NCBI RefSeq assembly: GCF_016722925.1
Contig: NZ_JAEQNC010000005.1
Span: 1 to 64,000, forward strand
DNA: 64,000 nt
Origin: Phytoamicus setariae
GTDB lineage: Bacteria; Pseudomonadota; Alphaproteobacteria; Rhizobiales; Rhizobiaceae
Direction: 5' to 3'
The translations under genes and the position numbers were made by a program. Under the pieces are notes generated by a model. The model did not search any database, was not told where the DNA came from, and saw only the letters and a list, made by a program, of their open reading frames with translations. Numbering within the stretch: position 1 is the stretch's first letter; every line of letters starts with the position of its first letter. Positions 1-64,000 of this stretch are shown here, one piece after another.

Positions 1-213
1 AGGTCGACAAAGCTTCCGACTTTACCGACCTCTTTAATCGTAGCTACTAATCTATAGCAAAACCGCTTCTAGCGGTTCAAGCGCAGCGTTTCAAACCTCC
101 ACCTTTGGTGGAGGTCATGACTTCTTGTGTCTCCTCGGAAGCTCCCGTCCTCAGGGCCGCAGATGAGGCTGGAAGCAGGGTGAGGCGCCTGTGCTCCTTG
201 ATTTTCATCATGC
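1..213. other. Left-edge non-coding stretch with two hairpins
   Basis: No gene is supportable here. Two perfect stem-loops are visible: a 7-bp stem with a 3-base loop at 61-77, and a 9-bp stem with loop TTT at 95-115 (arms ACCTCCACC and GGTGGAGGT). On the minus strand the first is followed by TTTTGC, so it could terminate minus-strand transcription. A short minus-strand reading frame (about 77-211) runs through the second hairpin and has no recognisable product. Compact GC-rich hairpins like these also occur at ends of IS200/IS605-type elements, but no transposase is present. Confidence 0.4.
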
Positions 214-239
214 AAAAAGCCCGGCACATGGCCGGGCTT
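214..239 (-). terminator. Rho-independent terminator after livJ
   Basis: A perfect 9-bp stem (217-225 with 231-239, AAGCCCGGC/GCCGGGCTT) with a 5-base loop. Read on the minus strand it is followed by a run of T (complement of 214-218). It lies 28 bases past the livJ stop and would end the liv operon transcript. Confidence 0.85.
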
Positions 240-266
240 CTCAATTCTCTCAGACGGTGAAACGGC

Positions 267-1391
267 TTACTTGGTGCCGATTTCGAAGTAGTTGTACTTG
301 CCGTCTTCGCCCTTTTTCCACTGGTACATGGTGTAGTCAGGACGAGTGATGTCGCCCTTGGCATCGAAGCCGATGTCACCGATGACTGTCTTGAACGGAC
401 CCTTGGCCTTGGCGGATTCAGCGACCTTCATCGGGTCGTTGGCGCCAGCGGCTTTCGCAGCATCGGCAAAGATCTGCAGAGCAGCGTAGGAGTAGAGCGT
501 GTAGGCTTCCGGCTCGAAGCCCGCTTCGCGGAACTTCTTGACGGCGTCGGCAGCGTTCGGGTTGTTACGCGGATCCGGCGGGAAGGTCATCAGCGTACCG
601 TTGACGGCGTCGCCCGCGATGGAAGCAAGTTCGTTGGAGGTGATGCCGTCGCCCGACATCAGCGTTGCCTTCAGGCCCTGGTCGGCCATCTGACGCATGA
701 TGAGGCCAGCCTCAGTGTGCAGACCGCCGAAATAGACGATCGAAACGCCGGCTTCCTTCATCTTCGCGATCAGCGCCGAGTAGTCCTTCTCACCGGCAGT
801 GATGCCTTCGTAGACGGCTTCGGTGATCCCGAGACCATTCATCGCCTTCTTGGTTTCATCAGCAAGACCCTGACCGTAGGTGGTCTTGTCGTGCACGATG
901 GCTACCTTGGCGTCCTTGAAATGGTCGGCGATGTACTGACCGGCAACGGCGCCCTGCTGGTCGTCACGACCGCAAGTACGGAACGTGTTCCACAGACCAC
1001 GCTCAGTGAACTTCGGGTTGGTCGAAGCTGGCGTGATCTGCATGATGCCGTTTTCGGCATATACTTCCGACGCCGGGATCGAAACACCCGAGTTGAAGTG
1101 GCCGATGACGAACTTGACGCCGTCACCAACGAACTTGTTAGCGACCGAAATGCCCTGCTTCGGGTCCGACACGTCGTCGCCGAGCACGATCTTCACCATC
1201 TCACCATTGATGCCGCCGGCTTCGTTGATGTCTTTGGCAGCCTGTTCCGCACCCTTCTGGAGCTGTGCACCGAAGGCGGCGTTCGGTCCAGTCAGCGGAC
1301 CAGCCACGCCGACCAGAAGGTCAGCCCAGGCGGTACCGCCGAATGCGACCATGGCCGACAACGCCACAGCTGAGAGAAGCATTTTTTTCAT
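267..1391 (-). CDS. livJ: Branched-chain amino acid ABC transporter substrate-binding protein
   Basis: Periplasmic binding protein of the Leu/Ile/Val (LivJ/BraC) family, type 1 periplasmic-binding fold. The 374-residue product opens with a signal peptide (charged MKK, hydrophobic core, cleavage after AWA near residue 23). It continues with the family-typical [14 protein letters not shown] and a receptor-ligand-binding domain to the C terminus. A GGGAG ribosome-binding site sits 6 bases before the ATG. It is the last gene of a minus-strand run livH-livM-livG-livF-small membrane gene-livJ, matching the braDEFGC order of rhizobia. Ligand specificity (Leu/Ile/Val, possibly broader as in rhizobial Bra) is inferred from family and context. 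Confidence 0.93.
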
Positions 1392-1503
1392 TTTTAACTC
1401 CCAAAATTTGAGACGGTCTGTTCCTCTTTTCCCTTGCCGCCCGTCTTTCGCGCCAAGGGCTATTTCCCCGTCCGACTATCTGTTCATAGCGGGCGGAAAC
1501 TTG

Positions 1504-1857
1504 TCAAACACTCTTTTTCTTCCACGCGAATGGACCGGCCTTTTCGTATAGCCAGTAGTATTTCGTCGCCATTTGCTTGGCGCGCGTGTAACGGAATCCC
1601 ATAATGGCAAGCACCAACAGGAAAACTGTATCGATCGCGTAGTAGTGCAGTGAAAACATTGTGCCGCCGAACAACGCATGATGGACGAACCGGATACCGA
1701 TACCAAGCAACAGCGTATAGATGAGAACATGCGGGATGATTTCGCCCCAGCCATCAGCAACGCTTTTGCCGGTACGCCACGCTGTCCAGCCGCCAATCAG
1801 CACAGTCACCATCGCGAACGACCAGAAGCTGGGCTCTTCGTAGAGAATACCTTGCAT
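1504..1857 (-). CDS. Small membrane protein of the liv locus (DUF6867-like)
   Basis: A 117-residue protein with three hydrophobic stretches (about residues 12-25, 40-60 and 65-88) and a Lys-rich C terminus ending WKKKSV. It begins at an ATG preceded by GGGAG at 8-base spacing. It lies between livF and livJ on the same strand, a position where related rhizobia carry a small uncharacterised membrane protein; I believe this is the DUF6867 family but could not check. It may be an accessory subunit of the transporter or simply co-transcribed. Function unknown. Confidence 0.75.
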   Translation of the reverse strand: MQGILYEEPSFWSFAMVTVLIGGWTAWRTGKSVADGWGEIIPHVLIYTLLLGIGIRFVHHALFGGTMFSLHYYAIDTVFLLVLAIMGFRYTRAKQMATKYYWLYEKAGPFAWKKKSV

Positions 1858-1927
1858 TTCAAAGCTCCCACTGGCGGAAATCTACGGAACTGTATGCAGC
1901 ACGCAAGCATTCCCGCCCAATTACAAC

Positions 1928-2652
<725 letters not shown>

Positions 2653-2653
<1 letters not shown>

Positions 2654-3489
2654 TAGACGATGCCTCCCACGATCTTGACCGCTTCTTCTTCATCATCGAC
2701 GCCGAGATAGGCGGCAATGACCTTGGGATCGCTCTTTACGTGCGCCGGATCGCCATCGGAAATCTTCTGGCCGTATTCCAGAACCACGATGTGGTCCGAA
2801 ATCTCCATCACGACGGACATGTCGTGCTCGATCAGCAGGATCGAGGTGCCCGTCTCCGTACGGATAGCCCTGAGCAATTCATTGAGGGCATGCGATTCCC
2901 GTGGGTTGAGACCGGCCGCCGGTTCGTCGAGGCACAATAGCCGTGGCTCGGTGCACATGGCGCGGGCAATTTCAAGACGCCGTTGGGCACCGTACGGCAG
3001 ATCGCCGGCCGGGTCGTCGGCGCGCTCGGTCAGGTTGGCCTTTTCCAGCCAGAAGCGAGCGAGTTCAATCGCCGACTTTGCTTCCTTGCGATAAGGTCCG
3101 ATCCCGACAAGGCCAAGCACGGTAAAGCCCGACGCCTTCATCAGCTTGTTATGCTGGGCAACAAGCAGGTTTTCCAGAACCGTCATCCCAGAGAAGAGCC
3201 GGATATTCTGGAACGTGCGCGCTACCTTGGCGTGAGCGGTGATGCGGAAATCCGGCATCTGCTCGAGCTGGTAGATCTTGTTTTCGCTGTGCTTGAACCG
3301 GATCATCCCCATCGTCGGCTTGTAAAAGCCGGTAATGCAGTTGAAGACGGTTGTCTTGCCTGCGCCGTTCGGTCCGATGAGAGCCGTGATCTCCCCTTCA
3401 TAAGCATTGAAGGACAAGTCGTTGATGGCCATCAGCCCACCAAACTTCATCGACAGGTGCTCGACTTCGAGCAGTGTGTTCCTAGTCAT
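2653..3489 (-). CDS. livG: Branched-chain amino acid ABC transporter ATP-binding protein LivG
   Basis: Second ATPase subunit, 278 residues. Walker A is GPNGAGKTT (about 39-47), Walker B LLCLDEPAAGL lies near 180, and the H-loop is LIEHDMSVV. In place of a canonical LSGGQ there is LPYGAQRRLEIARA, typical of LivG. The acidic C terminus (DDEEEAVKIVGGIV) extends a little past the usual end. It sits 20 bases after livM and overlaps livF by one base. Confidence 0.95.
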
Positions 3490-3509
3490 ATACGCTTTCC
3501 CTCGCCGCC

Positions 3510-4901
3510 TCAGCCGTGGCCTTCCTTGGTGAAACTGCTCGAAACCGCCTTGCGTTCGAACAGGAAGGCTGTCGGTTCACGACTGCCTACGAAGCCACGG
3601 GGCTTCCACACCATCACAACGACCATTGCGAGGCCGAAAATCAACATGCGGTAGTGTTCCGGCGTAAAGTTCTCGCCGAAGATTTGCTTGAGGAATTCCA
3701 TTTCGCGCAGCAGTTCGGTGCCGCCGATCATGGCCACTGCGGCAACCGCGATGCCCACCAGCGAGCCCATCCCGCCGAGCACGACAATCGCAAGAATGAT
3801 CGCCGATTCAAGGAATACGAAGGATTCAGGTGACACAAAGCCTTGGCGGACGGCGAAGAACGAGCCCGCAAAGCCACCGAACATCGCGCCGATCGCAAAT
3901 GCTGTCAGCTTGGTGTTGGTCGTGTTGATCCCCAGCGAACGGCAGGCAATCTCGTCCTCGCGCAACGCTTCCCAGGCACGGCCAACCGGCATGCGGCGCA
4001 GCCTTATGCTGACGAACGCAGTGACCAGGCAAAGCCCAAGAATGACGTAGAAGAGGAAAATCTTGTAATAGGCCGATGACGGCATCAGGCCGAAGGTTGC
4101 AGCAAAGCCGGTTGGCGATGCGTCGAACTTGAGACCGAAGAGTGTTGCCTTCGGAATACCCGAAATCCCTGACACGCCGTTGGTCACTTCACGCCAGTTG
4201 ACCAGCACCAGCCGGATGATTTCCCCGAATGCCAGGGTGACGATCGCCAGGTAATCACCCTTGAGCCGCAGGACCGGAAAGCCGAGGATCACACCCCAGA
4301 AGGCCGAGAGGATGCCGGCCAGCGGCAACAGGATCCAGAAGGAGAAACCGAAGTGCTGTGACAGCAGCGCGTAGGAATAGGCACCGACCGCGTAGAAGGC
4401 GACATAGCCAAGGTCCAGCAGACCGGCGAGACCGACGACGATGTTCAGGCCCCAACCGAGCATCACGTAGATCAGGATCTGGATCCCGAAATTGTCGATA
4501 TACTTCAGGGAACCCTGGGTGCCGGCAAAATAAAGCACGACCGGCGGGTACAGGACCAGCGCCAGAATACCGATCTTGGTAAAGTTCCTGCGAAAGAAGC
4601 TTTCCTCTTTCGGAGCCGCGGTCAGCGCGGCTTTGCCTTTCGCCTCCTTGCGGCTCGCAAAATACGGCCTGATGACCGTGATCAGCAGGAATCGCACCGC
4701 CATCACCAGCGCCACGACGAAAGCCAGCTTGTACCAATGGGTGACAATGACCAGTTCGTTGCGGATGTTCTGGGTGGTCTCGAGTCCGACGAACAGGACG
4801 AAGAGGCCGAACGCCACGATGCCGGCAAAAATTGATTCACGAATAGCGTGGGCGGTCAGATTGGTCTTGGCCGCCTTGGAAGTGGTTTGGGTATTGTGCA
4901 T
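3510..4901 (-). CDS. livM: Branched-chain amino acid ABC transporter permease LivM
   Basis: Inner-membrane permease, 463 residues. The first ~110 residues hold two extra hydrophobic segments and a basic linker ([18 protein letters not shown]). The LivM core follows, with [22 protein letters not shown] and the ATPase-contacting [12 protein letters not shown] loop near the cytoplasmic end. This long N-terminal form is common in rhizobia. It starts 4 bases after the livH stop, so the two permease genes are tightly linked. Confidence 0.93.
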
Positions 4902-4905
4902 GGGA

Positions 4906-5808
4906 TCAGACCTTTTCGACTTCCGGTCGCCCGAGAATGCCCGAGGGCTTGAAGATCAACGCGATCGCCAGGATCGAGAAGGTCGCGACGTCCTTGTAGT
5001 CGATGGTGAAATAGGCCGACCAGAGCGCCTCGATCAGGCCGATCAGCAATCCGCCCAGCACTGCGCCCGGTAGCGAGCCGATACCGCCGAGAACAGCTGC
5101 CGTAAACGCCTTGACCCCCGGCACGAAGCCGTCGGCAAACGAGATGACCCCATAGTACATCAGATACATCGTGCCGGCGACGGCGGCGAGCGCCGCGCCC
5201 ATGACGAATGTGATCGAGATTGTCCGGTCGACATTGATGCCGAGCAACGCCGCCATCTTTCTGTCCTGTTCGGTGGCGCGCTGGGCCCGACCGAGTGAGG
5301 TATGATTGACCACATACCAGAAGCCGGTCAACAGCACGGCGGTCAGAACAACGATGACGATCTGCTTGAGCGAAACGGTGATTTTTCCGAAGCTATAGAC
5401 ATCGGTGATCATGCCCGGGATCGCCTTGTTGCGCGGCCCCTGCGTCACCTGGACGAAGTTCGAAATCAGGATCGACATGCCGATGGCGGTAATCAACGGC
5501 GCCAGCCGGAACGAGCCGCGCAGCGGCCTGTAGGCCATCTTTTCGATCGACCAGTTCCAGAGGCTGGTCACCGCCATGGCAACCACCATCATGATCAGCA
5601 AAGAAAGCGCGACCGGGAAGCCTACAAAGGCTGCGGTAAGAAGAAGATAGACCACCAGGGCTGCGAAGCCGCCAAGCATGAAGATATCGCCATGGGCAAA
5701 ATTGACCATGCCGATAATGCCGTAGACCATAGTGTAACCGATTGCGATCAGGCCATAAATCGAGCCCAACGTCAGCCCGTTTAAGAGCTGCTGGATAAAA
5801 TACTCCAT
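4906..5808 (-). CDS. livH: Branched-chain amino acid ABC transporter permease LivH
   Basis: Inner-membrane permease, 300 residues from the chosen start. The frame is open 12 codons further (to 5844), but the LivH-typical N terminus [20 protein letters not shown] begins at 5808. An AGGGGA ribosome-binding site lies 6 bases before that ATG, so I use it. Several membrane segments are visible, plus the family motifs GMVNFAHGD and [16 protein letters not shown]. First gene of the liv operon; its promoter should lie in 5809-6292. Confidence 0.92.
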
Positions 5809-6292
5809 CCGTTTTCCCCTGCATGCAGTCGTTTGATGCTGCACATTTTTTATTAGAACCGGCCCTTGAAGAGCTCTTCTGGTTCAAGGATTCCATAACG
5901 CTTTCGGCTAAAATGTGAAGCTAAAAAGTTGGTTATTCAAAAAAACTTTAGTCTGACGTCCGATTCCGGTGCATTTTTCTGCAGAATGAGGGAAATTTAG
6001 TCTGGTTGTGCTGGTGTATTGATCGCTTTCCATAATGCACCCATTCACGAAGCTTGTGTCCATTAGCATTGTCAGGGAGCAATTCTCAGGAGAGAAAATT
6101 CCAAAAGGCAGTGCAAATTCAGAGATTTCGTAATTTCCCCAACAGGGCGACGCCCGGATTCTTGTCCCGGTGCCGTCCGGGCATCAGTCCCGCGCCGCTT
6201 CACCGGCGACCTCCCTATGGGTCCTCCTGCGGAGCCGTGCATTCAAAAGACATGCCTTGTCGTCGTTAACCTGTGTACGTCAAGACAAGCGC
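5809..6292. promoter_or_regulatory. Intergenic region upstream of livH with a direct repeat
   Basis: About 480 bases without a gene, between the livH start (minus) and the stop of the TetR gene. The livH-proximal half is A+T-rich. It holds a 9-base direct repeat TTTAGTCTG at 5947-5955 and 5996-6004, 49 bases apart, a plausible binding site pair for a liv regulator. No terminator or small gene is convincing in 6010-6292. Confidence 0.45.
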
Positions 6293-6928
6293 TCAGGGGC
6301 TGGCTGCAACACCAAAGACGGCAAGCGTTGCCGTCACACGATCCTGGAGCTCCCTTTCGATCGCATCATGATCAAGGTCGAGCATCAACGCCTTGAGCTG
6401 CAGGATGCCCAACGTACTGCCCACGAATGTGTCGGCAATGGCAATCGAGTCTACTCCGATCGTCGCAGGTACGTTGCAGTTGCCGGCGATCTGCGCAGCC
6501 ACGATAGCCCTGTTTTTGACGAGACATTCCTCATAGAAGCGGCGCGCCAGTTCCGGGGTCTTGTGCGCCTCCGAAATCACCAGTCGCGTGAGCCTGATCT
6601 GACGCGGCGACAGAACGAATTGCGCCAACTCGACCAGCAAGCTGCGAAGATCCTTTTCGGGCCTGAGCACGGCCTCCGACTTGTCCGCCCATGGGAAGCG
6701 TGGATTGTCATGGCTTTCTATCAGAGCACTGAACAGTGCGAGCTTGTCGGGAAAGAAACGGTAAAGGGTCTTCTTCGCCATGCCGCATTCACGGGCGATT
6801 TCCTCCATCGTCGCCGCGCCAAAACCCTCCCGCGCAAACACGTTTTCCGCAGCCTGCAGGATCAAGCCTCGACGATCGCCTTCCGGCATGGCCGGTTGAC
6901 GGCCACTCATACGCGTATCGCTGGTCAT
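6293..6928 (-). CDS. TetR-family transcriptional regulator
   Basis: Repressor of 211 residues from the chosen start. The N-terminal helix-turn-helix spans about residues 22-68 (ATMEEIARECGMAKKTLYRFF); the C-terminal ligand domain is variable. The frame stays open to 7024, but that upstream ATG lies inside a palindromic operator. The ATG at 6928 has a GGGAG site 5-6 bases before it, so I take 6928. It is divergent from a drug-exporter gene with two palindromes between them, the standard layout for a self-regulating TetR that also controls efflux. The inducer is unknown. Confidence 0.88.
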   Translation of the reverse strand: MTSDTRMSGRQPAMPEGDRRGLILQAAENVFAREGFGAATMEEIARECGMAKKTLYRFFPDKLALFSALIESHDNPRFPWADKSEAVLRPEKDLRSLLVELAQFVLSPRQIRLTRLVISEAHKTPELARRFYEECLVKNRAIVAAQIAGNCNVPATIGVDSIAIADTFVGSTLGILQLKALMLDLDHDAIERELQDRVTATLAVFGVAASP

Positions 6929-6970
6929 CCATCGCTCCCGGCTCGAACTGCTTCTGATTTTCATTCTTGA

Positions 6971-7021
6971 CTTTGGAAACGATTCCGTTTCCAAAGCGAC
7001 GATAAGAAACGATATCGTTTC
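6971..7021. promoter_or_regulatory. Twin palindromic operators between tetR and MFS genes
   Basis: Site 1 (6971-6996) has perfect 11-base arms CTTTGGAAACG and CGTTTCCAAAG around 4 bases. Site 2 (7006-7021) is a perfect 16-base palindrome GAAACGATATCGTTTC. Both contain GAAACG-N4-CGTTTC, so one dimeric regulator should bind both; the adjacent TetR protein is the obvious candidate. Their centres are about 30 bases apart and they occupy the divergent promoter region. Confidence 0.85.
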
Positions 7022-7056
7022 CATTGCGTGATTTCAAGACATCGGAGAATTGGAAG

Positions 7057-8259
7057 ATGGACAGGAAGACCCTACTCATCGGCTTGGCACTCGGGGCACT
7101 CAGCGCCCTCGGGCCGCTGGCCACCGACATGTATCTCGGCGCCCTGCCCAGCATGGCCTCGGACCTCGGCGGCACGGACGCGGACATGCAGCTAAGCGTC
7201 ATGACATTTTTTGCCGGCTTCACGCTCGGCCAACTGTTCTATGGCCCGATCTCGGATCGCACCGGCCGCAAGCCGATGGTCTACGTCGCCCTGTCCATCT
7301 TCGCGATCGCTTCGCTCGGATGCCTCTTTGCAGCAACGGCCGACCAGCTGCTCGCCTTGCGTTTCCTGCAGGGCATTGGCGGTTCGATCGGCATGGTCAT
7401 CAGCACCGCCGTCATCCGTGACCTGTTCACCGGACATGCCGCTACCAAACTGATGTCGCTCGTCGTGTTGGTGCTGGGCATATCCCCCATCCTTGCTCCG
7501 CTGGTCGGCAGCCTGATTCTCGAAGTTGGAACCTGGCGGGTCATCTTTGCAGTCCTCACAGGCTTCGCCGTGCTTTGCGCCATTCTGGTCTCGGCACTCC
7601 TGCCGGAAACGCGCATGCAGGAACTCCGTATCCACAGCAAGCCGGCCGATGCGTTGAAATGGTATAGCCGCTTGCTCGTCAGCCGCAGCTTCATTCCCTA
7701 TGCGGGCACACTCGCACTCGTGCAGGGCGGCTTCTTCGCCTATATCGCAGGCTCGTCCTTCGTGCTGATCAACGTCTACGGGCTTTCGCCGCTCGTCTAT
7801 TCGCTGGTCTTCGGCTTCAATGCCGTGGGTCTGGGGATCGGCACGCAGATTGCCGCCCGGCTTTCCCAGCGGATTGGTACGCGTTCCATCGTCAAAGCCT
7901 GCACTCTGGTCTACGCCGGTGCCGCAGTCCTGCTTCTCGCAATGCAGTTGGGCGGCGCTGCGAACCTGATTTCCGTCTGCACTCTGCTGTTTGTCCTCGT
8001 CACCGCGCTTGGCGGCATCATGCCGTCCTGCAACATCCTGACGATGGAATCGCATGGCGCGATTGCCGGCACGGCCGCCGCCTTGATGGGCGCTCTCGGC
8101 TTCGGCGCCGGCGCGGCCTCGAGCTTCGCCATCGGCCTGTTTGACGATGGCACGGCGCTGCCAATGATCGCGGTCATCGCCGGTTGCGCCGTCGCCTCCA
8201 CGCTTGTCGCCCATCTCACGTTCAGGGACGCCAAGTTGGCGCAGCCTGAACGGGCCTGA
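7057..8259 (+). CDS. Bcr/CflA-type MFS multidrug exporter
   Basis: Major facilitator protein of 400 residues with twelve hydrophobic segments. The N terminus ALGPLATDMYLGALP carries the conserved proline/aspartate of the Bcr/CflA subfamily, and the MFS loop motif is DRTGRKP (about residues 69-75). I choose the ATG at 7057, with GGAG about 9 bases upstream, over a TTG at 7024 next to the operator. Likely a proton-driven drug exporter under the divergent TetR repressor. Its stop codon directly abuts the soxG stop on the other strand, so the two genes converge with no spacer. Confidence 0.87.
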   Translation: MDRKTLLIGLALGALSALGPLATDMYLGALPSMASDLGGTDADMQLSVMTFFAGFTLGQLFYGPISDRTGRKPMVYVALSIFAIASLGCLFAATADQLLALRFLQGIGGSIGMVISTAVIRDLFTGHAATKLMSLVVLVLGISPILAPLVGSLILEVGTWRVIFAVLTGFAVLCAILVSALLPETRMQELRIHSKPADALKWYSRLLVSRSFIPYAGTLALVQGGFFAYIAGSSFVLINVYGLSPLVYSLVFGFNAVGLGIGTQIAARLSQRIGTRSIVKACTLVYAGAAVLLLAMQLGGAANLISVCTLLFVLVTALGGIMPSCNILTMESHGAIAGTAAALMGALGFGAGAASSFAIGLFDDGTALPMIAVIAGCAVASTLVAHLTFRDAKLAQPERA

Positions 8260-8793
8260 TCAGCGATCGACCACCGCAAACGAGAGCGCGAATTCACGGC
8301 CTGCCATTTTCAGGTCGTGATAAAGGCTCTCGGCAAAGCTGCGCGCGCCGACGATTTCGAATTCGTTTTCGCCGGTGCGGGCGACATTGATCGTCAGGTG
8401 ACCGAAGGCCATATTCGCCGACATGCCCACGGGCAGCGCTTCGCCGGCGATATCGATGGCAACGCCCTTCATCAGGATGTCCACCACATCAGGCCCCTTA
8501 AGGCGGAAGAGCGTACGGCCATGGCTCTGATCAACAACCAGGGCAGCGGAGGGATCGACCTTCGGCAACGCGTTGAAGGTCACGGCCAGCCAGTCGCCCG
8601 GACCGACAAAACGCAGGCTGACGTCAGGCGCGTTGAGCAGCTGGCTCTTGATCGCGGCATTCTGGCCACGAAACGCCTGAACGGTATAGATGCGCGCCGA
8701 TTCAACCAGTTCGAGGTGGTTGGCCCCCGGCATCTCTATGCCGTGGACAGCGCTGTCGGTCAGCGGGTGGCGGGAAATCATCATATCCTGCAT
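8260..8793 (-). CDS. soxG: Sarcosine oxidase gamma subunit
   Basis: Small subunit (177 residues) of heterotetrameric sarcosine oxidase, which demethylates sarcosine to glycine with tetrahydrofolate as formaldehyde acceptor. The sequence matches the SoxG/GcvT-like fold (GDWLAVTF, DQSHGRTLFRLKGPDVVDILMKG). GAGG precedes the ATG by about 9 bases. Last gene of soxBDAG, 11 bases after soxA. Confidence 0.93.
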   Translation of the reverse strand: MQDMMISRHPLTDSAVHGIEMPGANHLELVESARIYTVQAFRGQNAAIKSQLLNAPDVSLRFVGPGDWLAVTFNALPKVDPSAALVVDQSHGRTLFRLKGPDVVDILMKGVAIDIAGEALPVGMSANMAFGHLTINVARTGENEFEIVGARSFAESLYHDLKMAGREFALSFAVVDR

Positions 8794-8804
8794 CGCGGGT
8801 CACC

Positions 8805-11762
8805 TCATCCATTGAGCTTGGTGTTTTCGGGGTCGTAGAAGACTGTTGGGCCGATCACGCACTCTGTTTCGATGCCGCGGATCTTGTCCCATACCAGCAC
8901 CGTCTCGCCCGTCCGTTCGCGTCCCGATTTGACGAAAGCGAGCGCGATCATGTGTCCAAGAGCCGGCGAGAAGCAGACGGACGAAACCCAACCCTGATCG
9001 TTTTCGGTGGAAGGGGTCGCCCCTTTTCGGAGAATATGGGCGCCCGACTTGATGTCCGCCTTGGGATCGATCGGCTTGAGGCCGACGAGTTGGGCACGAT
9101 CGGATGCCTTGATGCCTGGACGCTCGAGCAGGCGCTTGCCGATGAAATCCGCCTTGGTGGCAGACACCATCTTCCCGAGACCGACATCGTCGGCGGTAAC
9201 GCGACCGTCGAGCTCGGCATGCGTGACATGGCCCTTTTCGATGCGCATGACGTTGAGCGCTTCCACGCCGTAAGCGCAGATACCCTCGGGCTTGCCGATC
9301 TCCATGATCGCGTCCGCGACGGCCTCGCCGTAGCCGGCGGGGACGCCGAGCTCATAGGCAAGCTCGCCCGAAAACGAGATCCGGTAGAGCCGCCCGACCA
9401 CGCCGCTCTTCAGCGTCACTTCGCGGGCTGCCAGGAACGGAAAACCCTCGTCCGACAGATCATCAGAGATCAGTTCCTGCAACACCTTGCGCGCCTTGGG
9501 TCCGACGACGGACATCTGCGCCCACTGGTCGGACACGGAGATGTAACGCACATCCAGATCCGGCCATTTGGTCTGGTGGAAGTATTCCAGATGCGCCAGC
9601 GCCTCGGCGGCATAGGCCGTGGTGGTGGTGATGAAAAAGTGGTTTTCCGAAAGACGGCTGACCGTGCCGTCGTCGTAAACCACGCCGTCCTCGCGCAGCA
9701 TCAGGCCGTAGCGTGCCCTGCCGACGGGTAGCTTCAGCATCGGATTGCTGTAGAGGCGATTGACGAACTCGGCCGCATCCGGTCCGGCAATTTCGATCTT
9801 GCCGAGCATCGAGACATCGCAGATGCCGACATGCTCGCGCACGGTACGGACTTCGCGGTCCACGCTCTCGCGCCAGCTTGTCTCGCCCTGACGCGGAAAC
9901 CAGGACGAACGGTGCCACAGGCCGGCAACGACGGTCACCGCACCATTCTTCTTTGCCCAGCGGTGCAGCGGCGACATACGGTCGGGCATCGCGTGCTCGT
10001 GTTTAGACATGCCCGCCAGCGCGCCAAACGTCACTGGCGTATAGAACGGCCGGAACGTCGTGGTGCCGGTGTCGCGCGGCGAAAGCCCCTGCATCGATGC
10101 GAGGATCGCCGACACGTTGACATTGCCGAGCTTGCCCTGATCCGTGGCCATGCCGTTGGTCGTATAACGCTTGGCGTGTTCGACGTGGCCGTATCCCTCG
10201 CGCAATGCGAGGCTCAGATCCTTGACATGCACGTCGTTCTGATAGTCGACGAAGGCCTTGGATTTGGCGCCCGAGACATACCAGAGGGCCGAGAACCCCT
10301 GCCCTGCCTCGCCCTCGACCTCAGACTTTTCAAACGCCGATGCTGTCTTGCCAAGCGCTTCGACGGCCGCAACACCCTTGGCCCAGCCGTCGGCAATGCA
10401 TCCGCCGAGACCATACTCGCCTGCCGCCGATCCCGCCGGCTGGAAGGCCGGCTCGCTGACCGGGGCGACAAAGCCCGCGAGTTCGTCGGACCAGATCGGT
10501 TTTGCACCGCGCTGGCAGAGAAGATGAATGATCGGGCTCCAGCCACCGGACGAGGCGATCGCATCGCATTCCAGAACGTCCTCGAAGCCGGAGCGGTCCA
10601 GCATCAATCCCTTGACCCGAAGGCTGCCCTTCGTATCGACCACTTTACCGCCCAGTAGCGTGCGAACGCCTGCCGGTGCGACATCGGCACTCCGCGAGCG
10701 GCTATCGATCAGCGCGACATCTATGCCTTGCGCAGCAAGGTCACGCGCCGTTTCGTAGCCTGAGGCACCGTTGGTGAAGATTGCTGCCTTCTTGCCAGCC
10801 GCGACGCCGTAGCGATTGGCATAGGTGCGCATCGCCGACGCGGTCATGATGCCCGGACGATCGTTGCCACCAAACACCAGCGGCCGCTCTTCGGCGCCAC
10901 TGGCAAGGATTGCCCGCTTGGCCGCGATGCGCCACAAGCGCTCGACCGGACGATCGGCCGATGGCAGAGCCACATGCTTCTGCACGCGTTCGACAGCTCC
11001 GAACACCATATCGTCGTACCAGCCGAACACGGTCGTACGCGCCATCAGCTTGACATTATCGAGCGACTTCAGTTCGGAGACGATGTTCTCGGCATAGTCC
11101 GCAGCCGACACCCCACCGATCGAAGACCGAGTGGACAGCAGCGAGCCGCCCAAACGGAAGCTTTCATCCGCGATGATGACCCGCAAGCCCGTACGCGCAG
11201 CAACCAGTGCCGCGTTCAGGCCCGTTGGTCCGGCACCAACAACCAGAAGATCGCAATGCGCCCAGCACTTCTCATAACCGTCGGGATCAGCCTCTGTGAT
11301 CGCCAGCTTGCCGAGGCCCGCTGCCTTGCGGATGAAGGGCTCGTAGACCTTCTCCCAGAACGCCTTCGGCCACATGAAGGTCTTGTAGTAGAAGCCGGCC
11401 GACAGGAATGGCGACAGCAGCGAGTTGACGCTGCCGATATCGTATTTCAGCGACGGCCAGCGGTTCTGGCTGGCGGCGATCATGCCCTGATGCAGTTCGG
11501 CCATCGTAGCGCGCGCGTTCGGTTCCGAACGGCCGCCCTCGCCGATCGTCACGATCGCGTTGGGTTCAGCCGATCCTGCCGTGATGACGCCGCGCGGGCG
11601 GTGATACTTGAAGCTTCGGCCGAGGAGCAGCACGTCGTTGGCCATGAGTGCCGAAGCCAGCGTGTCGCCTGCGAAGCCCTTGTAGGACTTGCCATCGAAC
11701 TTGAAGGAAACTTCGTGGCCGCGGTCAACGACACCGCCGGTGGAAAGACGATAAGCGGTCAT
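8805..11762 (-). CDS. soxA: Sarcosine oxidase alpha subunit
   Basis: 985 residues, normal for TsoA/SoxA. The N-terminal part has a 2Fe-2S-like ferredoxin fold region without its cysteines. A dinucleotide-binding domain follows with LLVVGAGPTGLNAAL (about 171-185), which binds NAD in this family. The C-terminal ~370 residues are an aminomethyltransferase (GcvT)-like tetrahydrofolate domain. Its ATG overlaps the soxD stop (ATGA), showing coupled translation. Confidence 0.96.
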   Translation of the reverse strand: MTAYRLSTGGVVDRGHEVSFKFDGKSYKGFAGDTLASALMANDVLLLGRSFKYHRPRGVITAGSAEPNAIVTIGEGGRSEPNARATMAELHQGMIAASQNRWPSLKYDIGSVNSLLSPFLSAGFYYKTFMWPKAFWEKVYEPFIRKAAGLGKLAITEADPDGYEKCWAHCDLLVVGAGPTGLNAALVAARTGLRVIIADESFRLGGSLLSTRSSIGGVSAADYAENIVSELKSLDNVKLMARTTVFGWYDDMVFGAVERVQKHVALPSADRPVERLWRIAAKRAILASGAEERPLVFGGNDRPGIMTASAMRTYANRYGVAAGKKAAIFTNGASGYETARDLAAQGIDVALIDSRSRSADVAPAGVRTLLGGKVVDTKGSLRVKGLMLDRSGFEDVLECDAIASSGGWSPIIHLLCQRGAKPIWSDELAGFVAPVSEPAFQPAGSAAGEYGLGGCIADGWAKGVAAVEALGKTASAFEKSEVEGEAGQGFSALWYVSGAKSKAFVDYQNDVHVKDLSLALREGYGHVEHAKRYTTNGMATDQGKLGNVNVSAILASMQGLSPRDTGTTTFRPFYTPVTFGALAGMSKHEHAMPDRMSPLHRWAKKNGAVTVVAGLWHRSSWFPRQGETSWRESVDREVRTVREHVGICDVSMLGKIEIAGPDAAEFVNRLYSNPMLKLPVGRARYGLMLREDGVVYDDGTVSRLSENHFFITTTTAYAAEALAHLEYFHQTKWPDLDVRYISVSDQWAQMSVVGPKARKVLQELISDDLSDEGFPFLAAREVTLKSGVVGRLYRISFSGELAYELGVPAGYGEAVADAIMEIGKPEGICAYGVEALNVMRIEKGHVTHAELDGRVTADDVGLGKMVSATKADFIGKRLLERPGIKASDRAQLVGLKPIDPKADIKSGAHILRKGATPSTENDQGWVSSVCFSPALGHMIALAFVKSGRERTGETVLVWDKIRGIETECVIGPTVFYDPENTKLNG

Positions 11763-12037
11763 GCCTCGCCTCCCACATAGGTGGCCTGCGCATCGGAAAC
11801 GGAAAACACTTCATGTGTCACCGTATCCCGTTCAACGATCAGCCAGCGACGGCAACCGGCCAGATGCTGCCAGTATTCCTTATGAAGACCGACCGGGTTT
11901 GTGCGGATGAACACATAGTCAGCCCAGTCCTTGTCTGACGCTTCAACAGCGGGCCGATGCACGGTCGCATCGCCCTTGATGGTAAATTCGTCCCGAGGAC
12001 GCACGCCGCAATGCGGGCAGTGGATAAGGCTCGCCAT
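11759..12037 (-). CDS. soxD: Sarcosine oxidase delta subunit
   Basis: 92-residue zinc-binding subunit. The N terminus has the expected IHCPHCGVRPRDEF with a CxxC pair, a further Cys near residue 60 (AGCRRW), and a conserved RTNPVG..EYW..L segment. It lies 14 bases after soxB and overlaps soxA by 4 bases. Its role in the complex is structural. Confidence 0.95.
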   Translation of the reverse strand: MASLIHCPHCGVRPRDEFTIKGDATVHRPAVEASDKDWADYVFIRTNPVGLHKEYWQHLAGCRRWLIVERDTVTHEVFSVSDAQATYVGGEA

Positions 12038-12051
12038 ATTATTTCACGCCT

Positions 12052-13302
12052 TCAATGCAGATTGGGTTGAGGGCCTTTGCCGCCCTCGTCGATCGAATAG
12101 CCGCGCTCGAAGCGGTCGAGCCGCATTTGGCGCGTCACCGGATGTGGCTCGTTCTTGGCGATCAGATGCGCGAAGGTGAAGCCCGATGCCGGTGTGGCCT
12201 TGAAGCCGCCATAGCACCAGCCGGTGTTGAGATAGAGATTGGGCACCGGCGTCTTGTCGATGATCGGCGAGCCGTCCATGCTCATGTCCATGACGCCGCC
12301 CCAGGTGCGCAACACCTTCGAACGCGACAGGCCGGGGATCATCGAAAGGCCGGTCTCGAACACATGCTCGACAGTGTAGAGACCGCCACGGCGCGCATAG
12401 GAATTGTAGCCGTCGATATCGCCGCCGAACACCAAGCCGCCCTTGTCGGACTGCGAGATATAGAAGTGGCCCATGCCGAAGGTGATGACGTTGTCGATTG
12501 CCGGTTTGAGGCCCTCGCTGACGAAAGCCTGCAGCACGTGGCTTTCGATGGGCAGGCGCAGGTCAGCCATGTTTGCGGTGATTGTCGAATGGCCAGCGGT
12601 AGCGAGTGCCAGCCTGTTGCAGCCAATCGTGCCCTTGCTGGTTTCCACGCCCGTCACCAGGCCGTTCTTGCGGATGATGCCGGTCACGTCGCAATTCTGG
12701 ATGATATCGATGCCGCGCATGTCGGCGCCGCGACCATAGCCCCAGGCGACAGCATCATGGCGGGCGGTGCCGCCACGACGCTGCATGAGGCCGCCAAAGA
12801 TCGGAAAGCGCGCATGGTTGAAATTGAGGAAGGGTGCGATTTCCTTCAACTGCCCCGGATTGAGCAGTTCGGCGTCTGCCCCCTCCAGCAGGGCCGAGTT
12901 GCCGCGCCGGGCGTAGGTGTCGCGCTGGCCGTCTGAATGAAAGAGATTGATGACGCCGCGCTGCGAGATCATGGCATTGAAGTTGAAGTCCTGCTCCAGC
13001 CCTTCCCACAGCTTCATCGACAGCTCGTAGAACGGTTCGTTGCCCGGCAGCATGTAGTTGGAGCGGATAATAGTGGTGTTGCGGCCGATATTGCCGGATC
13101 CGAGCCAAGACTTTTCCAGCACCGCCACATTGGCAATCCCGAATTCCTTGGCAAGGTAGTATGCCGTTGCGAGGCCATGCCCACCACCACCGACGATGAT
13201 CACGTCGTAGTGGGGCTTGGGAGCCGGGTCGCGCCATTGCGGCTTCCAGCCGCGATTGCCGCCAAGGGCTTCCTTGAAAATGGAAAAGGCCGAAAACCGC
13301 AT
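12052..13302 (-). CDS. soxB: Sarcosine oxidase beta subunit
   Basis: Catalytic flavin subunit, 416 residues. The FAD-binding motif VIIVGGGGHGLATAYYLA is near residues 34-51, and the DAO-type fold continues to the end; family members bind FAD and carry covalent FMN. The frame is open to 13434, but the conserved N terminus MRFSAFSIFKEALGGNRGWK begins at 13302, so that start is used; the ribosome-binding site is weak (AAGTGGA). First gene of the operon, with a palindromic element about 100 bases upstream. Confidence 0.94.
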   Translation of the reverse strand: MRFSAFSIFKEALGGNRGWKPQWRDPAPKPHYDVIIVGGGGHGLATAYYLAKEFGIANVAVLEKSWLGSGNIGRNTTIIRSNYMLPGNEPFYELSMKLWEGLEQDFNFNAMISQRGVINLFHSDGQRDTYARRGNSALLEGADAELLNPGQLKEIAPFLNFNHARFPIFGGLMQRRGGTARHDAVAWGYGRGADMRGIDIIQNCDVTGIIRKNGLVTGVETSKGTIGCNRLALATAGHSTITANMADLRLPIESHVLQAFVSEGLKPAIDNVITFGMGHFYISQSDKGGLVFGGDIDGYNSYARRGGLYTVEHVFETGLSMIPGLSRSKVLRTWGGVMDMSMDGSPIIDKTPVPNLYLNTGWCYGGFKATPASGFTFAHLIAKNEPHPVTRQMRLDRFERGYSIDEGGKGPQPNLH

Positions 13303-13651
13303 TCTGATTATCCACTTGCTTCGGTTTTGCGGGGTGCCCGCATGCATCGAACATGGCCTAGTGCCTTGGCAAACTCTATACGCAGCGGGACATTTTATTG
13401 ACAATATAGGCCTATCGTCAATTTTGGCCGGCAACGTCTGCGGTACGAATTTTTCCGTGGCTGGTCAGGAAATGGCCGGCAGCCAGGATCTGGACAGGCT
13501 ATTCCGGTAACAACATGTTTCATTTCTCACAACAATTCAGACCCCCAAAACGCCTCATTTGCAGCCGAAGGAGTTGCCTTGCCGGGACAAAATCAATAAA
13601 CGCGTCGTTAATCAGATGCATGAGCTAAAATAAGCGGAGCTAACGCCTACC
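13303..13651. promoter_or_regulatory. Divergent sox/cys promoter region with an interrupted palindrome
   Basis: About 350 bases between soxB (minus) and cysD (plus), no gene seen. At 13397-13422 lies ATTGAC-N3-ATAGGCCTAT-N1-GTCAAT: a perfect 10-base central palindrome flanked by matching outer hexamers. It is a plausible operator for the sox operon. Nothing resembling a riboswitch was recognised. Confidence 0.55.
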
Positions 13652-14551
13652 ATGTCATTGACTCACCTTCAGCGCCTCGAGGCTGAGGCCATCCACATCT
13701 TCCGGGAAGTGGCGGCCAGCTTTTCCAATCCCGTTATGCTTTACTCGATCGGAAAAGACTCCTCCGTGATGCTTCATCTGGCGATGAAGGCCTTCTATCC
13801 GGCCAAACCGCCCTTCCCCTTCCTCCATGTCGATACCGGTTGGAAATTCAAGGAGATGACGGCGTTCCGCGACCGGATGGCCAAGGAGCTCGGCATCGAT
13901 CTCCTCGTCCATATCAATCCGGACGGCATTGCCCAGGGCGTCGGCCCCTTCACCCACGGCTCCAACACCCATACGCACGTGATGAAGACGCTTGGCCTTC
14001 GCCAAGCGCTTGAGAAATACGGGTTCGACGCCGCTTTCGGCGGCGCGCGCCGCGACGAGGAAAAGTCCCGCGCCAAAGAGCGAATCTTCTCTTTCCGGAA
14101 CGCGCAGCACACCTGGGACCCCAAGAACCAGCGTCCGGAGATGTGGAAAACCTACAATACCCGCGTCGGACCTGGCGAATCCATCCGCGTCTTCCCGCTG
14201 TCGAACTGGACCGAGCTCGATATCTGGCAGTACATCATGAAGGAAAATATCCCGATCGTGCCACTCTACTTCGCGGCCAAACGCCCCGTGGTCGAACGCG
14301 ACGGGATGCTGATCATGGTCGACGACGAGCGTATGCCGATCGGTCCCGACGATGTCGTCGAAAATCGCCTCGTCCGCTTCCGTACACTCGGCTGCTATCC
14401 TTTGACTGGCGCGATCGATTCCGACGCAGCTGATCTGCAGGACATCGTCCGCGAGATGCTGACAGCACGCACGTCAGAGCGCCAGGGCCGCATGATCGAC
14501 AAGGACGAAGCAGGCTCGATGGAAAAGAAGAAGCGCGAAGGGTATTTCTGA
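13652..14551 (+). CDS. cysD: Sulfate adenylyltransferase subunit 2
   Basis: 299-residue ATP sulfurylase catalytic subunit, making adenosine 5'-phosphosulfate from sulfate and ATP. The PP-loop [11 protein letters not shown] sits at about residues 31-41, and the C terminus has the conserved [23 protein letters not shown]-type tail. It is followed after one base by cysNC, the GTPase partner. In rhizobia nodP is a paralogue; with no nod genes nearby and cysQ downstream, the housekeeping cysD role is likelier. Confidence 0.95.
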
Positions 14552-14552
14552 G

Positions 14553-16445
14553 ATGAACGTAACGAACCCTGCCGACGTTTCCGGCGATATGATCGAATAC
14601 CTGCGCGAGCAGGAAAAGAAATCCATGCTGCGCTTCCTGACCTGCGGATCCGTGGACGACGGAAAGTCGACCCTGATCGGCCGGCTACTCTATGATACCA
14701 AGCTGATATTCGAGGACCAGCTCGCGACGCTTGAACGCGACAGCGCCAAGCATGGCACAGTGGGCGAGGATATCGACTTCGCTCTGCTGGTGGACGGGCT
14801 TGAGGCCGAACGCGAACAAGGCATCACCATTGATGTCGCCTACCGATTCTTTGCTACCTCCAAGCGCAAGTTTATCGTCGCCGACACGCCAGGCCACGAA
14901 CAGTATACCCGCAACATGGCGACCGGCGCCTCCACGGCAGACCTCGCAGTCGTGCTGGTCGATTCGCGCCAGGGCATCCTGCGGCAAACCCGTCGCCACT
15001 CCTACATCGCTTCGCTGCTTGGCATTCGCCATATCGTGCTTGCGGTCAACAAGATCGACCTGATGGACTATTCCCAGGAGGTCTTCGACACCATCGTGGC
15101 CGAATATATGGAGTTCGCCAAGGATCTCGGCTTTGCCTCGATCCAGCCGATTCCGATGTCTGCCCGCTTCGGCGACAATGTCACGATGGAATCCGAAAAG
15201 ACCCCTTGGTACAGCGGCCCCACCCTTCTCGGTCATCTGGAAACGGTGCGGGTGGAGAACGACTATCTCGACAAGCCGTTCCGTTTCCCGGTGCAGTATG
15301 TCGTCCGCCCGAACCTCGACTTTCGGGGATTTGCCGGTCAGGTCGCATCCGGCAAGCTTGCCGTCGGCGACAAGGTCATCGTAGCGAAATCCGGCCAGGA
15401 ATCGAAGGTCAAGGAGATCGTCACCCATGGTGGCAATCTCAGCAACGCCATCGAGGGCCAGGCGGTCACGGTCGTTCTCGAAGACCAAATCGACATTTCG
15501 CGCGGCGACATGCTGGTCGATCCGACCAACCGCCCCCATGTTGCGGACCAGTTCCAGGCTCACATCATCTGGTTCGACAGCCAGCCGATGATTCCCGGAC
15601 GCTCCTATATCCTGCGCACAGAGGTCGATAGCGTCAGCGCAACGATCACGGCGCTCAAGCATCAGGTGAATATCAACACCTTCTCGCATGAGGCCGCCAA
15701 GCACCTCAACATGAACGAGGTCGGCGAGTGCAATATCTCGACCCAGGCGCCGATCGCATTCGACTCCTACAAATCGAACCGTGTCAGCGGACACTTCGTA
15801 CTGATCGACCGCTTCACCAATGCGACGGTCGGCGCAGGCATGATCGATTTCCCACTGCGCCGCGCGTCCAACGTCCATTGGCAGGCCATGGAGGTCAACA
15901 AGGACGCACGTTCCGAGATCAAGAACCAGTCACCGGCAGTGGTCTGGTTTACCGGCTACTCCGGCTCCGGAAAATCGACCGTCGCCAACAACCTTGAAAA
16001 GCTGCTGCACGCCCAGGGCAAGCACACCTTCATGCTTGATGGCGACAACGTCCGCCATGGCCTCAACCGCGATCTTGGCTTTACCGACGACGACCGCGTG
16101 GAAAATATCCGGCGCGTTTCGGAAGTCGCCAAGCTGATGGTGGATGCCGGTCTCATCGTGATCGTGTCCTTCATCTCGCCATTCCGTTCCGAGCGCCAGA
16201 TGGCCCGCGATCTGTTTGGCGACGGCGAGTTTGTCGAAGTCTTTGTCGATACGCCGCTCGAAGAATGCATCAAGCGCGATCCAAAGGGCCTCTACAAGAA
16301 GGCCCAGTCAGGCGAGATACAGAACTTCACCGGCATCAGCTCGGCCTATGAGGCACCGGAAAATCCGGAAGTGCACCTGCATACGCTCGGTCACGAACCA
16401 GCCGAAATGGCGATCCTGATCGACAGTTACCTGAACAAGCGATAG
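14553..16445 (+). CDS. cysNC: Bifunctional sulfate adenylyltransferase subunit 1 / APS kinase
   Basis: 630-residue fusion. The N-terminal ~430 residues are the CysN GTPase: G1 GSVDDGKST (32-40), G3 DTPGHEQ (111-117), G4 NKID (166-169). The C-terminal ~190 residues are APS kinase (CysC) with P-loop GYSGSGKST near 468-476 and the [15 protein letters not shown] motif. It activates CysD and then phosphorylates APS to PAPS. The NodQ/CysNC fusion is standard in rhizobia. It starts one base after the cysD stop. Confidence 0.96.
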
Positions 16446-16452
16446 GCCAACG

Positions 16453-17232
16453 ATGATCGAAACACTCGAAACCCTTGCGCTTGCCGCCGGTAAAGCGATT
16501 CTCGACGTCTATCGGGCTGGCCCGAACGTCACCTACAAGAACGACTGTTCGCCCGTAACCGAAGCTGACGAGCGTGCCGAAGCGATTATCCTGGAAGGGC
16601 TGAGCAAGGCCTTCCCGGATATTCCGGTCGTGGCGGAAGAAGCCGCCGCCGCTGGCAACATCCCCGATGTCTCCGGCAAGCGATTCTTCCTCGTCGATCC
16701 TCTGGACGGCACGAAGGAATTCATCAACAAGCGCGACGACTTCACGGTCAACATCGCGCTTGTCGAAAATGGCGTGCCGACGGCTGGCATCGTCTATGCG
16801 CCGGCTCGCAACGTTGCCTATACCGGCATCAATGGCACGGCAGAGAAACTCGACATCACGGACAATCTCACCATCGCCTCGCGTAGCCGGATCGGGTGTC
16901 GCCTGCGTGGCGAGACCCTAACCGCTGTCGCCAGCCGCTCCCACAATTCACCCGAGACGGAAGCCTTTCTGGCAGAGCAGGGAATCACCGCAACCAAGTC
17001 CGTCGGCTCGTCGCTCAAGTTCTGCCTGGTGGCCGAGGGCAGTGCCGACGTCTATCCGCGGTTCGGACGCACGATGGAGTGGGATACGGCCGCCGGCGAC
17101 GCGGTCCTGCGCGCCGCAGGTGGCACGACGCTCGATACAGAAGGTAACCCCTTCGCCTATGGCAAGACAGACCAGGCAAGCGACAGCGATTTTGCCAACG
17201 GCCATTTCATTGCCTGGGGCGCAAAGCGCTGA
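16453..17232 (+). CDS. cysQ: 3'(2'),5'-bisphosphate nucleotidase
   Basis: 259-residue inositol-monophosphatase-fold enzyme that clears PAP/PAPS formed by sulfate assimilation. Metal-binding motifs are present: EEAAA (about 58-62), DPLDGTKEF (about 82-90) and EWDTAAGDAVLRAAGG near 205-220. It is 7 bases after cysNC, completing the cysD-cysNC-cysQ operon. Confidence 0.94.
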   Translation: MIETLETLALAAGKAILDVYRAGPNVTYKNDCSPVTEADERAEAIILEGLSKAFPDIPVVAEEAAAAGNIPDVSGKRFFLVDPLDGTKEFINKRDDFTVNIALVENGVPTAGIVYAPARNVAYTGINGTAEKLDITDNLTIASRSRIGCRLRGETLTAVASRSHNSPETEAFLAEQGITATKSVGSSLKFCLVAEGSADVYPRFGRTMEWDTAAGDAVLRAAGGTTLDTEGNPFAYGKTDQASDSDFANGHFIAWGAKR

Positions 17233-17256
17233 TATCCACGGCAAGAAACAAATAGA

Positions 17257-17284
17257 CAAAAGGCCCGCACAGCGGGCCTTTTTC
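17257..17284. terminator. Terminator between cysQ and the capsule gene
   Basis: A perfect 8-bp stem (17261-17268 AGGCCCGC with 17272-17279 GCGGGCCT), a 3-base loop, T-run on the plus side and A-run before it. It can therefore terminate both the plus-strand cys operon and the convergent minus-strand capsule gene. Confidence 0.88.
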
Positions 17285-17319
17285 ATGAAGGGCAGACCGG
17301 GGACCAAGCCCCAGGACCA

Positions 17320-18744
17320 TTATTCTTTGCCAGTCTGCCCAAACGCGGCGACGATGACCTGTCCGGCCGCGCCGCCAACGGGTGCCCTGTTTTCCAGCGC
17401 ACTCTCGATCTTCAGGCGAAGCGCCCCAACTGCAGCTTCCATGCCGTCCTTGGCGTAGAAGTCACCACCCACCAGGCATTCATGCTGGATCCAGCTGAGA
17501 TAACGCTGCCGTACGGCGTCCGGGGCGGCACAGCCGTCGTTCCAGAACCGGTCGAGGTCCATGCCGCGCTCGACGCAGAACGCCAATTCGCTGTGCCGAT
17601 AGAGCGCCTGCCCCATGACTGCGAGCGGCACCCCGTGGTGTAGCGCCGAAAGGCCCGAGGTGGAATTAATGGTGATCATCCCGGCGGAATGACGCGTTAG
17701 CAGGCTGAGCGAGCCGCCGTCCAGCACATGCACCCGGTCGCGGACATCGTTGAGCGCGCTCACCTGCCGGATGAAATTCCGATCGCGGGTATGGCCGCGC
17801 TCCATCGGATGAATCTTGAAGACCAGTTGATGATCCTCGGGCGCATTGCGGGCAAAGGAAACAATGGTCTTCAGAATGAGCTTCTGGTTGTTCCAGCTGT
17901 TGGCGGCGCGCCCGAGCTGCGTATCATCATGGACTTGCAGCGGAACGATGAAGAACCGCTTGTCGTGATGTTCGAGCAGACGCTCGGAGATGCGGTAGTT
18001 CCGGCCAACATGAGCAAACTTGCGATAGTAGTTCTTAAACCAGTAAAAGCCCTCTGACAGAAGCGTACGCTTCTGCTTGTGGAACAGCTTTCTCTCGCCG
18101 GGCGTCGAGATCAGGGCTCGCAGCGTGAAATACTGGAACGCACACCAAGCCATGGCGCTGAAGGAACCGGGTGCGGGAACAGCCTTGGGACCATCCTTGC
18201 GCGGCGAATTGAAATGATCCGGGGGCAATTGTCCCGCGATCGGCGAACGCCAGTTGTTACCGCCGAGTTCCATCGTCACGTAGCCGGGCCTGATATACCC
18301 CTCCTCGAGACATAGGACGGGAATGCCCACCTGTTCAGCGCATTCCAGCGCGATGCGATGGACGATACGGTCAGCACCGAACAGCACGACGGCGTCGAAG
18401 CCGTGTTCACTAAGGATCCCGTTAAACCAGGCGCGCCAGATTTCGGCACTGCCCGAAAAATTCAGCGACTTTTCACCGCGCGAGAAGAGTCGGTCGCCGG
18501 CGTTGAAGCATACACGCCACGCATCAAAACCATTGGCATTGAGGTGATCCTGCGCGCGGCGGAAAAAACTACCCACAGGTCCCTGCAGAAGCACGACACG
18601 CGGAGAATTCTTGTTGGGGAACCTGCGGCGGACACGGCCGATGAAAGGCAGCGACATCAACCTCTTGGTCTTGCCGCTGGGATTTCTCGCCTTCTGACGC
18701 GAAGTCACCCCGCCTTTGCTTTTCTCATCATCGGGTATGGTCAT
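17320..18744 (-). CDS. KpsS-like capsular polysaccharide protein
   Basis: 474 residues matching the KpsS/LipB family, which in E. coli adds the first Kdo to the phosphatidylglycerol anchor of group 2 capsules. Family motifs: VVLLQGPVGSFFRRAQ (about 49-64), CLEEGYIRPGYVTMELGGNN, PLQVHDDTQL and INSTSGLSALHHGVPLAVMG. The first ~45 residues are basic and variable. It follows the KpsC-like gene on the same strand after a 306-base gap. Involvement in a rhizobial K-antigen is inferred from family and neighbours. Confidence 0.85.
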   Translation of the reverse strand: MTIPDDEKSKGGVTSRQKARNPSGKTKRLMSLPFIGRVRRRFPNKNSPRVVLLQGPVGSFFRRAQDHLNANGFDAWRVCFNAGDRLFSRGEKSLNFSGSAEIWRAWFNGILSEHGFDAVVLFGADRIVHRIALECAEQVGIPVLCLEEGYIRPGYVTMELGGNNWRSPIAGQLPPDHFNSPRKDGPKAVPAPGSFSAMAWCAFQYFTLRALISTPGERKLFHKQKRTLLSEGFYWFKNYYRKFAHVGRNYRISERLLEHHDKRFFIVPLQVHDDTQLGRAANSWNNQKLILKTIVSFARNAPEDHQLVFKIHPMERGHTRDRNFIRQVSALNDVRDRVHVLDGGSLSLLTRHSAGMITINSTSGLSALHHGVPLAVMGQALYRHSELAFCVERGMDLDRFWNDGCAAPDAVRQRYLSWIQHECLVGGDFYAKDGMEAAVGALRLKIESALENRAPVGGAAGQVIVAAFGQTGKE

Positions 18745-19050
18745 GTCGACTTTGCTTCACGCCTTCTTCGGATGCAGGACAGCTTGGACTGCTCTTTGCA
18801 CAACGGCCTCTGTTTTTCAACCTGTCGGAAACAGACCGGAAGCACTTGATGTAACAAAGCCACAACCCTTTCCATCTGCGCAACCGCAAGGCTAGTTGCG
18901 CCACTTTTTAAACGCGCACCGGAGCCTGAGCCGAACCTTAGCGTTTAAATCATTGATATTCAAAATTTTAAACAGACAACCAGCCGGGGGTCAGTTCTAT
19001 TTCTGGACCGTCTTCAACACCCAGTCCGTGCATATCATCCTGCTGCGGGA
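18745..19050. other. Intergenic gap between kpsC-like and kpsS-like genes
   Basis: 306 bases without a gene. The middle part (about 18940-18975) is strongly A+T-rich and could carry a separate minus-strand promoter for the kpsS-like gene. No terminator or RNA gene is evident. Confidence 0.4.
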
Positions 19051-21075
19051 TCAGTTTCGACTATCACGTATTTTGACGGCTGTGCGATTAATTGATTGAA
19101 AAATCGCGTGCTTCAAGCGCGTAAAGCCGCTGACCGGCACTATTCGCTTGCGTGCAATCTCCTCGACCAGTTCCTCGGGCGTGCAGGGCATTGCGCTCAA
19201 TGGGTGGATGTAGAAAGGATAGAGAATCAACGTTGCCGCAGCCAGCATTTCCACGGTGACGCGGCGCTTCCGGCGCGGCACGTCTAGGCGATCATCCGTC
19301 AGCCCCCAGCCGGCGTAGAACGGTACTCCATGCACCCCCACCTGCTTGCCCCGGATCAGAGCCTCGAATCCGGCCAACGACGTCATCGTTTCGACCCTGT
19401 CACACCAGTCAATCCAGTGCTTGATGTCCCCCTCGCGCACGATCGTGTCCGCATCCGTGGGGACTTCCCCGCCGGACCGCAAACCGGAGGTCACATCGGG
19501 GTGCTCCTTGTAGACAAGGAAGGCATCGGGATAGAGATTGCGCGTCGCCGCTACCAGCTCCCTGTTGGTTCTGATCTGCGGTGAGCCAAATCGGATCGAC
19601 GCATCTCTCTCGACTTGTCCCGGTATCAGGATCCTGAGACGGCCGGGCGCGACATCAGGCACCTCTATGTCCGTGCCGATATTGTATTTGGAGACGCCGC
19701 GAGCGACAATTGTGTCAATGAGCTTTCGCGCCCTTAGCGTGAGGGCATCCGGGAATTCGTGCGCGGCGATCAGGCGCTCCAGCCGGCTTTCGCCGCGTGC
19801 ATCATAATACACATGCTCATCGTCCATCGCGAGCGAACACGGAAACGCCAGATTGGCGCCAAGGCCGCGCGAACGGATAAACCCGTCTTCGAACCGAACC
19901 GCAGGTATTCCGTCAGGCAGTGCCCTGCCCGATCCCCAGACCGCGATCTGACCGCCATGCAATCGAGCGAGATCCACGGCCCGACCAAAGTTACGCACCT
20001 GTATAGGCGTCCCCGCGGGCCCCTGTATGAATGGCTGCAACGCCTTGCGTTTCCATGGCGAAAGGCCGCCGGTATAAACGCGGCGCTCGATTCGGTTGCG
20101 CTGGTCGCGCACCGTCTGCATCTGCTGCAGCGCCACTTCGATTTCGACAGGCTTGCGCTCGTGCAAATCCAGGTAGCTGGAGTAGCCGATATAGGCGGCA
20201 TGAAACACCTGCACGAGGCTCGCATTCTTGCGCGCCGAAGGCAGGGCGCAATAGTCCTGCGTCAGGCCGCGATGGGAGTAGTAGGTGGCGCCAAAGCAAT
20301 GAACGATTTTCCCGGCCATCAGCGCTTCGAAACCAAGCTGGCTTGATACCGTATAGACAGCGTCGGCCTCCTCAATGAGCGGCCAGGGATTCATGCGTCC
20401 CGGAGTGACAAAATCGACTCCGAGCTTCCGCGCGGCCTCCAGGAGCAGACTGTTTTTCGCCGCGGGATGTGTCCGGATCGCCAGGGCGGCATGCGGATAG
20501 TGTTGGCGCGCATGTTCGATCATCCGTCCGAATGTGGAATCTTCCGCCATTGCACCGGAAATCGATGCATCCCCGGCGACCTGATCGACCAGCAGGACAT
20601 ACGGTTTGCCATACGGCATGCCGGCGTCGGCAAGACTGCGAATAGGCGAATTGTTGTATTTCGACAGGCGATTCTCGCGGATAAAGGCGATCGCGGCCTG
20701 CGAACGCGCTGTCATCGCGAGCGTCGTTTCCGTCTCGTCGATTAGATCCTTGAGATCATTGTCGCCAGCTGCATCGAAATAGATGCCCTTGCGGTCGATG
20801 ATGTAGCTGTGAGCTGGATCGCCGCGCCCGGGTGCGTAGCTCTTGAGAAAGCCGTCCTCGAACGTCAAAACCGGCTTTGCATGGGCTACAGCGAGCCGTT
20901 GCGCTTTCAGTCCCGATGGACGGCGTCCCCAGCCGATGAAACCATCGACCGACGATGCTGAACAGAACGGCCAAAGCAGGATTTCCGCGCCGAGCAGCAC
21001 GGCAAGGTCTGATCGCAGTTCCCAGAGCCCCCACGACGTTACTGCGTAGCGGGGGCGAACTTCAGCAAATTCCAT
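19051..21075 (-). CDS. KpsC-like capsular polysaccharide biosynthesis protein
   Basis: 674 residues with the internal duplication typical of KpsC/LipA (beta-Kdo transferase of group 2 capsule linkers). The first copy has IGWGRRPSGLKA (about 46-57) and LTFEDGFLKSY; the second has VWGSGRALPDG, VRFEDGFIRSRGLG and VYYDARGESRL. The best rhizobial relatives would be the LpsZ/RkpZ-type proteins. GGAG lies 7 bases before the ATG. It is 38 bases after the Wza-like gene. Confidence 0.87.
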   Translation of the reverse strand: MEFAEVRPRYAVTSWGLWELRSDLAVLLGAEILLWPFCSASSVDGFIGWGRRPSGLKAQRLAVAHAKPVLTFEDGFLKSYAPGRGDPAHSYIIDRKGIYFDAAGDNDLKDLIDETETTLAMTARSQAAIAFIRENRLSKYNNSPIRSLADAGMPYGKPYVLLVDQVAGDASISGAMAEDSTFGRMIEHARQHYPHAALAIRTHPAAKNSLLLEAARKLGVDFVTPGRMNPWPLIEEADAVYTVSSQLGFEALMAGKIVHCFGATYYSHRGLTQDYCALPSARKNASLVQVFHAAYIGYSSYLDLHERKPVEIEVALQQMQTVRDQRNRIERRVYTGGLSPWKRKALQPFIQGPAGTPIQVRNFGRAVDLARLHGGQIAVWGSGRALPDGIPAVRFEDGFIRSRGLGANLAFPCSLAMDDEHVYYDARGESRLERLIAAHEFPDALTLRARKLIDTIVARGVSKYNIGTDIEVPDVAPGRLRILIPGQVERDASIRFGSPQIRTNRELVAATRNLYPDAFLVYKEHPDVTSGLRSGGEVPTDADTIVREGDIKHWIDWCDRVETMTSLAGFEALIRGKQVGVHGVPFYAGWGLTDDRLDVPRRKRRVTVEMLAAATLILYPFYIHPLSAMPCTPEELVEEIARKRIVPVSGFTRLKHAIFQSINRTAVKIRDSRN

Positions 21076-21113
21076 CTCAGGGCTCCATGCCCTTGCGCTC
21101 CGACGGGAGCCGA

Positions 21114-22331
21114 TCAGCGCATTATCGCATCGACATCGCGGGCAATCCGGACCGGCGAGGAAACCAACGCCATGAACTTCACGAAGTCCGTGGACGGGTG
21201 CCGCGACAAATAGAGCACGTCCTTATTACGGATCGGGAACGACTGGGTGACGATATAGCTCTGCGGATCAGTCAGATCGATACGATAAACGATGGGATAG
21301 CGGCCATCCTTGTTGGCCATCATACCCTTGGACAGCAAGTCACGGAACCGGCTTTCGCCGACCACCTGCCGATAGACCGGTTCATATTCGTAACGGAACA
21401 CGAAGTAGCCCCTGGGATCGGCTAGATCGGCGCGGCTGCCGCCTGCGAGCGCCGCCGCTTCGATAAGGCTCAGAGAGCCAGCCTCGAATGGAATCTTGCC
21501 CGCCTTCAACGTCGAACCAAGCGCGGTAAATGTCTGCGGATCGTAGGTCAGGAAGATCTTGTCGAGCGGATTGATGTAGACATCATCCTTCGGATTGTCG
21601 ATCACGCTCTGCAGCAGGACGGTGCTTGATTTGCGACCGCGCGTCAACGTTACATAGGTGTCGAACGGAGGCTTTGCCGCACCGCCGGCCAGCGCGACCA
21701 CGCTCGTTAGCGGCGCACCCGCCAGTCCGATCTGGACCATCTGTGGATTATTCACCGCCCCCTGCACGGAAACCGTGCGAGAAAGGTTCTTCGTCATTGT
21801 CACGATAACGTCAGGCTCAACCGCCTTCGCTTTGAGCGCGCCGACAATCTCCTGGCGCGCGCCTTCGAGAGTCTTGCCTGCAAACCGGACAGAGCCGGCA
21901 TAGGGGATCTGTCCATGGCCATCTGGCTGCACCATCACCGGAATGTTGGTGGCCTTGCTGTTGGTGGTCGAGAACAGCCCATCAGGGCCGGCTTCGAAAA
22001 TCGTCACCTGAAGCTCGTCGCCCACGCCAATTACCGGTGTACTGGGTGCGCCGCCGACACCGAAGGTCTTTACCAGCGACGGCTGGCCAAGCTGCGTGGC
22101 TGAATTGGCAACCCGCTGGTCCACCTGGACGACATCGAACTTTATCCGGCCCTCGGGGATTTCATAAGTCTTACCGCCTGCCGAAGACTTTTGAACCTCG
22201 GATGCAAGCGGACCATCGTTCGGCACAGCATTGCATCCTGCCGTCACAGAAAGCGACACGGCGGTGGCGACACCCAATGCAATTTTCGCAAGTCCAGTCA
22301 GCCGCGCTGTGCTCATTACCGTATGACGCAT
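21114..22331 (-). CDS. Polysaccharide export lipoprotein (Wza/OPX family)
   Basis: 405 residues from ATG 22331. A TTG three codons earlier is possible, but it sits only 3 bases from the GGAGGG ribosome-binding site. The signal peptide ends in a lipobox (SVTAGC), so the mature protein should be a lipoprotein. A Poly_export domain (GVGDELQVTIFEAG) and SLBB-like repeats (VSVQGAVNNPQ, AALAGGSRADLADPRGYFVFR) follow. It forms the outer-membrane exit for capsule or exopolysaccharide and is the first gene of the three-gene minus-strand capsule group. Confidence 0.86.
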   Translation of the reverse strand: MRHTVMSTARLTGLAKIALGVATAVSLSVTAGCNAVPNDGPLASEVQKSSAGGKTYEIPEGRIKFDVVQVDQRVANSATQLGQPSLVKTFGVGGAPSTPVIGVGDELQVTIFEAGPDGLFSTTNSKATNIPVMVQPDGHGQIPYAGSVRFAGKTLEGARQEIVGALKAKAVEPDVIVTMTKNLSRTVSVQGAVNNPQMVQIGLAGAPLTSVVALAGGAAKPPFDTYVTLTRGRKSSTVLLQSVIDNPKDDVYINPLDKIFLTYDPQTFTALGSTLKAGKIPFEAGSLSLIEAAALAGGSRADLADPRGYFVFRYEYEPVYRQVVGESRFRDLLSKGMMANKDGRYPIVYRIDLTDPQSYIVTQSFPIRNKDVLYLSRHPSTDFVKFMALVSSPVRIARDVDAIMR

Positions 22332-22981
22332 TTCACTCAAATTCCCTCCAGCGGAGCATGTCGCATCCGCCCCGTTCCCGGCAGGCAGTCAGAGCCTGAA
22401 TGAACTCCGTTTGAAAAGTTCGCTTCAGACTCCAAAATTTCGATCAGACGTATTTCACGCTTACGTTCGAATTTGCAACAATTCTCTTGCACATTCGTTA
22501 AGCCAAAAAAAGCATCGACCGGCGAAAATATGTGTTGAAACCCCCTTAAAACAAATGTTTTCAACCGAGTGCGGCAAAAACAGCGCAAGGCAGCAATTAC
22601 TCTTTCTTACACCCTGTTGCCTATCTTGAATAACCCGGCATCAGGAAATCATTCCTCTGACGACTGACTGCAAGCCCAAGCGCCGTCAACTGCTCGTTGG
22701 TGGGGAATACCCCGTGACCAAACCGCGCCTCGCGATTCTGTGGATAGCATCTGGTCCTGAGGCTTTCGAAGGCCGAATGAATGGGTCGGCGTATATCGCG
22801 CATGGCAACCTTTCCTTCCATTCCTCCCGAACCGAATCTGCTTATCGCATTGCAGCAATATACACTGCATTGCAGCAAACTTCAAACCGGCCTTATCGAT
22901 AGGATGGGAAGGTGTCTGCTTTGTGTCAGGGCTCGTGTCATAGCGGCCACAGCCTGCACATCGACACATAACCAAATAATT
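22332..22981. other. Long intergenic region upstream of the capsule genes
   Basis: About 650 bases with no supportable gene. The capsule-proximal 250 bases are A+T-rich and should contain the minus-strand promoter of the Wza-like gene. A weak inverted repeat GTTGAAA-N17-TTTCAAC occurs at 22534-22564. Short reading frames around 22650-22980 look like chance frames, without ribosome-binding sites or recognisable products. Confidence 0.45.
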
Positions 22982-23848
22982 TCAATTACTTATTTCCGAA
23001 TTGAAAGCAAGCAGGTCCTGCCATGCAAGGCGCTTATTGAGGGGGGCTGCGATTAAGTCCTGAGGATGAAATGTGGCAAACAGTCTCGTGCTGATGGTTC
23101 CGGCCTCTATGTCGATAAAGCGACCGCGCAGGGAATGGATCCCTTCATCCGAACCGGAGAGATACCTGGCCGGATAGTTTCCGAGCGCAAGAACCGCGAC
23201 TGGGCGCACGAGTTCGATAAGACGCAGCCCGAAGGGTTTGCAGATTTCCACCTCATGCAAAGTGGGTGGGCGGCTGCCCGGCGGTCGCCACGGAATGAAA
23301 TTGAACATCATCACCTCATCAGCGGCGATAGATATTCCCGCCAGCATACGCGTCAGGATCCCGCCAGTGACACCGGAAAATGGCGCTCCCTCCCGATCGT
23401 CGTCGGCACCCGGTAGCCCACCGGCAACAACAATGCGCGCCGCCGGATTACCGGCCATGAAGGCGGTGCTGCGAGCACTGTTGCGCAGATTGCACCCACC
23501 AAAGGCGGAAACGGCCTCGGCAAGTTGCTGAACCGTCGTTGCAGATGCTGCGATTCGCTGAGCCTCCACAATAACTTCGGCAGCCGGTACGGCGATCTGC
23601 GGCGCATGCGGGGTGGGTCCACGCTCCTGCGCCTGCTGCCGCGGGGTGGCAGGAGCGGGAACGGGAACGGGACGATCGGCGACCGGAGAGTTGGTTTGGG
23701 TCGATCGCCGGGCTTCGAATGCCTCGAATTCCGCAAACCGATCCTGGGAAACGTCCTCCAGCATCCATTCGACGCCGGATTCAGCGTAGAAATGCATGAG
23801 TTGCGCGAGTTCGGGTGAACTCAACTGGGCGACGGGAACACTATTCAT
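22982..23848 (-). CDS. Uracil-DNA glycosylase family protein (type 4-like)
   Basis: 288 residues. A variable, Pro-rich N-terminal ~110 residues precede a UDG superfamily domain: GGCNLRNSA, motif A VVAGGLPGADDDREGAPFSG (about 141-160), FNFIPWRPPGSRPPT, and motif B FHPQDLI near the C terminus. It would excise uracil from DNA. The alphaproteobacterial type 4 consensus has GEAPG at motif A; here it is GGLPG, and only one of the expected iron-sulfur cysteines is obvious. Activity may differ from the canonical enzyme. It is divergent from galE. Confidence 0.83.
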   Translation of the reverse strand: MNSVPVAQLSSPELAQLMHFYAESGVEWMLEDVSQDRFAEFEAFEARRSTQTNSPVADRPVPVPAPATPRQQAQERGPTPHAPQIAVPAAEVIVEAQRIAASATTVQQLAEAVSAFGGCNLRNSARSTAFMAGNPAARIVVAGGLPGADDDREGAPFSGVTGGILTRMLAGISIAADEVMMFNFIPWRPPGSRPPTLHEVEICKPFGLRLIELVRPVAVLALGNYPARYLSGSDEGIHSLRGRFIDIEAGTISTRLFATFHPQDLIAAPLNKRLAWQDLLAFNSEISN

Positions 23849-24002
23849 AGGTCAAGGATAGTCGTTGGTGACCCGGTTGGAAACGTCTTTCTCGATGTCC
23901 GGTGAGGTTATCAACCTTCCACACCACCCTGATCAATGTTTACGGTAAGTTATTTCCCCTATAGAACCCCGAGCGGAAACAATTCAGATCTGGAATTCTC
24001 AT

Positions 24003-24995
24003 ATGACAGTCTTGGTGACCGGCGGAGCAGGCTATATCGGCAGCCACATGGTGTGGGCCCTTCTTGATGCGGGCGAAGATGTCGCGGTTATTGATCGCCT
24101 CTCGACCGGCTTTCGCTGGGCGCTTCCGCCGGAAGTGAAATTCTACCAAGGCGACATCGCCGACGAGGCATTGCATGAGAAGGTCTTCGCCGAGAACGAC
24201 ATCGACGCGATCATCCATTTCGCGGGTTCGATTATCGTCCCGGAATCGGTCTCCGACCCGCTGGCCTACTACGAGAACAACACCGTCAAGTCGCGGGCAT
24301 TGATCGCCGCCGCCATCAGACACAAGGTTCCGCACTTCGTGTTCTCATCGACGGCTGCGGTCTACGGCACGCCGGAAACACCGGAGCCAGTGCTGGAGAC
24401 CGCCCGCCTCGATCCGGAATCGCCCTATGGCTCGTCAAAACTGATGACGGAGATCATGCTGCGTGATGCGGCCCGCGCTTATGACTTCGTCTACACGGCA
24501 CTACGCTATTTCAACGTCGCCGGCGCAGATCCGAAAGGCCGTACTGGGCAGTCGACGGTCGGTGCGACCCATCTGATCAAGGTGGCGGGCGAAGCGGCGC
24601 TTGGCAAACGCAGCCATATCGACGTTTTCGGCACCGATTACCCGACCGCCGACGGCACCTGCGTGCGCGACTATATTCATGTCAGCGACCTCGCCAATGC
24701 CCATCTCAAGGCACTGGAACGGATGCGCGCCGGAGGTGAATCGATTATCGCCAATTGCGGCTACGGTCGCGGCTTCTCCGTCCTCGAAGTGCTGGAAACG
24801 GTTAAGAAGGTGCATGGCAAGGAGTTCGAGATACACCTTGCCGGACGCCGCCCCGGCGATGCGGTCACGATCGTCGCCAATCCGTCGCTTGCGAAGCGCG
24901 AACTGCAATGGGTTCCGCAATACGACGATCTCGAATTCATCGTCAAAACGGCACTGGATTGGGAAGCGCATCTGGCCAGGCGCAACCAGCGTTAA
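24003..24995 (+). CDS. galE: UDP-glucose 4-epimerase
   Basis: 330-residue extended short-chain dehydrogenase. NAD-binding GGAGYIGSH (about 7-15), the YGSSK catalytic Tyr/Lys pair (near 147-151) and the LRYFNVAGADP motif are all present. It interconverts UDP-glucose and UDP-galactose for surface polysaccharides. Nearby capsule genes fit that use, but it is separately transcribed. Confidence 0.93.
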   Translation: MTVLVTGGAGYIGSHMVWALLDAGEDVAVIDRLSTGFRWALPPEVKFYQGDIADEALHEKVFAENDIDAIIHFAGSIIVPESVSDPLAYYENNTVKSRALIAAAIRHKVPHFVFSSTAAVYGTPETPEPVLETARLDPESPYGSSKLMTEIMLRDAARAYDFVYTALRYFNVAGADPKGRTGQSTVGATHLIKVAGEAALGKRSHIDVFGTDYPTADGTCVRDYIHVSDLANAHLKALERMRAGGESIIANCGYGRGFSVLEVLETVKKVHGKEFEIHLAGRRPGDAVTIVANPSLAKRELQWVPQYDDLEFIVKTALDWEAHLARRNQR

Positions 24996-25024
24996 TAAAA
25001 TACCCGCGCTTCGGCTGCACGCGA

Positions 25025-25918
25025 TCAGGCGGCTCGGGGCCGCCCCTTTTCCGCGATTGCAATCCCGCTCAGCACCATCGCCAGAGCCGCGATGTGGAAA
25101 GGCTGAAGCTGTTCGCTCAGGAGCATCACCGAAAGCAGCGTCCCGAACACGGGCACCGCGTTGATGAACAGCCCGGCGCGATTGGGGCCGATCAGTTCGA
25201 CGCCGCGCACATAAAATATCTGCGACAGCAGCGACGGAATGGTTCCCGTATAAAGTATGGCGATCCAGCCGATCGTGTCAGGCACGATGAATTTGCCGGA
25301 AGCGATTTCAACGCCCGCCAGCGGGACCGAAGCGAGCACAGCGCCTGTCGCTGTCGCCGCCATCAGGCTCTTCCAGTGAATGTCTGGTTTCCAACGCAAC
25401 GACACTGTATAACCGGCATAGGCGACAGCTGCGACCAACATCAGCGCATCGCCGAAATTGAGATGCAGATCCCCTATGGAAGCAAACGAACCGTTCGTTG
25501 CCGTCAGCCCGACACCCAGCAAGGTCAGCGAGAATCCGGCGATCTGCGCGATGGAGACTTTCATCCGGAAAAGCAGGTAGTTGCTGATGAAGATGATGCC
25601 GGGAATGCCGGCCTGCTCGATCACGCAATTGATCGCCGAGGTGTATTGCAGCGCCGAGTAAAGCAAAGCATTGAAACCTGCGAAGCCGACCGCGCCATAG
25701 CCCAGCAGCAGCGGCCAGTATTGTTGGATCTTTGGCCAGTCCCGGCGGATCTGCGGAACAGAGATGGCTATGATCAATACAAGGGCCAGCATCCACCGTG
25801 CCGCCGACAAACCGAACGGCCCGATGTGCCCCACTGCGAACTTTGCAATAACTGCGTTTCCCGCCCAACCGAATGCTGTGATAAGAAGGAAAATATAGGC
25901 TTTGAAGGAAGGATGCAT
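25025..25918 (-). CDS. EamA/DMT-family transporter
   Basis: 297-residue inner-membrane protein with ten hydrophobic segments arranged as two EamA repeats (about 9-140 and 155-288), and the usual GP-rich ends (VGHIGPFGLSAARW; ELIGPNRAGLFINAVPVFG). Members export small metabolites or amino acids; the substrate is not predictable. It converges on galE with 29 bases between stops. Confidence 0.85.
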   Translation of the reverse strand: MHPSFKAYIFLLITAFGWAGNAVIAKFAVGHIGPFGLSAARWMLALVLIIAISVPQIRRDWPKIQQYWPLLLGYGAVGFAGFNALLYSALQYTSAINCVIEQAGIPGIIFISNYLLFRMKVSIAQIAGFSLTLLGVGLTATNGSFASIGDLHLNFGDALMLVAAVAYAGYTVSLRWKPDIHWKSLMAATATGAVLASVPLAGVEIASGKFIVPDTIGWIAILYTGTIPSLLSQIFYVRGVELIGPNRAGLFINAVPVFGTLLSVMLLSEQLQPFHIAALAMVLSGIAIAEKGRPRAA

Positions 25919-26097
25919 GGAATCAGGCTACCAATCTGGCAATATGCCGCCAGCAATAGCGTCCGGAGCCGGTTTTTGTCACGCAAAAAGCCGGAATGCG
26001 TATAAATACGGGGTCGATTTCCTGATTTGAACCAAGTATATGTGCGCGGGTTTGTATAGGGCGGCCTCCCGCCCGGATCTTTTACAGGAAGCATCAA

Positions 26098-27396
26098 ATG
26101 GCGAATGTGGTGGTAGTCGGCTCACAATGGGGCGACGAAGGCAAGGGCAAGATTGTCGACTGGCTTTCCGAGCGCGCGGATATCGTTGTCCGTTTCCAGG
26201 GTGGTCATAATGCCGGCCATACGCTGGTGATCGATGGCGTAAGCTACAAGCTTTCGCTTCTGCCGTCGGGCGTCGTGCGTCCGGGCAAGCTCGCAGTCAT
26301 CGGCAACGGTGTGGTCATCGACCCGCACGCGCTGATCGCGGAGATCGAAAAGCTCGGCAAGCAGGGTGTAACCATCACGCCAGAAAACCTCCGCATTGCC
26401 GACAACGCCACCCTTATCCTTTCGCTGCATCGCGAACTCGACGGTATTCGCGAAGACGCGGCATCCAACTCGGGCACCAAGATCGGCACCACCCGGCGCG
26501 GCATTGGCCCCGCCTACGAGGACAAGGTCGGCCGTCGTGCAATCCGTGTGACCGATCTCGCCGACCCCTCTTCGCTTGGCCTCAAGGTCGACCGACTGCT
26601 GACCCATCACAATGCGCTGCGTCGCGGGCTTGGCGAAGCCGAAATCAGCCATGAAGCAATCATGACTGAGCTGACCTCGGTCGCTGATCTCATCCTGCCC
26701 TATTCCGAAACCGTGTGGGCCCTTCTGGACCGCGAACGCCGCAAGGGTGCGCGTATCCTGTTCGAGGGCGCACAGGGCACGCTTCTTGACGTCGACCACG
26801 GCACCTACCCGTTCGTGACCTCGTCCAACACCGTCGCCGGCCAGGCCGCGGCGGGTTCCGGCATGGGCCCTTCCTCGCTCAATTACGTGCTTGGAATCAC
26901 CAAGGCCTACACCACCCGCGTTGGCGAAGGCCCCTTCCCGACCGAACTGACGGACGAGGTCGGCCAGTTTTTGGGCGAGCGTGGTCATGAATTCGGCACA
27001 GTTACCGGTAGAAAGAGACGTTGCGGTTGGTTCGACGCCACCCTGGTGCGCCAGGCGGTTGCCACGAACGGCGTGACCGGCATCGCGCTGACCAAGCTCG
27101 ATGTGCTTGACGGGCTGGAAGAGCTGAAGATCTGCACCGGCTACCTGCTCGACGGCAAGGAAATCGACCATCTGCCAGCGGGCCAGGCGGCTCAGGCCCG
27201 TATCCAGCCGATCTATATCACGCTGGAGGGATGGAAGGAATCGACAGTCGGCGCGCGCAAGTGGGCCGACCTTCCGGCGCAGGCGATCAAGTATGTGCGC
27301 CAGGTCGAAGAACTGATTGGCGCTCCTGTTTCGCTTTTGTCGACCAGCCCGGAACGCGACGATACGATTTTGGTGACCGATCCTTTTGAAGATTAA
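26098..27396 (+). CDS. purA: Adenylosuccinate synthetase
   Basis: 432 residues, the standard length. GTP/IMP-site motif [13 protein letters not shown] is at about 11-23, QGGHNAGHT near 35-43, and the [13 protein letters not shown] segment lies in the C-terminal half. It catalyses the GTP-dependent first step from IMP to AMP. AGGAAG lies 7 bases before the ATG. Confidence 0.98.
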
Positions 27397-27401
27397 TCCG
27401 G

Positions 27402-27433
27402 TACGCCGGGCGGGGATCGCTCCACCCGGCGTA
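27402..27433 (+). other. Hairpin after purA
   Basis: A 9-bp stem (27402-27410 TACGCCGGG with 27425-27433 CCCGGCGTA) and a 14-base loop in the 56 bases between purA and the next gene. No T-run follows, so it is more likely an attenuating or mRNA-stabilising hairpin than a classical terminator. Confidence 0.5.
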
Positions 27434-27452
27434 AAGATTTGAGAAAGACCAT

Positions 27453-29684
27453 ATGGCGGATTTTATAGCAGTCATCCGACGCGCCGTTGACGGCCTGAGC
27501 GACAACACACCCGAAATGCGTGCGAAGGTGTACGAACGCGCGCGGTCGGCCGTTGTCCGGCAGCTGGAAAACATGAAGCCGCGGCCACCGGAAGTAATGT
27601 TTCAGAAGCAACTCGACAAGCTGGATGCCGCCATCCGCCAGGTCGAGGAGGAACATGCCGAGGCTCTTCCTTCAGAGGCTCCAGTCGGGCAGGCTGAAGC
27701 ACCTGCCTACGCCGACTCCAAGGAGATCGAGAGCGCTCCGGCGCAACCTGCGGCGGACGCCGACGTGGTTCAGTCCGCGCAACCGGTCGCACAGCCGATC
27801 GAGCCCGAGACTGAGACACAGGAAGCCGTTCATCCCGAGCAGGACCACCAACAGCTCGGCTCCCATGCGCACGAAGAGACTGTCCGGACGCCGGATGAGC
27901 ATCACACCGAACAGGTCGCAGAGCCTGCAGCCACTGATTATCCGTCTGATGGCACCCACTCCACAAACTATGCCCAGAATGACGATGAAGTAGCGCTTGC
28001 GCCGCATGCCGAACCGGAGCAGGCGACACCGGATGACGGCCCTGGGGCCGAGACCGCGGAACAGGCCCCCGCAGCCACGGATTTTGGCCAGCCAAACAAT
28101 GCAGAGCATCTGGCGCACCCCGACAATATCGAGGAGTACCTGCCAGAAATCGACGGCGAGCAAACCGCTGCAGCGGCGCGAAATGACGATGCGGTGAGCG
28201 CTGCTGTCGAACAGTCTCCCGCCTGGCCTGTCGAGCTCGATCAGGAACCGGAAGCAACGCCGGAAGTCATCGATGAGCCGACGGCTTCCATGCCGAAGGC
28301 CTCGTACGACGAAACGGATGTCGTTTCCGGATTCAATGATTTCGTCCAGCAGGATTTCAACCGGACCGCAGTGCCGCCACTTCAGCAGAAGGCGGAAAAG
28401 CGCGACGATTTTTCGTGGGACGCACCTTTCGACGACCTGCCGGATATTCCGAAGCCCGCTTCCTTCGAAAAGGCCTTGGAGGCCAAGCAGAAGGAAATCG
28501 AGACGTCGGGCGCAAGCGCACGCGCAGAGCTCGAGGATCTCATCGGCTTCGACAGGACGACGGCAGAGGCTGCTGGGTCGTCGAGCACAACAGCGGCCGA
28601 GCTGCCGCCCGAGGTTACGCGGGCGGTAAACAAGCTGGAAGGAAAATCCTTCCGGATGCACAACAAGAAAAAGAAAAACAGGCAAGGCGGGGTCAAGCCG
28701 CTGTTTCTGGCGCTTGGCGTGGCCGGTGCGCTGGTTGTCGCCAGCGGCGCCTATGCGCTGTGGCATTTCCGGGACGACGTATCGCGGCTTGCCGCCGATA
28801 TCTTCCCTGCCGGAGAGCCGGCAAAGCCGGTCAGCAATGACAAGGCGGCAACGGATGCAAAGGAAAAGGCGGCGATCGATGCCAAGCCCGCCGATGCCAA
28901 CAAGCAGGCCGAGGTCGCTGCCGTGGACGGCGCCGGACCGCAGAAGTTCACCCAGCGCCTCAATATCGACGGGACGGAAACGGCTTCACTTGCGGAAACG
29001 GTGGCGGTTGATCAGGGCCTCAAAGAAGGCAAGTCCGTCGCGGGACAAACCGATCCTGGCAAGGAAGTGGCCACCAACGACACCAAGCCGGTGGACAACA
29101 AACCAACAGCCGAGACCCCGTCGCTGGGTGTAACCCAGAAGATGTTCCTCTATGAGGAGCGTCTCGGGCAGACTTCGCCTGTTGCCGCCACCGGCACGAT
29201 TGTGTGGTCGGAAAAGTCGGATACCAAGGACGGCAAACCCGATCCCTCGATCGAGGCAAAGCTTGATATCCCGGACAGGAAGATCTCGGCGCTGCTGTCG
29301 ATCAAGCGCAACACCGATCCCTCGTTGCCGGCGAGCCACATCATCGAAATCGTCTTCGCTCTGCCCAAGGACTTTCCCGAAGGCAATATCGAGAGCATCC
29401 AGCGGATAGCGTTCAAGCAGACGGAACAGGATCGCGGCAACCCGCTGATTGCCGTACCCGCAAAGATTACCGACGACTTCCACATGGTGGCCCTCAATGA
29501 CGACGCAGAGGCACGCAGCACCAACCTGGATCTGATGAAGACCCGGTCGTGGATCGATATACCGATCACCTATCGTAATGGTCGTCGGGCCCTGATCACC
29601 CTTGAGAAGGGCGCGACGGGCACCGCGATCTTCGACAAGGTGTTCAGCGAGTGGAATGCGCTGGGACCGCAATCCGTCAACTGA
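27453..29684 (+). CDS. Large single-span membrane protein with acidic disordered region
   Basis: 743 residues, not matched to a named family. A short helical N-terminal segment (about 1-70) contains RAKVYERARSAVVRQLENM. Residues ~70-400 are very rich in Glu, Ala, Pro and Gln and look disordered. A basic stretch (KKKKNRQGG) then precedes one membrane helix at about 415-440. The C-terminal ~170 residues form a compact domain (TQKMFLYEERLGQ ... RSWIDIPITYRNGRRALITLEKG). The expected topology is a cytoplasmic acidic arm and a periplasmic domain. Proteins of this design after purA are, I believe, usual in rhizobia. Function unknown. Confidence 0.8.
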   Translation: MADFIAVIRRAVDGLSDNTPEMRAKVYERARSAVVRQLENMKPRPPEVMFQKQLDKLDAAIRQVEEEHAEALPSEAPVGQAEAPAYADSKEIESAPAQPAADADVVQSAQPVAQPIEPETETQEAVHPEQDHQQLGSHAHEETVRTPDEHHTEQVAEPAATDYPSDGTHSTNYAQNDDEVALAPHAEPEQATPDDGPGAETAEQAPAATDFGQPNNAEHLAHPDNIEEYLPEIDGEQTAAAARNDDAVSAAVEQSPAWPVELDQEPEATPEVIDEPTASMPKASYDETDVVSGFNDFVQQDFNRTAVPPLQQKAEKRDDFSWDAPFDDLPDIPKPASFEKALEAKQKEIETSGASARAELEDLIGFDRTTAEAAGSSSTTAAELPPEVTRAVNKLEGKSFRMHNKKKKNRQGGVKPLFLALGVAGALVVASGAYALWHFRDDVSRLAADIFPAGEPAKPVSNDKAATDAKEKAAIDAKPADANKQAEVAAVDGAGPQKFTQRLNIDGTETASLAETVAVDQGLKEGKSVAGQTDPGKEVATNDTKPVDNKPTAETPSLGVTQKMFLYEERLGQTSPVAATGTIVWSEKSDTKDGKPDPSIEAKLDIPDRKISALLSIKRNTDPSLPASHIIEIVFALPKDFPEGNIESIQRIAFKQTEQDRGNPLIAVPAKITDDFHMVALNDDAEARSTNLDLMKTRSWIDIPITYRNGRRALITLEKGATGTAIFDKVFSEWNALGPQSVN

Positions 29685-29756
29685 TAGGAAAGCAGCGGCA
29701 GACTTACCGTCAGCCGCTGCGCCTTCGGCAATACATGTATTCTTCCCGGAAATTCC

Positions 29757-30425
29757 ATGCTCAAGCACGTCACAAGCAAGTCCTATGCCGCCCTTCTGTT
29801 TGACATGGATGGCACGCTCCTGAGTTCGGTTGCCGCAGCCGAGCGCGTCTGGGGCCGCTGGGCCGAGCGCCACGGCCTCGATGCGGAAGCCTTCCTGCCG
29901 ACCATTCACGGCGTGCGCGCTGAAGACACCATCCGTCGCCAGAATCTGGCTGACATCGATATCGAGGCCGAAGTCGAATGGGTGACCAAAGCCGAAATAG
30001 AGGATGTCGAAGGCATCATGCCGATCGGCGGCATCTCCGCCTTCCTGAAGTCCCTGCCGCCTGACCGGTGGGCTATTGTCACCTCCGCATCGCTGGCACT
30101 GGCGAGCAAGCGCCTGAAGGCTGCTGGCGTAACGCCTCCGCCAGTCTTCATCACCGCCGAAGACGTGACCAAAGGCAAGCCTCACCCGGATCCATTCCTG
30201 GCGGCAGCCGACAGGCTGGGTGTAAGCGCCAGCGAATGCCTCGTGTTCGAGGATGCGCCAGCCGGCATTCAGGCGGCCGAAGCAGCAGGCGCCGATGTCA
30301 TGGTCATCAAGGCCACACACCAGCACCCCATGGAAACGCCGCACGCTTCCGTCCATGATTACAGCCTGATCCAGATTGATCTCGATGAGCAGGGCCGAAT
30401 TCGGATCACCGAAACGAAGATCTGA
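29757..30425 (+). CDS. HAD-family sugar/polyol phosphatase
   Basis: 222-residue haloacid-dehalogenase-type phosphatase. Motif 1 FDMDGTLL (Asp16, Asp18), motif 2 VTSAS (near 100), motif 3 Lys in KGKPHPDPF and motif 4 VFEDAPAGIQAAEAAG are complete, with a helical cap between motifs 1 and 2. The length and cap resemble GPP/2-deoxyglucose-6-phosphatase members; the substrate is uncertain. Confidence 0.85.
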   Translation: MLKHVTSKSYAALLFDMDGTLLSSVAAAERVWGRWAERHGLDAEAFLPTIHGVRAEDTIRRQNLADIDIEAEVEWVTKAEIEDVEGIMPIGGISAFLKSLPPDRWAIVTSASLALASKRLKAAGVTPPPVFITAEDVTKGKPHPDPFLAAADRLGVSASECLVFEDAPAGIQAAEAAGADVMVIKATHQHPMETPHASVHDYSLIQIDLDEQGRIRITETKI

Positions 30426-30454
30426 CCTTTTCGGCGGGCTTTATAGACTGACGA

Positions 30455-30490
30455 CAAAAGAGGCGGGTCCACGAGAACCCGCCTCTTTTG
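30455..30490. terminator. Bidirectional terminator
   Basis: A perfect 14-bp stem (30455-30468 and 30477-30490, arms beginning CAAAAGAGGCGGGT) with an 8-base loop. A-run and T-run flank the GC core, so it serves both the plus-strand HAD gene and the convergent minus-strand MFS gene. Confidence 0.92.
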
Positions 30491-30511
30491 TTTTCTGGCT
30501 TTGTAGCCCGC

Positions 30512-31861
30512 TTACCTCAATGTCTGTTCCGGACCGCCGGCTTCCAGCGTGCGGCTGAAATAGATCGCCAGCAATGTGCAAATCGCGCCCGACAGCAGGT
30601 AGTAGCCCACGAATGCCAGACCGAAATTGGTCGACAGGCTGAGCGCGACAAGCGGCGCAAAACCCGCACCGATGAGCCAGGAGAGATCCGAGGTCAGCGC
30701 GGCGCCGGTATAGCGGTAACGCAGGCTGAAGCGCGAGGACACCGAGCCCGCCGCCTGGCCGAAGGACAGGCCGAGAACGCCGAAACCGATGATCACGAAG
30801 GCCTCCTGACCACGCGTTCCGGACGACAACAGCATTGGGGCGGCAAAGCTGAAGACGGCGATAATGACTGCGCAGACTGCAAGCTGACTGCGTCGGCCGA
30901 TACGATCGGCGAGCAATCCCGATGTGATGATCCCGGCGACACCGACGGCTGCTCCCAGCACCTGGATAAACAGGAATTCCCCAGTCGGCATGTTGCCGAA
31001 CAGGCTGACCCAGCCGAGCGGGAAGATCGTGACCAGATGGAACATGGCAAAGCTGGCCAGCGGCACGAATGCCCCGATCAGGATGTCCCGGCCATGGAAT
31101 CGCAGCACTTCGGATATCGGCGCCGCCTGCAATTCATGTTGCTCAAGCAGCGTGCCGAACTCCTTGGTCATGACCAGCCTCAGTCGAGCAAACAGTGCGA
31201 CGACATTGATCGCAAACGCCACGAAGAATGGATAGCGCCAACCCCAACTGAGAAAGTCTGCGCTGGAAAGATTGGCAACGAAATAGCCAAACAGCGTGCT
31301 GGCCAACGCAAAGCCGATGGGTGCGCCAAGCTGCGGGATCATCGCATACCAACCACGGTGATTCTTTGGCGCATTCAACGCAAGCAACGATGCCAGCCCA
31401 TCCCATGCGCCGCCCAGTGCAAACCCTTGCCCAAGTCGGAAAAGTGCAAGCAGCGCGATCGACCAGTACCCGATGCTTTCATAGCCGGGCAGGAAACTGA
31501 TCGATGCCGTGGAGCCTCCCAGCAGGAAGAGGGCGATGGTCAGCTTTGTGCCGCGTCCGTAGAGCCTGTCGATCGTCATGAAGACGATAGAACCGACCGG
31601 CCGGGCGATGAAGGCAAGCGCAAAGATGGAAAACGAATACAGCGTCGCCGTCAGGCGGTCTGGCGCAAAGGGAAAAAACAACTGGGGAAAGACGATGACG
31701 GACGCGATGCCAAAGACGAAGAAATCAAAAAATTCCGACATGCGACCAATGATAACACCGATGGCGATACTGCCTGGCGAAACCGGTCTGTCATCATGGA
31801 TCCGGCGCGCGTCCTGCTCCATTGTTGAAGAAGATGGCCTGTAATTGGTTGCACTGCTCAT
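30512..31861 (-). CDS. MFS transporter, metabolite:H+ symporter type
   Basis: 449 residues, twelve membrane segments. The N-terminal region GRMSEFFDFFVFGIASVIVFPQ, the charged loop DRLYGRG and RLGQGFALGGAWDG match the MHS (shikimate/citrate-type) subfamily, though the usual GRR loop is altered. It presumably imports an organic acid or similar solute with protons. Transcribed away from cyoA. Confidence 0.82.
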   Translation of the reverse strand: MSSATNYRPSSSTMEQDARRIHDDRPVSPGSIAIGVIIGRMSEFFDFFVFGIASVIVFPQLFFPFAPDRLTATLYSFSIFALAFIARPVGSIVFMTIDRLYGRGTKLTIALFLLGGSTASISFLPGYESIGYWSIALLALFRLGQGFALGGAWDGLASLLALNAPKNHRGWYAMIPQLGAPIGFALASTLFGYFVANLSSADFLSWGWRYPFFVAFAINVVALFARLRLVMTKEFGTLLEQHELQAAPISEVLRFHGRDILIGAFVPLASFAMFHLVTIFPLGWVSLFGNMPTGEFLFIQVLGAAVGVAGIITSGLLADRIGRRSQLAVCAVIIAVFSFAAPMLLSSGTRGQEAFVIIGFGVLGLSFGQAAGSVSSRFSLRYRYTGAALTSDLSWLIGAGFAPLVALSLSTNFGLAFVGYYLLSGAICTLLAIYFSRTLEAGGPEQTLR

Positions 31862-32247
31862 TCTAAACGCCTCCCACGTCCCGAAGCGCTCTTGCGGAAC
31901 GCTTCACCCGGATTGTGATCGAAGATGACAGGATATCAAGAGCGCATTGTAGATTTTGTTCATCTCCATTTCCGAATATTAGACCCTGCCCAAAAAACAA
32001 TCGTGTGCCAGTTGCCCATTTCCCGATGGCGGGTGTAGGTTTGCCGGGCCGCGAAAACTTGTCCTGTCCATAGAAAATGGATGCGGGATCAGGCCGCAGG
32101 GATCGTACATATCGAATGACGTTACAGCTTGCCTCTCGTCACGCCGCACTGCGGCAATTTGTTTTGCACTGCGACATTCCACCTCATATCACATATCACT
32201 GAAGTGCTTTAGTCGCAGTCCCAAAGTAACCAGAAGAGCTTAGCGAC
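31862..32247. promoter_or_regulatory. Promoter region of the cyo operon with a direct repeat
   Basis: 386 bases with no gene, between divergent MFS and cyoA genes. GCACTGCG occurs at 32146-32153 and again at 32166-32173, exactly 20 bases apart and in the same orientation; the similarity extends to GCACTGCGGCA versus GCACTGCGACA. Same-face spacing of two helical turns suggests a redox or oxygen regulator site 75-100 bases before the cyoA start. Confidence 0.5.
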
Positions 32248-33420
32248 GTGAAAAAAGTACCTAAGTTTGCCCGCCTTCTGTTGGCTCTGCCCGTCTTTTT
32301 CGCATTGGCAGGATGCAACATGGTGGTCATGTCCCCCTCAGGCGATATCGCGCTCCAGCAGCGGGATCTCATCATCATTTCCACCGTTTTGATGTTGCTG
32401 ATCATCGTGCCGGTGATTTTCCTGACATTGCTGTTCGCCTGGCGCTACCGCCGCTCGAACACGTCGGCCAAATACGATCCCGATTGGCACCACTCGACCA
32501 TGCTCGAGGTGGTGATCTGGTCGGCACCGCTGGCGATCATCATCGCGCTGGGCGCCATCACCTGGATCAGCACCCACAAGCTTGATCCGTACCGGCCGCT
32601 CGATCGCATCGATGCTGAGCGTACAATCCCGCAAGACACCAAGCCGCTGATCGTCGAGGTCGTCGCTCTCGACTGGAAATGGCTGTTTTTCTATCCGGAA
32701 TACGGAATTGCCACCGTCAACGAGATGGCCGCCATCGTCGATCGCCCGATCGAGTTCAAGATTACCGCCTCGTCCGTGATGAATTCCTTCTACGTGCCGG
32801 CACTGGCAGGCCAGATCTACGCCATGCCGGGCATGCAGACCAAGCTGCACGCCGTGATCAACAAGCCGGGCGAGTTCGAGGGCATCTCGGCGAACTACTC
32901 TGGCGCGGGTTTCTCCCACATGCGCTTCAAGTTCCACGGTGTGGATCAGGCGGGCTTCGACCAGTGGATCGCCAGGGTCAAGTCGCAAGGTACAGCGCTC
33001 AACCGCGATGCCTACCTGAAGCTCGAGAAACCGAGCGAGAAGGAACCGGTCCGCTACTATGCGACGGCTGAAGATGGACTTTACGAACGGATCCTCAATC
33101 TCTGCGTCACCCCCGGCAAGATGTGCATGAGCGATGTGATGCACATTAACCACATGGGCGGTGCCGGCAAGGAGAGTGCCGAAAACCGCGAAAAGCTCGA
33201 ATACGACAACCGCAACGGCCTTCAAGGCGACCTGTCCGTTTCACCTGGACATGGTACGCCGCATGCAGAACCAGCAGCAGAAGCGACGCCGACAAGCACC
33301 GAGGAAAAGCCGAAGGACGAAAACGGCATGCAGGACATGAACATGCAGCACAAGGGACATCAGATGCCCGGCATGGATCATAGCCAGCACGGCGCTGCAC
33401 CGGCTGAAACAAACAATTGA
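32248..33420 (+). CDS. cyoA: Cytochrome o ubiquinol oxidase subunit II
   Basis: 390-residue lipoprotein subunit with a GTG start. The signal peptide ends LAGC (Cys23); two membrane helices follow, then a periplasmic cupredoxin domain lacking CuA ligands, as expected for a quinol oxidase. The C terminus runs ~75 residues past the E. coli protein; residues about 359-382 are Met/His-rich (GMQDMNMQHKGHQMPGM and DHSQHG), like copper-binding tails. First gene of cyoABCD. Confidence 0.95.
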   Translation: MKKVPKFARLLLALPVFFALAGCNMVVMSPSGDIALQQRDLIIISTVLMLLIIVPVIFLTLLFAWRYRRSNTSAKYDPDWHHSTMLEVVIWSAPLAIIIALGAITWISTHKLDPYRPLDRIDAERTIPQDTKPLIVEVVALDWKWLFFYPEYGIATVNEMAAIVDRPIEFKITASSVMNSFYVPALAGQIYAMPGMQTKLHAVINKPGEFEGISANYSGAGFSHMRFKFHGVDQAGFDQWIARVKSQGTALNRDAYLKLEKPSEKEPVRYYATAEDGLYERILNLCVTPGKMCMSDVMHINHMGGAGKESAENREKLEYDNRNGLQGDLSVSPGHGTPHAEPAAEATPTSTEEKPKDENGMQDMNMQHKGHQMPGMDHSQHGAAPAETNN

Positions 33421-33479
33421 AATCGAGGCCGGGCATCGTTGCGCCGGCCGGTTCACGACATCAATGAACGGAATATTCC

Positions 33480-35489
33480 ATGTCTTCCAATCCTGACCTT
33501 CTGAAGATGATCTTCGGCCGGTTGACGCTCGAGGCCATTCCCTACCATGAGCCGATCCTGGTGGCGACTTTCGCGGCCGTCGTGATCGGCGGTCTCGCAC
33601 TGGTCGTGGCGCTCACCTATTTCCGGCTCTGGGGCTACCTCTGGAAAGAGTGGTTCACCAGCATCGACCACAAGAAGATTGGCATCATGTATGTCATCCT
33701 GGCGCTGGTGATGCTGCTGCGCGGCTTTGCCGACGCGATCATGATGCGCGCCCAGCAGGCCATGGCCTTCAACGGTTCGGAAGGCTATCTGCCACCACAC
33801 CACTACGATCAGGTGTTCACGGCACACGGCGTGATCATGATCTTCTTCATGGCGATGCCATTCGTCACCGGCCTGATGAACTACATCGTGCCGCTGCAGA
33901 TCGGCGCGCGCGACGTGTCTTTCCCGTTCCTCAACAATTTCAGCTTCTGGATGACAACCGCCGGCGCCGTCATCGTCATGATGTCGCTGTTCGTCGGCGA
34001 GTTCGCGCGCACCGGCTGGCTTGCCTATCCGCCTCTTTCGGGTGCGGATTACAGTCCGGGCGTCGGCATGGATTACTATATTTGGGGCCTGCAGATTGCC
34101 GGGATCGGGACGACGCTGTCGGGTATCAACCTGATCGCCACCATCATCAAGATGCGTGCGCCCGGCATGACCATGATGAAGATGCCCATCTTCACCTGGA
34201 CCGCCTTCTGCACCAACATCCTGATCGTCGCCAGCTTCCCGGTCCTGACCGCGACGCTGGTGCTGCTGTCGCTCGACCGTTACGTGGGGACCAACTTCTT
34301 CACCAACGACCTCGGCGGCAATCCGATGATGTATGTCAACCTCATCTGGATCTGGGGTCACCCGGAAGTCTACATCCTCATCCTGCCCTGCTTCGGCATC
34401 TTCTCCGAAGTCGTCGCAGCCTTCTCCGGGAAGCGCCTGTTCGGCTACGCCTCAATGGTTTACGCCACGGTGGTCATCACCATCCTGTCCTATCTCGTCT
34501 GGCTGCACCACTTCTTCACCATGGGCTCCGGCGCATCCGTCAACGCCTTCTTCGGCATCACCACGATGATCATCTCGATCCCCACCGGGGCCAAGCTGTT
34601 CAACTGGCTGTTTACGATGTATCGCGGCCGCATCCGCTATGAAGTGCCGATGCTGTGGACGATCGGCTTCATGATCACCTTCGTGATCGGCGGCATGACG
34701 GGCGTGCTGCTCGCAGTTCCCCCGGCCGACTTCGTCCTGCACAATTCGCTGTTCCTGATCGCCCACTTCCATAACGTCATCATCGGCGGCGTGGTGTTCG
34801 GGCTGATGGCGGGCGTCACTTTCTGGTTCCCCAAAGCGTTCGGCTACAAGCTCGATCCGTTCTGGGGCAAGATGTCCTTCTGGTTCTGGTTCATCGGCTT
34901 CTACTTCGCCTTCATGCCGCTCTACGTGCTCGGCCTGATGGGCGTGACCCGCCGCGTCAGCCAGTTCGAGGACCCGTCGCTGCAGATCTGGTTCGTCATC
35001 GCCGCCTTCGGCGCCGTCCTGATCGCCTTCGGCATCGCCTCCTTCCTCATCCAGCTGGTGGTCAGCTACTACAAGCGCGACCAGTTGCGCGACGAGACGG
35101 GTGACCCCTGGGATGCCCGCACGCTGGAATGGTCGACCTCGTCGCCGCCACCCGAATACAACTTCGCCTTCACCCCGGTCGTGCACGACCACGATTCCTG
35201 GTGGGACATGAAGCGTCGTGGCTATGAACGCCCGGTCAGTGGCTTCAAGCCGATCCACATGCCAAAGAACACCGGCACAGGCGTCATTCTCAGTGCGCTG
35301 AGCGTCGCCTTCGGCTTCGGCATGATCTGGTACATGTGGTGGCTGGCAGCACTCACCTTCGTGCTGATGATCGGCATCGCGATCGCCCACACCTTCAACT
35401 ACAAGCGCGATTACTACATTCCGGCCGAGGTCGTGACCGAAACGGAAGAAGCGCGCACGAAACAGCTGGAAGCGCAGGTGACCGCATGA
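33480..35489 (+). CDS. cyoB: Cytochrome o ubiquinol oxidase subunit I
   Basis: 669 residues, the haem-copper catalytic subunit, about 15 membrane helices. The active-site helix has [11 protein letters not shown] (the His-Tyr pair near 284/288), and the CuB HH pair occurs in [11 protein letters not shown]. It reduces oxygen at the o3/CuB site and pumps protons. cyoC starts inside its stop (ATGA). Confidence 0.98.
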
Positions 35490-36109
35490 GCAGCCCCGCT
35501 ATTGATACCACGGCGGAGAACCCGCAGTTCTACCTGACGGAAGAGCATCATCCGGAAAACAGCACCATGCTGGGCTTCTGGCTCTACCTGATGAGCGACT
35601 GCCTGATGTTCGCCGTGCTGTTTGCCACCTACGGCGTGCTCGGCCGCAACTATGCGGCCGGCCCCTCGCCGGCGGATCTCTTCGACCTGTCGCTTGTGGC
35701 ACTGAACACGAGCATGCTGCTGCTTTCCTCCATCACCTATGGCTTTGCCATGCTGCAGATGGAAAAGGGTGACAAGGCAAACGTGCTGATCTGGCTGGCG
35801 ATCACCGGCCTGTTCGGCGCCGCTTTCCTCGGCATCGAGCTCTACGAGTTCGCGCACCTGATCCACGAAGGCGCGGGCCCGACCCGCTCAGCGTTCCTGT
35901 CGTCGTTCTTCACGCTGGTCGGCACGCACGGCCTGCACGTCACCTTCGGCATCATCTGGCTGGTCACGCTGATGATTCAAGTGTCCAAGCACGGCCTGAT
36001 CGCCGAGAACAAGCGTCGGCTGATGTGCCTGTCGATGTTCTGGCACTTCCTCGATGTCGTCTGGATCGGCGTCTTTTCCTTTGTTTACCTGATGGGAGTT
36101 GTCGGATGA
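35486..36109 (+). CDS. cyoC: Cytochrome o ubiquinol oxidase subunit III
   Basis: 207 residues from the ATG that overlaps the cyoB stop by 4 bases. The frame is open further upstream within cyoB, but the conserved N terminus starts at [20 protein letters not shown]. Five membrane segments are visible, with [12 protein letters not shown] near the C terminus. Oxidase subunit III supports stability and proton uptake. Confidence 0.96.
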
Positions 36110-36507
36110 CGACGCAAGCACCCGCACACGAAGACGCCCTCGAGGCGCATCACGCTCATAGCCACGGTCATGAAGCGGCTCATGGCACCATGAAGAGCTA
36201 CATGACGGGGTTCGTTCTTGCCGCAATCCTGACGGCCATTCCGTTCTGGCTGGTGATGGCCAAGGTCATCCCGAGCCCGATCGTCACGGCTGTGGTGATC
36301 ATGATCTTCGCCGCCATCCAGATTGTCGTCCATATGGTCTGCTTCCTGCACATGAACGCCAAGTCGGAAGGTGGCTGGACGCTGCTTGCCCTGATCTTCA
36401 CCTTGCTGATCGTGGCGATTGCGCTCTCGGGCTCGTTCTGGGTCATGCATCATATGAATGCAAACATGATGCCCATGACGCCGGAAATGATGAAGAACAT
36501 GCCCTGA
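36106..36507 (+). CDS. cyoD: Cytochrome o ubiquinol oxidase subunit IV
   Basis: 133 residues starting at the ATG overlapping the cyoC stop by 4 bases. Three membrane segments and VHMVCFLHMN are family-typical. The cytoplasmic N terminus is His-rich (HHAHSHGHEAAH) and the C terminus is Met-rich (MHHMNANMMPMTPEMMKNMP). This matches the Met/His tail on CyoA and hints at copper handling. No cyoE (haem O synthase) follows; it must be elsewhere. Confidence 0.94.
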   Translation: MTTQAPAHEDALEAHHAHSHGHEAAHGTMKSYMTGFVLAAILTAIPFWLVMAKVIPSPIVTAVVIMIFAAIQIVVHMVCFLHMNAKSEGGWTLLALIFTLLIVAIALSGSFWVMHHMNANMMPMTPEMMKNMP

Positions 36508-36516
36508 CCCAAAAAT

Positions 36517-36540
36517 GGGCGGCGGAAACGCCGCCCTTTT
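36517..36540 (+). terminator. Terminator after cyoD
   Basis: An 8-bp GC stem (36517-36524 with 36529-36536) closed by a GAAA tetraloop and followed by TTTT. It lies between cyoD and the SURF1 gene, so it should reduce but may not abolish read-through into SURF1. Confidence 0.9.
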
Positions 36541-36553
36541 CAATTGGAGCGAC

Positions 36554-37300
36554 ATGATAGACGCCCACCCCTCAAGACAGCGATCGCACCTGCTGACCGC
36601 CACAATCTGCAGCCTGCTGCTGTTGCTCACGGCGGTATTTATCGCGCTTGGCGCCTGGCAGTTGGAGCGCCTTTCCTGGAAACTCGACCTGATCAGCCGC
36701 ATCGACACTCGCATCCATGCAGAGCCGGTCGCACCGCCGAGCGGATCCGAATGGGCGGCGAGCAAACCGGCCGATGTCGAATACAGACGCGTCCGCGTCA
36801 GCGGCACTTTCGACAACAGCAAGGAAACCTACGTCTACGCATCGACCGAACGCGGTGCAGGCTACTGGGTGATCACGCCGCTGATGCTGGCTGACAGCAG
36901 CAGCATTCTCATCAACCGAGGTTTTGTGCCGACAGCGTCGCGCGATCCGATCAGCCGGCCAAATGGTCAGCCAACCGGCCCCGTCACGATCAACGGACTG
37001 CTGCGCCTCCCCGAACCGGGCGGCACGTTCATCCGGTCCAACGACCCGGTCAACGATCGCTGGTACAGCCGCGACGTCGCCGCAATTGCCGACAAGCGCG
37101 GCATAGCCCTCATTGCACCCTATTTCATCGATGCGGATTCGGCGCCCAATCCGGGGGGATTACCCGTGGGCGGGCTGACCGTGGTGACGTTCCGGAACAA
37201 CCACCAGGTCTATGCCCTCACCTGGTTCGTTCTGGCGGCCATGGTTGCGGCAGCTGCTGCTTATCTGATCGCGACGGAACGGCACGCCCGAAGATCTTGA
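36554..37300 (+). CDS. SURF1 family oxidase assembly protein
   Basis: 248 residues from ATG 36554, which has GGAGC just upstream; an earlier in-frame ATG (36515) lies inside the terminator stem and is rejected. There are two terminal membrane helices (about 13-35 and 220-240) with a periplasmic middle. Family motifs include GAWQLERLSWKLDLI and ILINRGFVP. It assists assembly of haem-copper oxidases, here presumably the adjacent Cyo enzyme. Confidence 0.9.
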   Translation: MIDAHPSRQRSHLLTATICSLLLLLTAVFIALGAWQLERLSWKLDLISRIDTRIHAEPVAPPSGSEWAASKPADVEYRRVRVSGTFDNSKETYVYASTERGAGYWVITPLMLADSSSILINRGFVPTASRDPISRPNGQPTGPVTINGLLRLPEPGGTFIRSNDPVNDRWYSRDVAAIADKRGIALIAPYFIDADSAPNPGGLPVGGLTVVTFRNNHQVYALTWFVLAAMVAAAAAYLIATERHARRS

Positions 37301-37331
37301 AATCAAGGGCACGCCTGTCCGTGCAGACACG

Positions 37332-37607
37332 TCAACCGTTCGGATCGCAGGAATCGATGTAGCAGGCCTCACGCGTGCGGATATCGCATTCCGCCTTGGC
37401 CCGTTGCTTCGCATCGCGCTTTTTACTGAAGTTGTAACTGTATCCGTAGGTTCCATCGCCTGCGACTGCAATGCATCCCCACGCCAACGCCTGAGACGAA
37501 AAGGAAGCCGTCAGGATTGCACCGAATGCCGCATAAATATATTTCTTATTTATAATATTCAATTGCTTGATACCATTAGTTTTATTGAATTTACTACACA
37601 TTATCAT
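37332..37607 (-). CDS. Small secreted DUF4189-like protein
   Basis: 91 residues. A signal peptide ends LAWG near residue 42 (core IYAAFGAILTASFSSQALA). The short mature part, WGCIAVAGDGTYGYSYNF ... AKQRAKAECD, resembles the DUF4189 core (GxxGYSY, then Ala/Arg repeats and a Cys). It contains four Cys (45, 74, 82, 87), suited to disulfides. Codons in the first 30 residues are A+T-rich, unlike the surrounding genes, and no ribosome-binding site is clear, so the start is uncertain. Function unknown. Confidence 0.65.
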   Translation of the reverse strand: MIMCSKFNKTNGIKQLNIINKKYIYAAFGAILTASFSSQALAWGCIAVAGDGTYGYSYNFSKKRDAKQRAKAECDIRTREACYIDSCDPNG

Positions 37608-37721
37608 CTATAGTATGCTTGCTATAATTCGCAATGGTTCGCAGGAATTGAGTCCAGATTTCATCCAGTCGCGTAGAGGGATGGAGAGCGAAGCACATCG
37701 ACCCGAGTGAAAAATGTGTCA

Positions 37722-37803
37722 TTTTTTTAGTCCGACTAAAAAAATCTTGACATTTCACCGGAATGTCATTTGATTGAAGTAATACTAAAAAAGGTGTGGG
37801 AAC
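37722..37803 (+). promoter_or_regulatory. Stacked palindromes and promoter upstream of the XRE-cupin gene
   Basis: 37722-37744 is an almost perfect palindrome with 11-base arms TTTTTTTAGTC and GACTAAAAAAA around one C. Directly after it, TTGACA (37747-37752) is a good -35 element. It overlaps a second inverted repeat TGACATT-N7-AATGTCA (37748-37768). The arrangement suggests autoregulation by the downstream regulator. The -10 element is not clear. Confidence 0.7.
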
Positions 37804-38499
37804 GTGGCGCCAAATGGTAAAGCAGAAACGCATGAAAGCGAGCATCAGCTAGCGCCGCTCGGCGAGCGCTTGCGGGATCGCCGCAAGCAACTGAAGCTCA
37901 CCCTGCAGGACATCGCGGATCAGGCGGGGTTCTCGGTCGGGTTCATCTCGCAGATCGAGCGCGGCATCACCGTGCCTTCCCTGACTTCCCTGGTTTCCGT
38001 GTGCCGTGTCCTGAAAGTCGATGTCGGCTCGTTTTTCAAACAGCCGAAATCCGCCGCACCAGTGACGCGCGGCGACGGACGCGCGGTTTACGGCCTTGGC
38101 GCCGCCGGCAGGGACGTGACCTACGAGCGGCTTTCGGCCTCTTTTCCGGGAAACATCTTGCGCAGCACCCTCATTCACGAGCCACCGGGCTTCCGCAGCG
38201 AACCCATGTCGCATGAGGGCGAGGAGATCTTCTACATCGTCGCGGGAGAGCTGACGATCGAACTCGATGGAGAACCGCTGGTTCTGCATGCAGGCGACAC
38301 CGCACATTTCCCGTCGACCCGGACCCACGTGGTCTGGAACCACACCGTCAACCCGACGACGGTCTTCCACACCTGCACCATGGACGTGTTCGGCGACGCC
38401 GAACAATCTGGAGATGCCGATTCCAGCCTTGTCGTGACAAGAGCTGCAAACAGGCGCAGCGCGCCAAAACCTGTTGTAAACAAGGGGAACCCCAAATGA
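37804..38499 (+). CDS. XRE-family regulator with cupin sensor domain
   Basis: 231 residues, GTG start. The helix-turn-helix covers about 19-73 (LQDIADQAGFSVGFISQIERG). A cupin_2 domain spans about 113-200 with HEGEEIFYIVAGELTIEL and HAGDTAHFPSTRTHVVWN. Such regulators typically sense a small ligand and control adjacent catabolic genes. Its stop overlaps the start of the ABC binding protein gene (ATGA), so it is the first gene of the transport/hydantoinase operon and probably its regulator. Confidence 0.9.
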   Translation: MAPNGKAETHESEHQLAPLGERLRDRRKQLKLTLQDIADQAGFSVGFISQIERGITVPSLTSLVSVCRVLKVDVGSFFKQPKSAAPVTRGDGRAVYGLGAAGRDVTYERLSASFPGNILRSTLIHEPPGFRSEPMSHEGEEIFYIVAGELTIELDGEPLVLHAGDTAHFPSTRTHVVWNHTVNPTTVFHTCTMDVFGDAEQSGDADSSLVVTRAANRRSAPKPVVNKGNPK

Positions 38500-40082
38500 A
38501 AAAGAGTTTGAAGACAGTCGCCGCCGCTCTCTTGGCCGCGGCTTCGCTGCACAGCTACGCCGCTGCGGAAACCGTTCTCCGCCTCGATGAAGTGCCGGTT
38601 GGCGAACTCGACCCGGCCAAGGCATCTGACTATGCCGACTCCATCCTGATGTTCAACATCTATGACACGCTCGTCATTCCGAAGCAGGGCCAACCCGGCT
38701 ACGACGCATTCCTGGCATCCGGCTGGGAAACTGACGGCAAGACCTACACGTTCAAGCTTCGCAACGATGTGAAGTTCCAGAGCGGCAACGCCCTCACTGC
38801 TGATGACGTGGTGTTCTCCTACAACCGCATGATGGCGCTCGGCCAGGGCCTTTCCTACCTCTTCACCAATGTCGAGAAGGCGGAAGCCGTCGATCCGGCG
38901 ACCGTCAAGTTCACGCTCAAGGAAGTCTATGCGCCGTTCATTTCGGCGCTGACTCGCCTGCCGATCGTCGACAAGAAACTGGTGATGGAAAACCTCGCTG
39001 CCGGCGATGGCGAGATGAAGGACTGGGGACAGGCTTATCTGACCGGGCACGCCGCCGGCTCGGGCGCCTACAAGGTTGTCTCGCACAATCCGCAGGAAGA
39101 AACGGTCATGGCGAAGAACGCCGACTACTTCCTGAAGGTCCCGGCAAAGGCGCCGGATACCGTCCGCTTCCGCTACGGCCTGGAAGCGGCAACGGTCCGC
39201 ACGCTGATTTCTCAGGGCGAACACGACATTTCCTCGTCCTGGCTGCCGCCGGAAGTCCTGAAGTCGCTCGCCGCCGAAGGCGCCCAGCTGCTTGAGGAGA
39301 AGGGCACGACCGGCTTCTACATCAAGATGAACACGACCAAGGCCCCCTTCGACGACATCGAATGCCGCCTCGCGGTTTCCTACGCCTTCGATTACGAATC
39401 CGGCGTCAAGATGGTCGGCGTCACCGACACCGTCTCGCAGGGCAGCCCGGCGACCGGCGCGATCCCCGTCGGCATGCTCGGTGCGCTTCCTGCCGACAAG
39501 GCGATGAAGAAGGACATCGATAAGGCGAAGGAACATCTCGCCAAGTGCAAGTACAAGCCTGAAGACATGAAGGTCGAGCTTTCCTGGATCGGCGAAGTCC
39601 CGCTCGAAGAGCGTTTCGCCCTACTCATGCAAGCAAACTTCTCCGAGCTCGGCATTAAGGCCGAAGTCAAGAAGCTGCCCTGGGCTCTGTTCGTCGAACA
39701 GATCTCCAAGCCGGAGAACACACCTGCAATCTCGCAGGTCTTCGTCAACACCATGTCTGGCGATCCCGATACGCTGCTCTACGGCATGTATCACTCGACC
39801 GCCGGCGGCACCTGGATGTCTCCGGAATACCTGAAGGACAAGGAAGTCGACGCGCTGCTCGAAAAGGGCCGCACCACGACCGACGACGCCGAACGCGCCA
39901 AGATCTACACCGAGCTGAACGAACGCCTGCGCGCGCTGGCTCCGACGATCTTCGCACAGGACCAGACGGCCGTGTTCGCCGCCTCCAACCGCGTGTCGGT
40001 GCCGGCACTTTCCGATCCGTCCAAGGCATTCGCCCTTGCAGGTTTCGGCTTCAACTTCCGCCTGATGGAAATGAAGGACTAG
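38496..40082 (+). CDS. Peptide/opine-type ABC transporter substrate-binding protein
   Basis: 528 residues, periplasmic binding protein family 5 (SBP_bac_5). The signal peptide is MKKSLKTVAAALLAAASLHSY with cleavage near residue 24. The domain carries LRNDVKFQSGNALTADDVVFSYNR-type sequence usual for DppA/OppA relatives. It captures the substrate for the permeases encoded 220 bases downstream. The ligand may be a peptide, opine or hydantoin-like compound; the sequence does not decide. Confidence 0.92.
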   Translation: MKKSLKTVAAALLAAASLHSYAAAETVLRLDEVPVGELDPAKASDYADSILMFNIYDTLVIPKQGQPGYDAFLASGWETDGKTYTFKLRNDVKFQSGNALTADDVVFSYNRMMALGQGLSYLFTNVEKAEAVDPATVKFTLKEVYAPFISALTRLPIVDKKLVMENLAAGDGEMKDWGQAYLTGHAAGSGAYKVVSHNPQEETVMAKNADYFLKVPAKAPDTVRFRYGLEAATVRTLISQGEHDISSSWLPPEVLKSLAAEGAQLLEEKGTTGFYIKMNTTKAPFDDIECRLAVSYAFDYESGVKMVGVTDTVSQGSPATGAIPVGMLGALPADKAMKKDIDKAKEHLAKCKYKPEDMKVELSWIGEVPLEERFALLMQANFSELGIKAEVKKLPWALFVEQISKPENTPAISQVFVNTMSGDPDTLLYGMYHSTAGGTWMSPEYLKDKEVDALLEKGRTTTDDAERAKIYTELNERLRALAPTIFAQDQTAVFAASNRVSVPALSDPSKAFALAGFGFNFRLMEMKD

Positions 40083-40107
40083 GTGCAGTCGCCGGGCGAG
40101 TGAAAGG

Positions 40108-40260
40108 CCCCTCCCAATCCCTCCCCACAAGGGGGAGGGCTTAAGGCCGGGCACCCTCTCGCCTAGCAATGAAGCAGTGCCGTACATCCGAGCTTAGTGG
40201 TTCGGAAGAGACGGTTCGACAGGCTAAGCCCTCCCCCTTGCGGGGAGGGTTTGGGAGGGG
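40108..40260. repeat. Intergenic inverted repeat element
   Basis: Two 37-base arms in opposite orientation (40108-40144 and 40224-40260) match at about 34 of 37 positions, separated by 79 bases. Each arm itself contains a small hairpin of the form CCCTCCCC-ACAA-GGGGGAGGG. It lies in the gap between the binding-protein and permease genes. Similar CCCTCCCC/GGGGAGGG elements are scattered between genes in rhizobial genomes. It may limit downstream transcription or protect the upstream mRNA, making binding protein more abundant than permease. Confidence 0.85.
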
Positions 40261-40299
40261 TTTTCCTCCTGACTGACTTCGAAACGGAAAGAACCAGCC

Positions 40300-41325
40300 A
40301 TGTCTCCTTTAGTCCGCCTCCTTGCGAAGCGGTTGGGAACCTCTTTGATCGTATTGATCGGGGTTTCCCTACTGATCTTCGCGATTGCCCGGGTAATCCC
40401 CGGCGATCCCGCGCGCATCGCGCTCGGCCCGAATGCGACGGCCGAAGCCGTGGCTGCGCTCAGGGATAAGTTGCATCTCAACGATTCCTTCCTTGCCCAA
40501 TATGGCTACTTCGTCTCCGATCTGTTTCGCGGCGATCTCGGCATGTCGCTTTATACAAATCGCCCCGTGATGGCCGATATCACCCTGTTCCTTCCGGCAA
40601 CGCTGGAACTGGTCATCGTCTCCGGCATCATGATGGTGGCCATCGGCCTGCCGCTCGGAATTCTCTCGGCGCGCTACCGCGGCACCTGGGTCGATCACAC
40701 GATTCGGCTGGTCACGCTGCTCGGCGTATCGGCGCCCGCCTTCGTCTGGGCGGTGGTGCTGATGCTGGTTTTCTCCTATTTCATCAAGATCTTCCCGATT
40801 GCCGGGCGCATCTCCGATACGTTCAGCATCCAGAGCATCACCGGTTTCCTGCTGCTCGACACGCTGATCGCGGGCAATCTCAAGGCGTTCGGCAATGCCG
40901 TATGGCACATTATCCTGCCGGCTTTCGCGCTGGCTTTGTCCGGCATTGGTCAGGCCGCACGGCTGGTCCGCTCCAACATGGTCGAGACCTACGATAAGCC
41001 CTATATCGAGATGGCTGAAGCCTACGGTTTTCCGGAAAAGCGCATTGCCCGGCGTTATGCCTTCCGCCCCTCGCTCATCCCGTCGCTGACGATCATCGGA
41101 CTGGATTTCGCCGCCATGCTGGGCAGCGCCTTCCTGGTCGAAGCCGTCTATGCCTGGCCCGGCCTGTCGCGCTACGGCGTCGCCGTAATCCTGCGCAAGG
41201 ATCTCAACGCAATCGTCGGCACGGTGCTGATCATTTCCGCCATGTTCCTGATCGTGAACCTCATCGTCGACCTTCTCGTGTCGATCATCAATCCGCGCAT
41301 CCGTCTGTCGCAGAGGGCATCATGA
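40300..41325 (+). CDS. ABC transporter permease (DppB/OppB type)
   Basis: 341 residues, about six membrane helices. The N terminus LIVLIGVSLLIFAIARVIPGDPAR is typical of DppB. The ATPase-docking EAA region MAEAYGFPEKRIARRYAFR is at about 240-258. It partners the next gene, whose ATG overlaps its stop by 4 bases. Confidence 0.93.
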   Translation: MSPLVRLLAKRLGTSLIVLIGVSLLIFAIARVIPGDPARIALGPNATAEAVAALRDKLHLNDSFLAQYGYFVSDLFRGDLGMSLYTNRPVMADITLFLPATLELVIVSGIMMVAIGLPLGILSARYRGTWVDHTIRLVTLLGVSAPAFVWAVVLMLVFSYFIKIFPIAGRISDTFSIQSITGFLLLDTLIAGNLKAFGNAVWHIILPAFALALSGIGQAARLVRSNMVETYDKPYIEMAEAYGFPEKRIARRYAFRPSLIPSLTIIGLDFAAMLGSAFLVEAVYAWPGLSRYGVAVILRKDLNAIVGTVLIISAMFLIVNLIVDLLVSIINPRIRLSQRAS

Positions 41326-42155
41326 AGAAAACCCTCGTCGTGCTCACGCACAACCCGCTGTCGCTGATCGGCCTCATTCTCGTCGGTATCGTGGTGCTGT
41401 CCGCCATCTTCGCTGACTTCATCACGCCCTTCCCCGAGCATGTCGGTGCAGTGGTCGATTTCACCAATTTCAACAAGCCACCGCAATGGCCGAACATCTT
41501 CGGCACCGATCTTGTCGGCCGGGACCTGTTCACTCGCGTCGTCTATGCCTACCGGATTTCTCTGATCCTCGGCATCGTCGTGCTGGCCATCGCCGTGCCG
41601 ATTGGCGTCGCCATCGGGCTTGCTGCCGGCTATCTCGGCGGCTGGACGGAATATCTGCTGATGCGGATCACCGACGTCTTCCTGTCGATCCCGCCGCTGG
41701 TGCTGGCCATGTCGGTCATGGGTCTGCTGGAGCCGACGCTGACCAACGGCATGATCGCCGTGACCGCGATGTGGTGGCCCTGGTACACCCGTCTTGTCTA
41801 CAACCTCGTCCGCTCGGAAAAGGAAGAAGGCTACGTGCTGGCCGCCGAGGTCATCGGTGCGTCGAAGATGCACATCATGTTCCGCGAGATCCTGCCGAAC
41901 TGCGTGCCCTCGATCCTCACCAAGATGACGCTCGATTTCGGCTTCGTCATCCTGATCGCCTCCTCTCTGTCGTTCCTCGGCCTCGGCGTGCAACCGCCGA
42001 CACCGGATCTCGGTTCGATGGTGGCGGAAGGGGCGAAGTACCTGCCGGACAGCTGGTGGCTGACCGTGTTCCCCGGCCTCGCCATCCTGATCGCCGTCTT
42101 CGGCTTCAACCTGATCGGTGACGCACTGCGCGAAATCCTGGGGGGCGAGCAATGA
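41322..42155 (+). CDS. ABC transporter permease (DppC/OppC type)
   Basis: 277 residues, second membrane subunit. The motifs FGTDLVGRDLFTRVVYAYRISL (about 62-83) and the EAA loop AAEVIGASKMHIMFREILPN are typical. ATGA overlaps occur at both ends, tying it to the DppB-like gene and to the following ATPase. Confidence 0.94.
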   Translation: MKKTLVVLTHNPLSLIGLILVGIVVLSAIFADFITPFPEHVGAVVDFTNFNKPPQWPNIFGTDLVGRDLFTRVVYAYRISLILGIVVLAIAVPIGVAIGLAAGYLGGWTEYLLMRITDVFLSIPPLVLAMSVMGLLEPTLTNGMIAVTAMWWPWYTRLVYNLVRSEKEEGYVLAAEVIGASKMHIMFREILPNCVPSILTKMTLDFGFVILIASSLSFLGLGVQPPTPDLGSMVAEGAKYLPDSWWLTVFPGLAILIAVFGFNLIGDALREILGGEQ

Positions 42156-43042
42156 CCACACCCACACTCAAGATCGACAAACTCAAGCTTGGTTTCAAGA
42201 CCTGGTCCGGTACGTTGGAGGTCCTTCACGGCATCTCCCTGCACATCCAGAAGGGCGAGCGCGTCGCGCTTGTCGGCGAGTCCGGCTCCGGCAAGTCGGT
42301 GACGGCGCGCATCGTGCTCGGCATGCTGCAGCAGTTGAAGAGTGCGCGGATCTCCGGCACGGTCGAGTTCGAGGGAACCAACCTCGAAACCCTGAAGCCC
42401 GCGTCCCGCCACGCGCTGCGCGGCACCAAGATGTCGATGATATTCCAGGATCCGACGTCCTCGCTCAATCCGGTCTACACGATCTTCACCCTGTTCAAGG
42501 AAGTCCTAGAACGCGCCGAACCCGGCATCACGAACGAACTGGCACGCCAGAAGGCAATCACGGCACTTGCCGATGTCGCCATCAACGAACCGGAACGCGT
42601 GCTCGACTCCTATGCCTTCCAGCTTTCGGGCGGCATGAACCAGCGCGTGATGATCGCCATGGCGCTCGCCAACAATCCGGCGCTGCTACTGGCCGACGAG
42701 CCGGGCACCGCGCTCGATGTGACGGTGCAGGCCCAGACGCTGAAGTTGATGAGCGCGCTGGTCGAGAAGCACCAGACCTCGGTGCTGTTCATCTCGCACA
42801 ATCTCGGCGTCGTGCGCGAATTCGCCGACCGGGTCTATGTGATCTACAAGGGCAACATCGTCGAACAGGGTCCGACGGCGGACCTCTTCGCCAATCCGCA
42901 GCATCCCTACACGCGTGCGCTGCTGTCAGCCGTGCCGCGCATCACCGGCGGCGGCATTCCCGATCTCGACGACGATCCGAAACAGTTCCTCGCGCCGCTG
43001 GTGGCGCATCAGGGCTATAGCGAAAAGGAGCTCCTGGCATGA
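42152..43042 (+). CDS. ABC transporter ATP-binding protein (DppD/OppD type)
   Basis: 296 residues. Walker [10 protein letters not shown] is at about 43-51, the signature LSGGMNQR near 168, Walker [14 protein letters not shown] near 188, and the H-loop FISHNLGVV. It powers import with the DppF-like partner. Overlaps both neighbours by 4 bases. The C-terminal oligopeptide extension is short, without the usual Cys cluster. Confidence 0.94.
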
Positions 43043-43851
43043 GCACGCTTCTTTCCGTCGCCAACGTCTCCAAGCAGTTCGACGTCAATGGCCGCACCGT
43101 TCAGGCGCTGGACAACGTCTCCTTCGATGTAGCGAAGGGTGAATGTCTGGCAATCGTCGGCGAATCCGGCTCCGGTAAGTCGACCATCGCCAACATCATT
43201 CTCGGCATCTACGGGGCAACCTCCGGTCGTCTGGCTTTCAACGGCACCGAACTGCCCGCCAGGCGTATGCAGGAGCATCGGCGCGCGATCCAGCTGGTGC
43301 AGCAAAATCCGTTGTCGTCACTCAATCCGCGTCGCTCGATCGGCGCCTCCCTCCGGCTGGCGCTCGACGTGCACGATATCGGCGACAAATCCGGGCGTGC
43401 CGCGCGCACCGGCGAATTGCTGGAGGAAGTCGGGTTGCCAGCGGAATTCCGCACCCGCTCGCCCTCGGCACTCTCGGGCGGCCAGCGCCAGCGCGTGGCC
43501 ATTGCGCGTGCGCTCGCCTGCCAGTCCGAGCTGGTGGTTCTCGACGAGCCGACCTCGGCGCTCGACGTCCTCGTCCAGGCGCGTGTCCTCAGGCTTCTCA
43601 AGGACCTGAAAGACAAGCGCGGCCTGACCTACGTCTTCATCACCCACGACCTTTCGGTGGTGCGCAACATCGCCGATCGCGTCGCCGTCTTCGAAAAGGG
43701 CAAGCTGGTCGAACTCGGCGATACGCAAAACATCTTCGCCAACCCCCAACACGTCTATACGCGCCGGCTGATCGGCGCAGTCCCTGTCGTGAGCCAGGAG
43801 GAAGCTATCCTCCGCGACAGGATCATGGAGCAAGAGAATGGAAATGCCTGA
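43039..43851 (+). CDS. ABC transporter ATP-binding protein (DppF/OppF type)
   Basis: 270 residues. Walker [10 protein letters not shown] is at about 38-46, Q-loop QLVQQNPLSSLNPRRS, signature LSGGQRQRVAIARAL, Walker B VVLDEPTSALDV, H-loop FITHDLSVV. The second motor subunit. Its end overlaps the GAF gene by 14 bases. Confidence 0.94.
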   Translation: MSTLLSVANVSKQFDVNGRTVQALDNVSFDVAKGECLAIVGESGSGKSTIANIILGIYGATSGRLAFNGTELPARRMQEHRRAIQLVQQNPLSSLNPRRSIGASLRLALDVHDIGDKSGRAARTGELLEEVGLPAEFRTRSPSALSGGQRQRVAIARALACQSELVVLDEPTSALDVLVQARVLRLLKDLKDKRGLTYVFITHDLSVVRNIADRVAVFEKGKLVELGDTQNIFANPQHVYTRRLIGAVPVVSQEEAILRDRIMEQENGNA

Positions 43852-44344
43852 ATACGCAAAATTCGTCGCCGCCGTTGCTGAAGCCGGCGGACAGCCCGAA
43901 AAAGCCTATGCCGCGCTCGAAGCCCTGACCAAGGCGCTCGTCGGCGTAAAGCTGTTCACCATCATGACGTCAGATACGACCGACAAGCTGTCCGAGCGCA
44001 CCTATTCCAACATGCCGGACGTCTACCCGGTTTCGGGGACCAAGCCTTACAACGAGACGCATTGGTCCGAGATCACCCTGAACCAGAAGAAGACATTCGT
44101 TGCCAACACGATCGAAGAGATCGCCGAGGTCTTCGACGACCACGAGCTGATCAAGTCGCTTGGATGCGAATCCGTCATCAATGTGCCGATCATCGTCGAT
44201 GGCGAAGTCATCGGCACGCTGAACTGCCTGCATGACAGGGGGTTCTACACCGAGGAGAAGGTGCGTGCCGCCGAAGCCCTGAAGCTGCCGGGCGCGGTCT
44301 GCATGCTGTTGCACGAAAAGAAGCGCAAAGGGAGTGAAGCATGA
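43838..44344 (+). CDS. GAF-domain protein of the hydantoinase operon
   Basis: 168 residues forming essentially one GAF domain (about 25-160), with VGVKLFTIM near the start and SVINVPIIVDGEVIGTLNCLH near the end. No output domain is attached. It starts inside the dppF-like gene and ends with a 4-base overlap onto hyuA, so it is a fixed member of the operon. It may sense a pathway compound or be an enzyme. Three Cys (110, 130, 155) do not clearly match the free-methionine-sulfoxide reductase pattern. Function unknown. Confidence 0.8.
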   Translation: MEMPEYAKFVAAVAEAGGQPEKAYAALEALTKALVGVKLFTIMTSDTTDKLSERTYSNMPDVYPVSGTKPYNETHWSEITLNQKKTFVANTIEEIAEVFDDHELIKSLGCESVINVPIIVDGEVIGTLNCLHDRGFYTEEKVRAAEALKLPGAVCMLLHEKKRKGSEA

Positions 44345-46413
44345 GCGGAAAGACCATTCGCGTGGCCACCGACGTTGGTGGCACGTTTACCGACCTCGTA
44401 TGTTTCGAGACAGATCATCAGACCGGCGTTTCGCGGATTACCACCGCGAAATCCGACACGACGCCGCCCAACTTCGAGCAGGGCGTACTTAATGTACTGG
44501 AGAAGGGCGGCGTCGATCCCAAGTCTGTCGATTTCTTGGCCCACGGCACCACGGTCGTCATCAATGCGCTGACCGAACGCAAGGGCGTAAAGGTCGGCTT
44601 GATCACCACCGAAGGCTTCCGCGACAGCCTCGAGATCGCCCGCGGTAACCGGCCGGATTTCTTCAATCTGCACTACAAGAAGCCGGAGCCTTTCGTGCCG
44701 CGCTACCTGCGCTGCGAACTTCCGGGCCGCTTCAACTACCACGGCGAGGAAATGAAGCCGCTGGATCTTTCGGGCCTGCCCGCGATCCTCGATGCCTACC
44801 GCGCCGATGGCGTGGAAGCGATTGCCGTCTGCTTCCTGCATTCCTACGCCAATCCGAGCCACGAGCAGGCAACGATTGCCGAAATCAAGCGCCTGTGGCC
44901 TGAAATCGCCACGGTCGCGTCGCACCAGATCACCCGCGAGTGGCGTGAGTACGAGCGGACCAACACCGCAGTCATGTCGGCCTATGTGCAGCCGACCGCC
45001 GAGCGTTATCTCACGCGGTTGAACGAGGGGCTCGCAGCCAAGGGCTTCGATGGCAACCTGTTCATCATGCAGTCGAACTGCGGCGTGGATTCGCTGGATT
45101 CCGTCAAAAAGATCCCGATCACCATGGTCGAATCCGGCCCGGCCTCGGGCTTCTGGGGCGCTGCCGAACTCGGCAAGCTGATCGGCGAAAAGAACGTGCT
45201 GGCGCTCGACATCGGCGGCACCACCGCCAAGTGCTCGCTGATCGAGGACGGCAAGGTCAAGATCATGACCGACTACTGGATCGAGCGCGACCGCACGTCG
45301 GCCGGCTACCCGATCATGGTGCCGGTCGTCGATCTCGTCGAAATCGGCAATGGCGGCGGCTCGATCGCCTGGGTCGATGACTTCGGCAAGCTGCATGTCG
45401 GCCCGAAATCCGCAGGCGCCATGCCCGGCCCGGCCGCCTACGGCCGTGGCGGCACCAGCGCCACCACCACCGACGCCAATCTCTGGCTCGGCCGCATCAA
45501 CCGCGATTATTTCTGCGGCGGCTCCGTCGTCGCCGACATGGCCGCGACCGAGAAGGCATTGACCGATGTCGGCGCGAAACTCGGCACATCGGCCAGCGAC
45601 GTGGCCCGCGGCATCATCCGCATTGCCAACAACAACATGGTCAATGCGCTCAAGCTCGTGTCGCTCAACCGCGGCCATGACCCGCGCGACTTCACGCTCG
45701 TTGCTTTCGGCGGTGGCGGCGCTATGCATGCTGCAGCGCTGGGACAGGAACTGGGCGTCAAGAAGGTCGTCATCCCGGCTGGCGCTGCGGTTTTCTCAGC
45801 CTGGGGCATGATGATGTCCGACCTGCGCCGCGACTACTTCGTCACCAAGCTCGCCGACCTCAATGCCGGCGCAGCGGTTGCCATCGAAGCCCTGTTTGCC
45901 GAAACCGAAGCCCTGGCGCTCAGCCAGTTCGGCGAGGAAGGCGTGGACAAGGCCAAGGTCAAATTCCTGCGCTACGGCAAGTTCCGCTACCAGAACCAGG
46001 AACACACGACCGAAGTGCTGATCGAAGGCGTGATAACGGATGCCAGCCTTGCCGGCATCGAGACTGCCTTCCACGAAACCTACGAACGCGAATACACCTA
46101 TCGCCTCGATGCACCCGTGGAATTGGTCGGCATCCATCTCGTCGCCTCCGCCGAGGTTGGCAAGCTGAAGATGCAGGAACACCCGCTCGGCTCGACGCCG
46201 GCATCTGCCGCGCTGAAGGGCGAACGCGACGTCGACTATGCGTTGGAAGGCGTTCACACGGCCCAGATCTACAACGGCGAGAAGCTCGAGCCCGGGATGA
46301 ACTTCACCGGCCCGGCGATCATCGAAGATCCGGGCACGACGATCGTCATTCATCCCGGAAATCGCGTCGAGGTCGACGGCTTCGGCAACATCCATATCCA
46401 TCTCAAGGCTTGA
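44341..46413 (+). CDS. hyuA: Hydantoinase/oxoprolinase subunit A (HyuA family)
   Basis: 690 residues of the ATP-dependent hydantoinase A / 5-oxoprolinase / acetone carboxylase beta family with an ASKHA-type nucleotide fold. Motifs are DVGGTFTD (11-18), HGTTVVINALTER (68-80), LDIGGTTAKCSLI (near 290-302) and FGGGGAMHAAALG (near 457-469). With HyuB it is expected to couple ATP hydrolysis to opening a cyclic amide such as N-methylhydantoin, 5-oxoproline or a lactam. The substrate is not determined by sequence. Confidence 0.92.
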   Translation: MSGKTIRVATDVGGTFTDLVCFETDHQTGVSRITTAKSDTTPPNFEQGVLNVLEKGGVDPKSVDFLAHGTTVVINALTERKGVKVGLITTEGFRDSLEIARGNRPDFFNLHYKKPEPFVPRYLRCELPGRFNYHGEEMKPLDLSGLPAILDAYRADGVEAIAVCFLHSYANPSHEQATIAEIKRLWPEIATVASHQITREWREYERTNTAVMSAYVQPTAERYLTRLNEGLAAKGFDGNLFIMQSNCGVDSLDSVKKIPITMVESGPASGFWGAAELGKLIGEKNVLALDIGGTTAKCSLIEDGKVKIMTDYWIERDRTSAGYPIMVPVVDLVEIGNGGGSIAWVDDFGKLHVGPKSAGAMPGPAAYGRGGTSATTTDANLWLGRINRDYFCGGSVVADMAATEKALTDVGAKLGTSASDVARGIIRIANNNMVNALKLVSLNRGHDPRDFTLVAFGGGGAMHAAALGQELGVKKVVIPAGAAVFSAWGMMMSDLRRDYFVTKLADLNAGAAVAIEALFAETEALALSQFGEEGVDKAKVKFLRYGKFRYQNQEHTTEVLIEGVITDASLAGIETAFHETYEREYTYRLDAPVELVGIHLVASAEVGKLKMQEHPLGSTPASAALKGERDVDYALEGVHTAQIYNGEKLEPGMNFTGPAIIEDPGTTIVIHPGNRVEVDGFGNIHIHLKA

Positions 46414-46425
46414 GGAGTGCGAGAC

Positions 46426-48087
46426 ATGACTTCAGTTTCCCACGACCCGATCACGCTCGAAATCATCCAGAACTCGCTGCAGGCGACGGCTGATGAAATG
46501 TTTGCCGCCATGCGCAAGACGGCTATGAGCTCGATCATCTACGAAGTGCTCGACATGGGCACCGGCATTACCGACGCGGCAGGCCGCCTCGCCTCCTCTG
46601 GCGCCGGCATCCCCGGCTTCATCGGCGTGCTCGACAAATCCGTGAAGGTGCTGCTGGAGAAGTTCGACAAGCCCGGCCAGATCGAGCCGGGCGACGTCTT
46701 CATCACCAACGACCCCTATTATGGCGGTGTGACGCACCTCAACGACCTGGTGGTATGCATGCCCGTCTTCGTTGGCGGCAAGCTGATCGCCTGGACGGCC
46801 AACATCGCCCACAACTCCGATGTCGGCGGCAAATCACCCGGCTCGCTGTCGGCCGATGCGACCGAAATCTTCCAGGAAGGCCTGCGCCTACCAGCCATCA
46901 AGATGATTTCGAAGGGCGAGGCAATCCCCGGCATCTTCGACATCATCACCGTCAACTCGCGCATGCCCGACTTCCTCGAGGGCGACCTCTGGGCGGCCAT
47001 CGCATCGGTGCGCATCGGCGCCAAGCGCCTGGCCGAGCTGGCTGAAAAGTACACCGTGGCCACCTTCGAGGCCGCGATGGACAGTTTCATGAACCACGGT
47101 GAAAAGATCGCGGTCGCCGAGCTCGCCAAGCTGCCGCATGGCAACTTCGAGCTGACCGAAGAGCAGGACGACGGTCGCTTCTTCAACGTCAAAATCAAGA
47201 TCTCGGCCGACGAATTCGTCATCGACCTCCGGGACAATCCCGATCAGGACGCGGGCCCATCGAATGCCGGTCATGACGACACGCTGGTCAGCATGCAGGT
47301 GATCTTCAAGGCGCTGACCGACCCGACCTCACCGGCCAATGAAGGCTCCTTCCGGCCGCTCAAGGTGCTGACCAAGGAAGGCACCTGCTTCCACGCCAAA
47401 GAACCGGCAGCCGTCGGCTTCTATTATGAAATCGGCATCCGCGCCTATGACCTTGTCTGGCGCTGCCTTGCGCCACACATGCCGGAAAAGCTGCCAGCCG
47501 GTCATTTCTCGTCGATCGCCGGCACCTTTATCGGTGGCATCCATCCGGACACCGGCCGCCAATACACGATCATCGAGCCGCAGATCGGCGGCTGGGGTGC
47601 ATCGGCAGGCAGCGACGGCAACAGTGCGATCTTCTCGGGCGTACATGGGGAAACCTATAACTGCCCGGCGGAAATCTCCGAAGCCCGCAACGGCCTGTTC
47701 GTCGACCGCATGGAGCTCAACACCGAGCCGGGCGGCGAAGGCAAGTGGACCGGTGGTCATGGCATCAAGCTCGACTACCGCATCCGTCGCGACAACTCGT
47801 TCCTGACGCTCGGCTATACCCGCTCGCGAATCCTGCCCTGGTCGCTTGACGGCGGCAATGAAGGCTCCGCCAACTACGCGCTCGTCATGCGCAAGGACGG
47901 CACCAGCGAGCGCTATGCATTTGCCTCGGGTATCCGCGTCGACACCGATGACGTCATCCGCGTCATCACCGGTGCCGGCGGCGGCATCGGCAACCCGAAG
48001 GATCGCGATCCGGCACTCGTGCAGGAAGATATTCGCAACGGCCTGATCACCGCCGAGCGCGCCCGCGAGGTGTACGGCGTCTCCTGA
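46426..48087 (+). CDS. hyuB: Hydantoinase/oxoprolinase subunit B (HyuB family)
   Basis: 553 residues from ATG 46426, with GGAG 9 bases upstream; a GTG at 46417 is less likely. Characteristic HyuB N terminus DPITLEIIQNSLQATADEMF, then TNDPYYGGVTHLNDLVV, and the C-terminal Gly-rich TGAGGGIGNPKDRDP. It forms the hydrolytic complex with HyuA and lies 12 bases behind it. Confidence 0.93.
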   Translation: MTSVSHDPITLEIIQNSLQATADEMFAAMRKTAMSSIIYEVLDMGTGITDAAGRLASSGAGIPGFIGVLDKSVKVLLEKFDKPGQIEPGDVFITNDPYYGGVTHLNDLVVCMPVFVGGKLIAWTANIAHNSDVGGKSPGSLSADATEIFQEGLRLPAIKMISKGEAIPGIFDIITVNSRMPDFLEGDLWAAIASVRIGAKRLAELAEKYTVATFEAAMDSFMNHGEKIAVAELAKLPHGNFELTEEQDDGRFFNVKIKISADEFVIDLRDNPDQDAGPSNAGHDDTLVSMQVIFKALTDPTSPANEGSFRPLKVLTKEGTCFHAKEPAAVGFYYEIGIRAYDLVWRCLAPHMPEKLPAGHFSSIAGTFIGGIHPDTGRQYTIIEPQIGGWGASAGSDGNSAIFSGVHGETYNCPAEISEARNGLFVDRMELNTEPGGEGKWTGGHGIKLDYRIRRDNSFLTLGYTRSRILPWSLDGGNEGSANYALVMRKDGTSERYAFASGIRVDTDDVIRVITGAGGGIGNPKDRDPALVQEDIRNGLITAERAREVYGVS

Positions 48088-48134
48088 GACGCAGTCACCG
48101 ACGCTCCACGACCTCCGTTATCCCGTTTTGACAA

Positions 48135-48158
48135 GGTGGCATCGCTTGCGATGCCACC
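48135..48158 (+). other. Hairpin between hyuB and the oxidoreductase gene
   Basis: A perfect 10-bp stem (GGTGGCATCG / CGATGCCACC) with a CTTG tetraloop in the 133-base gap after hyuB. There is no T-run, so it is likely a processing, stabilising or partial-termination hairpin within the operon. Confidence 0.6.
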
Positions 48159-48220
48159 GACGGGGTGACTTTGCCTGCACTTGGCCAACAAGACATATCA
48201 AATAGGGAGGAATATTTGAA

Positions 48221-49237
48221 ATGCCTAGGATCGTTCACGTCGAAAAGCTCGGCGGCCCTGAGTTTCTGACTATCAATGATGCGGCGCTCGCAGAGCCAGG
48301 CCCCGGCGAAGTCCGTCTGAAAGTGGATGCCTTCGCGCTCAACCGTGCCGATATCCTCTACATCACCGGCTCGCACTACACCGAGCTCAAGCTCCCCTCG
48401 CGCATCGGCTCAGAGGCCGCCGGCATCGTCGACAGCGTTGGTCCGGGCGTCGATCACATCAAGGTCGGCGACCGGGTTTCCACAGTCCCCTTCTTCACCA
48501 CCCAGTCTGAACGGCATGGCGTTCAGGGCGAATTCGCCATCGTCCCCGCCGGGTACGTCGCTCCCTGGCCCGAGGGCTTCACCGCCACCGAGGCATGCTC
48601 GGTCTGGATGCAATACCTGACTGCCTATTTTGCACTCGTCACCGTAGGAGAGCTTTCCATCGGTAAGTCGGTGCTGATCGCGGCTGCGGCCTCCAGTGCT
48701 GGCGTCGGCGCGATCCAGATGGCCAAGGCGCTCGGTGCCAACGTTATCGCAACCACCCGCCAGGAACAGAAAATTGCCTTTTTGAAAAGCGTCGGCGCCG
48801 ATCATGTGATCGTCACCAAGAAAGGCGTGGACTTCTCGCTCGAAATCCGCGCTGCGACACAAGGCAGGGGGGTAGACGTCGTCTTCGATCCGGTCAGCGG
48901 CCGCTTCGCCGAAGATTACTGCCACGGGCTCAACTGGGCCGCTAAGATCTTGAACTACGGCCAACTCGACGACGAAGACCCGATCTTTCCGATCCTGCCG
49001 ATAACCCGCGTCAAGGGGACGATCCATCCCTATTCGATGTTCAACCATGTGATGTTCCCTGACGAACTCGCCGAGGGTATCGCTTTCGTCATGCGGCAGA
49101 TCTCCGAAGGCCGGTTCCGGCCGGTCATCGACCACATCTTCCAGTTCGATCAGACCATGGATGCCTACAACCATATGCTCGGCAACAGCCAGTGTGGAAA
49201 AATCGTCGTCCGGGTAACCGACGATGCGGGAAACTGA
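48221..49237 (+). CDS. Zinc-less quinone-oxidoreductase-like dehydrogenase
   Basis: 338 residues of the medium-chain dehydrogenase superfamily. The N-terminal GroES-like domain (about 25-120) lacks zinc ligands; the NAD(P)-binding domain begins at VLIAAAASSAGVGAIQMAKALGA (about 148-170). Quinone oxidoreductase (QOR) is the nearest class, and the natural substrate is unknown. Its position between hyuB and a racemase gene suggests it modifies an intermediate of the same pathway. GGAGG precedes the ATG. Confidence 0.85.
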   Translation: MPRIVHVEKLGGPEFLTINDAALAEPGPGEVRLKVDAFALNRADILYITGSHYTELKLPSRIGSEAAGIVDSVGPGVDHIKVGDRVSTVPFFTTQSERHGVQGEFAIVPAGYVAPWPEGFTATEACSVWMQYLTAYFALVTVGELSIGKSVLIAAAASSAGVGAIQMAKALGANVIATTRQEQKIAFLKSVGADHVIVTKKGVDFSLEIRAATQGRGVDVVFDPVSGRFAEDYCHGLNWAAKILNYGQLDDEDPIFPILPITRVKGTIHPYSMFNHVMFPDELAEGIAFVMRQISEGRFRPVIDHIFQFDQTMDAYNHMLGNSQCGKIVVRVTDDAGN

Positions 49238-49250
49238 GGAGAAACGACGG

Positions 49251-50066
49251 ATGACTGACAAGAAGCCATTGAAGATCATGTACCTCAACCCGGTCGGCGA
49301 TGATGCTGTCGTCGATCCGATCTTTGCCGACATGGCGCGCGATCACAAGCTGCCGGGAACGGAAGTGCATGTGACGGCGCTGCCCAAGGAGCACTATGCC
49401 TTCTCGCATATCGAGTTCCGCACCTACGAAGCTATGGTGACACGCGGGATCCTGCGCGCCGTCCGCGCCGCCGCCGAAGAAGGCTTCGACGCGCTGGCGA
49501 TCGGCTGCTTCTACGACACTGCACTACATGATGCCCGCGAGATCTCGGGCGACATGATCATCACCGGCCCCTGCGTCGCAGCCTGCGAAATCGCAGCCAG
49601 CCTGTCGAACCGCTTCGGCATCATCGTCGGCCGCCGCAAGTGGATCCACCAGATGCAGGCAACCGTGCATTCCTATGGCCACGCCGAACGCCTCGCCGGC
49701 TTTTACGATGTCGGCCTGGGCGTCGACGATTTCCAGAAGGACCATGCCGAGACCAACCGCCGTCTGCTGGCTGCCGGTCGCAAGGCGGTTGAGGAAGACG
49801 GCGCGGAATCGCTGATCCTCGGCTGCACGATGGAGATCGGCTTTTACAAGGAAATCGAGAAGGAACTCGGCGTGCCGGTGATCGACCCGTCGATCGCAGC
49901 GCTGAAGCGGGCGGAATATGCCGCCATTCTCAAGCGTCAGGCCGGCTGGGTGCCGAGCCGGAAGGGTTCTTGCGAATCTCCTCCCGAGGCCGAACTTGCG
50001 GCCTTCAACGTTTTTGCCGGCGACGAACCCGTGTTCGGCAGCCGCATCGTAATTCCCGCCAACTGA
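49251..50066 (+). CDS. Hydantoin/Asp-Glu racemase family protein
   Basis: 271 residues from ATG 49251, with GAGGA about 10 bases upstream. Two candidate catalytic cysteines lie in IGCFYDTA (Cys86) and LGCTMEIGF (Cys192), the two-base arrangement of cofactor-independent racemases such as hydantoin and allantoin racemases. It would make both enantiomers of a substrate available to the hydantoinase. The C-terminal ~30 residues are longer than usual. Confidence 0.82.
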   Translation: MTDKKPLKIMYLNPVGDDAVVDPIFADMARDHKLPGTEVHVTALPKEHYAFSHIEFRTYEAMVTRGILRAVRAAAEEGFDALAIGCFYDTALHDAREISGDMIITGPCVAACEIAASLSNRFGIIVGRRKWIHQMQATVHSYGHAERLAGFYDVGLGVDDFQKDHAETNRRLLAAGRKAVEEDGAESLILGCTMEIGFYKEIEKELGVPVIDPSIAALKRAEYAAILKRQAGWVPSRKGSCESPPEAELAAFNVFAGDEPVFGSRIVIPAN

Positions 50067-50081
50067 TCAAGGATGATTTCC

Positions 50082-51185
50082 ATGTCCGAACAAACCACAG
50101 CCCGCCTCGCCGCACTGCGCAAGCGCATGGCAGACACCGGCACCGGCCTTGTCGCCATCGCGCCGGGCTCGCATATGGACTGGGTGTTGGGCTTTCATCC
50201 GCATCCGGATGAGCGTCCGTGCCTGTTGCTGATTGCTGCCGAGAAGGAAGCCTTCCTGATGCCGGCGCTGAATGCTGAAGGTAGTCGTGAATTCACAGCG
50301 ATCGAATTCTTCAACTGGGCTGACGACGTGGGCCCAGTTGCGGCACTGAATGACGCGCTTGCCGGTATTGACGCAACCGCCCCCGGCCTTGTGGCGCTCG
50401 ATGAAACCATGCGCGCCGATTTCGCACTGCTGTTGCTCGACGCCCTGCCCGCCGACACCAAGCGCGATTTCACACCCAACACGCTCGGCGGTTTGCGGAT
50501 GCGCAAGGACAGCGCCGAATACGCAAAGCTCAAAATGAATGCCGGCATCGCCGACCGCGCAATTCAGGCGGCCTTTGCCACGATCAAGCCGGGCATGACC
50601 GAGAACCAGGTCGCAGCCGAAATCCGCGCGCACTTCACGTCCGAAGGTGCCGAACCGCAGTTCTGGATCGTTGGCGCCGGCAGCAACGGCGCTTTTCCGC
50701 ATCATTCCGCGAGCGAGCGCGTCGTCCAGGAAGGCGATGCAGTCGTGATCGACATCGGCGGCCGCAAGCAGGGTTTTCCCTCCGACATCACCCGCATGGC
50801 GGTCATCGGCCTGCCGCCGGAAGGCTATGGCGAGATCCACACGATCGTCGAAAAGGCCGTGCAGGCCGCGCTCAAGGCAGCCCGTCCGGGTGTGCTGGCC
50901 AAGGAGGTCGATGCCGCCGCGCGTAAAGTCATTACCGATGCCGGCTATGGCGAGTATTTCGTCCACCGCACCGGCCATGGCATGGGCATCGACGGCCATG
51001 AGCCGCCCTATATCACAGCAACTTCAGAAACCGTGCTGGAAGAAGGCATGGTGTTCTCCATCGAGCCCGGCATTTACCTACCTGGACGTTTCGGCATCCG
51101 CCTGGAGGATATCGTCATCCTGCGCGAGGACGGCCCGGAGATTCTCTCGGATCTGCCGCGCGACGCGCATTTCGTCCAGGTCTGA
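50082..51185 (+). CDS. M24-family metallopeptidase (Xaa-Pro peptidase-like)
   Basis: 367 residues from ATG 50082, with AAGGA 8 bases upstream. The N-terminal creatinase-like domain covers about 5-130 and the pita-bread catalytic domain about 145-360. All five metal ligands are present: Asp224, Asp235, His299, Glu328, Glu342. That favours a true dinuclear-metal peptidase over creatinase, which lacks the metals. As last gene of the operon it could cleave a dipeptide or N-carbamoyl-type product. Confidence 0.9.
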   Translation: MSEQTTARLAALRKRMADTGTGLVAIAPGSHMDWVLGFHPHPDERPCLLLIAAEKEAFLMPALNAEGSREFTAIEFFNWADDVGPVAALNDALAGIDATAPGLVALDETMRADFALLLLDALPADTKRDFTPNTLGGLRMRKDSAEYAKLKMNAGIADRAIQAAFATIKPGMTENQVAAEIRAHFTSEGAEPQFWIVGAGSNGAFPHHSASERVVQEGDAVVIDIGGRKQGFPSDITRMAVIGLPPEGYGEIHTIVEKAVQAALKAARPGVLAKEVDAAARKVITDAGYGEYFVHRTGHGMGIDGHEPPYITATSETVLEEGMVFSIEPGIYLPGRFGIRLEDIVILREDGPEILSDLPRDAHFVQV

Positions 51186-51195
51186 TTGCTGGAAC

Positions 51196-51231
51196 CCGTC
51201 AGGGTCGAATGGAACCATTCAATCCTGACGG
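51196..51231. terminator. Hairpin between convergent genes
   Basis: An interrupted stem: CCGTCAGG (51196-51203) pairs with CCTGACGG (51224-51231), and GAATGG (51207-51212) with CCATTC (51215-51220), around a 2-base loop. It sits between the stops of the plus-strand peptidase and the minus-strand hydrolase and probably ends transcription, though no long T-run follows. Confidence 0.6.
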
Positions 51232-51243
51232 TCTCTAACTCAG

Positions 51244-52509
51244 CTATTCAAGGACCGACGGGGCGTCGCTCAAGGTCTCGTCGAGGTCCTCGACCTTTTT
51301 CGACTTCTTCTTCTGTTCAAGAATCGACACCGGCGTCGATACGGCCGTACCGGCGACCTTGCCGATATTTCCGGCGGTACCAGCAACGACAGCTGTGATG
51401 CCCTCGCCAAGCGTGACATTGGAATCGGTCAGCGTCTGGCCGTTGACGAGGCGCTTGCCAATGAGCTGGACGATTTCCGGGCTCTCGGCAAACTTGCCGT
51501 GGTTGAGCCGGTCCTCGGTCTTGACCTGGGTGAGATCGACGATCTGGATGCCTGCCTTTTCGAGATCGCTCCGGTAAGGTTGCGTGGAGGCATCGATCGC
51601 ACCCAGCCGCATCACGTCGCCCGAAATGAACCTGGACAGCGCAAGCGCCTTGTCGTCCTGAGAGACGAATACCGTGAAACTCGGCCGCTTGCCCTCGATT
51701 TCCGTCCATTGCTTGGCAAAAACGTCGATATCGATATCCGGCGACGCAAGAATGACATTCTGGATTTTCGGCGAAATCGCCCCATCACGGATCGACATCT
51801 GTCTGAGCGCTTCCATCGCCAGCCATGTGCCCATGGAATGGGCGAGCACCGTGATGTCGGTAATCTTCTTGTCCTGCGACAACGCGCGAAGGGCCTGTTC
51901 GAGTGCCGTGCGGGAAAAGTTGGTACTTTCCTTGTCGTAGTTGTAGTCGAACACGCTGGCCCGCGACGGCCAGGTGAACAGGATGGGCGTCACGCTCGCA
52001 CCGGAGTCATGAACGATCTGCGCGTAGCGAAAGACGGCATCCTCGTAGGTATTGTTGAAGCCGTGGACGAACACCATGGCGTGGCCGTTGCGGCTATGCT
52101 GGTTGATCCAGCTCAGGGCTTCGGTGCGGCTGGTCAGCGGTTGGACGCGAACTACCGAAAAGTCGGTCTTCGGATCCGGAGGCAGCTTCTTCGGCCATTG
52201 CACCGTGCCGGCCTCGCGCTTTGGCGGGATCGAAATCGACACCTCCGTCACCGACGGTGAGGCGCTTCGTTCACCGGAGAACAATTGTCCGGGGTCCTGC
52301 GACCTCTGCCGGCTGGTGACCACCAGCATGTCGACCACAGCCTCGGCTCCTGACGTGTCGCCTGCAACCGGCGACATGACCCCTTGCGGACGGCCGCCGC
52401 AGGACTGAAGCAACAACGCTGCTGCCAGAACCAAGACGGACAGACATTTACTGCTGCCACTTGCGTGGACCCGTCGAACACCACCCCAAACAGAAAACAT
52501 GCCGCCCAT
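51244..52509 (-). CDS. Alpha/beta-hydrolase lipoprotein (DUF900-like)
   Basis: 421 residues from ATG 52509, preceded by AAGGGTGGA; the frame is open further (to 52710) but upstream codons look non-genuine. The signal segment ends LLLQSC (Cys37), a lipobox. The hydrolase domain has VFVHGFNNTYEDAV (about 147-160) and the nucleophile elbow AHSMG (Ser225), resembling DUF900 esterases. The C-terminal 90 residues include a Gly/Ala/Val stretch and a Lys-rich end. It is likely anchored in the envelope; substrate unknown. Confidence 0.8.
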   Translation of the reverse strand: MGGMFSVWGGVRRVHASGSSKCLSVLVLAAALLLQSCGGRPQGVMSPVAGDTSGAEAVVDMLVVTSRQRSQDPGQLFSGERSASPSVTEVSISIPPKREAGTVQWPKKLPPDPKTDFSVVRVQPLTSRTEALSWINQHSRNGHAMVFVHGFNNTYEDAVFRYAQIVHDSGASVTPILFTWPSRASVFDYNYDKESTNFSRTALEQALRALSQDKKITDITVLAHSMGTWLAMEALRQMSIRDGAISPKIQNVILASPDIDIDVFAKQWTEIEGKRPSFTVFVSQDDKALALSRFISGDVMRLGAIDASTQPYRSDLEKAGIQIVDLTQVKTEDRLNHGKFAESPEIVQLIGKRLVNGQTLTDSNVTLGEGITAVVAGTAGNIGKVAGTAVSTPVSILEQKKKSKKVEDLDETLSDAPSVLE

Positions 52510-52799
52510 TCCACCCTTCGAGCACACCTGCTCCTTAGGCGAATAGCATATCCAAGCCTCGAAGTAACCCGCAACTGCCGCAGATCCTTGGCGCATTTCT
52601 TGGCCGCCCGGGATTTGACGGGCATTTCGTCGAAGCAAAAGGTGAAGGTTTAGAGCCTGCAAAGCCGCACAGCCCCAATGTGGCAGCAGGCGCAACGGAA
52701 TGGTCGACATGATCAGGAATGCCCGCTCAGACTGGCCCTGAGGGAGGAGATTTGGCCGAGCCGATTGGCACCTTCATTCACACTGCGGCTGGTCTGATG

Positions 52800-53624
52800 T
52801 CATCCGCAGATCTTTTCGCCACGCTCTGCGATTCTGTCATAGGCCGTCTCAAGCAACTCGGATGTGGGGGCGCCAAAGCCCGCCAATTTGAGGAGCGCCT
52901 TGAGATGTGTCCGGCCGCTTTCGCCGACGATCGGCGCGAAGGGGGACATGGTGGCATGTGAGGTACCGCTGCGGAGAGCAGAGAACTCAGCGAAATTGGA
53001 AAAGCGTTCATAGTTATTGGCCACGGCAAGGAATGTTTCTGCCGGGGCACCTTCGGCCAGAATCACTTCGTGGGTATCGAGTACGATGTGCAAGTACTCG
53101 ATGGTGTCGCTATCCGTCCGAGGAACTACTGTGATCGACGTTCCGTTGACCAGATCAAGAGCCTGAATCAACACACCGTCAATCAACAGCGCATGGCGGG
53201 GGGACAGATAGAGATCGCGGTGAGGGATGACATCATCAAGGGCATGCCGCGCGATACAGACTGGCAGTGCGCCCGTCGGCCAGGTCTCGCCTGCTTTCCG
53301 ATACACTTGGCGGCCGATCCACTTGATCGGCATGGTATATCCACGAACCGTTTGAACGAGGTCACCAATCCTGAGATTCTCGATACGCACCTCGCCCGTC
53401 GATGTCATGATCGATGTGCCGCGAAGGAAGCAGTTTGCGCCCCCACCCGTGTTGCCTCCTTTGTTCCACCACTTCCTTCCCAGGGCTTGCGTAACCGAAG
53501 GGGCAACGGCCGTCGAGACGGAGACGCCGATTGCCGCAACTCTGGCAGTTGCCGCTGCAGTCAGACCGAGGAAATGCCGCCTTGCCCGGTTTATTTTTGA
53601 GGCGGGATATTTTTTAGACGCCAT
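52800..53624 (-). CDS. Tat-exported Hint-domain protein
   Basis: 274 residues from ATG 53624, with GGGAGG 6 bases upstream. The N terminus has a twin-arginine motif RRHFLG (15-20) followed by a hydrophobic stretch to about residue 43. A Hint (Hedgehog/intein-type, Hint_2) domain then begins at CFLRGTSIMTSTGE (Cys65). It continues with IGDLVQTVRG, IKWIGRQ, DLYLSPRHALLIDG (His144) and LDTHEVILAEGAPAETFL. Hint domains can self-cleave, but here no obvious passenger protein is fused. Function unknown. Confidence 0.85.
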   Translation of the reverse strand: MASKKYPASKINRARRHFLGLTAAATARVAAIGVSVSTAVAPSVTQALGRKWWNKGGNTGGGANCFLRGTSIMTSTGEVRIENLRIGDLVQTVRGYTMPIKWIGRQVYRKAGETWPTGALPVCIARHALDDVIPHRDLYLSPRHALLIDGVLIQALDLVNGTSITVVPRTDSDTIEYLHIVLDTHEVILAEGAPAETFLAVANNYERFSNFAEFSALRSGTSHATMSPFAPIVGESGRTHLKALLKLAGFGAPTSELLETAYDRIAERGEKICG

Positions 53625-53722
53625 GGCAGCCTCCCTCTTGTTTACAAAACGCTTTACTAAATGTGCCCTATCACCCTGCATCAGTTTGCTATTTAAGGAA
53701 ATCGCTTCATTGGATTCTGTTT

Positions 53723-53754
53723 GTTGCTGCAGCAACCGGCGTTGCTACAGCAAC
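53723..53754. repeat. Tandem pair of 14-base palindromes
   Basis: GTTGCTGCAGCAAC (53723-53736, perfect palindrome) and GTTGCTACAGCAAC (53741-53754) differ at one position and start 18 bases apart. They lie about 100 bases upstream of the Hint gene start and look like a double operator of the form GTTGCT-N2-AGCAAC. No nearby regulator is an obvious owner. Confidence 0.7.
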
Positions 53755-53940
53755 AGATGGAAGACCACCTGCTTTTGGAGACGTGTCGTACCACAAATGG
53801 ATGGAGGTTGTGATTGCCCGCGCTCCAGAGACGCGCGGAGCTGGCAGGTGGCTGAATGATGTTAGCTACAACTCATCTTAAACACTTTCCTTTAGCGCTC
53901 ACGTCCGCGTTTAACACTTGGGTTTCTAGGGTACAGATTC

Positions 53941-54055
53941 ATAACGACCTGATCCAGATGCGCCGCTGCAACGAGTTTGGCGGCAGAGAGGAAGTTGCGA
54001 GGATCTTTGCCGTAGCACGTGGAGATGAGCGAGCCGGTGCGAAACCGCAGCTAGA
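53941..54055 (-). pseudogene. Decayed IS5-like transposase C-terminal remnant
   Basis: The minus strand encodes CYGKDPRNFLSAAKLVAAA and, in a shifted frame, RRIWIRS. Together they recall the IS5-family end (RYEKTARNFLSAI-LAA--IWL). About 40 codons survive, with at least one frameshift. No inverted repeat or start is left. It abuts the 3' end of the ArsK-like gene and marks a past insertion at the island boundary. Other transposase families cannot be excluded. Confidence 0.5.
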
Positions 54056-54092
54056 TGCCGTTGATCACCCGACGATCATCAACACACGGACG

Positions 54093-55304
54093 TCACGCGG
54101 CAACCGACCTTCCTGCCAGCCTTCGCACCGCCTCGAAACCAACCAGCCCGACACCGCCCAGCAATGCCGTCAATGTGAGCGAGATGCTGATGCCCAGGTT
54201 CTCCGTGAAGGCCGCGAACGTAAATGGAGCAGCAGCCCCTGCAACCAGGCGGATCGCGGCCATTTTCCCGGTCAAGGCCCCGTAGCCTTCCGAGCCGAAT
54301 AGCCACAGCGGCAGTGAGCCCTGCACAATGCTGTTGAGCCCCGAGCCCAGCCCCAGAAGGATTGCGAAGGCGACTGCGCCGACAAGCCAGCCACCCGAGG
54401 CCACCAGCACAACGATACCACTCACGATAAAGGATGCCGACAGGATTGAAAGCAGCGGCGGTGAAAGGTTGCTGCCGAAGATCATGTTGATAAATCTGCT
54501 CAGGACTTGCGAGGGACCGAAGATCGCACTGACGACCACCGCCGCTCCGCCGAGTCCCAGGCCGGTCAGCATCGGCACCATGTGCACAAGCATTGCCGAC
54601 AAGGCGAAGCCTTGCAGGGCAAAGGCACCCGAGGCCACAAAAAAAGCCGAGCGGCGTCCTGCCATTGGCAGCGCGCCCTGCAAATGCCTGACAGGTGGCT
54701 CCTCGACCGTGCTTCCGAGGTTTGACCGCGAACGGCTGCGCATTATCCAGAAGTGGATCGGCACACAGATAATCAGGTTCAATATTGCATAGATGAGGTA
54801 AATTTCCCGCCAGGATAGATGCAAGTGAAGAGCGCTGGTTATCGGCCAGAACAATGTCGAGGCAAAACCCGCAATCAGGGTGAGGTACGTGATGCTTTTT
54901 CCGGCTGCGTGCGGTCGGGTCTCGACAAGCGCTGCAAAAGCCGCCTGATACTGAACCATCCCGGATGCAATTTCCAGCAGAACGATGGCAGCGACGAAAG
55001 CGAGCGCAGAGTTCGAATAGGCGCAGAGCAGAAGCGTGAACGCCGCAACCATCGAACCAATCGTCATGAGCCGACCAGCTCCGAACTTGTCCATGTATCG
55101 CCCCAGCAGCGGCGCAATGACACCGCCCACCAGCAGGGAACCCGAGAAGATGCCGAAGACTTGATCGACGGACCAGCCAAGGTCCTTGGCCATATCCGGC
55201 GCAAGAATGCTGAAGCTGTAATAAAGCGTCCCGTAGCCGATGATTTGGGTGAGCCCCAGCGCCACCACGATGGCAACCGGAACGCGCTCATAATGCTGTC
55301 TCAT
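54093..55304 (-). CDS. arsK: MFS transporter, candidate arsenite exporter ArsK
   Basis: 403 residues with twelve membrane segments; an N-terminal half like [22 protein letters not shown] and the MFS loop region [13 protein letters not shown]. Its start overlaps the stop of the arsH remnant (ATGA) and it lies in the arsR-arsN2-acr3-arsC run. ArsK-type MFS exporters of arsenite and organic trivalent arsenicals are known from Agrobacterium ars loci, so I propose that role. The call rests on family resemblance and context, not on a specific motif. Confidence 0.7.
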
Positions 55305-55491
55305 ATCGACTTCAGGCCCACCCGTTGCTCAAGCTTTGCGGCTTCTTCCTTCCGCTCGCTGTATCGATCGGTCAGATAGCCCGAGACGTCACGCGTGAGA
55401 AGCGTGAACTTCATCAACTCCTCCATCACGTCAACAACCCGATCATAATAGGTCCGGCATCCGCAGATGTTCGAGACCGGCTGCAGGCAAA
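55301..55491 (-). pseudogene. arsH: 3' remnant of arsH
   Basis: Between arsC and arsK the minus strand reads [19 protein letters not shown], then [17 protein letters not shown], ending KSI before a TGA. This matches the C terminus of ArsH, the NADPH-dependent flavoprotein of ars operons. Only ~55 codons remain; the whole flavodoxin core is missing and upstream homology seems to continue in another frame (RMPD). The TGA still overlaps the arsK ATG, so translational coupling was probably inherited from an intact arsH-arsK pair. Confidence 0.75.
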
Positions 55492-55917
55492 TCAGGCAAT
55501 GCGCTTGCCCTCGTCGTCCAGCACCCGTTCACCATCTTCCTTGACGAACGACCCCTTGAAGGCGTCGGCCGGGAGGATATCGAGCACCAACTCCGACGGA
55601 CGGCAAAGGCGCGTCCCACGCGGCGTGACGACAAAGGGGCGGTTGATCAGGAGCGGATGTCCAAGCATCGCGTCGAGAAGCTGCGCGTCCGTCACCTCGG
55701 GTTTGTCGAGCCCGAGTTCTGCATAGGGTGTGCCCTTCTCACGGATGGTTTGCCGCACTGTCAGTCCAGCGTCAGCGATCATCTTCACCAACGCGGCGCG
55801 AGACGGCGGCGTCTTGAGGTATTCAATTACAGACGGTTCGATGCCTGCGTGACGGATAAGCGCCAGCGTGTTTCGGGACGTCCCGCATTCGGGATTGTGG
55901 TAGATGGTGACTTGCAT
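55492..55917 (-). CDS. arsC: Arsenate reductase, glutaredoxin type
   Basis: 141 residues, the ArsC (E. coli R773-type) family. The catalytic Cys11 lies in [11 protein letters not shown], and the arsenate-contacting arginines in [19 protein letters not shown] are present. It reduces arsenate to arsenite with glutathione/glutaredoxin, handing arsenite to Acr3 and possibly ArsK. It starts 3 bases after the acr3 stop. Confidence 0.95.
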
Positions 55918-55920
55918 GAA

Positions 55921-56979
55921 TCAGACCCTTTCGGAGGCAATGGGTTTTCGAGCTGGCAGACCGCGCTCGTACCAGCCCTTGCTGTGGTTCACGATCCAGA
56001 CCACAGTGAGCATGACGGGCACCTCGATCAGAACGCCGACGACCGTGGCAAGCGCCGCACCGGAATTGAACCCGAACAGACTAATCGCAGCGGCAACGGC
56101 AAGTTCGAAGAAATTAGAGGCTCCGATCAAGGCGGAGGGACCGGCAATACAGTGCTCCTCCCCGCTCAGTCGGTTCAGGAGATAAGCGAGCCCAGCGTTG
56201 AAGTAGACCTGTATGAGGATCGGCACGGCGAGCAGACCGATGACAGCAGGCTGCGCCAGAATCTGCTCACCCTGGAAACCGAACAGCAGCACGAGGGTGG
56301 CAAGCAGGGCGACCAGAGACAGAGGCTGTAGCCTCGCCAGCAGGCCATCCAATCGACGTGTCGATCCGCCGATGAGGAGGATGCGCCGAAGCATTTGCGC
56401 TGCGATAACCGGCAGGACGATGTAGAGCACCACCGAGAGAATGAGTGTGTCCCAAGGAACGGTGATCGCGGAGAGACCAAGCAGAAGTGCTACGATAGGC
56501 GCAAACGCGATCACCATGATGCTGTCGTTGAGCGCCACCTGCGACAGCGTGAAATGGGGCTCGCCCTTGGTCAGGTTCGACCAGACGAACACCATGGCCG
56601 TGCAGGGTGCTGCAGCAAGGATGATCAGACCCGCTATGTAGGAGCCGACCTGCGTCTCGGGAAGCAGCGGGCGAAACAACCAACCAATGAACAGCCAGCC
56701 GAGCAATGCCATCGAGAACGGCTTGACAGCCCAGTTGATGAACAGCGTCACGCCGATGCCCCGCCAGTGGCGGCCAACTTGTCCCAAGGCGGAGAAGTCG
56801 ATCTTGAGCAGCATCGGGATGACCATCAGCCAGATCAAACCTGCCACCGGCAGATTGACCTTGGCGATCTCGGCGCCACCAATGGCGTGGAACACAGTGG
56901 GGAAGGCTTGACCAAGTGCGATGCCGACCACGATGCAGGCCGCGACCCAGATGGTGAGGTAGCGTTCGAAAGTGGACAT
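55921..56979 (-). CDS. acr3: ACR3-family arsenite efflux permease
   Basis: 352 residues from ATG 56979 with AGGAG at 5-base spacing; a GTG two codons earlier overlaps that site. About ten membrane segments. The conserved LAAAPCTAMVFVWS carries the essential Cys126, and GPSALIGASNFFELAVA is also typical. It exports arsenite using the membrane potential. Confidence 0.95.
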   Translation of the reverse strand: MSTFERYLTIWVAACIVVGIALGQAFPTVFHAIGGAEIAKVNLPVAGLIWLMVIPMLLKIDFSALGQVGRHWRGIGVTLFINWAVKPFSMALLGWLFIGWLFRPLLPETQVGSYIAGLIILAAAPCTAMVFVWSNLTKGEPHFTLSQVALNDSIMVIAFAPIVALLLGLSAITVPWDTLILSVVLYIVLPVIAAQMLRRILLIGGSTRRLDGLLARLQPLSLVALLATLVLLFGFQGEQILAQPAVIGLLAVPILIQVYFNAGLAYLLNRLSGEEHCIAGPSALIGASNFFELAVAAAISLFGFNSGAALATVVGVLIEVPVMLTVVWIVNHSKGWYERGLPARKPIASERV

Positions 56980-56981
56980 GG

Positions 56982-57407
56982 TCACTCCTGAAGTTCGAGC
57001 ATCATCAGCGCGGCAGTGGATGGGCAGAGGCTTGCCGCTTGACGGGTTTGGAGGATGGTGGTGGGCGCCGCTGAGCGGTCGATTTCGCTGAAGCCCAAGC
57101 GCCGGAAGAAAGCCGACGCGGACGTGGTCAGCAGGTAAGCCGTCGTTGCCCCGCTGAGCCTCGCTTGCAGCAGGAGCGCTTCCGCAACCATTTTCCCCAG
57201 CCCGCCGCCGCGATGACCGTGGATGACCACCAGCGACCTAATGAGAACATCTTGGTCGTGAAGCTCGTAGCCCCCATAGCCGACCGGCTTGCCTTCCTGC
57301 TCGAACCTGAAGAAGCATCGACCTTGTTCCACGAGATCATCAGCAGGCAGCGCGGCGGACGAAAGTGCTTCAACAAAGCCCTGATCGTTGCCGGGGATTG
57401 AAGTCAT
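56982..57407 (-). CDS. arsN2: Arsenic-resistance N-acetyltransferase ArsN2
   Basis: 141-residue GNAT enzyme from ATG 57407, just after arsR. Acetyl-CoA loop HGHRGGGLGK, then AYLLTTSASAFFRRLGF and the ArsN2-typical tail ASLCPSTAALMML. ArsN enzymes are linked to detoxifying organoarsenicals such as arsinothricin; ArsN2's own substrate is less certain. Overlaps the acr3 start region. The ribosome-binding site is weak, so translation may depend on arsR. Confidence 0.85.
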   Translation of the reverse strand: MTSIPGNDQGFVEALSSAALPADDLVEQGRCFFRFEQEGKPVGYGGYELHDQDVLIRSLVVIHGHRGGGLGKMVAEALLLQARLSGATTAYLLTTSASAFFRRLGFSEIDRSAAPTTILQTRQAASLCPSTAALMMLELQE

Positions 57408-57418
57408 AACCAAGCCCG

Positions 57419-57775
57419 TCACCGCATCTTCTCCTTCAGCGCAGGCGAGCAGCAGACGTTCGAAGCACCGACCGGGGCGCAGATTTCGGGATGACCACCG
57501 CAGCAATCCTCCATCAGGAAGCGGACCAATGCGCCGAGTGCCGCATAGTCGGCGCGGTAGATAATCGACCGGGACTCGCGTTCCATCGTCACCAAGCCAG
57601 CCCGCTCCAGTTCCTTGAGATGAAACGAAACATTCGAGGGCGACACCTCAAGTCGCTCACCAATCTGGCCGGAGGCCATGCCCTCGGGACCGGCAACAAC
57701 GAGGAGGCGGATGACCTGAAGGCGGGTCTCTTGCGAGAGGGCACCGAACGCGCCGAGGGCTTGACGTTCTTCCAT
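57419..57775 (-). CDS. arsR: ArsR-family arsenic-responsive repressor
   Basis: 118 residues, winged helix (about 10-85; recognition helix SPSNVSFHLKELERAGLV). It lacks the alpha-3 CVC site but has C-terminal cysteines at 91, 92, 99, 108 and 109 (DCCGGHPEIC and VCCSP), consistent with the arsenite site of C-terminal-type ArsR proteins. It should repress its own operon and the divergent DUF6428-like gene from a 42-base shared promoter. Confidence 0.93.
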   Translation of the reverse strand: MEERQALGAFGALSQETRLQVIRLLVVAGPEGMASGQIGERLEVSPSNVSFHLKELERAGLVTMERESRSIIYRADYAALGALVRFLMEDCCGGHPEICAPVGASNVCCSPALKEKMR

Positions 57776-57817
57776 GTTTCGATATTCCTAATAATGTTGA
57801 AATATGGAGTAGCTGAA
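57776..57817. promoter_or_regulatory. Divergent arsR promoter
   Basis: A 42-base A+T-rich spacer between arsR and the divergent gene. An imperfect inverted repeat ATATTC (57782-57787) / GAAATAT (57799-57805) could be the ArsR operator. Core promoter elements must overlap the coding starts. Confidence 0.5.
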
Positions 57818-58339
57818 ATGCTGACGCTCGACAAGATGGAATTTTCACAGACCGACATTTCGCTCGGGGCGCTGCTCACGGCCCTCGACGAAAGGCCTGA
57901 GATGCCGCTGGTCTTTCATTACGCAGGCCGACCGATCAGGGCCGGCTATCACATCACGGAGGTCAAGGCGGGGCAGTTCTCGGCTTTGGACTGCGGCGCG
58001 AACCCGGAAGCATGGAGCGAGATTTTCGTTCAACTCTGGGATATCGACGAGGATCAACGGACCCATATGAGGGCGAGCAAGTTTACCGCCATCATCAGGA
58101 AGGTGTCCGAACATGTTGGTCTCGACAGCTCTGCCAAGCTGACCTTCGAAGTCAGCGACGGTGTCCAGCCCATGCAGCTTTTCTCAGCTGACTTCCCATA
58201 CGTTGAAGGACAGGCAATCAGGGTCGATCTCGGACCTCGCCCAGCGAGCTGCAAGCCTCGTGACCGATGGCTGGCCGAGCAGCAGGCCCCGGTTGCCGCT
58301 TGCTGCGGTCCCTCGACCAAATCCTCTTGTTGCGCCTGA
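57818..58339 (+). CDS. DUF6428-like protein with Cys-rich tail, divergent from arsR
   Basis: 173 residues from ATG 57818 (GGAG about 9 bases upstream). The body has PLVFHYAGRPIRAGYHITEVKAG-type sequence that I associate with DUF6428, a family seen in arsenic clusters; no catalytic motif is known to me. Cysteines are at 59 and 145 and as two vicinal pairs at 162-163 and 171-172 (ACCGPSTKSSCCA), a good soft-metal or arsenite ligand set. Shares the arsR promoter region. Function unknown; an arsenite-binding chaperone or sensor is a guess. Confidence 0.75.
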   Translation: MLTLDKMEFSQTDISLGALLTALDERPEMPLVFHYAGRPIRAGYHITEVKAGQFSALDCGANPEAWSEIFVQLWDIDEDQRTHMRASKFTAIIRKVSEHVGLDSSAKLTFEVSDGVQPMQLFSADFPYVEGQAIRVDLGPRPASCKPRDRWLAEQQAPVAACCGPSTKSSCCA

Positions 58340-58386
58340 TCGAGCGCTGTCGCAATCCCTTGAGGTCATCGCTCGGAGAGTGCTCG

Positions 58387-58524
58387 ATGCAGATCGCGGT
58401 CATCAATGAGAATCAAGCACCCACACACATCGAGCTGCTGGTTGATCTGCTGACCGAAGCCGTGACGACCGGAGCGCTGGTCGGCCACGTCCATCCCCTG
58501 AACCGAGAGAGATCCGCCGCCTAG
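58387..58524 (+). pseudogene. Truncated GNAT acetyltransferase N-terminal fragment
   Basis: A 45-codon frame from ATG 58387 reads PTHIELLVDLLTEAVTTGA then LVGHVHPLNRE, like the first helix-strand unit of GNAT acetyltransferases, but stops before the acetyl-CoA-binding motif. It lies between the DUF6428-like gene and tRNA-Thr. Probably a gene broken by recombination; a genuine small protein is less likely. Confidence 0.45.
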
Positions 58525-58697
58525 GCGCCGATGATGTCACGGGGGATCGCACAACGGAAGTGATAGACGTTTCCACGACGGATAAGTCGATAGGTAGAGG
58601 CACGTCGCCCACAGCTCCGCTGTAGCAGTGTGCTGTAGCAAACGGAAGCCTAACCCATTGATTTATAGGTATGTCATTGATCTCAAAGGGAGAAAAA

Positions 58698-58772
58698 TGG
58701 TGCTGCTAGAGAGATTTGAACTCTCGGCCTCTCCCTTACCAAGGGAGTGCTCTACCCCTGAGCTATAGCAGC
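58698..58772 (-). tRNA. tRNA-Thr(GGT)
   Basis: The minus strand folds into a complete cloverleaf: acceptor GCTGCTA/TAGCAGC, D-arm GCTC/GAGC, anticodon stem CTCCC/GGGAG with loop TTGGTAA (anticodon GGT, Thr), and T-arm GAGAG/CTCTC with loop TTCAAAT. The 3' CCA is encoded. Its 3' end faces the arsenic region, so it is a possible integration site. Confidence 0.97.
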
Positions 58773-58960
58773 ATCGTGGACCGGAAAATTCAGTTAAACC
58801 GGTTGGGCGAGGCGGCTATTGCCATAGCTTTTGCCCGAGCGCAAGCGCCAATCGCTCACTTTTCGTAAAGAAAATCCAAAGCCCCTGCAATGCCGGGCTT
58901 TGCGCGCCCCTGTCATTTGCGCTATGCAACGGCATAACGACGCAAATTGGCAGCAAGATC

Positions 58961-59185
58961 ATGCAGAAAAAGGAATCACAGTCCGTACCTGGCGCAAATC
59001 AGGGCACCGATGATTCCCGACGCGTCGGAAAATCCGCTGCCGAAAAGCGCGCCGAGCGGCTGAAGAGCGAGCTTCGGGCAAACCTTGCGCGCCGGAAAGT
59101 CCAAGCGCGGGCGCGACGCGAAGGCGAGGAGGACGACCGCCCCGGCGATCTTCTTTCCGCACCGAAGCCTGTCGACAAGGACTGA
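58961..59185 (+). CDS. Small basic protein upstream of murA
   Basis: 74 residues, highly charged: SAAEKRAERLKSELRANLAR then RKVQARARREGEEDD. Predicted mostly helical, no signal or membrane segment. A similar short protein precedes murA in other rhizobia as far as I recall. The start has only a weak ribosome-binding site. Function unknown. Confidence 0.65.
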   Translation: MQKKESQSVPGANQGTDDSRRVGKSAAEKRAERLKSELRANLARRKVQARARREGEEDDRPGDLLSAPKPVDKD

Positions 59186-59316
59186 TTGCCGCAATTTCCC
59201 CCAATTTACCGGCCTAAACAGCAACACAGGCCTTTTCTTGAATGTATATTCGCAATGCGCTAAGGGGGCCGCAGGTTTGACGGCGCCCCTTCTGGGCGCC
59301 AAGGGGACAAGACTCT

Positions 59317-60609
59317 ATGGATCGTATCAGAATCGTCGGCGGCCGCCCGCTGCATGGCATCATTCCCATCTCCGGTGCCAAGAATGCGGCCCTGCCGCTG
59401 ATGATCGCCTCGTTGATGACATCGGACACGCTGACGCTTGAAAACGTGCCGCACCTGGCAGACGTCGAGCAGTTGATCCGCATTCTCGGAAATCACGGCG
59501 TCGATGTTTCGGTCAATGGCCGGCGCGAGCATCAAGATGGCTCCTATGCCCGCACAATTCACTTCACCTGCCGCACCATCGCCGATCTGACCGCACCCTA
59601 CGAGTTGGTCTCGAAGATGCGCGCCAGCTTCTGGGTAATCGGGCCGTTGCTCGCTCGTGAAGGCCAGGCGCGTGTTTCGCTGCCGGGCGGCTGCGCCATC
59701 GGAACACGACCGGTCGACCTGTTTTTGGAAAGCCTCAAGGCACTTGGCGCCGAAATGGAAATCGACGGCGGCTATGTCAACGCGCGCGCCCCGAAGGGCG
59801 GCCTGATCGGCGCCCGTTACACCTTCCCGAAGGTCTCTGTCGGTGCGACCCACGTGATGTTGATGGCCGCGAGCCTTGCCCGCGGCACCACAGTGATCGG
59901 CAACGCGGCCCGCGAGCCTGAAGTCGTCGATCTGGCCAACTGCCTGAATGCCATGGGTGCCAAGATCACCGGCCAGGGCACGTCGACCATCACCGTCGAA
60001 GGTGTTTCCCTGCTGTCGGGCGCTCGCCACCGCGTCATGCCCGACCGGATCGAAACCGGCACCTATGCCATGGCGGTTGCGATGACCGGCGGCGATGTGG
60101 AGATCGTCGATACCGACACGACCTATCTGGAGACGGCGATCGAGGCTATCCGCCGCGCCGGCGCCGAGATCACCCGCACCGAACGCGGTATCCGGGTCCG
60201 TCGCAACGGCGAGCTTCTGAAGCCGGTCGATGTTGTTACCGATCCCTATCCGGGCTTTCCGACCGACCTCCAGGCGCAGTTCATGGGGCTGATGACCCGC
60301 TCCAGCGGCGCCTCCCACATCACCGAGACGATTTTTGAAAACCGGTTCATGCATGTGCAGGAACTTGCCCGCCTCGGCGCCAAGATCACGCTCAATGGCC
60401 AGACGGCCCGCATCGAGGGTGTCGAGCGCCTGAAGGGCGCGCCGGTCATGGCCACCGACCTTCGGGCATCGGTATCCCTGGTTATCGCGGGCCTCGCGGC
60501 CGAGGGCGAAACGGTCGTGTCACGCGTCTACCACCTCGATCGTGGCTTCGAGCGGCTTGAAGAAAAGCTGACGCGCTGCGGCGCAATCGTCGAGCGGGTC
60601 AGCGAATAG
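59317..60609 (+). CDS. murA: UDP-N-acetylglucosamine 1-carboxyvinyltransferase
   Basis: 430 residues. Performs the first committed step of peptidoglycan synthesis, adding enolpyruvate from PEP to UDP-GlcNAc. Lys22 in SGAKNAALP and the catalytic loop [11 protein letters not shown] (Cys126, the fosfomycin target) are intact. AGGGGA lies 10 bases upstream of the ATG. Confidence 0.98.
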
Positions 60610-60720
60610 GCAACTTGATATCGCCCGGGCGGTTGCGAACCGCCTTGGCGCATCTTATCTCAAGCGTATGAAAATGCTGGCCGGCAGGCGCTGACCGGCG
60701 ACAAACGCTGGACTGTAAAG

Positions 60721-61158
60721 ATGACCATGAAACTGCTTGCCCTCGATGACGAGGATCTGACGGTGATTTCGGCGCACATGCAGGATGCTGTATTCCGCAT
60801 TGCCGATGTCGACTACACCCCCAAACAAAAGCACTTCACCCTCGCCGCCAACCGGTTCGACTGGGAAGAAACCGACCGAAACGCCAAGGGTTTCGAACGC
60901 AGCCGCTCCGCGCTCTGTTTCAAGCAGGTCAAAGGCGTACGCTCGATCGGCGTCGACCGAAAGGCGCCCGAAAAGGTGCTGTCGCTGCTTGCCGTGCTTT
61001 ACGAACGCGATGGCGAAGGCCCGGAAGGCTCCATCGAACTGGTGCTAGCCGGGGGCGGCTCTATCCTGCTCGATGTGGACTGTATCGAAGTTCAGCTTGC
61101 AGATACGGGCGGCACGTGGGAAACCACGATGAAACCGCGCCATCCGGGCGCGGCTTAA
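60721..61158 (+). CDS. DUF2948 family protein
   Basis: 145 residues with LALDDEDLTVISAHMQDAVF at the N terminus and EGSIELVLAGGGSILLDVDCIEV near the C terminus, the DUF2948 pattern of alphaproteobacteria. It is regularly found between murA and hisD. Probably soluble; function unknown. Confidence 0.88.
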   Translation: MTMKLLALDDEDLTVISAHMQDAVFRIADVDYTPKQKHFTLAANRFDWEETDRNAKGFERSRSALCFKQVKGVRSIGVDRKAPEKVLSLLAVLYERDGEGPEGSIELVLAGGGSILLDVDCIEVQLADTGGTWETTMKPRHPGAA

Positions 61159-61185
61159 GTACAGTGCATAGAGTGAGGGCATTCC

Positions 61186-62484
61186 TTGGCGATCTGGCTT
61201 GACCGGCAGGCGGACGATTTCGAACAGCGCTTCGCCGCCTTTTTGACAACCAAACGCGAAGCGTCCGAAGACGTCAATGTGGCCGCGCGCGCCATCATCG
61301 CCGATGTGGTTGCCCGAGGCGACGTAGCGCTGAAGGAATACTCGCTAAAATTCGACGCCCTGGATTTCGACCGGGTGCCGATGCGCGTGGCACCAGAAGA
61401 TCTCGATGCCGCCTATGCCAGCATCGAACCATCGGTGCGCGACGCCCTGCATCTCGCCGCCGAACGCATCGAAAAACACCACCGCCGGCAATTGCCGAAG
61501 GACGACATCTACGAGGACGCGCTCGGGGTGACGCTCGGGTCCCGCTGGACGGCGATCGAGGCCGTGGGGCTTTATGTCCCGGGCGGCATGGCAAGCTATC
61601 CAAGCTCGGTCCTGATGAACGCCATACCGGCAAAGGTCGCCGGCGTGCCACGCATCGTCATCGTCGTTCCGGCGCGGGAAGGCACCATCAATCCAGCGGT
61701 ACTGGCGGCCGCCAAGATCGCCGGCGTCGACGAAATATACCGGATCGGTGGCGCCCAGGCTGTCGCTGCCCTCGCTTACGGCACCGAGACGATCACACCG
61801 GTCGCCAAGATCACCGGCCCCGGCAATGCCTTCGTGGCTGCCGCCAAGCGCCATGTGTTCGGCACAGTCGGCATCGACATGATCGCCGGCCCCTCCGAAG
61901 TGCTTGTCATCGCCGACCGCGACAACGATCCGGACTGGCTCGCCGCCGACCTTCTTGCCCAGGCAGAGCACGATACCGGCGCCCAATCGATCCTGATCAC
62001 CGACGATGCGGATTTCGGACGCGCGGTAGAAGCCGCTGTCGAGCGCCAGCTGAAGCTACTGTCGCGCTCCGAGACTGCCAGCGCCTCCTGGCGCGATTTC
62101 GGCGCGATCATCGTCGTTCCGGATCTCGAAGCTACAGCGCCGCTCGCAGACCGCATCGCCGCCGAGCACCTGGAAATCGCCACCGCCGATCCCGAGGCGC
62201 TGATGGCAAAGATCCGCAATGCCGGCGCCTTCTTCCTCGGCCGGCACACGCCCGAAGTCGTCGGCGATTATGTCGGAGGCTCCAACCACGTCTTGCCAAC
62301 GGCGCGTTCGGCACGGTTCTCTTCCGGTTTGTCGGTGCTGGACTACATGAAGAGGTCCTCCATCCTCAAGCTGGGCACCGAGCAGTTGCGGGCGCTGGGA
62401 CCGGCTGCGGTGACGCTTGCGACTTGCGAAGGGCTGGATGCCCATGCAAGATCGGTGGCAATAAGGCTCAATCCGGGGGAGTGA
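61186..62484 (+). CDS. hisD: Histidinol dehydrogenase
   Basis: 432 residues beginning at a TTG codon with a GAGGG site about 7 bases upstream; no in-frame ATG or GTG gives the conserved N terminus. NAD/zinc enzyme for the last two steps of histidine synthesis. Motifs [31 protein letters not shown] and GGSNHVLPT are present. The next gene follows after 4 bases. Confidence 0.96.
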
Positions 62485-62488
62485 CTTG

Positions 62489-62965
62489 ATGGCCGCAAAC
62501 GGCGCCTACCGGCTGACCGATGTGACTCTTGACGAGTCCATCGGCCGCTCGACCCCCGATGTCGAACATGAGCGTGCGGTGGCGATCTTCGATCTGCTGG
62601 AGGAAAACTCGTTTGCACCGAACGGCCATGCCGGCGGTCCCTATCATCTTAAACTCTCGCTGATCGACAAGAAGCTCGTCTTCACAATCCTTACGGAATC
62701 GGGCGGGGCTGTTGCGACACATATCCTGTCACTCACGCCCTTCCGCCGCATCATTCGCGATTATTTCATGATCTGCGAAAGCTACTACCAGGCGATACGG
62801 TCCTCGACGCCGAGCCAGATCGAAGCGATCGACATGGGCAGACGCGGCATCCATAACGAGGGGTCGCAGACACTCGAAGATCGACTGAAGGGAAAGATCA
62901 CGCTGGACTTCGACACCGCGCGCCGGCTCTTCACGCTGGTTTGCGTGCTCTACTGGCGGGGCTGA
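62489..62965 (+). CDS. UPF0262 family protein
   Basis: 158 residues. The start at ATG 62489 (GGGGGAG upstream) is chosen over the TTG one codon earlier. [22 protein letters not shown] at the N terminus and the [20 protein letters not shown] helix are typical of UPF0262, conserved in alphaproteobacteria after hisD. No known activity. Confidence 0.9.
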
Positions 62966-62970
62966 GCCGG

Positions 62971-63441
62971 ATGGAGCTTCCCGGAGCACCTTCTCCTGAC
63001 AGGCCTCACAGTGCCGTCCTGTTCATGTGCGGCATGAATTCCATCCGTTCGCCGATGGCCGAAGCAATCGCCCGCCACTACCTGCCGCAAAGTGTTTACG
63101 TCGCTTCGGCGGGCGTCCGGCGCGGCGAGAGGGACCCGTTCGTGGATGCGGTGCTCGACGAGATCGGGCTGACGATCGGCCGCCATCAGCCGCATCTGCT
63201 CGATGATCTCGAAGACGACTATTTCGACCTCATCGTCACGCTTGCCCCCGAAGCTCACCATGCCGCGCTTGAAATGACCCGCTCGTGGGCAGTGGATGTT
63301 GCCTACTGGCCAACCCCCGATCCAACCGTGGTCACAGGCACGCGCGAACAGATCCTGGATGCCTATCGGGGCGTTCGCGATCACCTCACGCAGTTGATCC
63401 TCAAACGGCTGGCAAAGTCCCCGGTTGAGGTCTCGCCCTGA
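62971..63441 (+). CDS. Low-molecular-weight protein tyrosine phosphatase-like protein
   Basis: 156 residues from ATG 62971. The P-loop is CGMNSIRSPMAEA, a CX5R(S) signature close to the N terminus, and the general acid loop is likely YWPTPDPT near residue 115. It could dephosphorylate tyrosine or act as an ArsC-like reductase, but resolving cysteines are absent, so phosphatase is favoured. Fixed neighbour of infA in rhizobia. Confidence 0.85.
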   Translation: MELPGAPSPDRPHSAVLFMCGMNSIRSPMAEAIARHYLPQSVYVASAGVRRGERDPFVDAVLDEIGLTIGRHQPHLLDDLEDDYFDLIVTLAPEAHHAALEMTRSWAVDVAYWPTPDPTVVTGTREQILDAYRGVRDHLTQLILKRLAKSPVEVSP

Positions 63442-63595
63442 AAATACCGCCGATTACTTGCACAACCAGTCATTTAGTCATAAATACCGCTGCCCGGGCA
63501 GTTCACAAAGCCATGACTTTTGTGTAGTTTCCGCGCGAATTCGCGAGGAGCCGATCGGGCATCCTCGATAAAAACTCTAGGAAGACACCCCAAAT

Positions 63596-63814
63596 ATGCC
63601 GAAAGAAGAAGTACTGGAATTTCCGGGAATCGTCACTGAATTGCTGCCAAACGCCACGTTCCGCGTGAAGCTGGAGAACGAGCACGAGATTATCGCGCAC
63701 ACTGCCGGCCGCATGCGCAAGAACCGCATCCGCGTTCTCGCCGGCGACAAGGTGCTTGTCGAGATGACCCCTTACGACCTTACCAAGGGCCGTATCACCT
63801 ATCGCTTCAAGTAA
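63596..63814 (+). CDS. infA: Translation initiation factor IF-1
   Basis: 72 residues, a single S1/OB-fold domain: [38 protein letters not shown], and [11 protein letters not shown] at the end. Binds the 30S A site during initiation. About 155 bases upstream are free of genes and should contain its promoter. Confidence 0.98.
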
Positions 63815-63844
63815 ACGATCAGAGACGAGCGCAGGAAACCGGTT

Positions 63845-64000
63845 TTGCTGACACAGCGGCTGATATTGGCATCGGGTTCGCCGAGAAGGCTGGATCTTCT
63901 CGCGCAGGCCGGCATTACGCCCGACAAGCTTTTGCCCATGGATCTCGACGAAACGCCCCGGCGTGCCGAGCATCCACGGTCGTTGGCGCGTCGGCTCGCC
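63845..64000 (+). CDS. maf: Maf-like nucleotide pyrophosphatase (partial)
   Basis: The first 52 codons of a Maf protein, cut by the window end. [17 protein letters not shown] and [18 protein letters not shown] are family-specific. The likely start is TTG 63845, with AGGA 7-8 bases upstream. Maf proteins hydrolyse non-canonical or pyrimidine nucleoside triphosphates. The spacing to infA (30 bases) suggests co-transcription. Confidence 0.9.

Follow-up and report, generated by a model that had tools for sequence, protein, structure and literature searches.

A conserved operon with candidate genes for the breakdown of proline-containing cyclic dipeptides

Described systems related to the operon

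Cyclic dipeptides (2,5-diketopiperazines, DKPs) are abundant, bioactive natural compounds, and the enzymes of their breakdown are, to our knowledge, largely uncharacterised. DKP-degrading strains have been reported, one of them a Rhizobium; excerpts of the paper concerned name no responsible gene. Two prior hints come from parts of published papers. A role in proline/hydroxyproline use was suggested, from annotation, for the Parageobacillus thermoglucosidasius pGEOTH01 cluster (PMC4593210), and some genes annotated as 5-oxoprolinase were speculated to be cyclic dipeptide hydrolase genes (PMC6061476). The pGEOTH01 cluster resembles the operon described here in its XRE-cupin gene, racemase (44% identical), HyuA (53%), HyuB (43%) and M24 peptidase (44% over 292 residues), but has an MFS importer in place of an ABC importer and includes pruA and proline dehydrogenase genes.

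Caprolactamase (CapAB) and ATP-dependent lactamases share with the operon's HyuA and HyuB a two-subunit design, ATP-site Asp residues with a GxxPGP motif, and an Asp-His-Asp-His metal site. The operon's pair, however, misses the equivalog cut-offs and is accompanied by a racemase, a peptidase and an importer. A further difference from CapAB is the second beta subunit (HyuB2) carried by many relatives of the operon (41/67), although not by the operon itself. OpaE, and the same-family DKP isomerase NozR (cyclo-Trp-Trp; PMC10156859, in part), have the Asp/Glu racemase fold, two catalytic cysteines and, at three of four OpaE positions, the pocket residues in common with the operon's racemase, the NozR comparison resting on the published residue pattern rather than on a sequence alignment. 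OpaE (oxepinamide) and NozR are biosynthetic, whereas the racemase studied here lies in a degradation-type operon. The Dpp dipeptide importer has the same SBP_bac_5 protein, two permeases and two ATPases, but the operon's binding protein lacks the amine-anchoring Asp. An earlier note on this DNA knew of no described pathway with exactly this gene set; in agreement, no paper assigning it was found in searches of open-licence literature. We think it somewhat probable that this is a self-regulated catabolic operon dedicated to DKPs, with cyclo(Xaa-Pro) rings as the likeliest substrates.

Gene content and conservation

The operon, from a bacterium that is probably related to rhizobia, covers positions 37804-51185 of the window (the whole 64-kb stretch of DNA analysed). 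Its 12 genes are all on the plus strand; the earlier note had counted eleven, and all genes that it named were found, in the order first listed. Families were assigned with Pfam for ten proteins and with NCBIfam for the two ATPases. A regulator with XRE helix-turn-helix and cupin_2 domains (37804..38499; PF01381, PF07883) is followed by an SBP_bac_5 solute-binding protein (38496..40082; PF00496), a DppB/OppB-type permease (40300..41325; PF00528, PF19300) and a DppC/OppC-type permease (41322..42155; PF00528, PF12911). The DppD/OppD-like ABC ATPase (42152..43042) best matched YejF, NikD, OppD and dipeptide ATPase models, and the DppF/OppF-like ABC ATPase (43039..43851) dipeptide/DppF-type models; the best 25 of 187 and the best 25 of 191 NCBIfam models, respectively, all scored below their own cut-offs. 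Downstream lie a stand-alone GAF-domain protein (43838..44344; PF13185/PF01590), HyuA as the candidate ATP-using alpha subunit (44341..46413; PF05378, PF01968, PF19278), HyuB as the putative metal-binding beta subunit (46417..48087; PF02538), a QOR-like (PIG3-type) MDR oxidoreductase (48221..49237; PF08240/PF00107), an Asp/Glu-racemase-family protein and putative cyclic dipeptide epimerase (49224..50066; PF01177), and an Xaa-Pro dipeptidase-like M24 metallopeptidase (50073..51185; PF00557, PF01321). Overlaps were found at seven of the 11 junctions rather than the six previously noted. Their sizes with the starts as used (4, 4, 4, 4, 14, 4 and 14 bases) agree with the noted range of 4-14, the 14-base overlaps being contingent on the choice of start codon. 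Gaps of 217, 3, 133 and 6 bases separate the binding protein from the first permease, HyuA from HyuB, HyuB from the QOR, and the racemase from M24.

The operon was compared with the 80 closest loci, retrieved with HyuB alone as query. The binding protein, both permeases, both ATPases, HyuA, HyuB, racemase and M24 occur together in 32 of the 61 loci with enough two-sided flank, and gene order is unchanged in 66/67 loci carrying at least six core genes. The operon is a real, conserved unit, and the neighbourhood check called for in the earlier note finds co-occurrence of these genes beyond chance. Where upstream flank was available (68 loci), xre was present in 62, the binding protein in 58 and GAF in 62; among the 67 loci with downstream flank, M24 was present in 53 and the racemase in 42. 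The loci missing M24 (14/67) or the racemase (25/67) count against the DKP reading. The QOR-like enzyme, which the earlier note had included in the set, is not core: an orthologue was seen in 2/67 loci with downstream flank, and a more distant QOR (35-45% identical, plus strand) in 10. Judged by this distribution, it is an accessory gene.

A second HyuB elsewhere in the genome was considered and rejected, as the two other PF02538 genes share 32% and 28% identity with HyuB, and 32% and 27% with HyuB2. Greedy clustering of the other flanking ORFs produced nine groups, spanning 4-6 loci apiece, and one of these groups was HyuA. An apparent HyuB-racemase fusion in one locus (L119; 838-aa open frame) was ruled out, with HyuB in a different frame. 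Two of the seven other racemase-matching genomes (G400 and G428) had no HyuAB in the stretch fetched, a point against the DKP reading. A scan of viral contigs for further racemase loci gave 16 pattern matches, 0 confirmed, and inspection of M24 neighbourhoods in haloarchaea revealed nothing clear. Avidin-like domains, another point against that reading, were seen near the cluster in two lineages.

Residues, ligand site and operator

HyuA D11 and D290 are invariant (72/72), with GxxPGP at 359-364 (GAMPGP in the operon studied). HyuB D46, H107, D110 and H132 are invariant in 81/81, and an equivalent tetrad is present in 45/45 HyuB2 proteins. The catalytic residues of ATP-dependent lactamases (ATP-site Asp, GxxPGP and Asp-His-Asp-His) were taken from an excerpt of PMC8453981; the equivalence of the HyuB tetrad is a motif match, and D290 was likewise equated with CapA Asp295 by motif alone. 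By this comparison, HyuA and HyuB retain the catalytic residues of ATP-dependent lactamases (hydantoinase/oxoprolinase). The two proteins fell short of the caprolactamase models NF050156 and NF050157, scoring 514.1 and 218.7 bits where each cut-off is 1000, and neither matched any other NCBIfam lactamase model.

The racemase carries Cys95 and Cys201, both invariant in 52/52 aligned sequences, which bears out its earlier description as a two-cysteine enzyme. OpaE was its best PDB match by sequence (106.7 bits vs 74.4 for Klebsiella allantoin racemase) and also by Foldseek (7.9e-19 vs 4.6e-13 for allantoin racemase). Hydantoin/allantoin racemases have N/D, T/S and T at positions equivalent to 24, 135 and 136, with Asn/Asp at KpAllR 12 (100%) and Thr/Ser at 118, according to part of PMC12661438. 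None of the 52 aligned racemases has N/D at 24 or T/S at 135; instead, position 24 is V/L/I in 49/52, 135 is V/I in 52/52 and 136 is G in 51/52. An allantoin-type paralogue in the same genome (L099) reads N-M-T-T, its N and T serving as control. Three of the four HP1/HP2 positions of the OpaE signature (V/I/L, aromatic, V/I/L, G/P) are kept in the operon's enzyme (V24, V135 and G136; V29 is non-aromatic), and an aromatic residue at 29 is absent from all 52 aligned racemases, the operon's included, which speaks against the DKP reading. Distant HyuAB-linked racemases have it in 8/8, and all four positions in 7/8. Its pocket residues thus place the racemase outside the hydantoin/allantoin type, which disfavours a hydantoin substrate.

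M24 residues D227, D238, H302, E331 and E345, which we take to be metal ligands, and H211 and H309, presumably the active-site histidines, are invariant in 62/62. Its best NCBIfam model was PepQ (189 bits vs a cut-off of 630); the 15 models listed, ectoine hydrolase and DddP among them, were all under their cut-offs. The 'Xaa-Pro' names of M24 models are generic, a point against the DKP reading. In Paenarthrobacter and Arthrobacter plasmids, the M24 position is taken by an unrelated amidohydrolase (two copies, 79% identical). The nearest structures to the Paenarthrobacter protein are 3mkv (E 1.2e-90) and 3feq/3n2c, with the labels 'putative amidohydrolase' and 'prolidase'; among NCBIfam models the protein scores best against Xaa-Pro dipeptidase (229 bits vs a cut-off of 500). 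One further genome (G344) has an aminopeptidase-P-type AMP_N+M24 protein in the peptidase's place.

Proline-catabolism genes adjoin only 2/8 plasmid clusters of the operon type inspected: pruA and proline dehydrogenase lie immediately 3' of M24 in Parageobacillus, and PutA adjoins the amidohydrolase in Paenarthrobacter. As background, 167 of 72,556 plasmid records match the Parageobacillus proline dehydrogenase; the PutA plasmid query (3167 records) also picks up other aldehyde dehydrogenases and is confounded by them. No proline dehydrogenase match was present in the ORFs of the 80 loci, which counts against the DKP reading; the operon's own genome has a gene for this enzyme elsewhere. Four further plasmid regions with proline dehydrogenase lack the cluster, again a point against. 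Those of Priestia and Tsukamurella had no HyuAB annotated, and the unannotated PutA region of Arthrobacter StoSoilB13 produced no match to HyuA, HyuB or the racemase. The fourth, a Rhodococcus locus (L121) with HyuAB, an amidohydrolase and divergent pruA/proline dehydrogenase genes ~3 kb past HyuA, ABC genes between, was rejected as support, its HyuAB being of another subtype and no racemase being annotated. Together, the peptidase swaps and the proline-catabolism neighbours argue for a proline-containing cyclic dipeptide over 5-oxoproline, simple lactams and opines.

DppA Asp436 holds the amino group of the dipeptide (PMC12136057, in part). Among 60 binding proteins this column reads V (42), M (16), Q (1) and T (1), with Asp in none; it is T/N/S in Thermus, Ketogulonicigenium and Natrononativus, but Asp in clusters of Phyllobacterium and Marinovum where M24 and the importer are present and the fetched stretch shows no HyuAB. 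Absence of this amine anchor would fit a cyclic ligand. The loop bearing DppA Arg383, the carboxylate anchor, is absent from every binding protein compared, so that anchor is uninformative. The ligand range of SBP_bac_5 proteins is broad.

Upstream of the regulator gene lies a palindromic candidate operator, TTTAGTCCGACTAAA (37726..37740, unstranded), the proposed XRE-cupin binding site. The form TTTAGTNNNACTAAA was found at ≤1 mismatch upstream of 38/63 xre genes and at ≤2 in 52/63 (the operon studied included), against 0 and 0.9% in mononucleotide-shuffled controls. Extended to TTTTAGYNNNRCTAAAA, the sequence has a single exact match across the 5.6-Mb genome, and the shorter form has one match in a search confined to the window. 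A 9-bp inverted repeat (37748-37768) was discarded as operator; it is exact in 1/63 upstream regions, that of the operon alone, and the remainder lie at 4-7 mismatches, the same as shuffles. The XRE-cupin protein may govern the operon via the putative TTTAGTNNNACTAAA operator. The GAF protein (AF2 pLDDT 93.7) had no sequence match in the PDB up to E 0.1; its best Foldseek match was the Lcd1 cAMP-binding GAF (E 9.8e-8). Free-methionine sulfoxide reductase was dropped as a candidate function, no such name being among the best 50 Foldseek matches listed. Of 65 GAF proteins, 63 retain Cys110 and 63 retain Cys130, hence a redox or ligand role is possible. The protein is probably a small-molecule sensor, and we suspect a sensor or co-regulator function.

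Alternative substrates and the proposed pathway

N-methylhydantoinase is the best PDB match of both HyuA and HyuB, the racemase belongs to the PF01177 'Asp/Glu/Hydantoin racemase' family, and the neighbourhood includes DUF917 and a HyuA-like gene in Arthrobacter, Paenarthrobacter, Parageobacillus and Novosphingobium. These points would fit a hydantoin pathway, with HyuAB opening a 5-substituted hydantoin, a hydantoin racemase, and M24 serving either as an atypical hydrolase of N-carbamoyl amino acids or as a creatinase-like enzyme. We consider this distinctly unlikely: the racemase lacks the diagnostic Asn/Asp and Thr, a carbamoylase is annotated in 0/8 plasmid clusters, and the proline genes would be left unaccounted for. 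The M24 metal ligands are also all kept, whereas creatinase differs from M24 peptidases in not keeping them. As a caveat on the carbamoylase, one locus (L084) has an isochorismatase-family hydrolase upstream on the opposite strand. Agropinic acid use (Ti plasmid) pairs an ABC importer with HyuAB-like lactam opening, and a related opine- or lactam-type pathway would share the overall design of SBP_bac_5 importer plus HyuAB. AgaA (6hlx) does match the binding protein in the PDB (E 1.2e-24), but as the sixth best; with the caprolactamase scores about half and a fifth of the cut-off, and no obvious role for a racemase and a dipeptidase, such a pathway is highly unlikely. Homology of HyuA and HyuB to acetone and acetophenone carboxylases raises an ATP-dependent carboxylase flanked by unrelated passengers. 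This is extremely improbable, as the acetophenone carboxylase models score far under cut-off (HyuA 296/1500 and 187/1250 bits; HyuB 94.7/1500), a further (third) subunit gene is absent among the 12, and the neighbours are strongly conserved.

The adjoining proline-catabolism genes, and the capture of proline/hydroxyproline suggested in part of PMC4593210, could also reflect another proline- or hydroxyproline-linked amide (for instance a pyroglutamyl-proline-type lactam or a cyclic peptide fragment with hydroxyproline), which HyuAB would open and the peptidase would then cleave. We hold this unlikely, given the missed lactamase models and an epimerase subtype that, in the excerpted literature, works on peptide-derived rings.

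For the favoured DKP pathway, we infer the reactions and the substrate from gene content, conservation, residues, peptidase replacement and proline neighbours. The SBP_bac_5/ABC importer would bring in the neutral DKP ring, and the epimerase would flip the alpha carbon of D-containing rings via Cys95/Cys201. HyuA would activate the ring amide using ATP and the HyuB metal site would open the ring to linear Xaa-Pro, which the M24 enzyme would split into an amino acid and proline for ordinary proline catabolism. The route proposed in the earlier note, in which a compound is imported, racemised, opened at the expense of ATP and cleaved by the peptidase, is kept as the best reading, its unknown cyclic amide being narrowed to a probable proline-containing DKP. 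Tentatively, this may be the first complete dedicated cyclic dipeptide pathway, with importer, DKP epimerase, ATP-driven hydrolase of HyuA and one or two HyuB, proline-specific dipeptidase and one regulator, found in Alphaproteobacteria, rearranged in Thermus and Parageobacillus, and using an unrelated prolidase in two Arthrobacter-group plasmids. If the DKP reading is true, it would account for the ATP expenditure, and the operon would supply candidate genes for DKP breakdown, with the racemase, HyuA/HyuB, peptidase, binding protein and operator as a ready test set.

Gene content and conservation of the operon

Twelve plus-strand genes at 37804-51185 encode an XRE-cupin regulator, an SBP_bac_5 binding protein (SBP), two permeases, two ATPases, a stand-alone GAF-domain protein, HyuA, HyuB, a QOR-like oxidoreductase (QOR), a racemase and an M24 metallopeptidase resembling Xaa-Pro dipeptidases. 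The uptake-and-degradation gene set proposed for this strand in the earlier note is present, with the families of ten proteins confirmed by Pfam and both ATPases by NCBIfam. With the start codons used, genes overlap at seven junctions. Downstream, the first long open reading frame (ORF), at 51244-52710, has the opposite, minus-strand orientation. Inspection of the ORF list by eye suggests cytochrome oxidase-type genes just 5' of the operon (33480-36507), and the sole Rfam match in the window is a minus-strand tRNA gene (58701-58772).

Loci (prefix L) were fetched from a genome collection (genomes prefixed G) with HyuB alone as query. Only the best 80 of 192 relatives were kept, so the sample represents the closest relatives; gene counts miss genes split over frames. 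Among 68 loci with at least 9 kb of upstream flank, HyuA was found in all 68, XRE and GAF in 62 each, each ATPase in 60, the permeases in 59 and 58, and SBP in 58. The 67 loci whose downstream flank spans 4.5 kb or more include 53 with M24, 42 with the racemase, 41 with a second HyuB (HyuB2) and just 2 with a QOR orthologue; more distant QOR-like genes occurred in 10 loci. Of the 67 loci that have six or more core genes, 66 share a single gene order. The operon is real and well conserved. From these counts and the gene order, the core therefore comprises XRE, the importer, GAF, HyuA, HyuB, racemase and M24, often with HyuB2; QOR, by its orthologue and distant-homologue counts, is accessory. 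Two tandem racemase copies were seen at L008:7662-13539 and L034:4763-6452, and the L008 HyuA consists of two overlapping open frames. At L038:11530-12001, between HyuB and M24, just two partial racemase matches were found, which may reflect loss of this gene.

The palindrome TTTAGTNNNACTAAA lies 5' of xre (37726-37740). It recurred with at most one mismatch in 38/63 upstream regions and at most two in 52/63, compared with 0 and 0.9%, respectively, in mononucleotide-shuffled controls. An extended form, TTTTAGYNNNRCTAAAA, occurs once in the 5.6-Mb genome and is doubled in 10 relatives, with copies ~50 bases apart. This pattern fits a putative operator of a regulator dedicated to the operon. Promoter and terminator scans gave no signal above chance level. 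The AF2 model of the GAF protein (pLDDT 93.7) had GAF domains as its nearest folds in Foldseek, the best being cAMP-bound Lcd1.

Wider distribution was assessed with a racemase profile (E 1e-50). As no more than six to seven candidates were scored per genome, the genome counts are lower bounds: matches occurred in at least 4/398 genomes of the phylum, at least 3/369 of another class and at least 3/385 of the same class, or at least seven other genomes once the own genome and overlaps were removed. HyuAB adjoins the racemase in five of these seven (G237, G344, G321, G1004 and G967) and was not in the stretches fetched around it in G400 and G428. Three of the seven (G321, G967 and G344) have an M24-family gene.

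Proposed ring-opening and racemase components

Counterparts of the caprolactamase metal- and ATP-site residues (CapB Asp41, His99, Asp102 and His124; CapA Asp11, Asp295 and GxxPGP; described in PMC8453981) are invariant in the cluster HyuA and HyuB, which both score below the NCBIfam caprolactamase cut-offs. HyuB2, missing from the window, is present in 47/80 loci (e.g. L048:13641-15227), so that one alpha gene is accompanied by two beta genes. It shares 48-59% identity with the window HyuB, follows M24 in 43/47 loci and likewise keeps the metal site (ligands intact in 45/45 aligned). Thermus also has two HyuB genes (L086:25165-26739). A passage without data in PMC6061476 speculates that some genes annotated '5-oxoprolinase' may encode cyclic dipeptide hydrolases. 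Mycetohabitans has a related HyuA-HyuB pair (L091:9886-21994; HyuB 62.5% identical), with a 7.4-kb gene downstream of it that carries the annotation 'amino acid adenylation domain protein'.

By sequence, the best PDB match of the racemase was OpaE, the epimerase of oxepinamide biosynthesis (106.7 bits), followed by Klebsiella allantoin racemase (74.4 bits). Foldseek with the AF2 model (pLDDT 83.2) likewise ranked OpaE first (E 7.9e-19) and allantoin racemases next (E 4.6e-13 at best). Pocket residues are described as separating OpaE-like, NozR-like and allantoin/hydantoin racemases, and the OpaE substrate, which is epimerised, as a nonribosomal peptide derivative (PMC12661438). At these positions the window racemase has V24, V29, V135 and G136; three of the four fit the OpaE signature, and V29 is not aromatic. 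Across 52 aligned racemases, the window included, position 24 is V/L/I in 49, 135 is V/I in all 52 and 136 is G in 51; none has an aromatic residue at 29. Eight distant HyuAB-linked racemases all have this aromatic, and seven fit the whole four-residue signature. By contrast with these, an allantoin-type paralogue encoded in the same genome as the operon has N-M-T-T, like Klebsiella (two further own paralogues were left out of this comparison), and pairs with the Klebsiella protein in a small tree (support 100/98). OpaE clusters there with the racemases of the window and of G400 (89/88), although its branch is very long. The family also includes NozR, which isomerises cyclo-Trp-Trp in vivo and failed to do so when its cysteines were mutated (PMC10156859). 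Given the OpaE-type likeness, the pocket residues and the activities of NozR and OpaE, we infer that a cyclic dipeptide is a likelier substrate than a hydantoin for the operon epimerase. In Novosphingobium, DUF917 and a HyuA-like gene accompany a second racemase, whose residues follow a NozR-like pattern (V, I, T, V; L088:21132-24567); this may be another cyclic dipeptide system.

Peptidase, importer and probable substrate class

All M24 metal ligands are kept in 62/62 proteins, and the nearest relatives are PepQ- and aminopeptidase-type. Ten plasmid stretches were examined: nine with HyuAB and/or the racemase, plus Paenarthrobacter. A window-type racemase lies beside HyuA/HyuB in eight (Roseateles, Parageobacillus, Thermus, Arthrobacter, Novosphingobium, Natrononativus, Ketogulonicigenium and Paenarthrobacter), the Roseateles cluster being close to rhizobial ones by its genes. 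Seven of the eight carry a dipeptidase-type gene (M24 in five, amidohydrolase in two); none was found in the Natrononativus stretch. Neither racemase nor M24 is annotated nearby in the Mycetohabitans and A. vitis stretches. In Paenarthrobacter, the amidohydrolase most resembles 3mkv and 3feq/3n2c, of which the latter pair is labelled prolidase; the paper describing these structures is reportedly titled 'two novel prolidases from cog1228'. The gene between HyuB and the racemase in G344 encodes an AMP_N+M24 protein. Two unrelated lineages have avidin-like domains close to the cluster (L103:5678-7654; L088:5945-6736), and in G344 one shares an open frame with a pepsin-type protease domain.

Proline genes adjoin two of the eight plasmid clusters: pruA and proline dehydrogenase in Parageobacillus, and PutA in Paenarthrobacter. 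Proline/hydroxyproline use had already been suggested in the Parageobacillus genome paper (PMC4593210). Proline dehydrogenase had no match among ORFs of the 80 loci, and the operon-type cluster was absent from four other plasmid-borne proline dehydrogenase regions. The single Pro_dh match of the own genome falls within an open frame of 1255 aa, on a different contig from the operon.

In the dipeptide-binding protein DppA, D436 holds the dipeptide amino group and R383 the carboxyl group (PMC12136057). Unlike DppA, all 60 cluster SBPs compared lack the amine-anchoring Asp (V 42, M 16, Q 1, T 1), and the residue is T in Thermus, N in Ketogulonicigenium and S in Natrononativus. The loci also contain four SBPs of low similarity to these, with D (L082), T, Y and N at this position. 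All SBPs compared lack the loop that contains R383, making that residue uninformative. The Asp is kept in Phyllobacterium (L108:4443-12101) and Marinovum (L109:2397-10092), whose stretches combine the importer and M24 with an XRE or putative regulator, plus GAF in Phyllobacterium, and have no HyuAB or racemase annotated; these SBPs look as if made for linear peptides. The lack of this anchor in the cluster SBPs fits a ligand whose amino groups are not free, although SBP_bac_5 proteins bind diverse ligands.

Cyclodipeptide-oxidase clusters are described as enriched in PF01177 racemase and DUF917 genes and dipeptide-type transporters (PMC11055893). Searches of open-licence full texts on diketopiperazines or cyclic dipeptides with hydantoinase/oxoprolinase, and on cyclic dipeptide degradation, turned up none that assigns the operon gene set. 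We consider, with somewhat better than even confidence, that the most likely substrate class of the operon is a proline-containing cyclic dipeptide.
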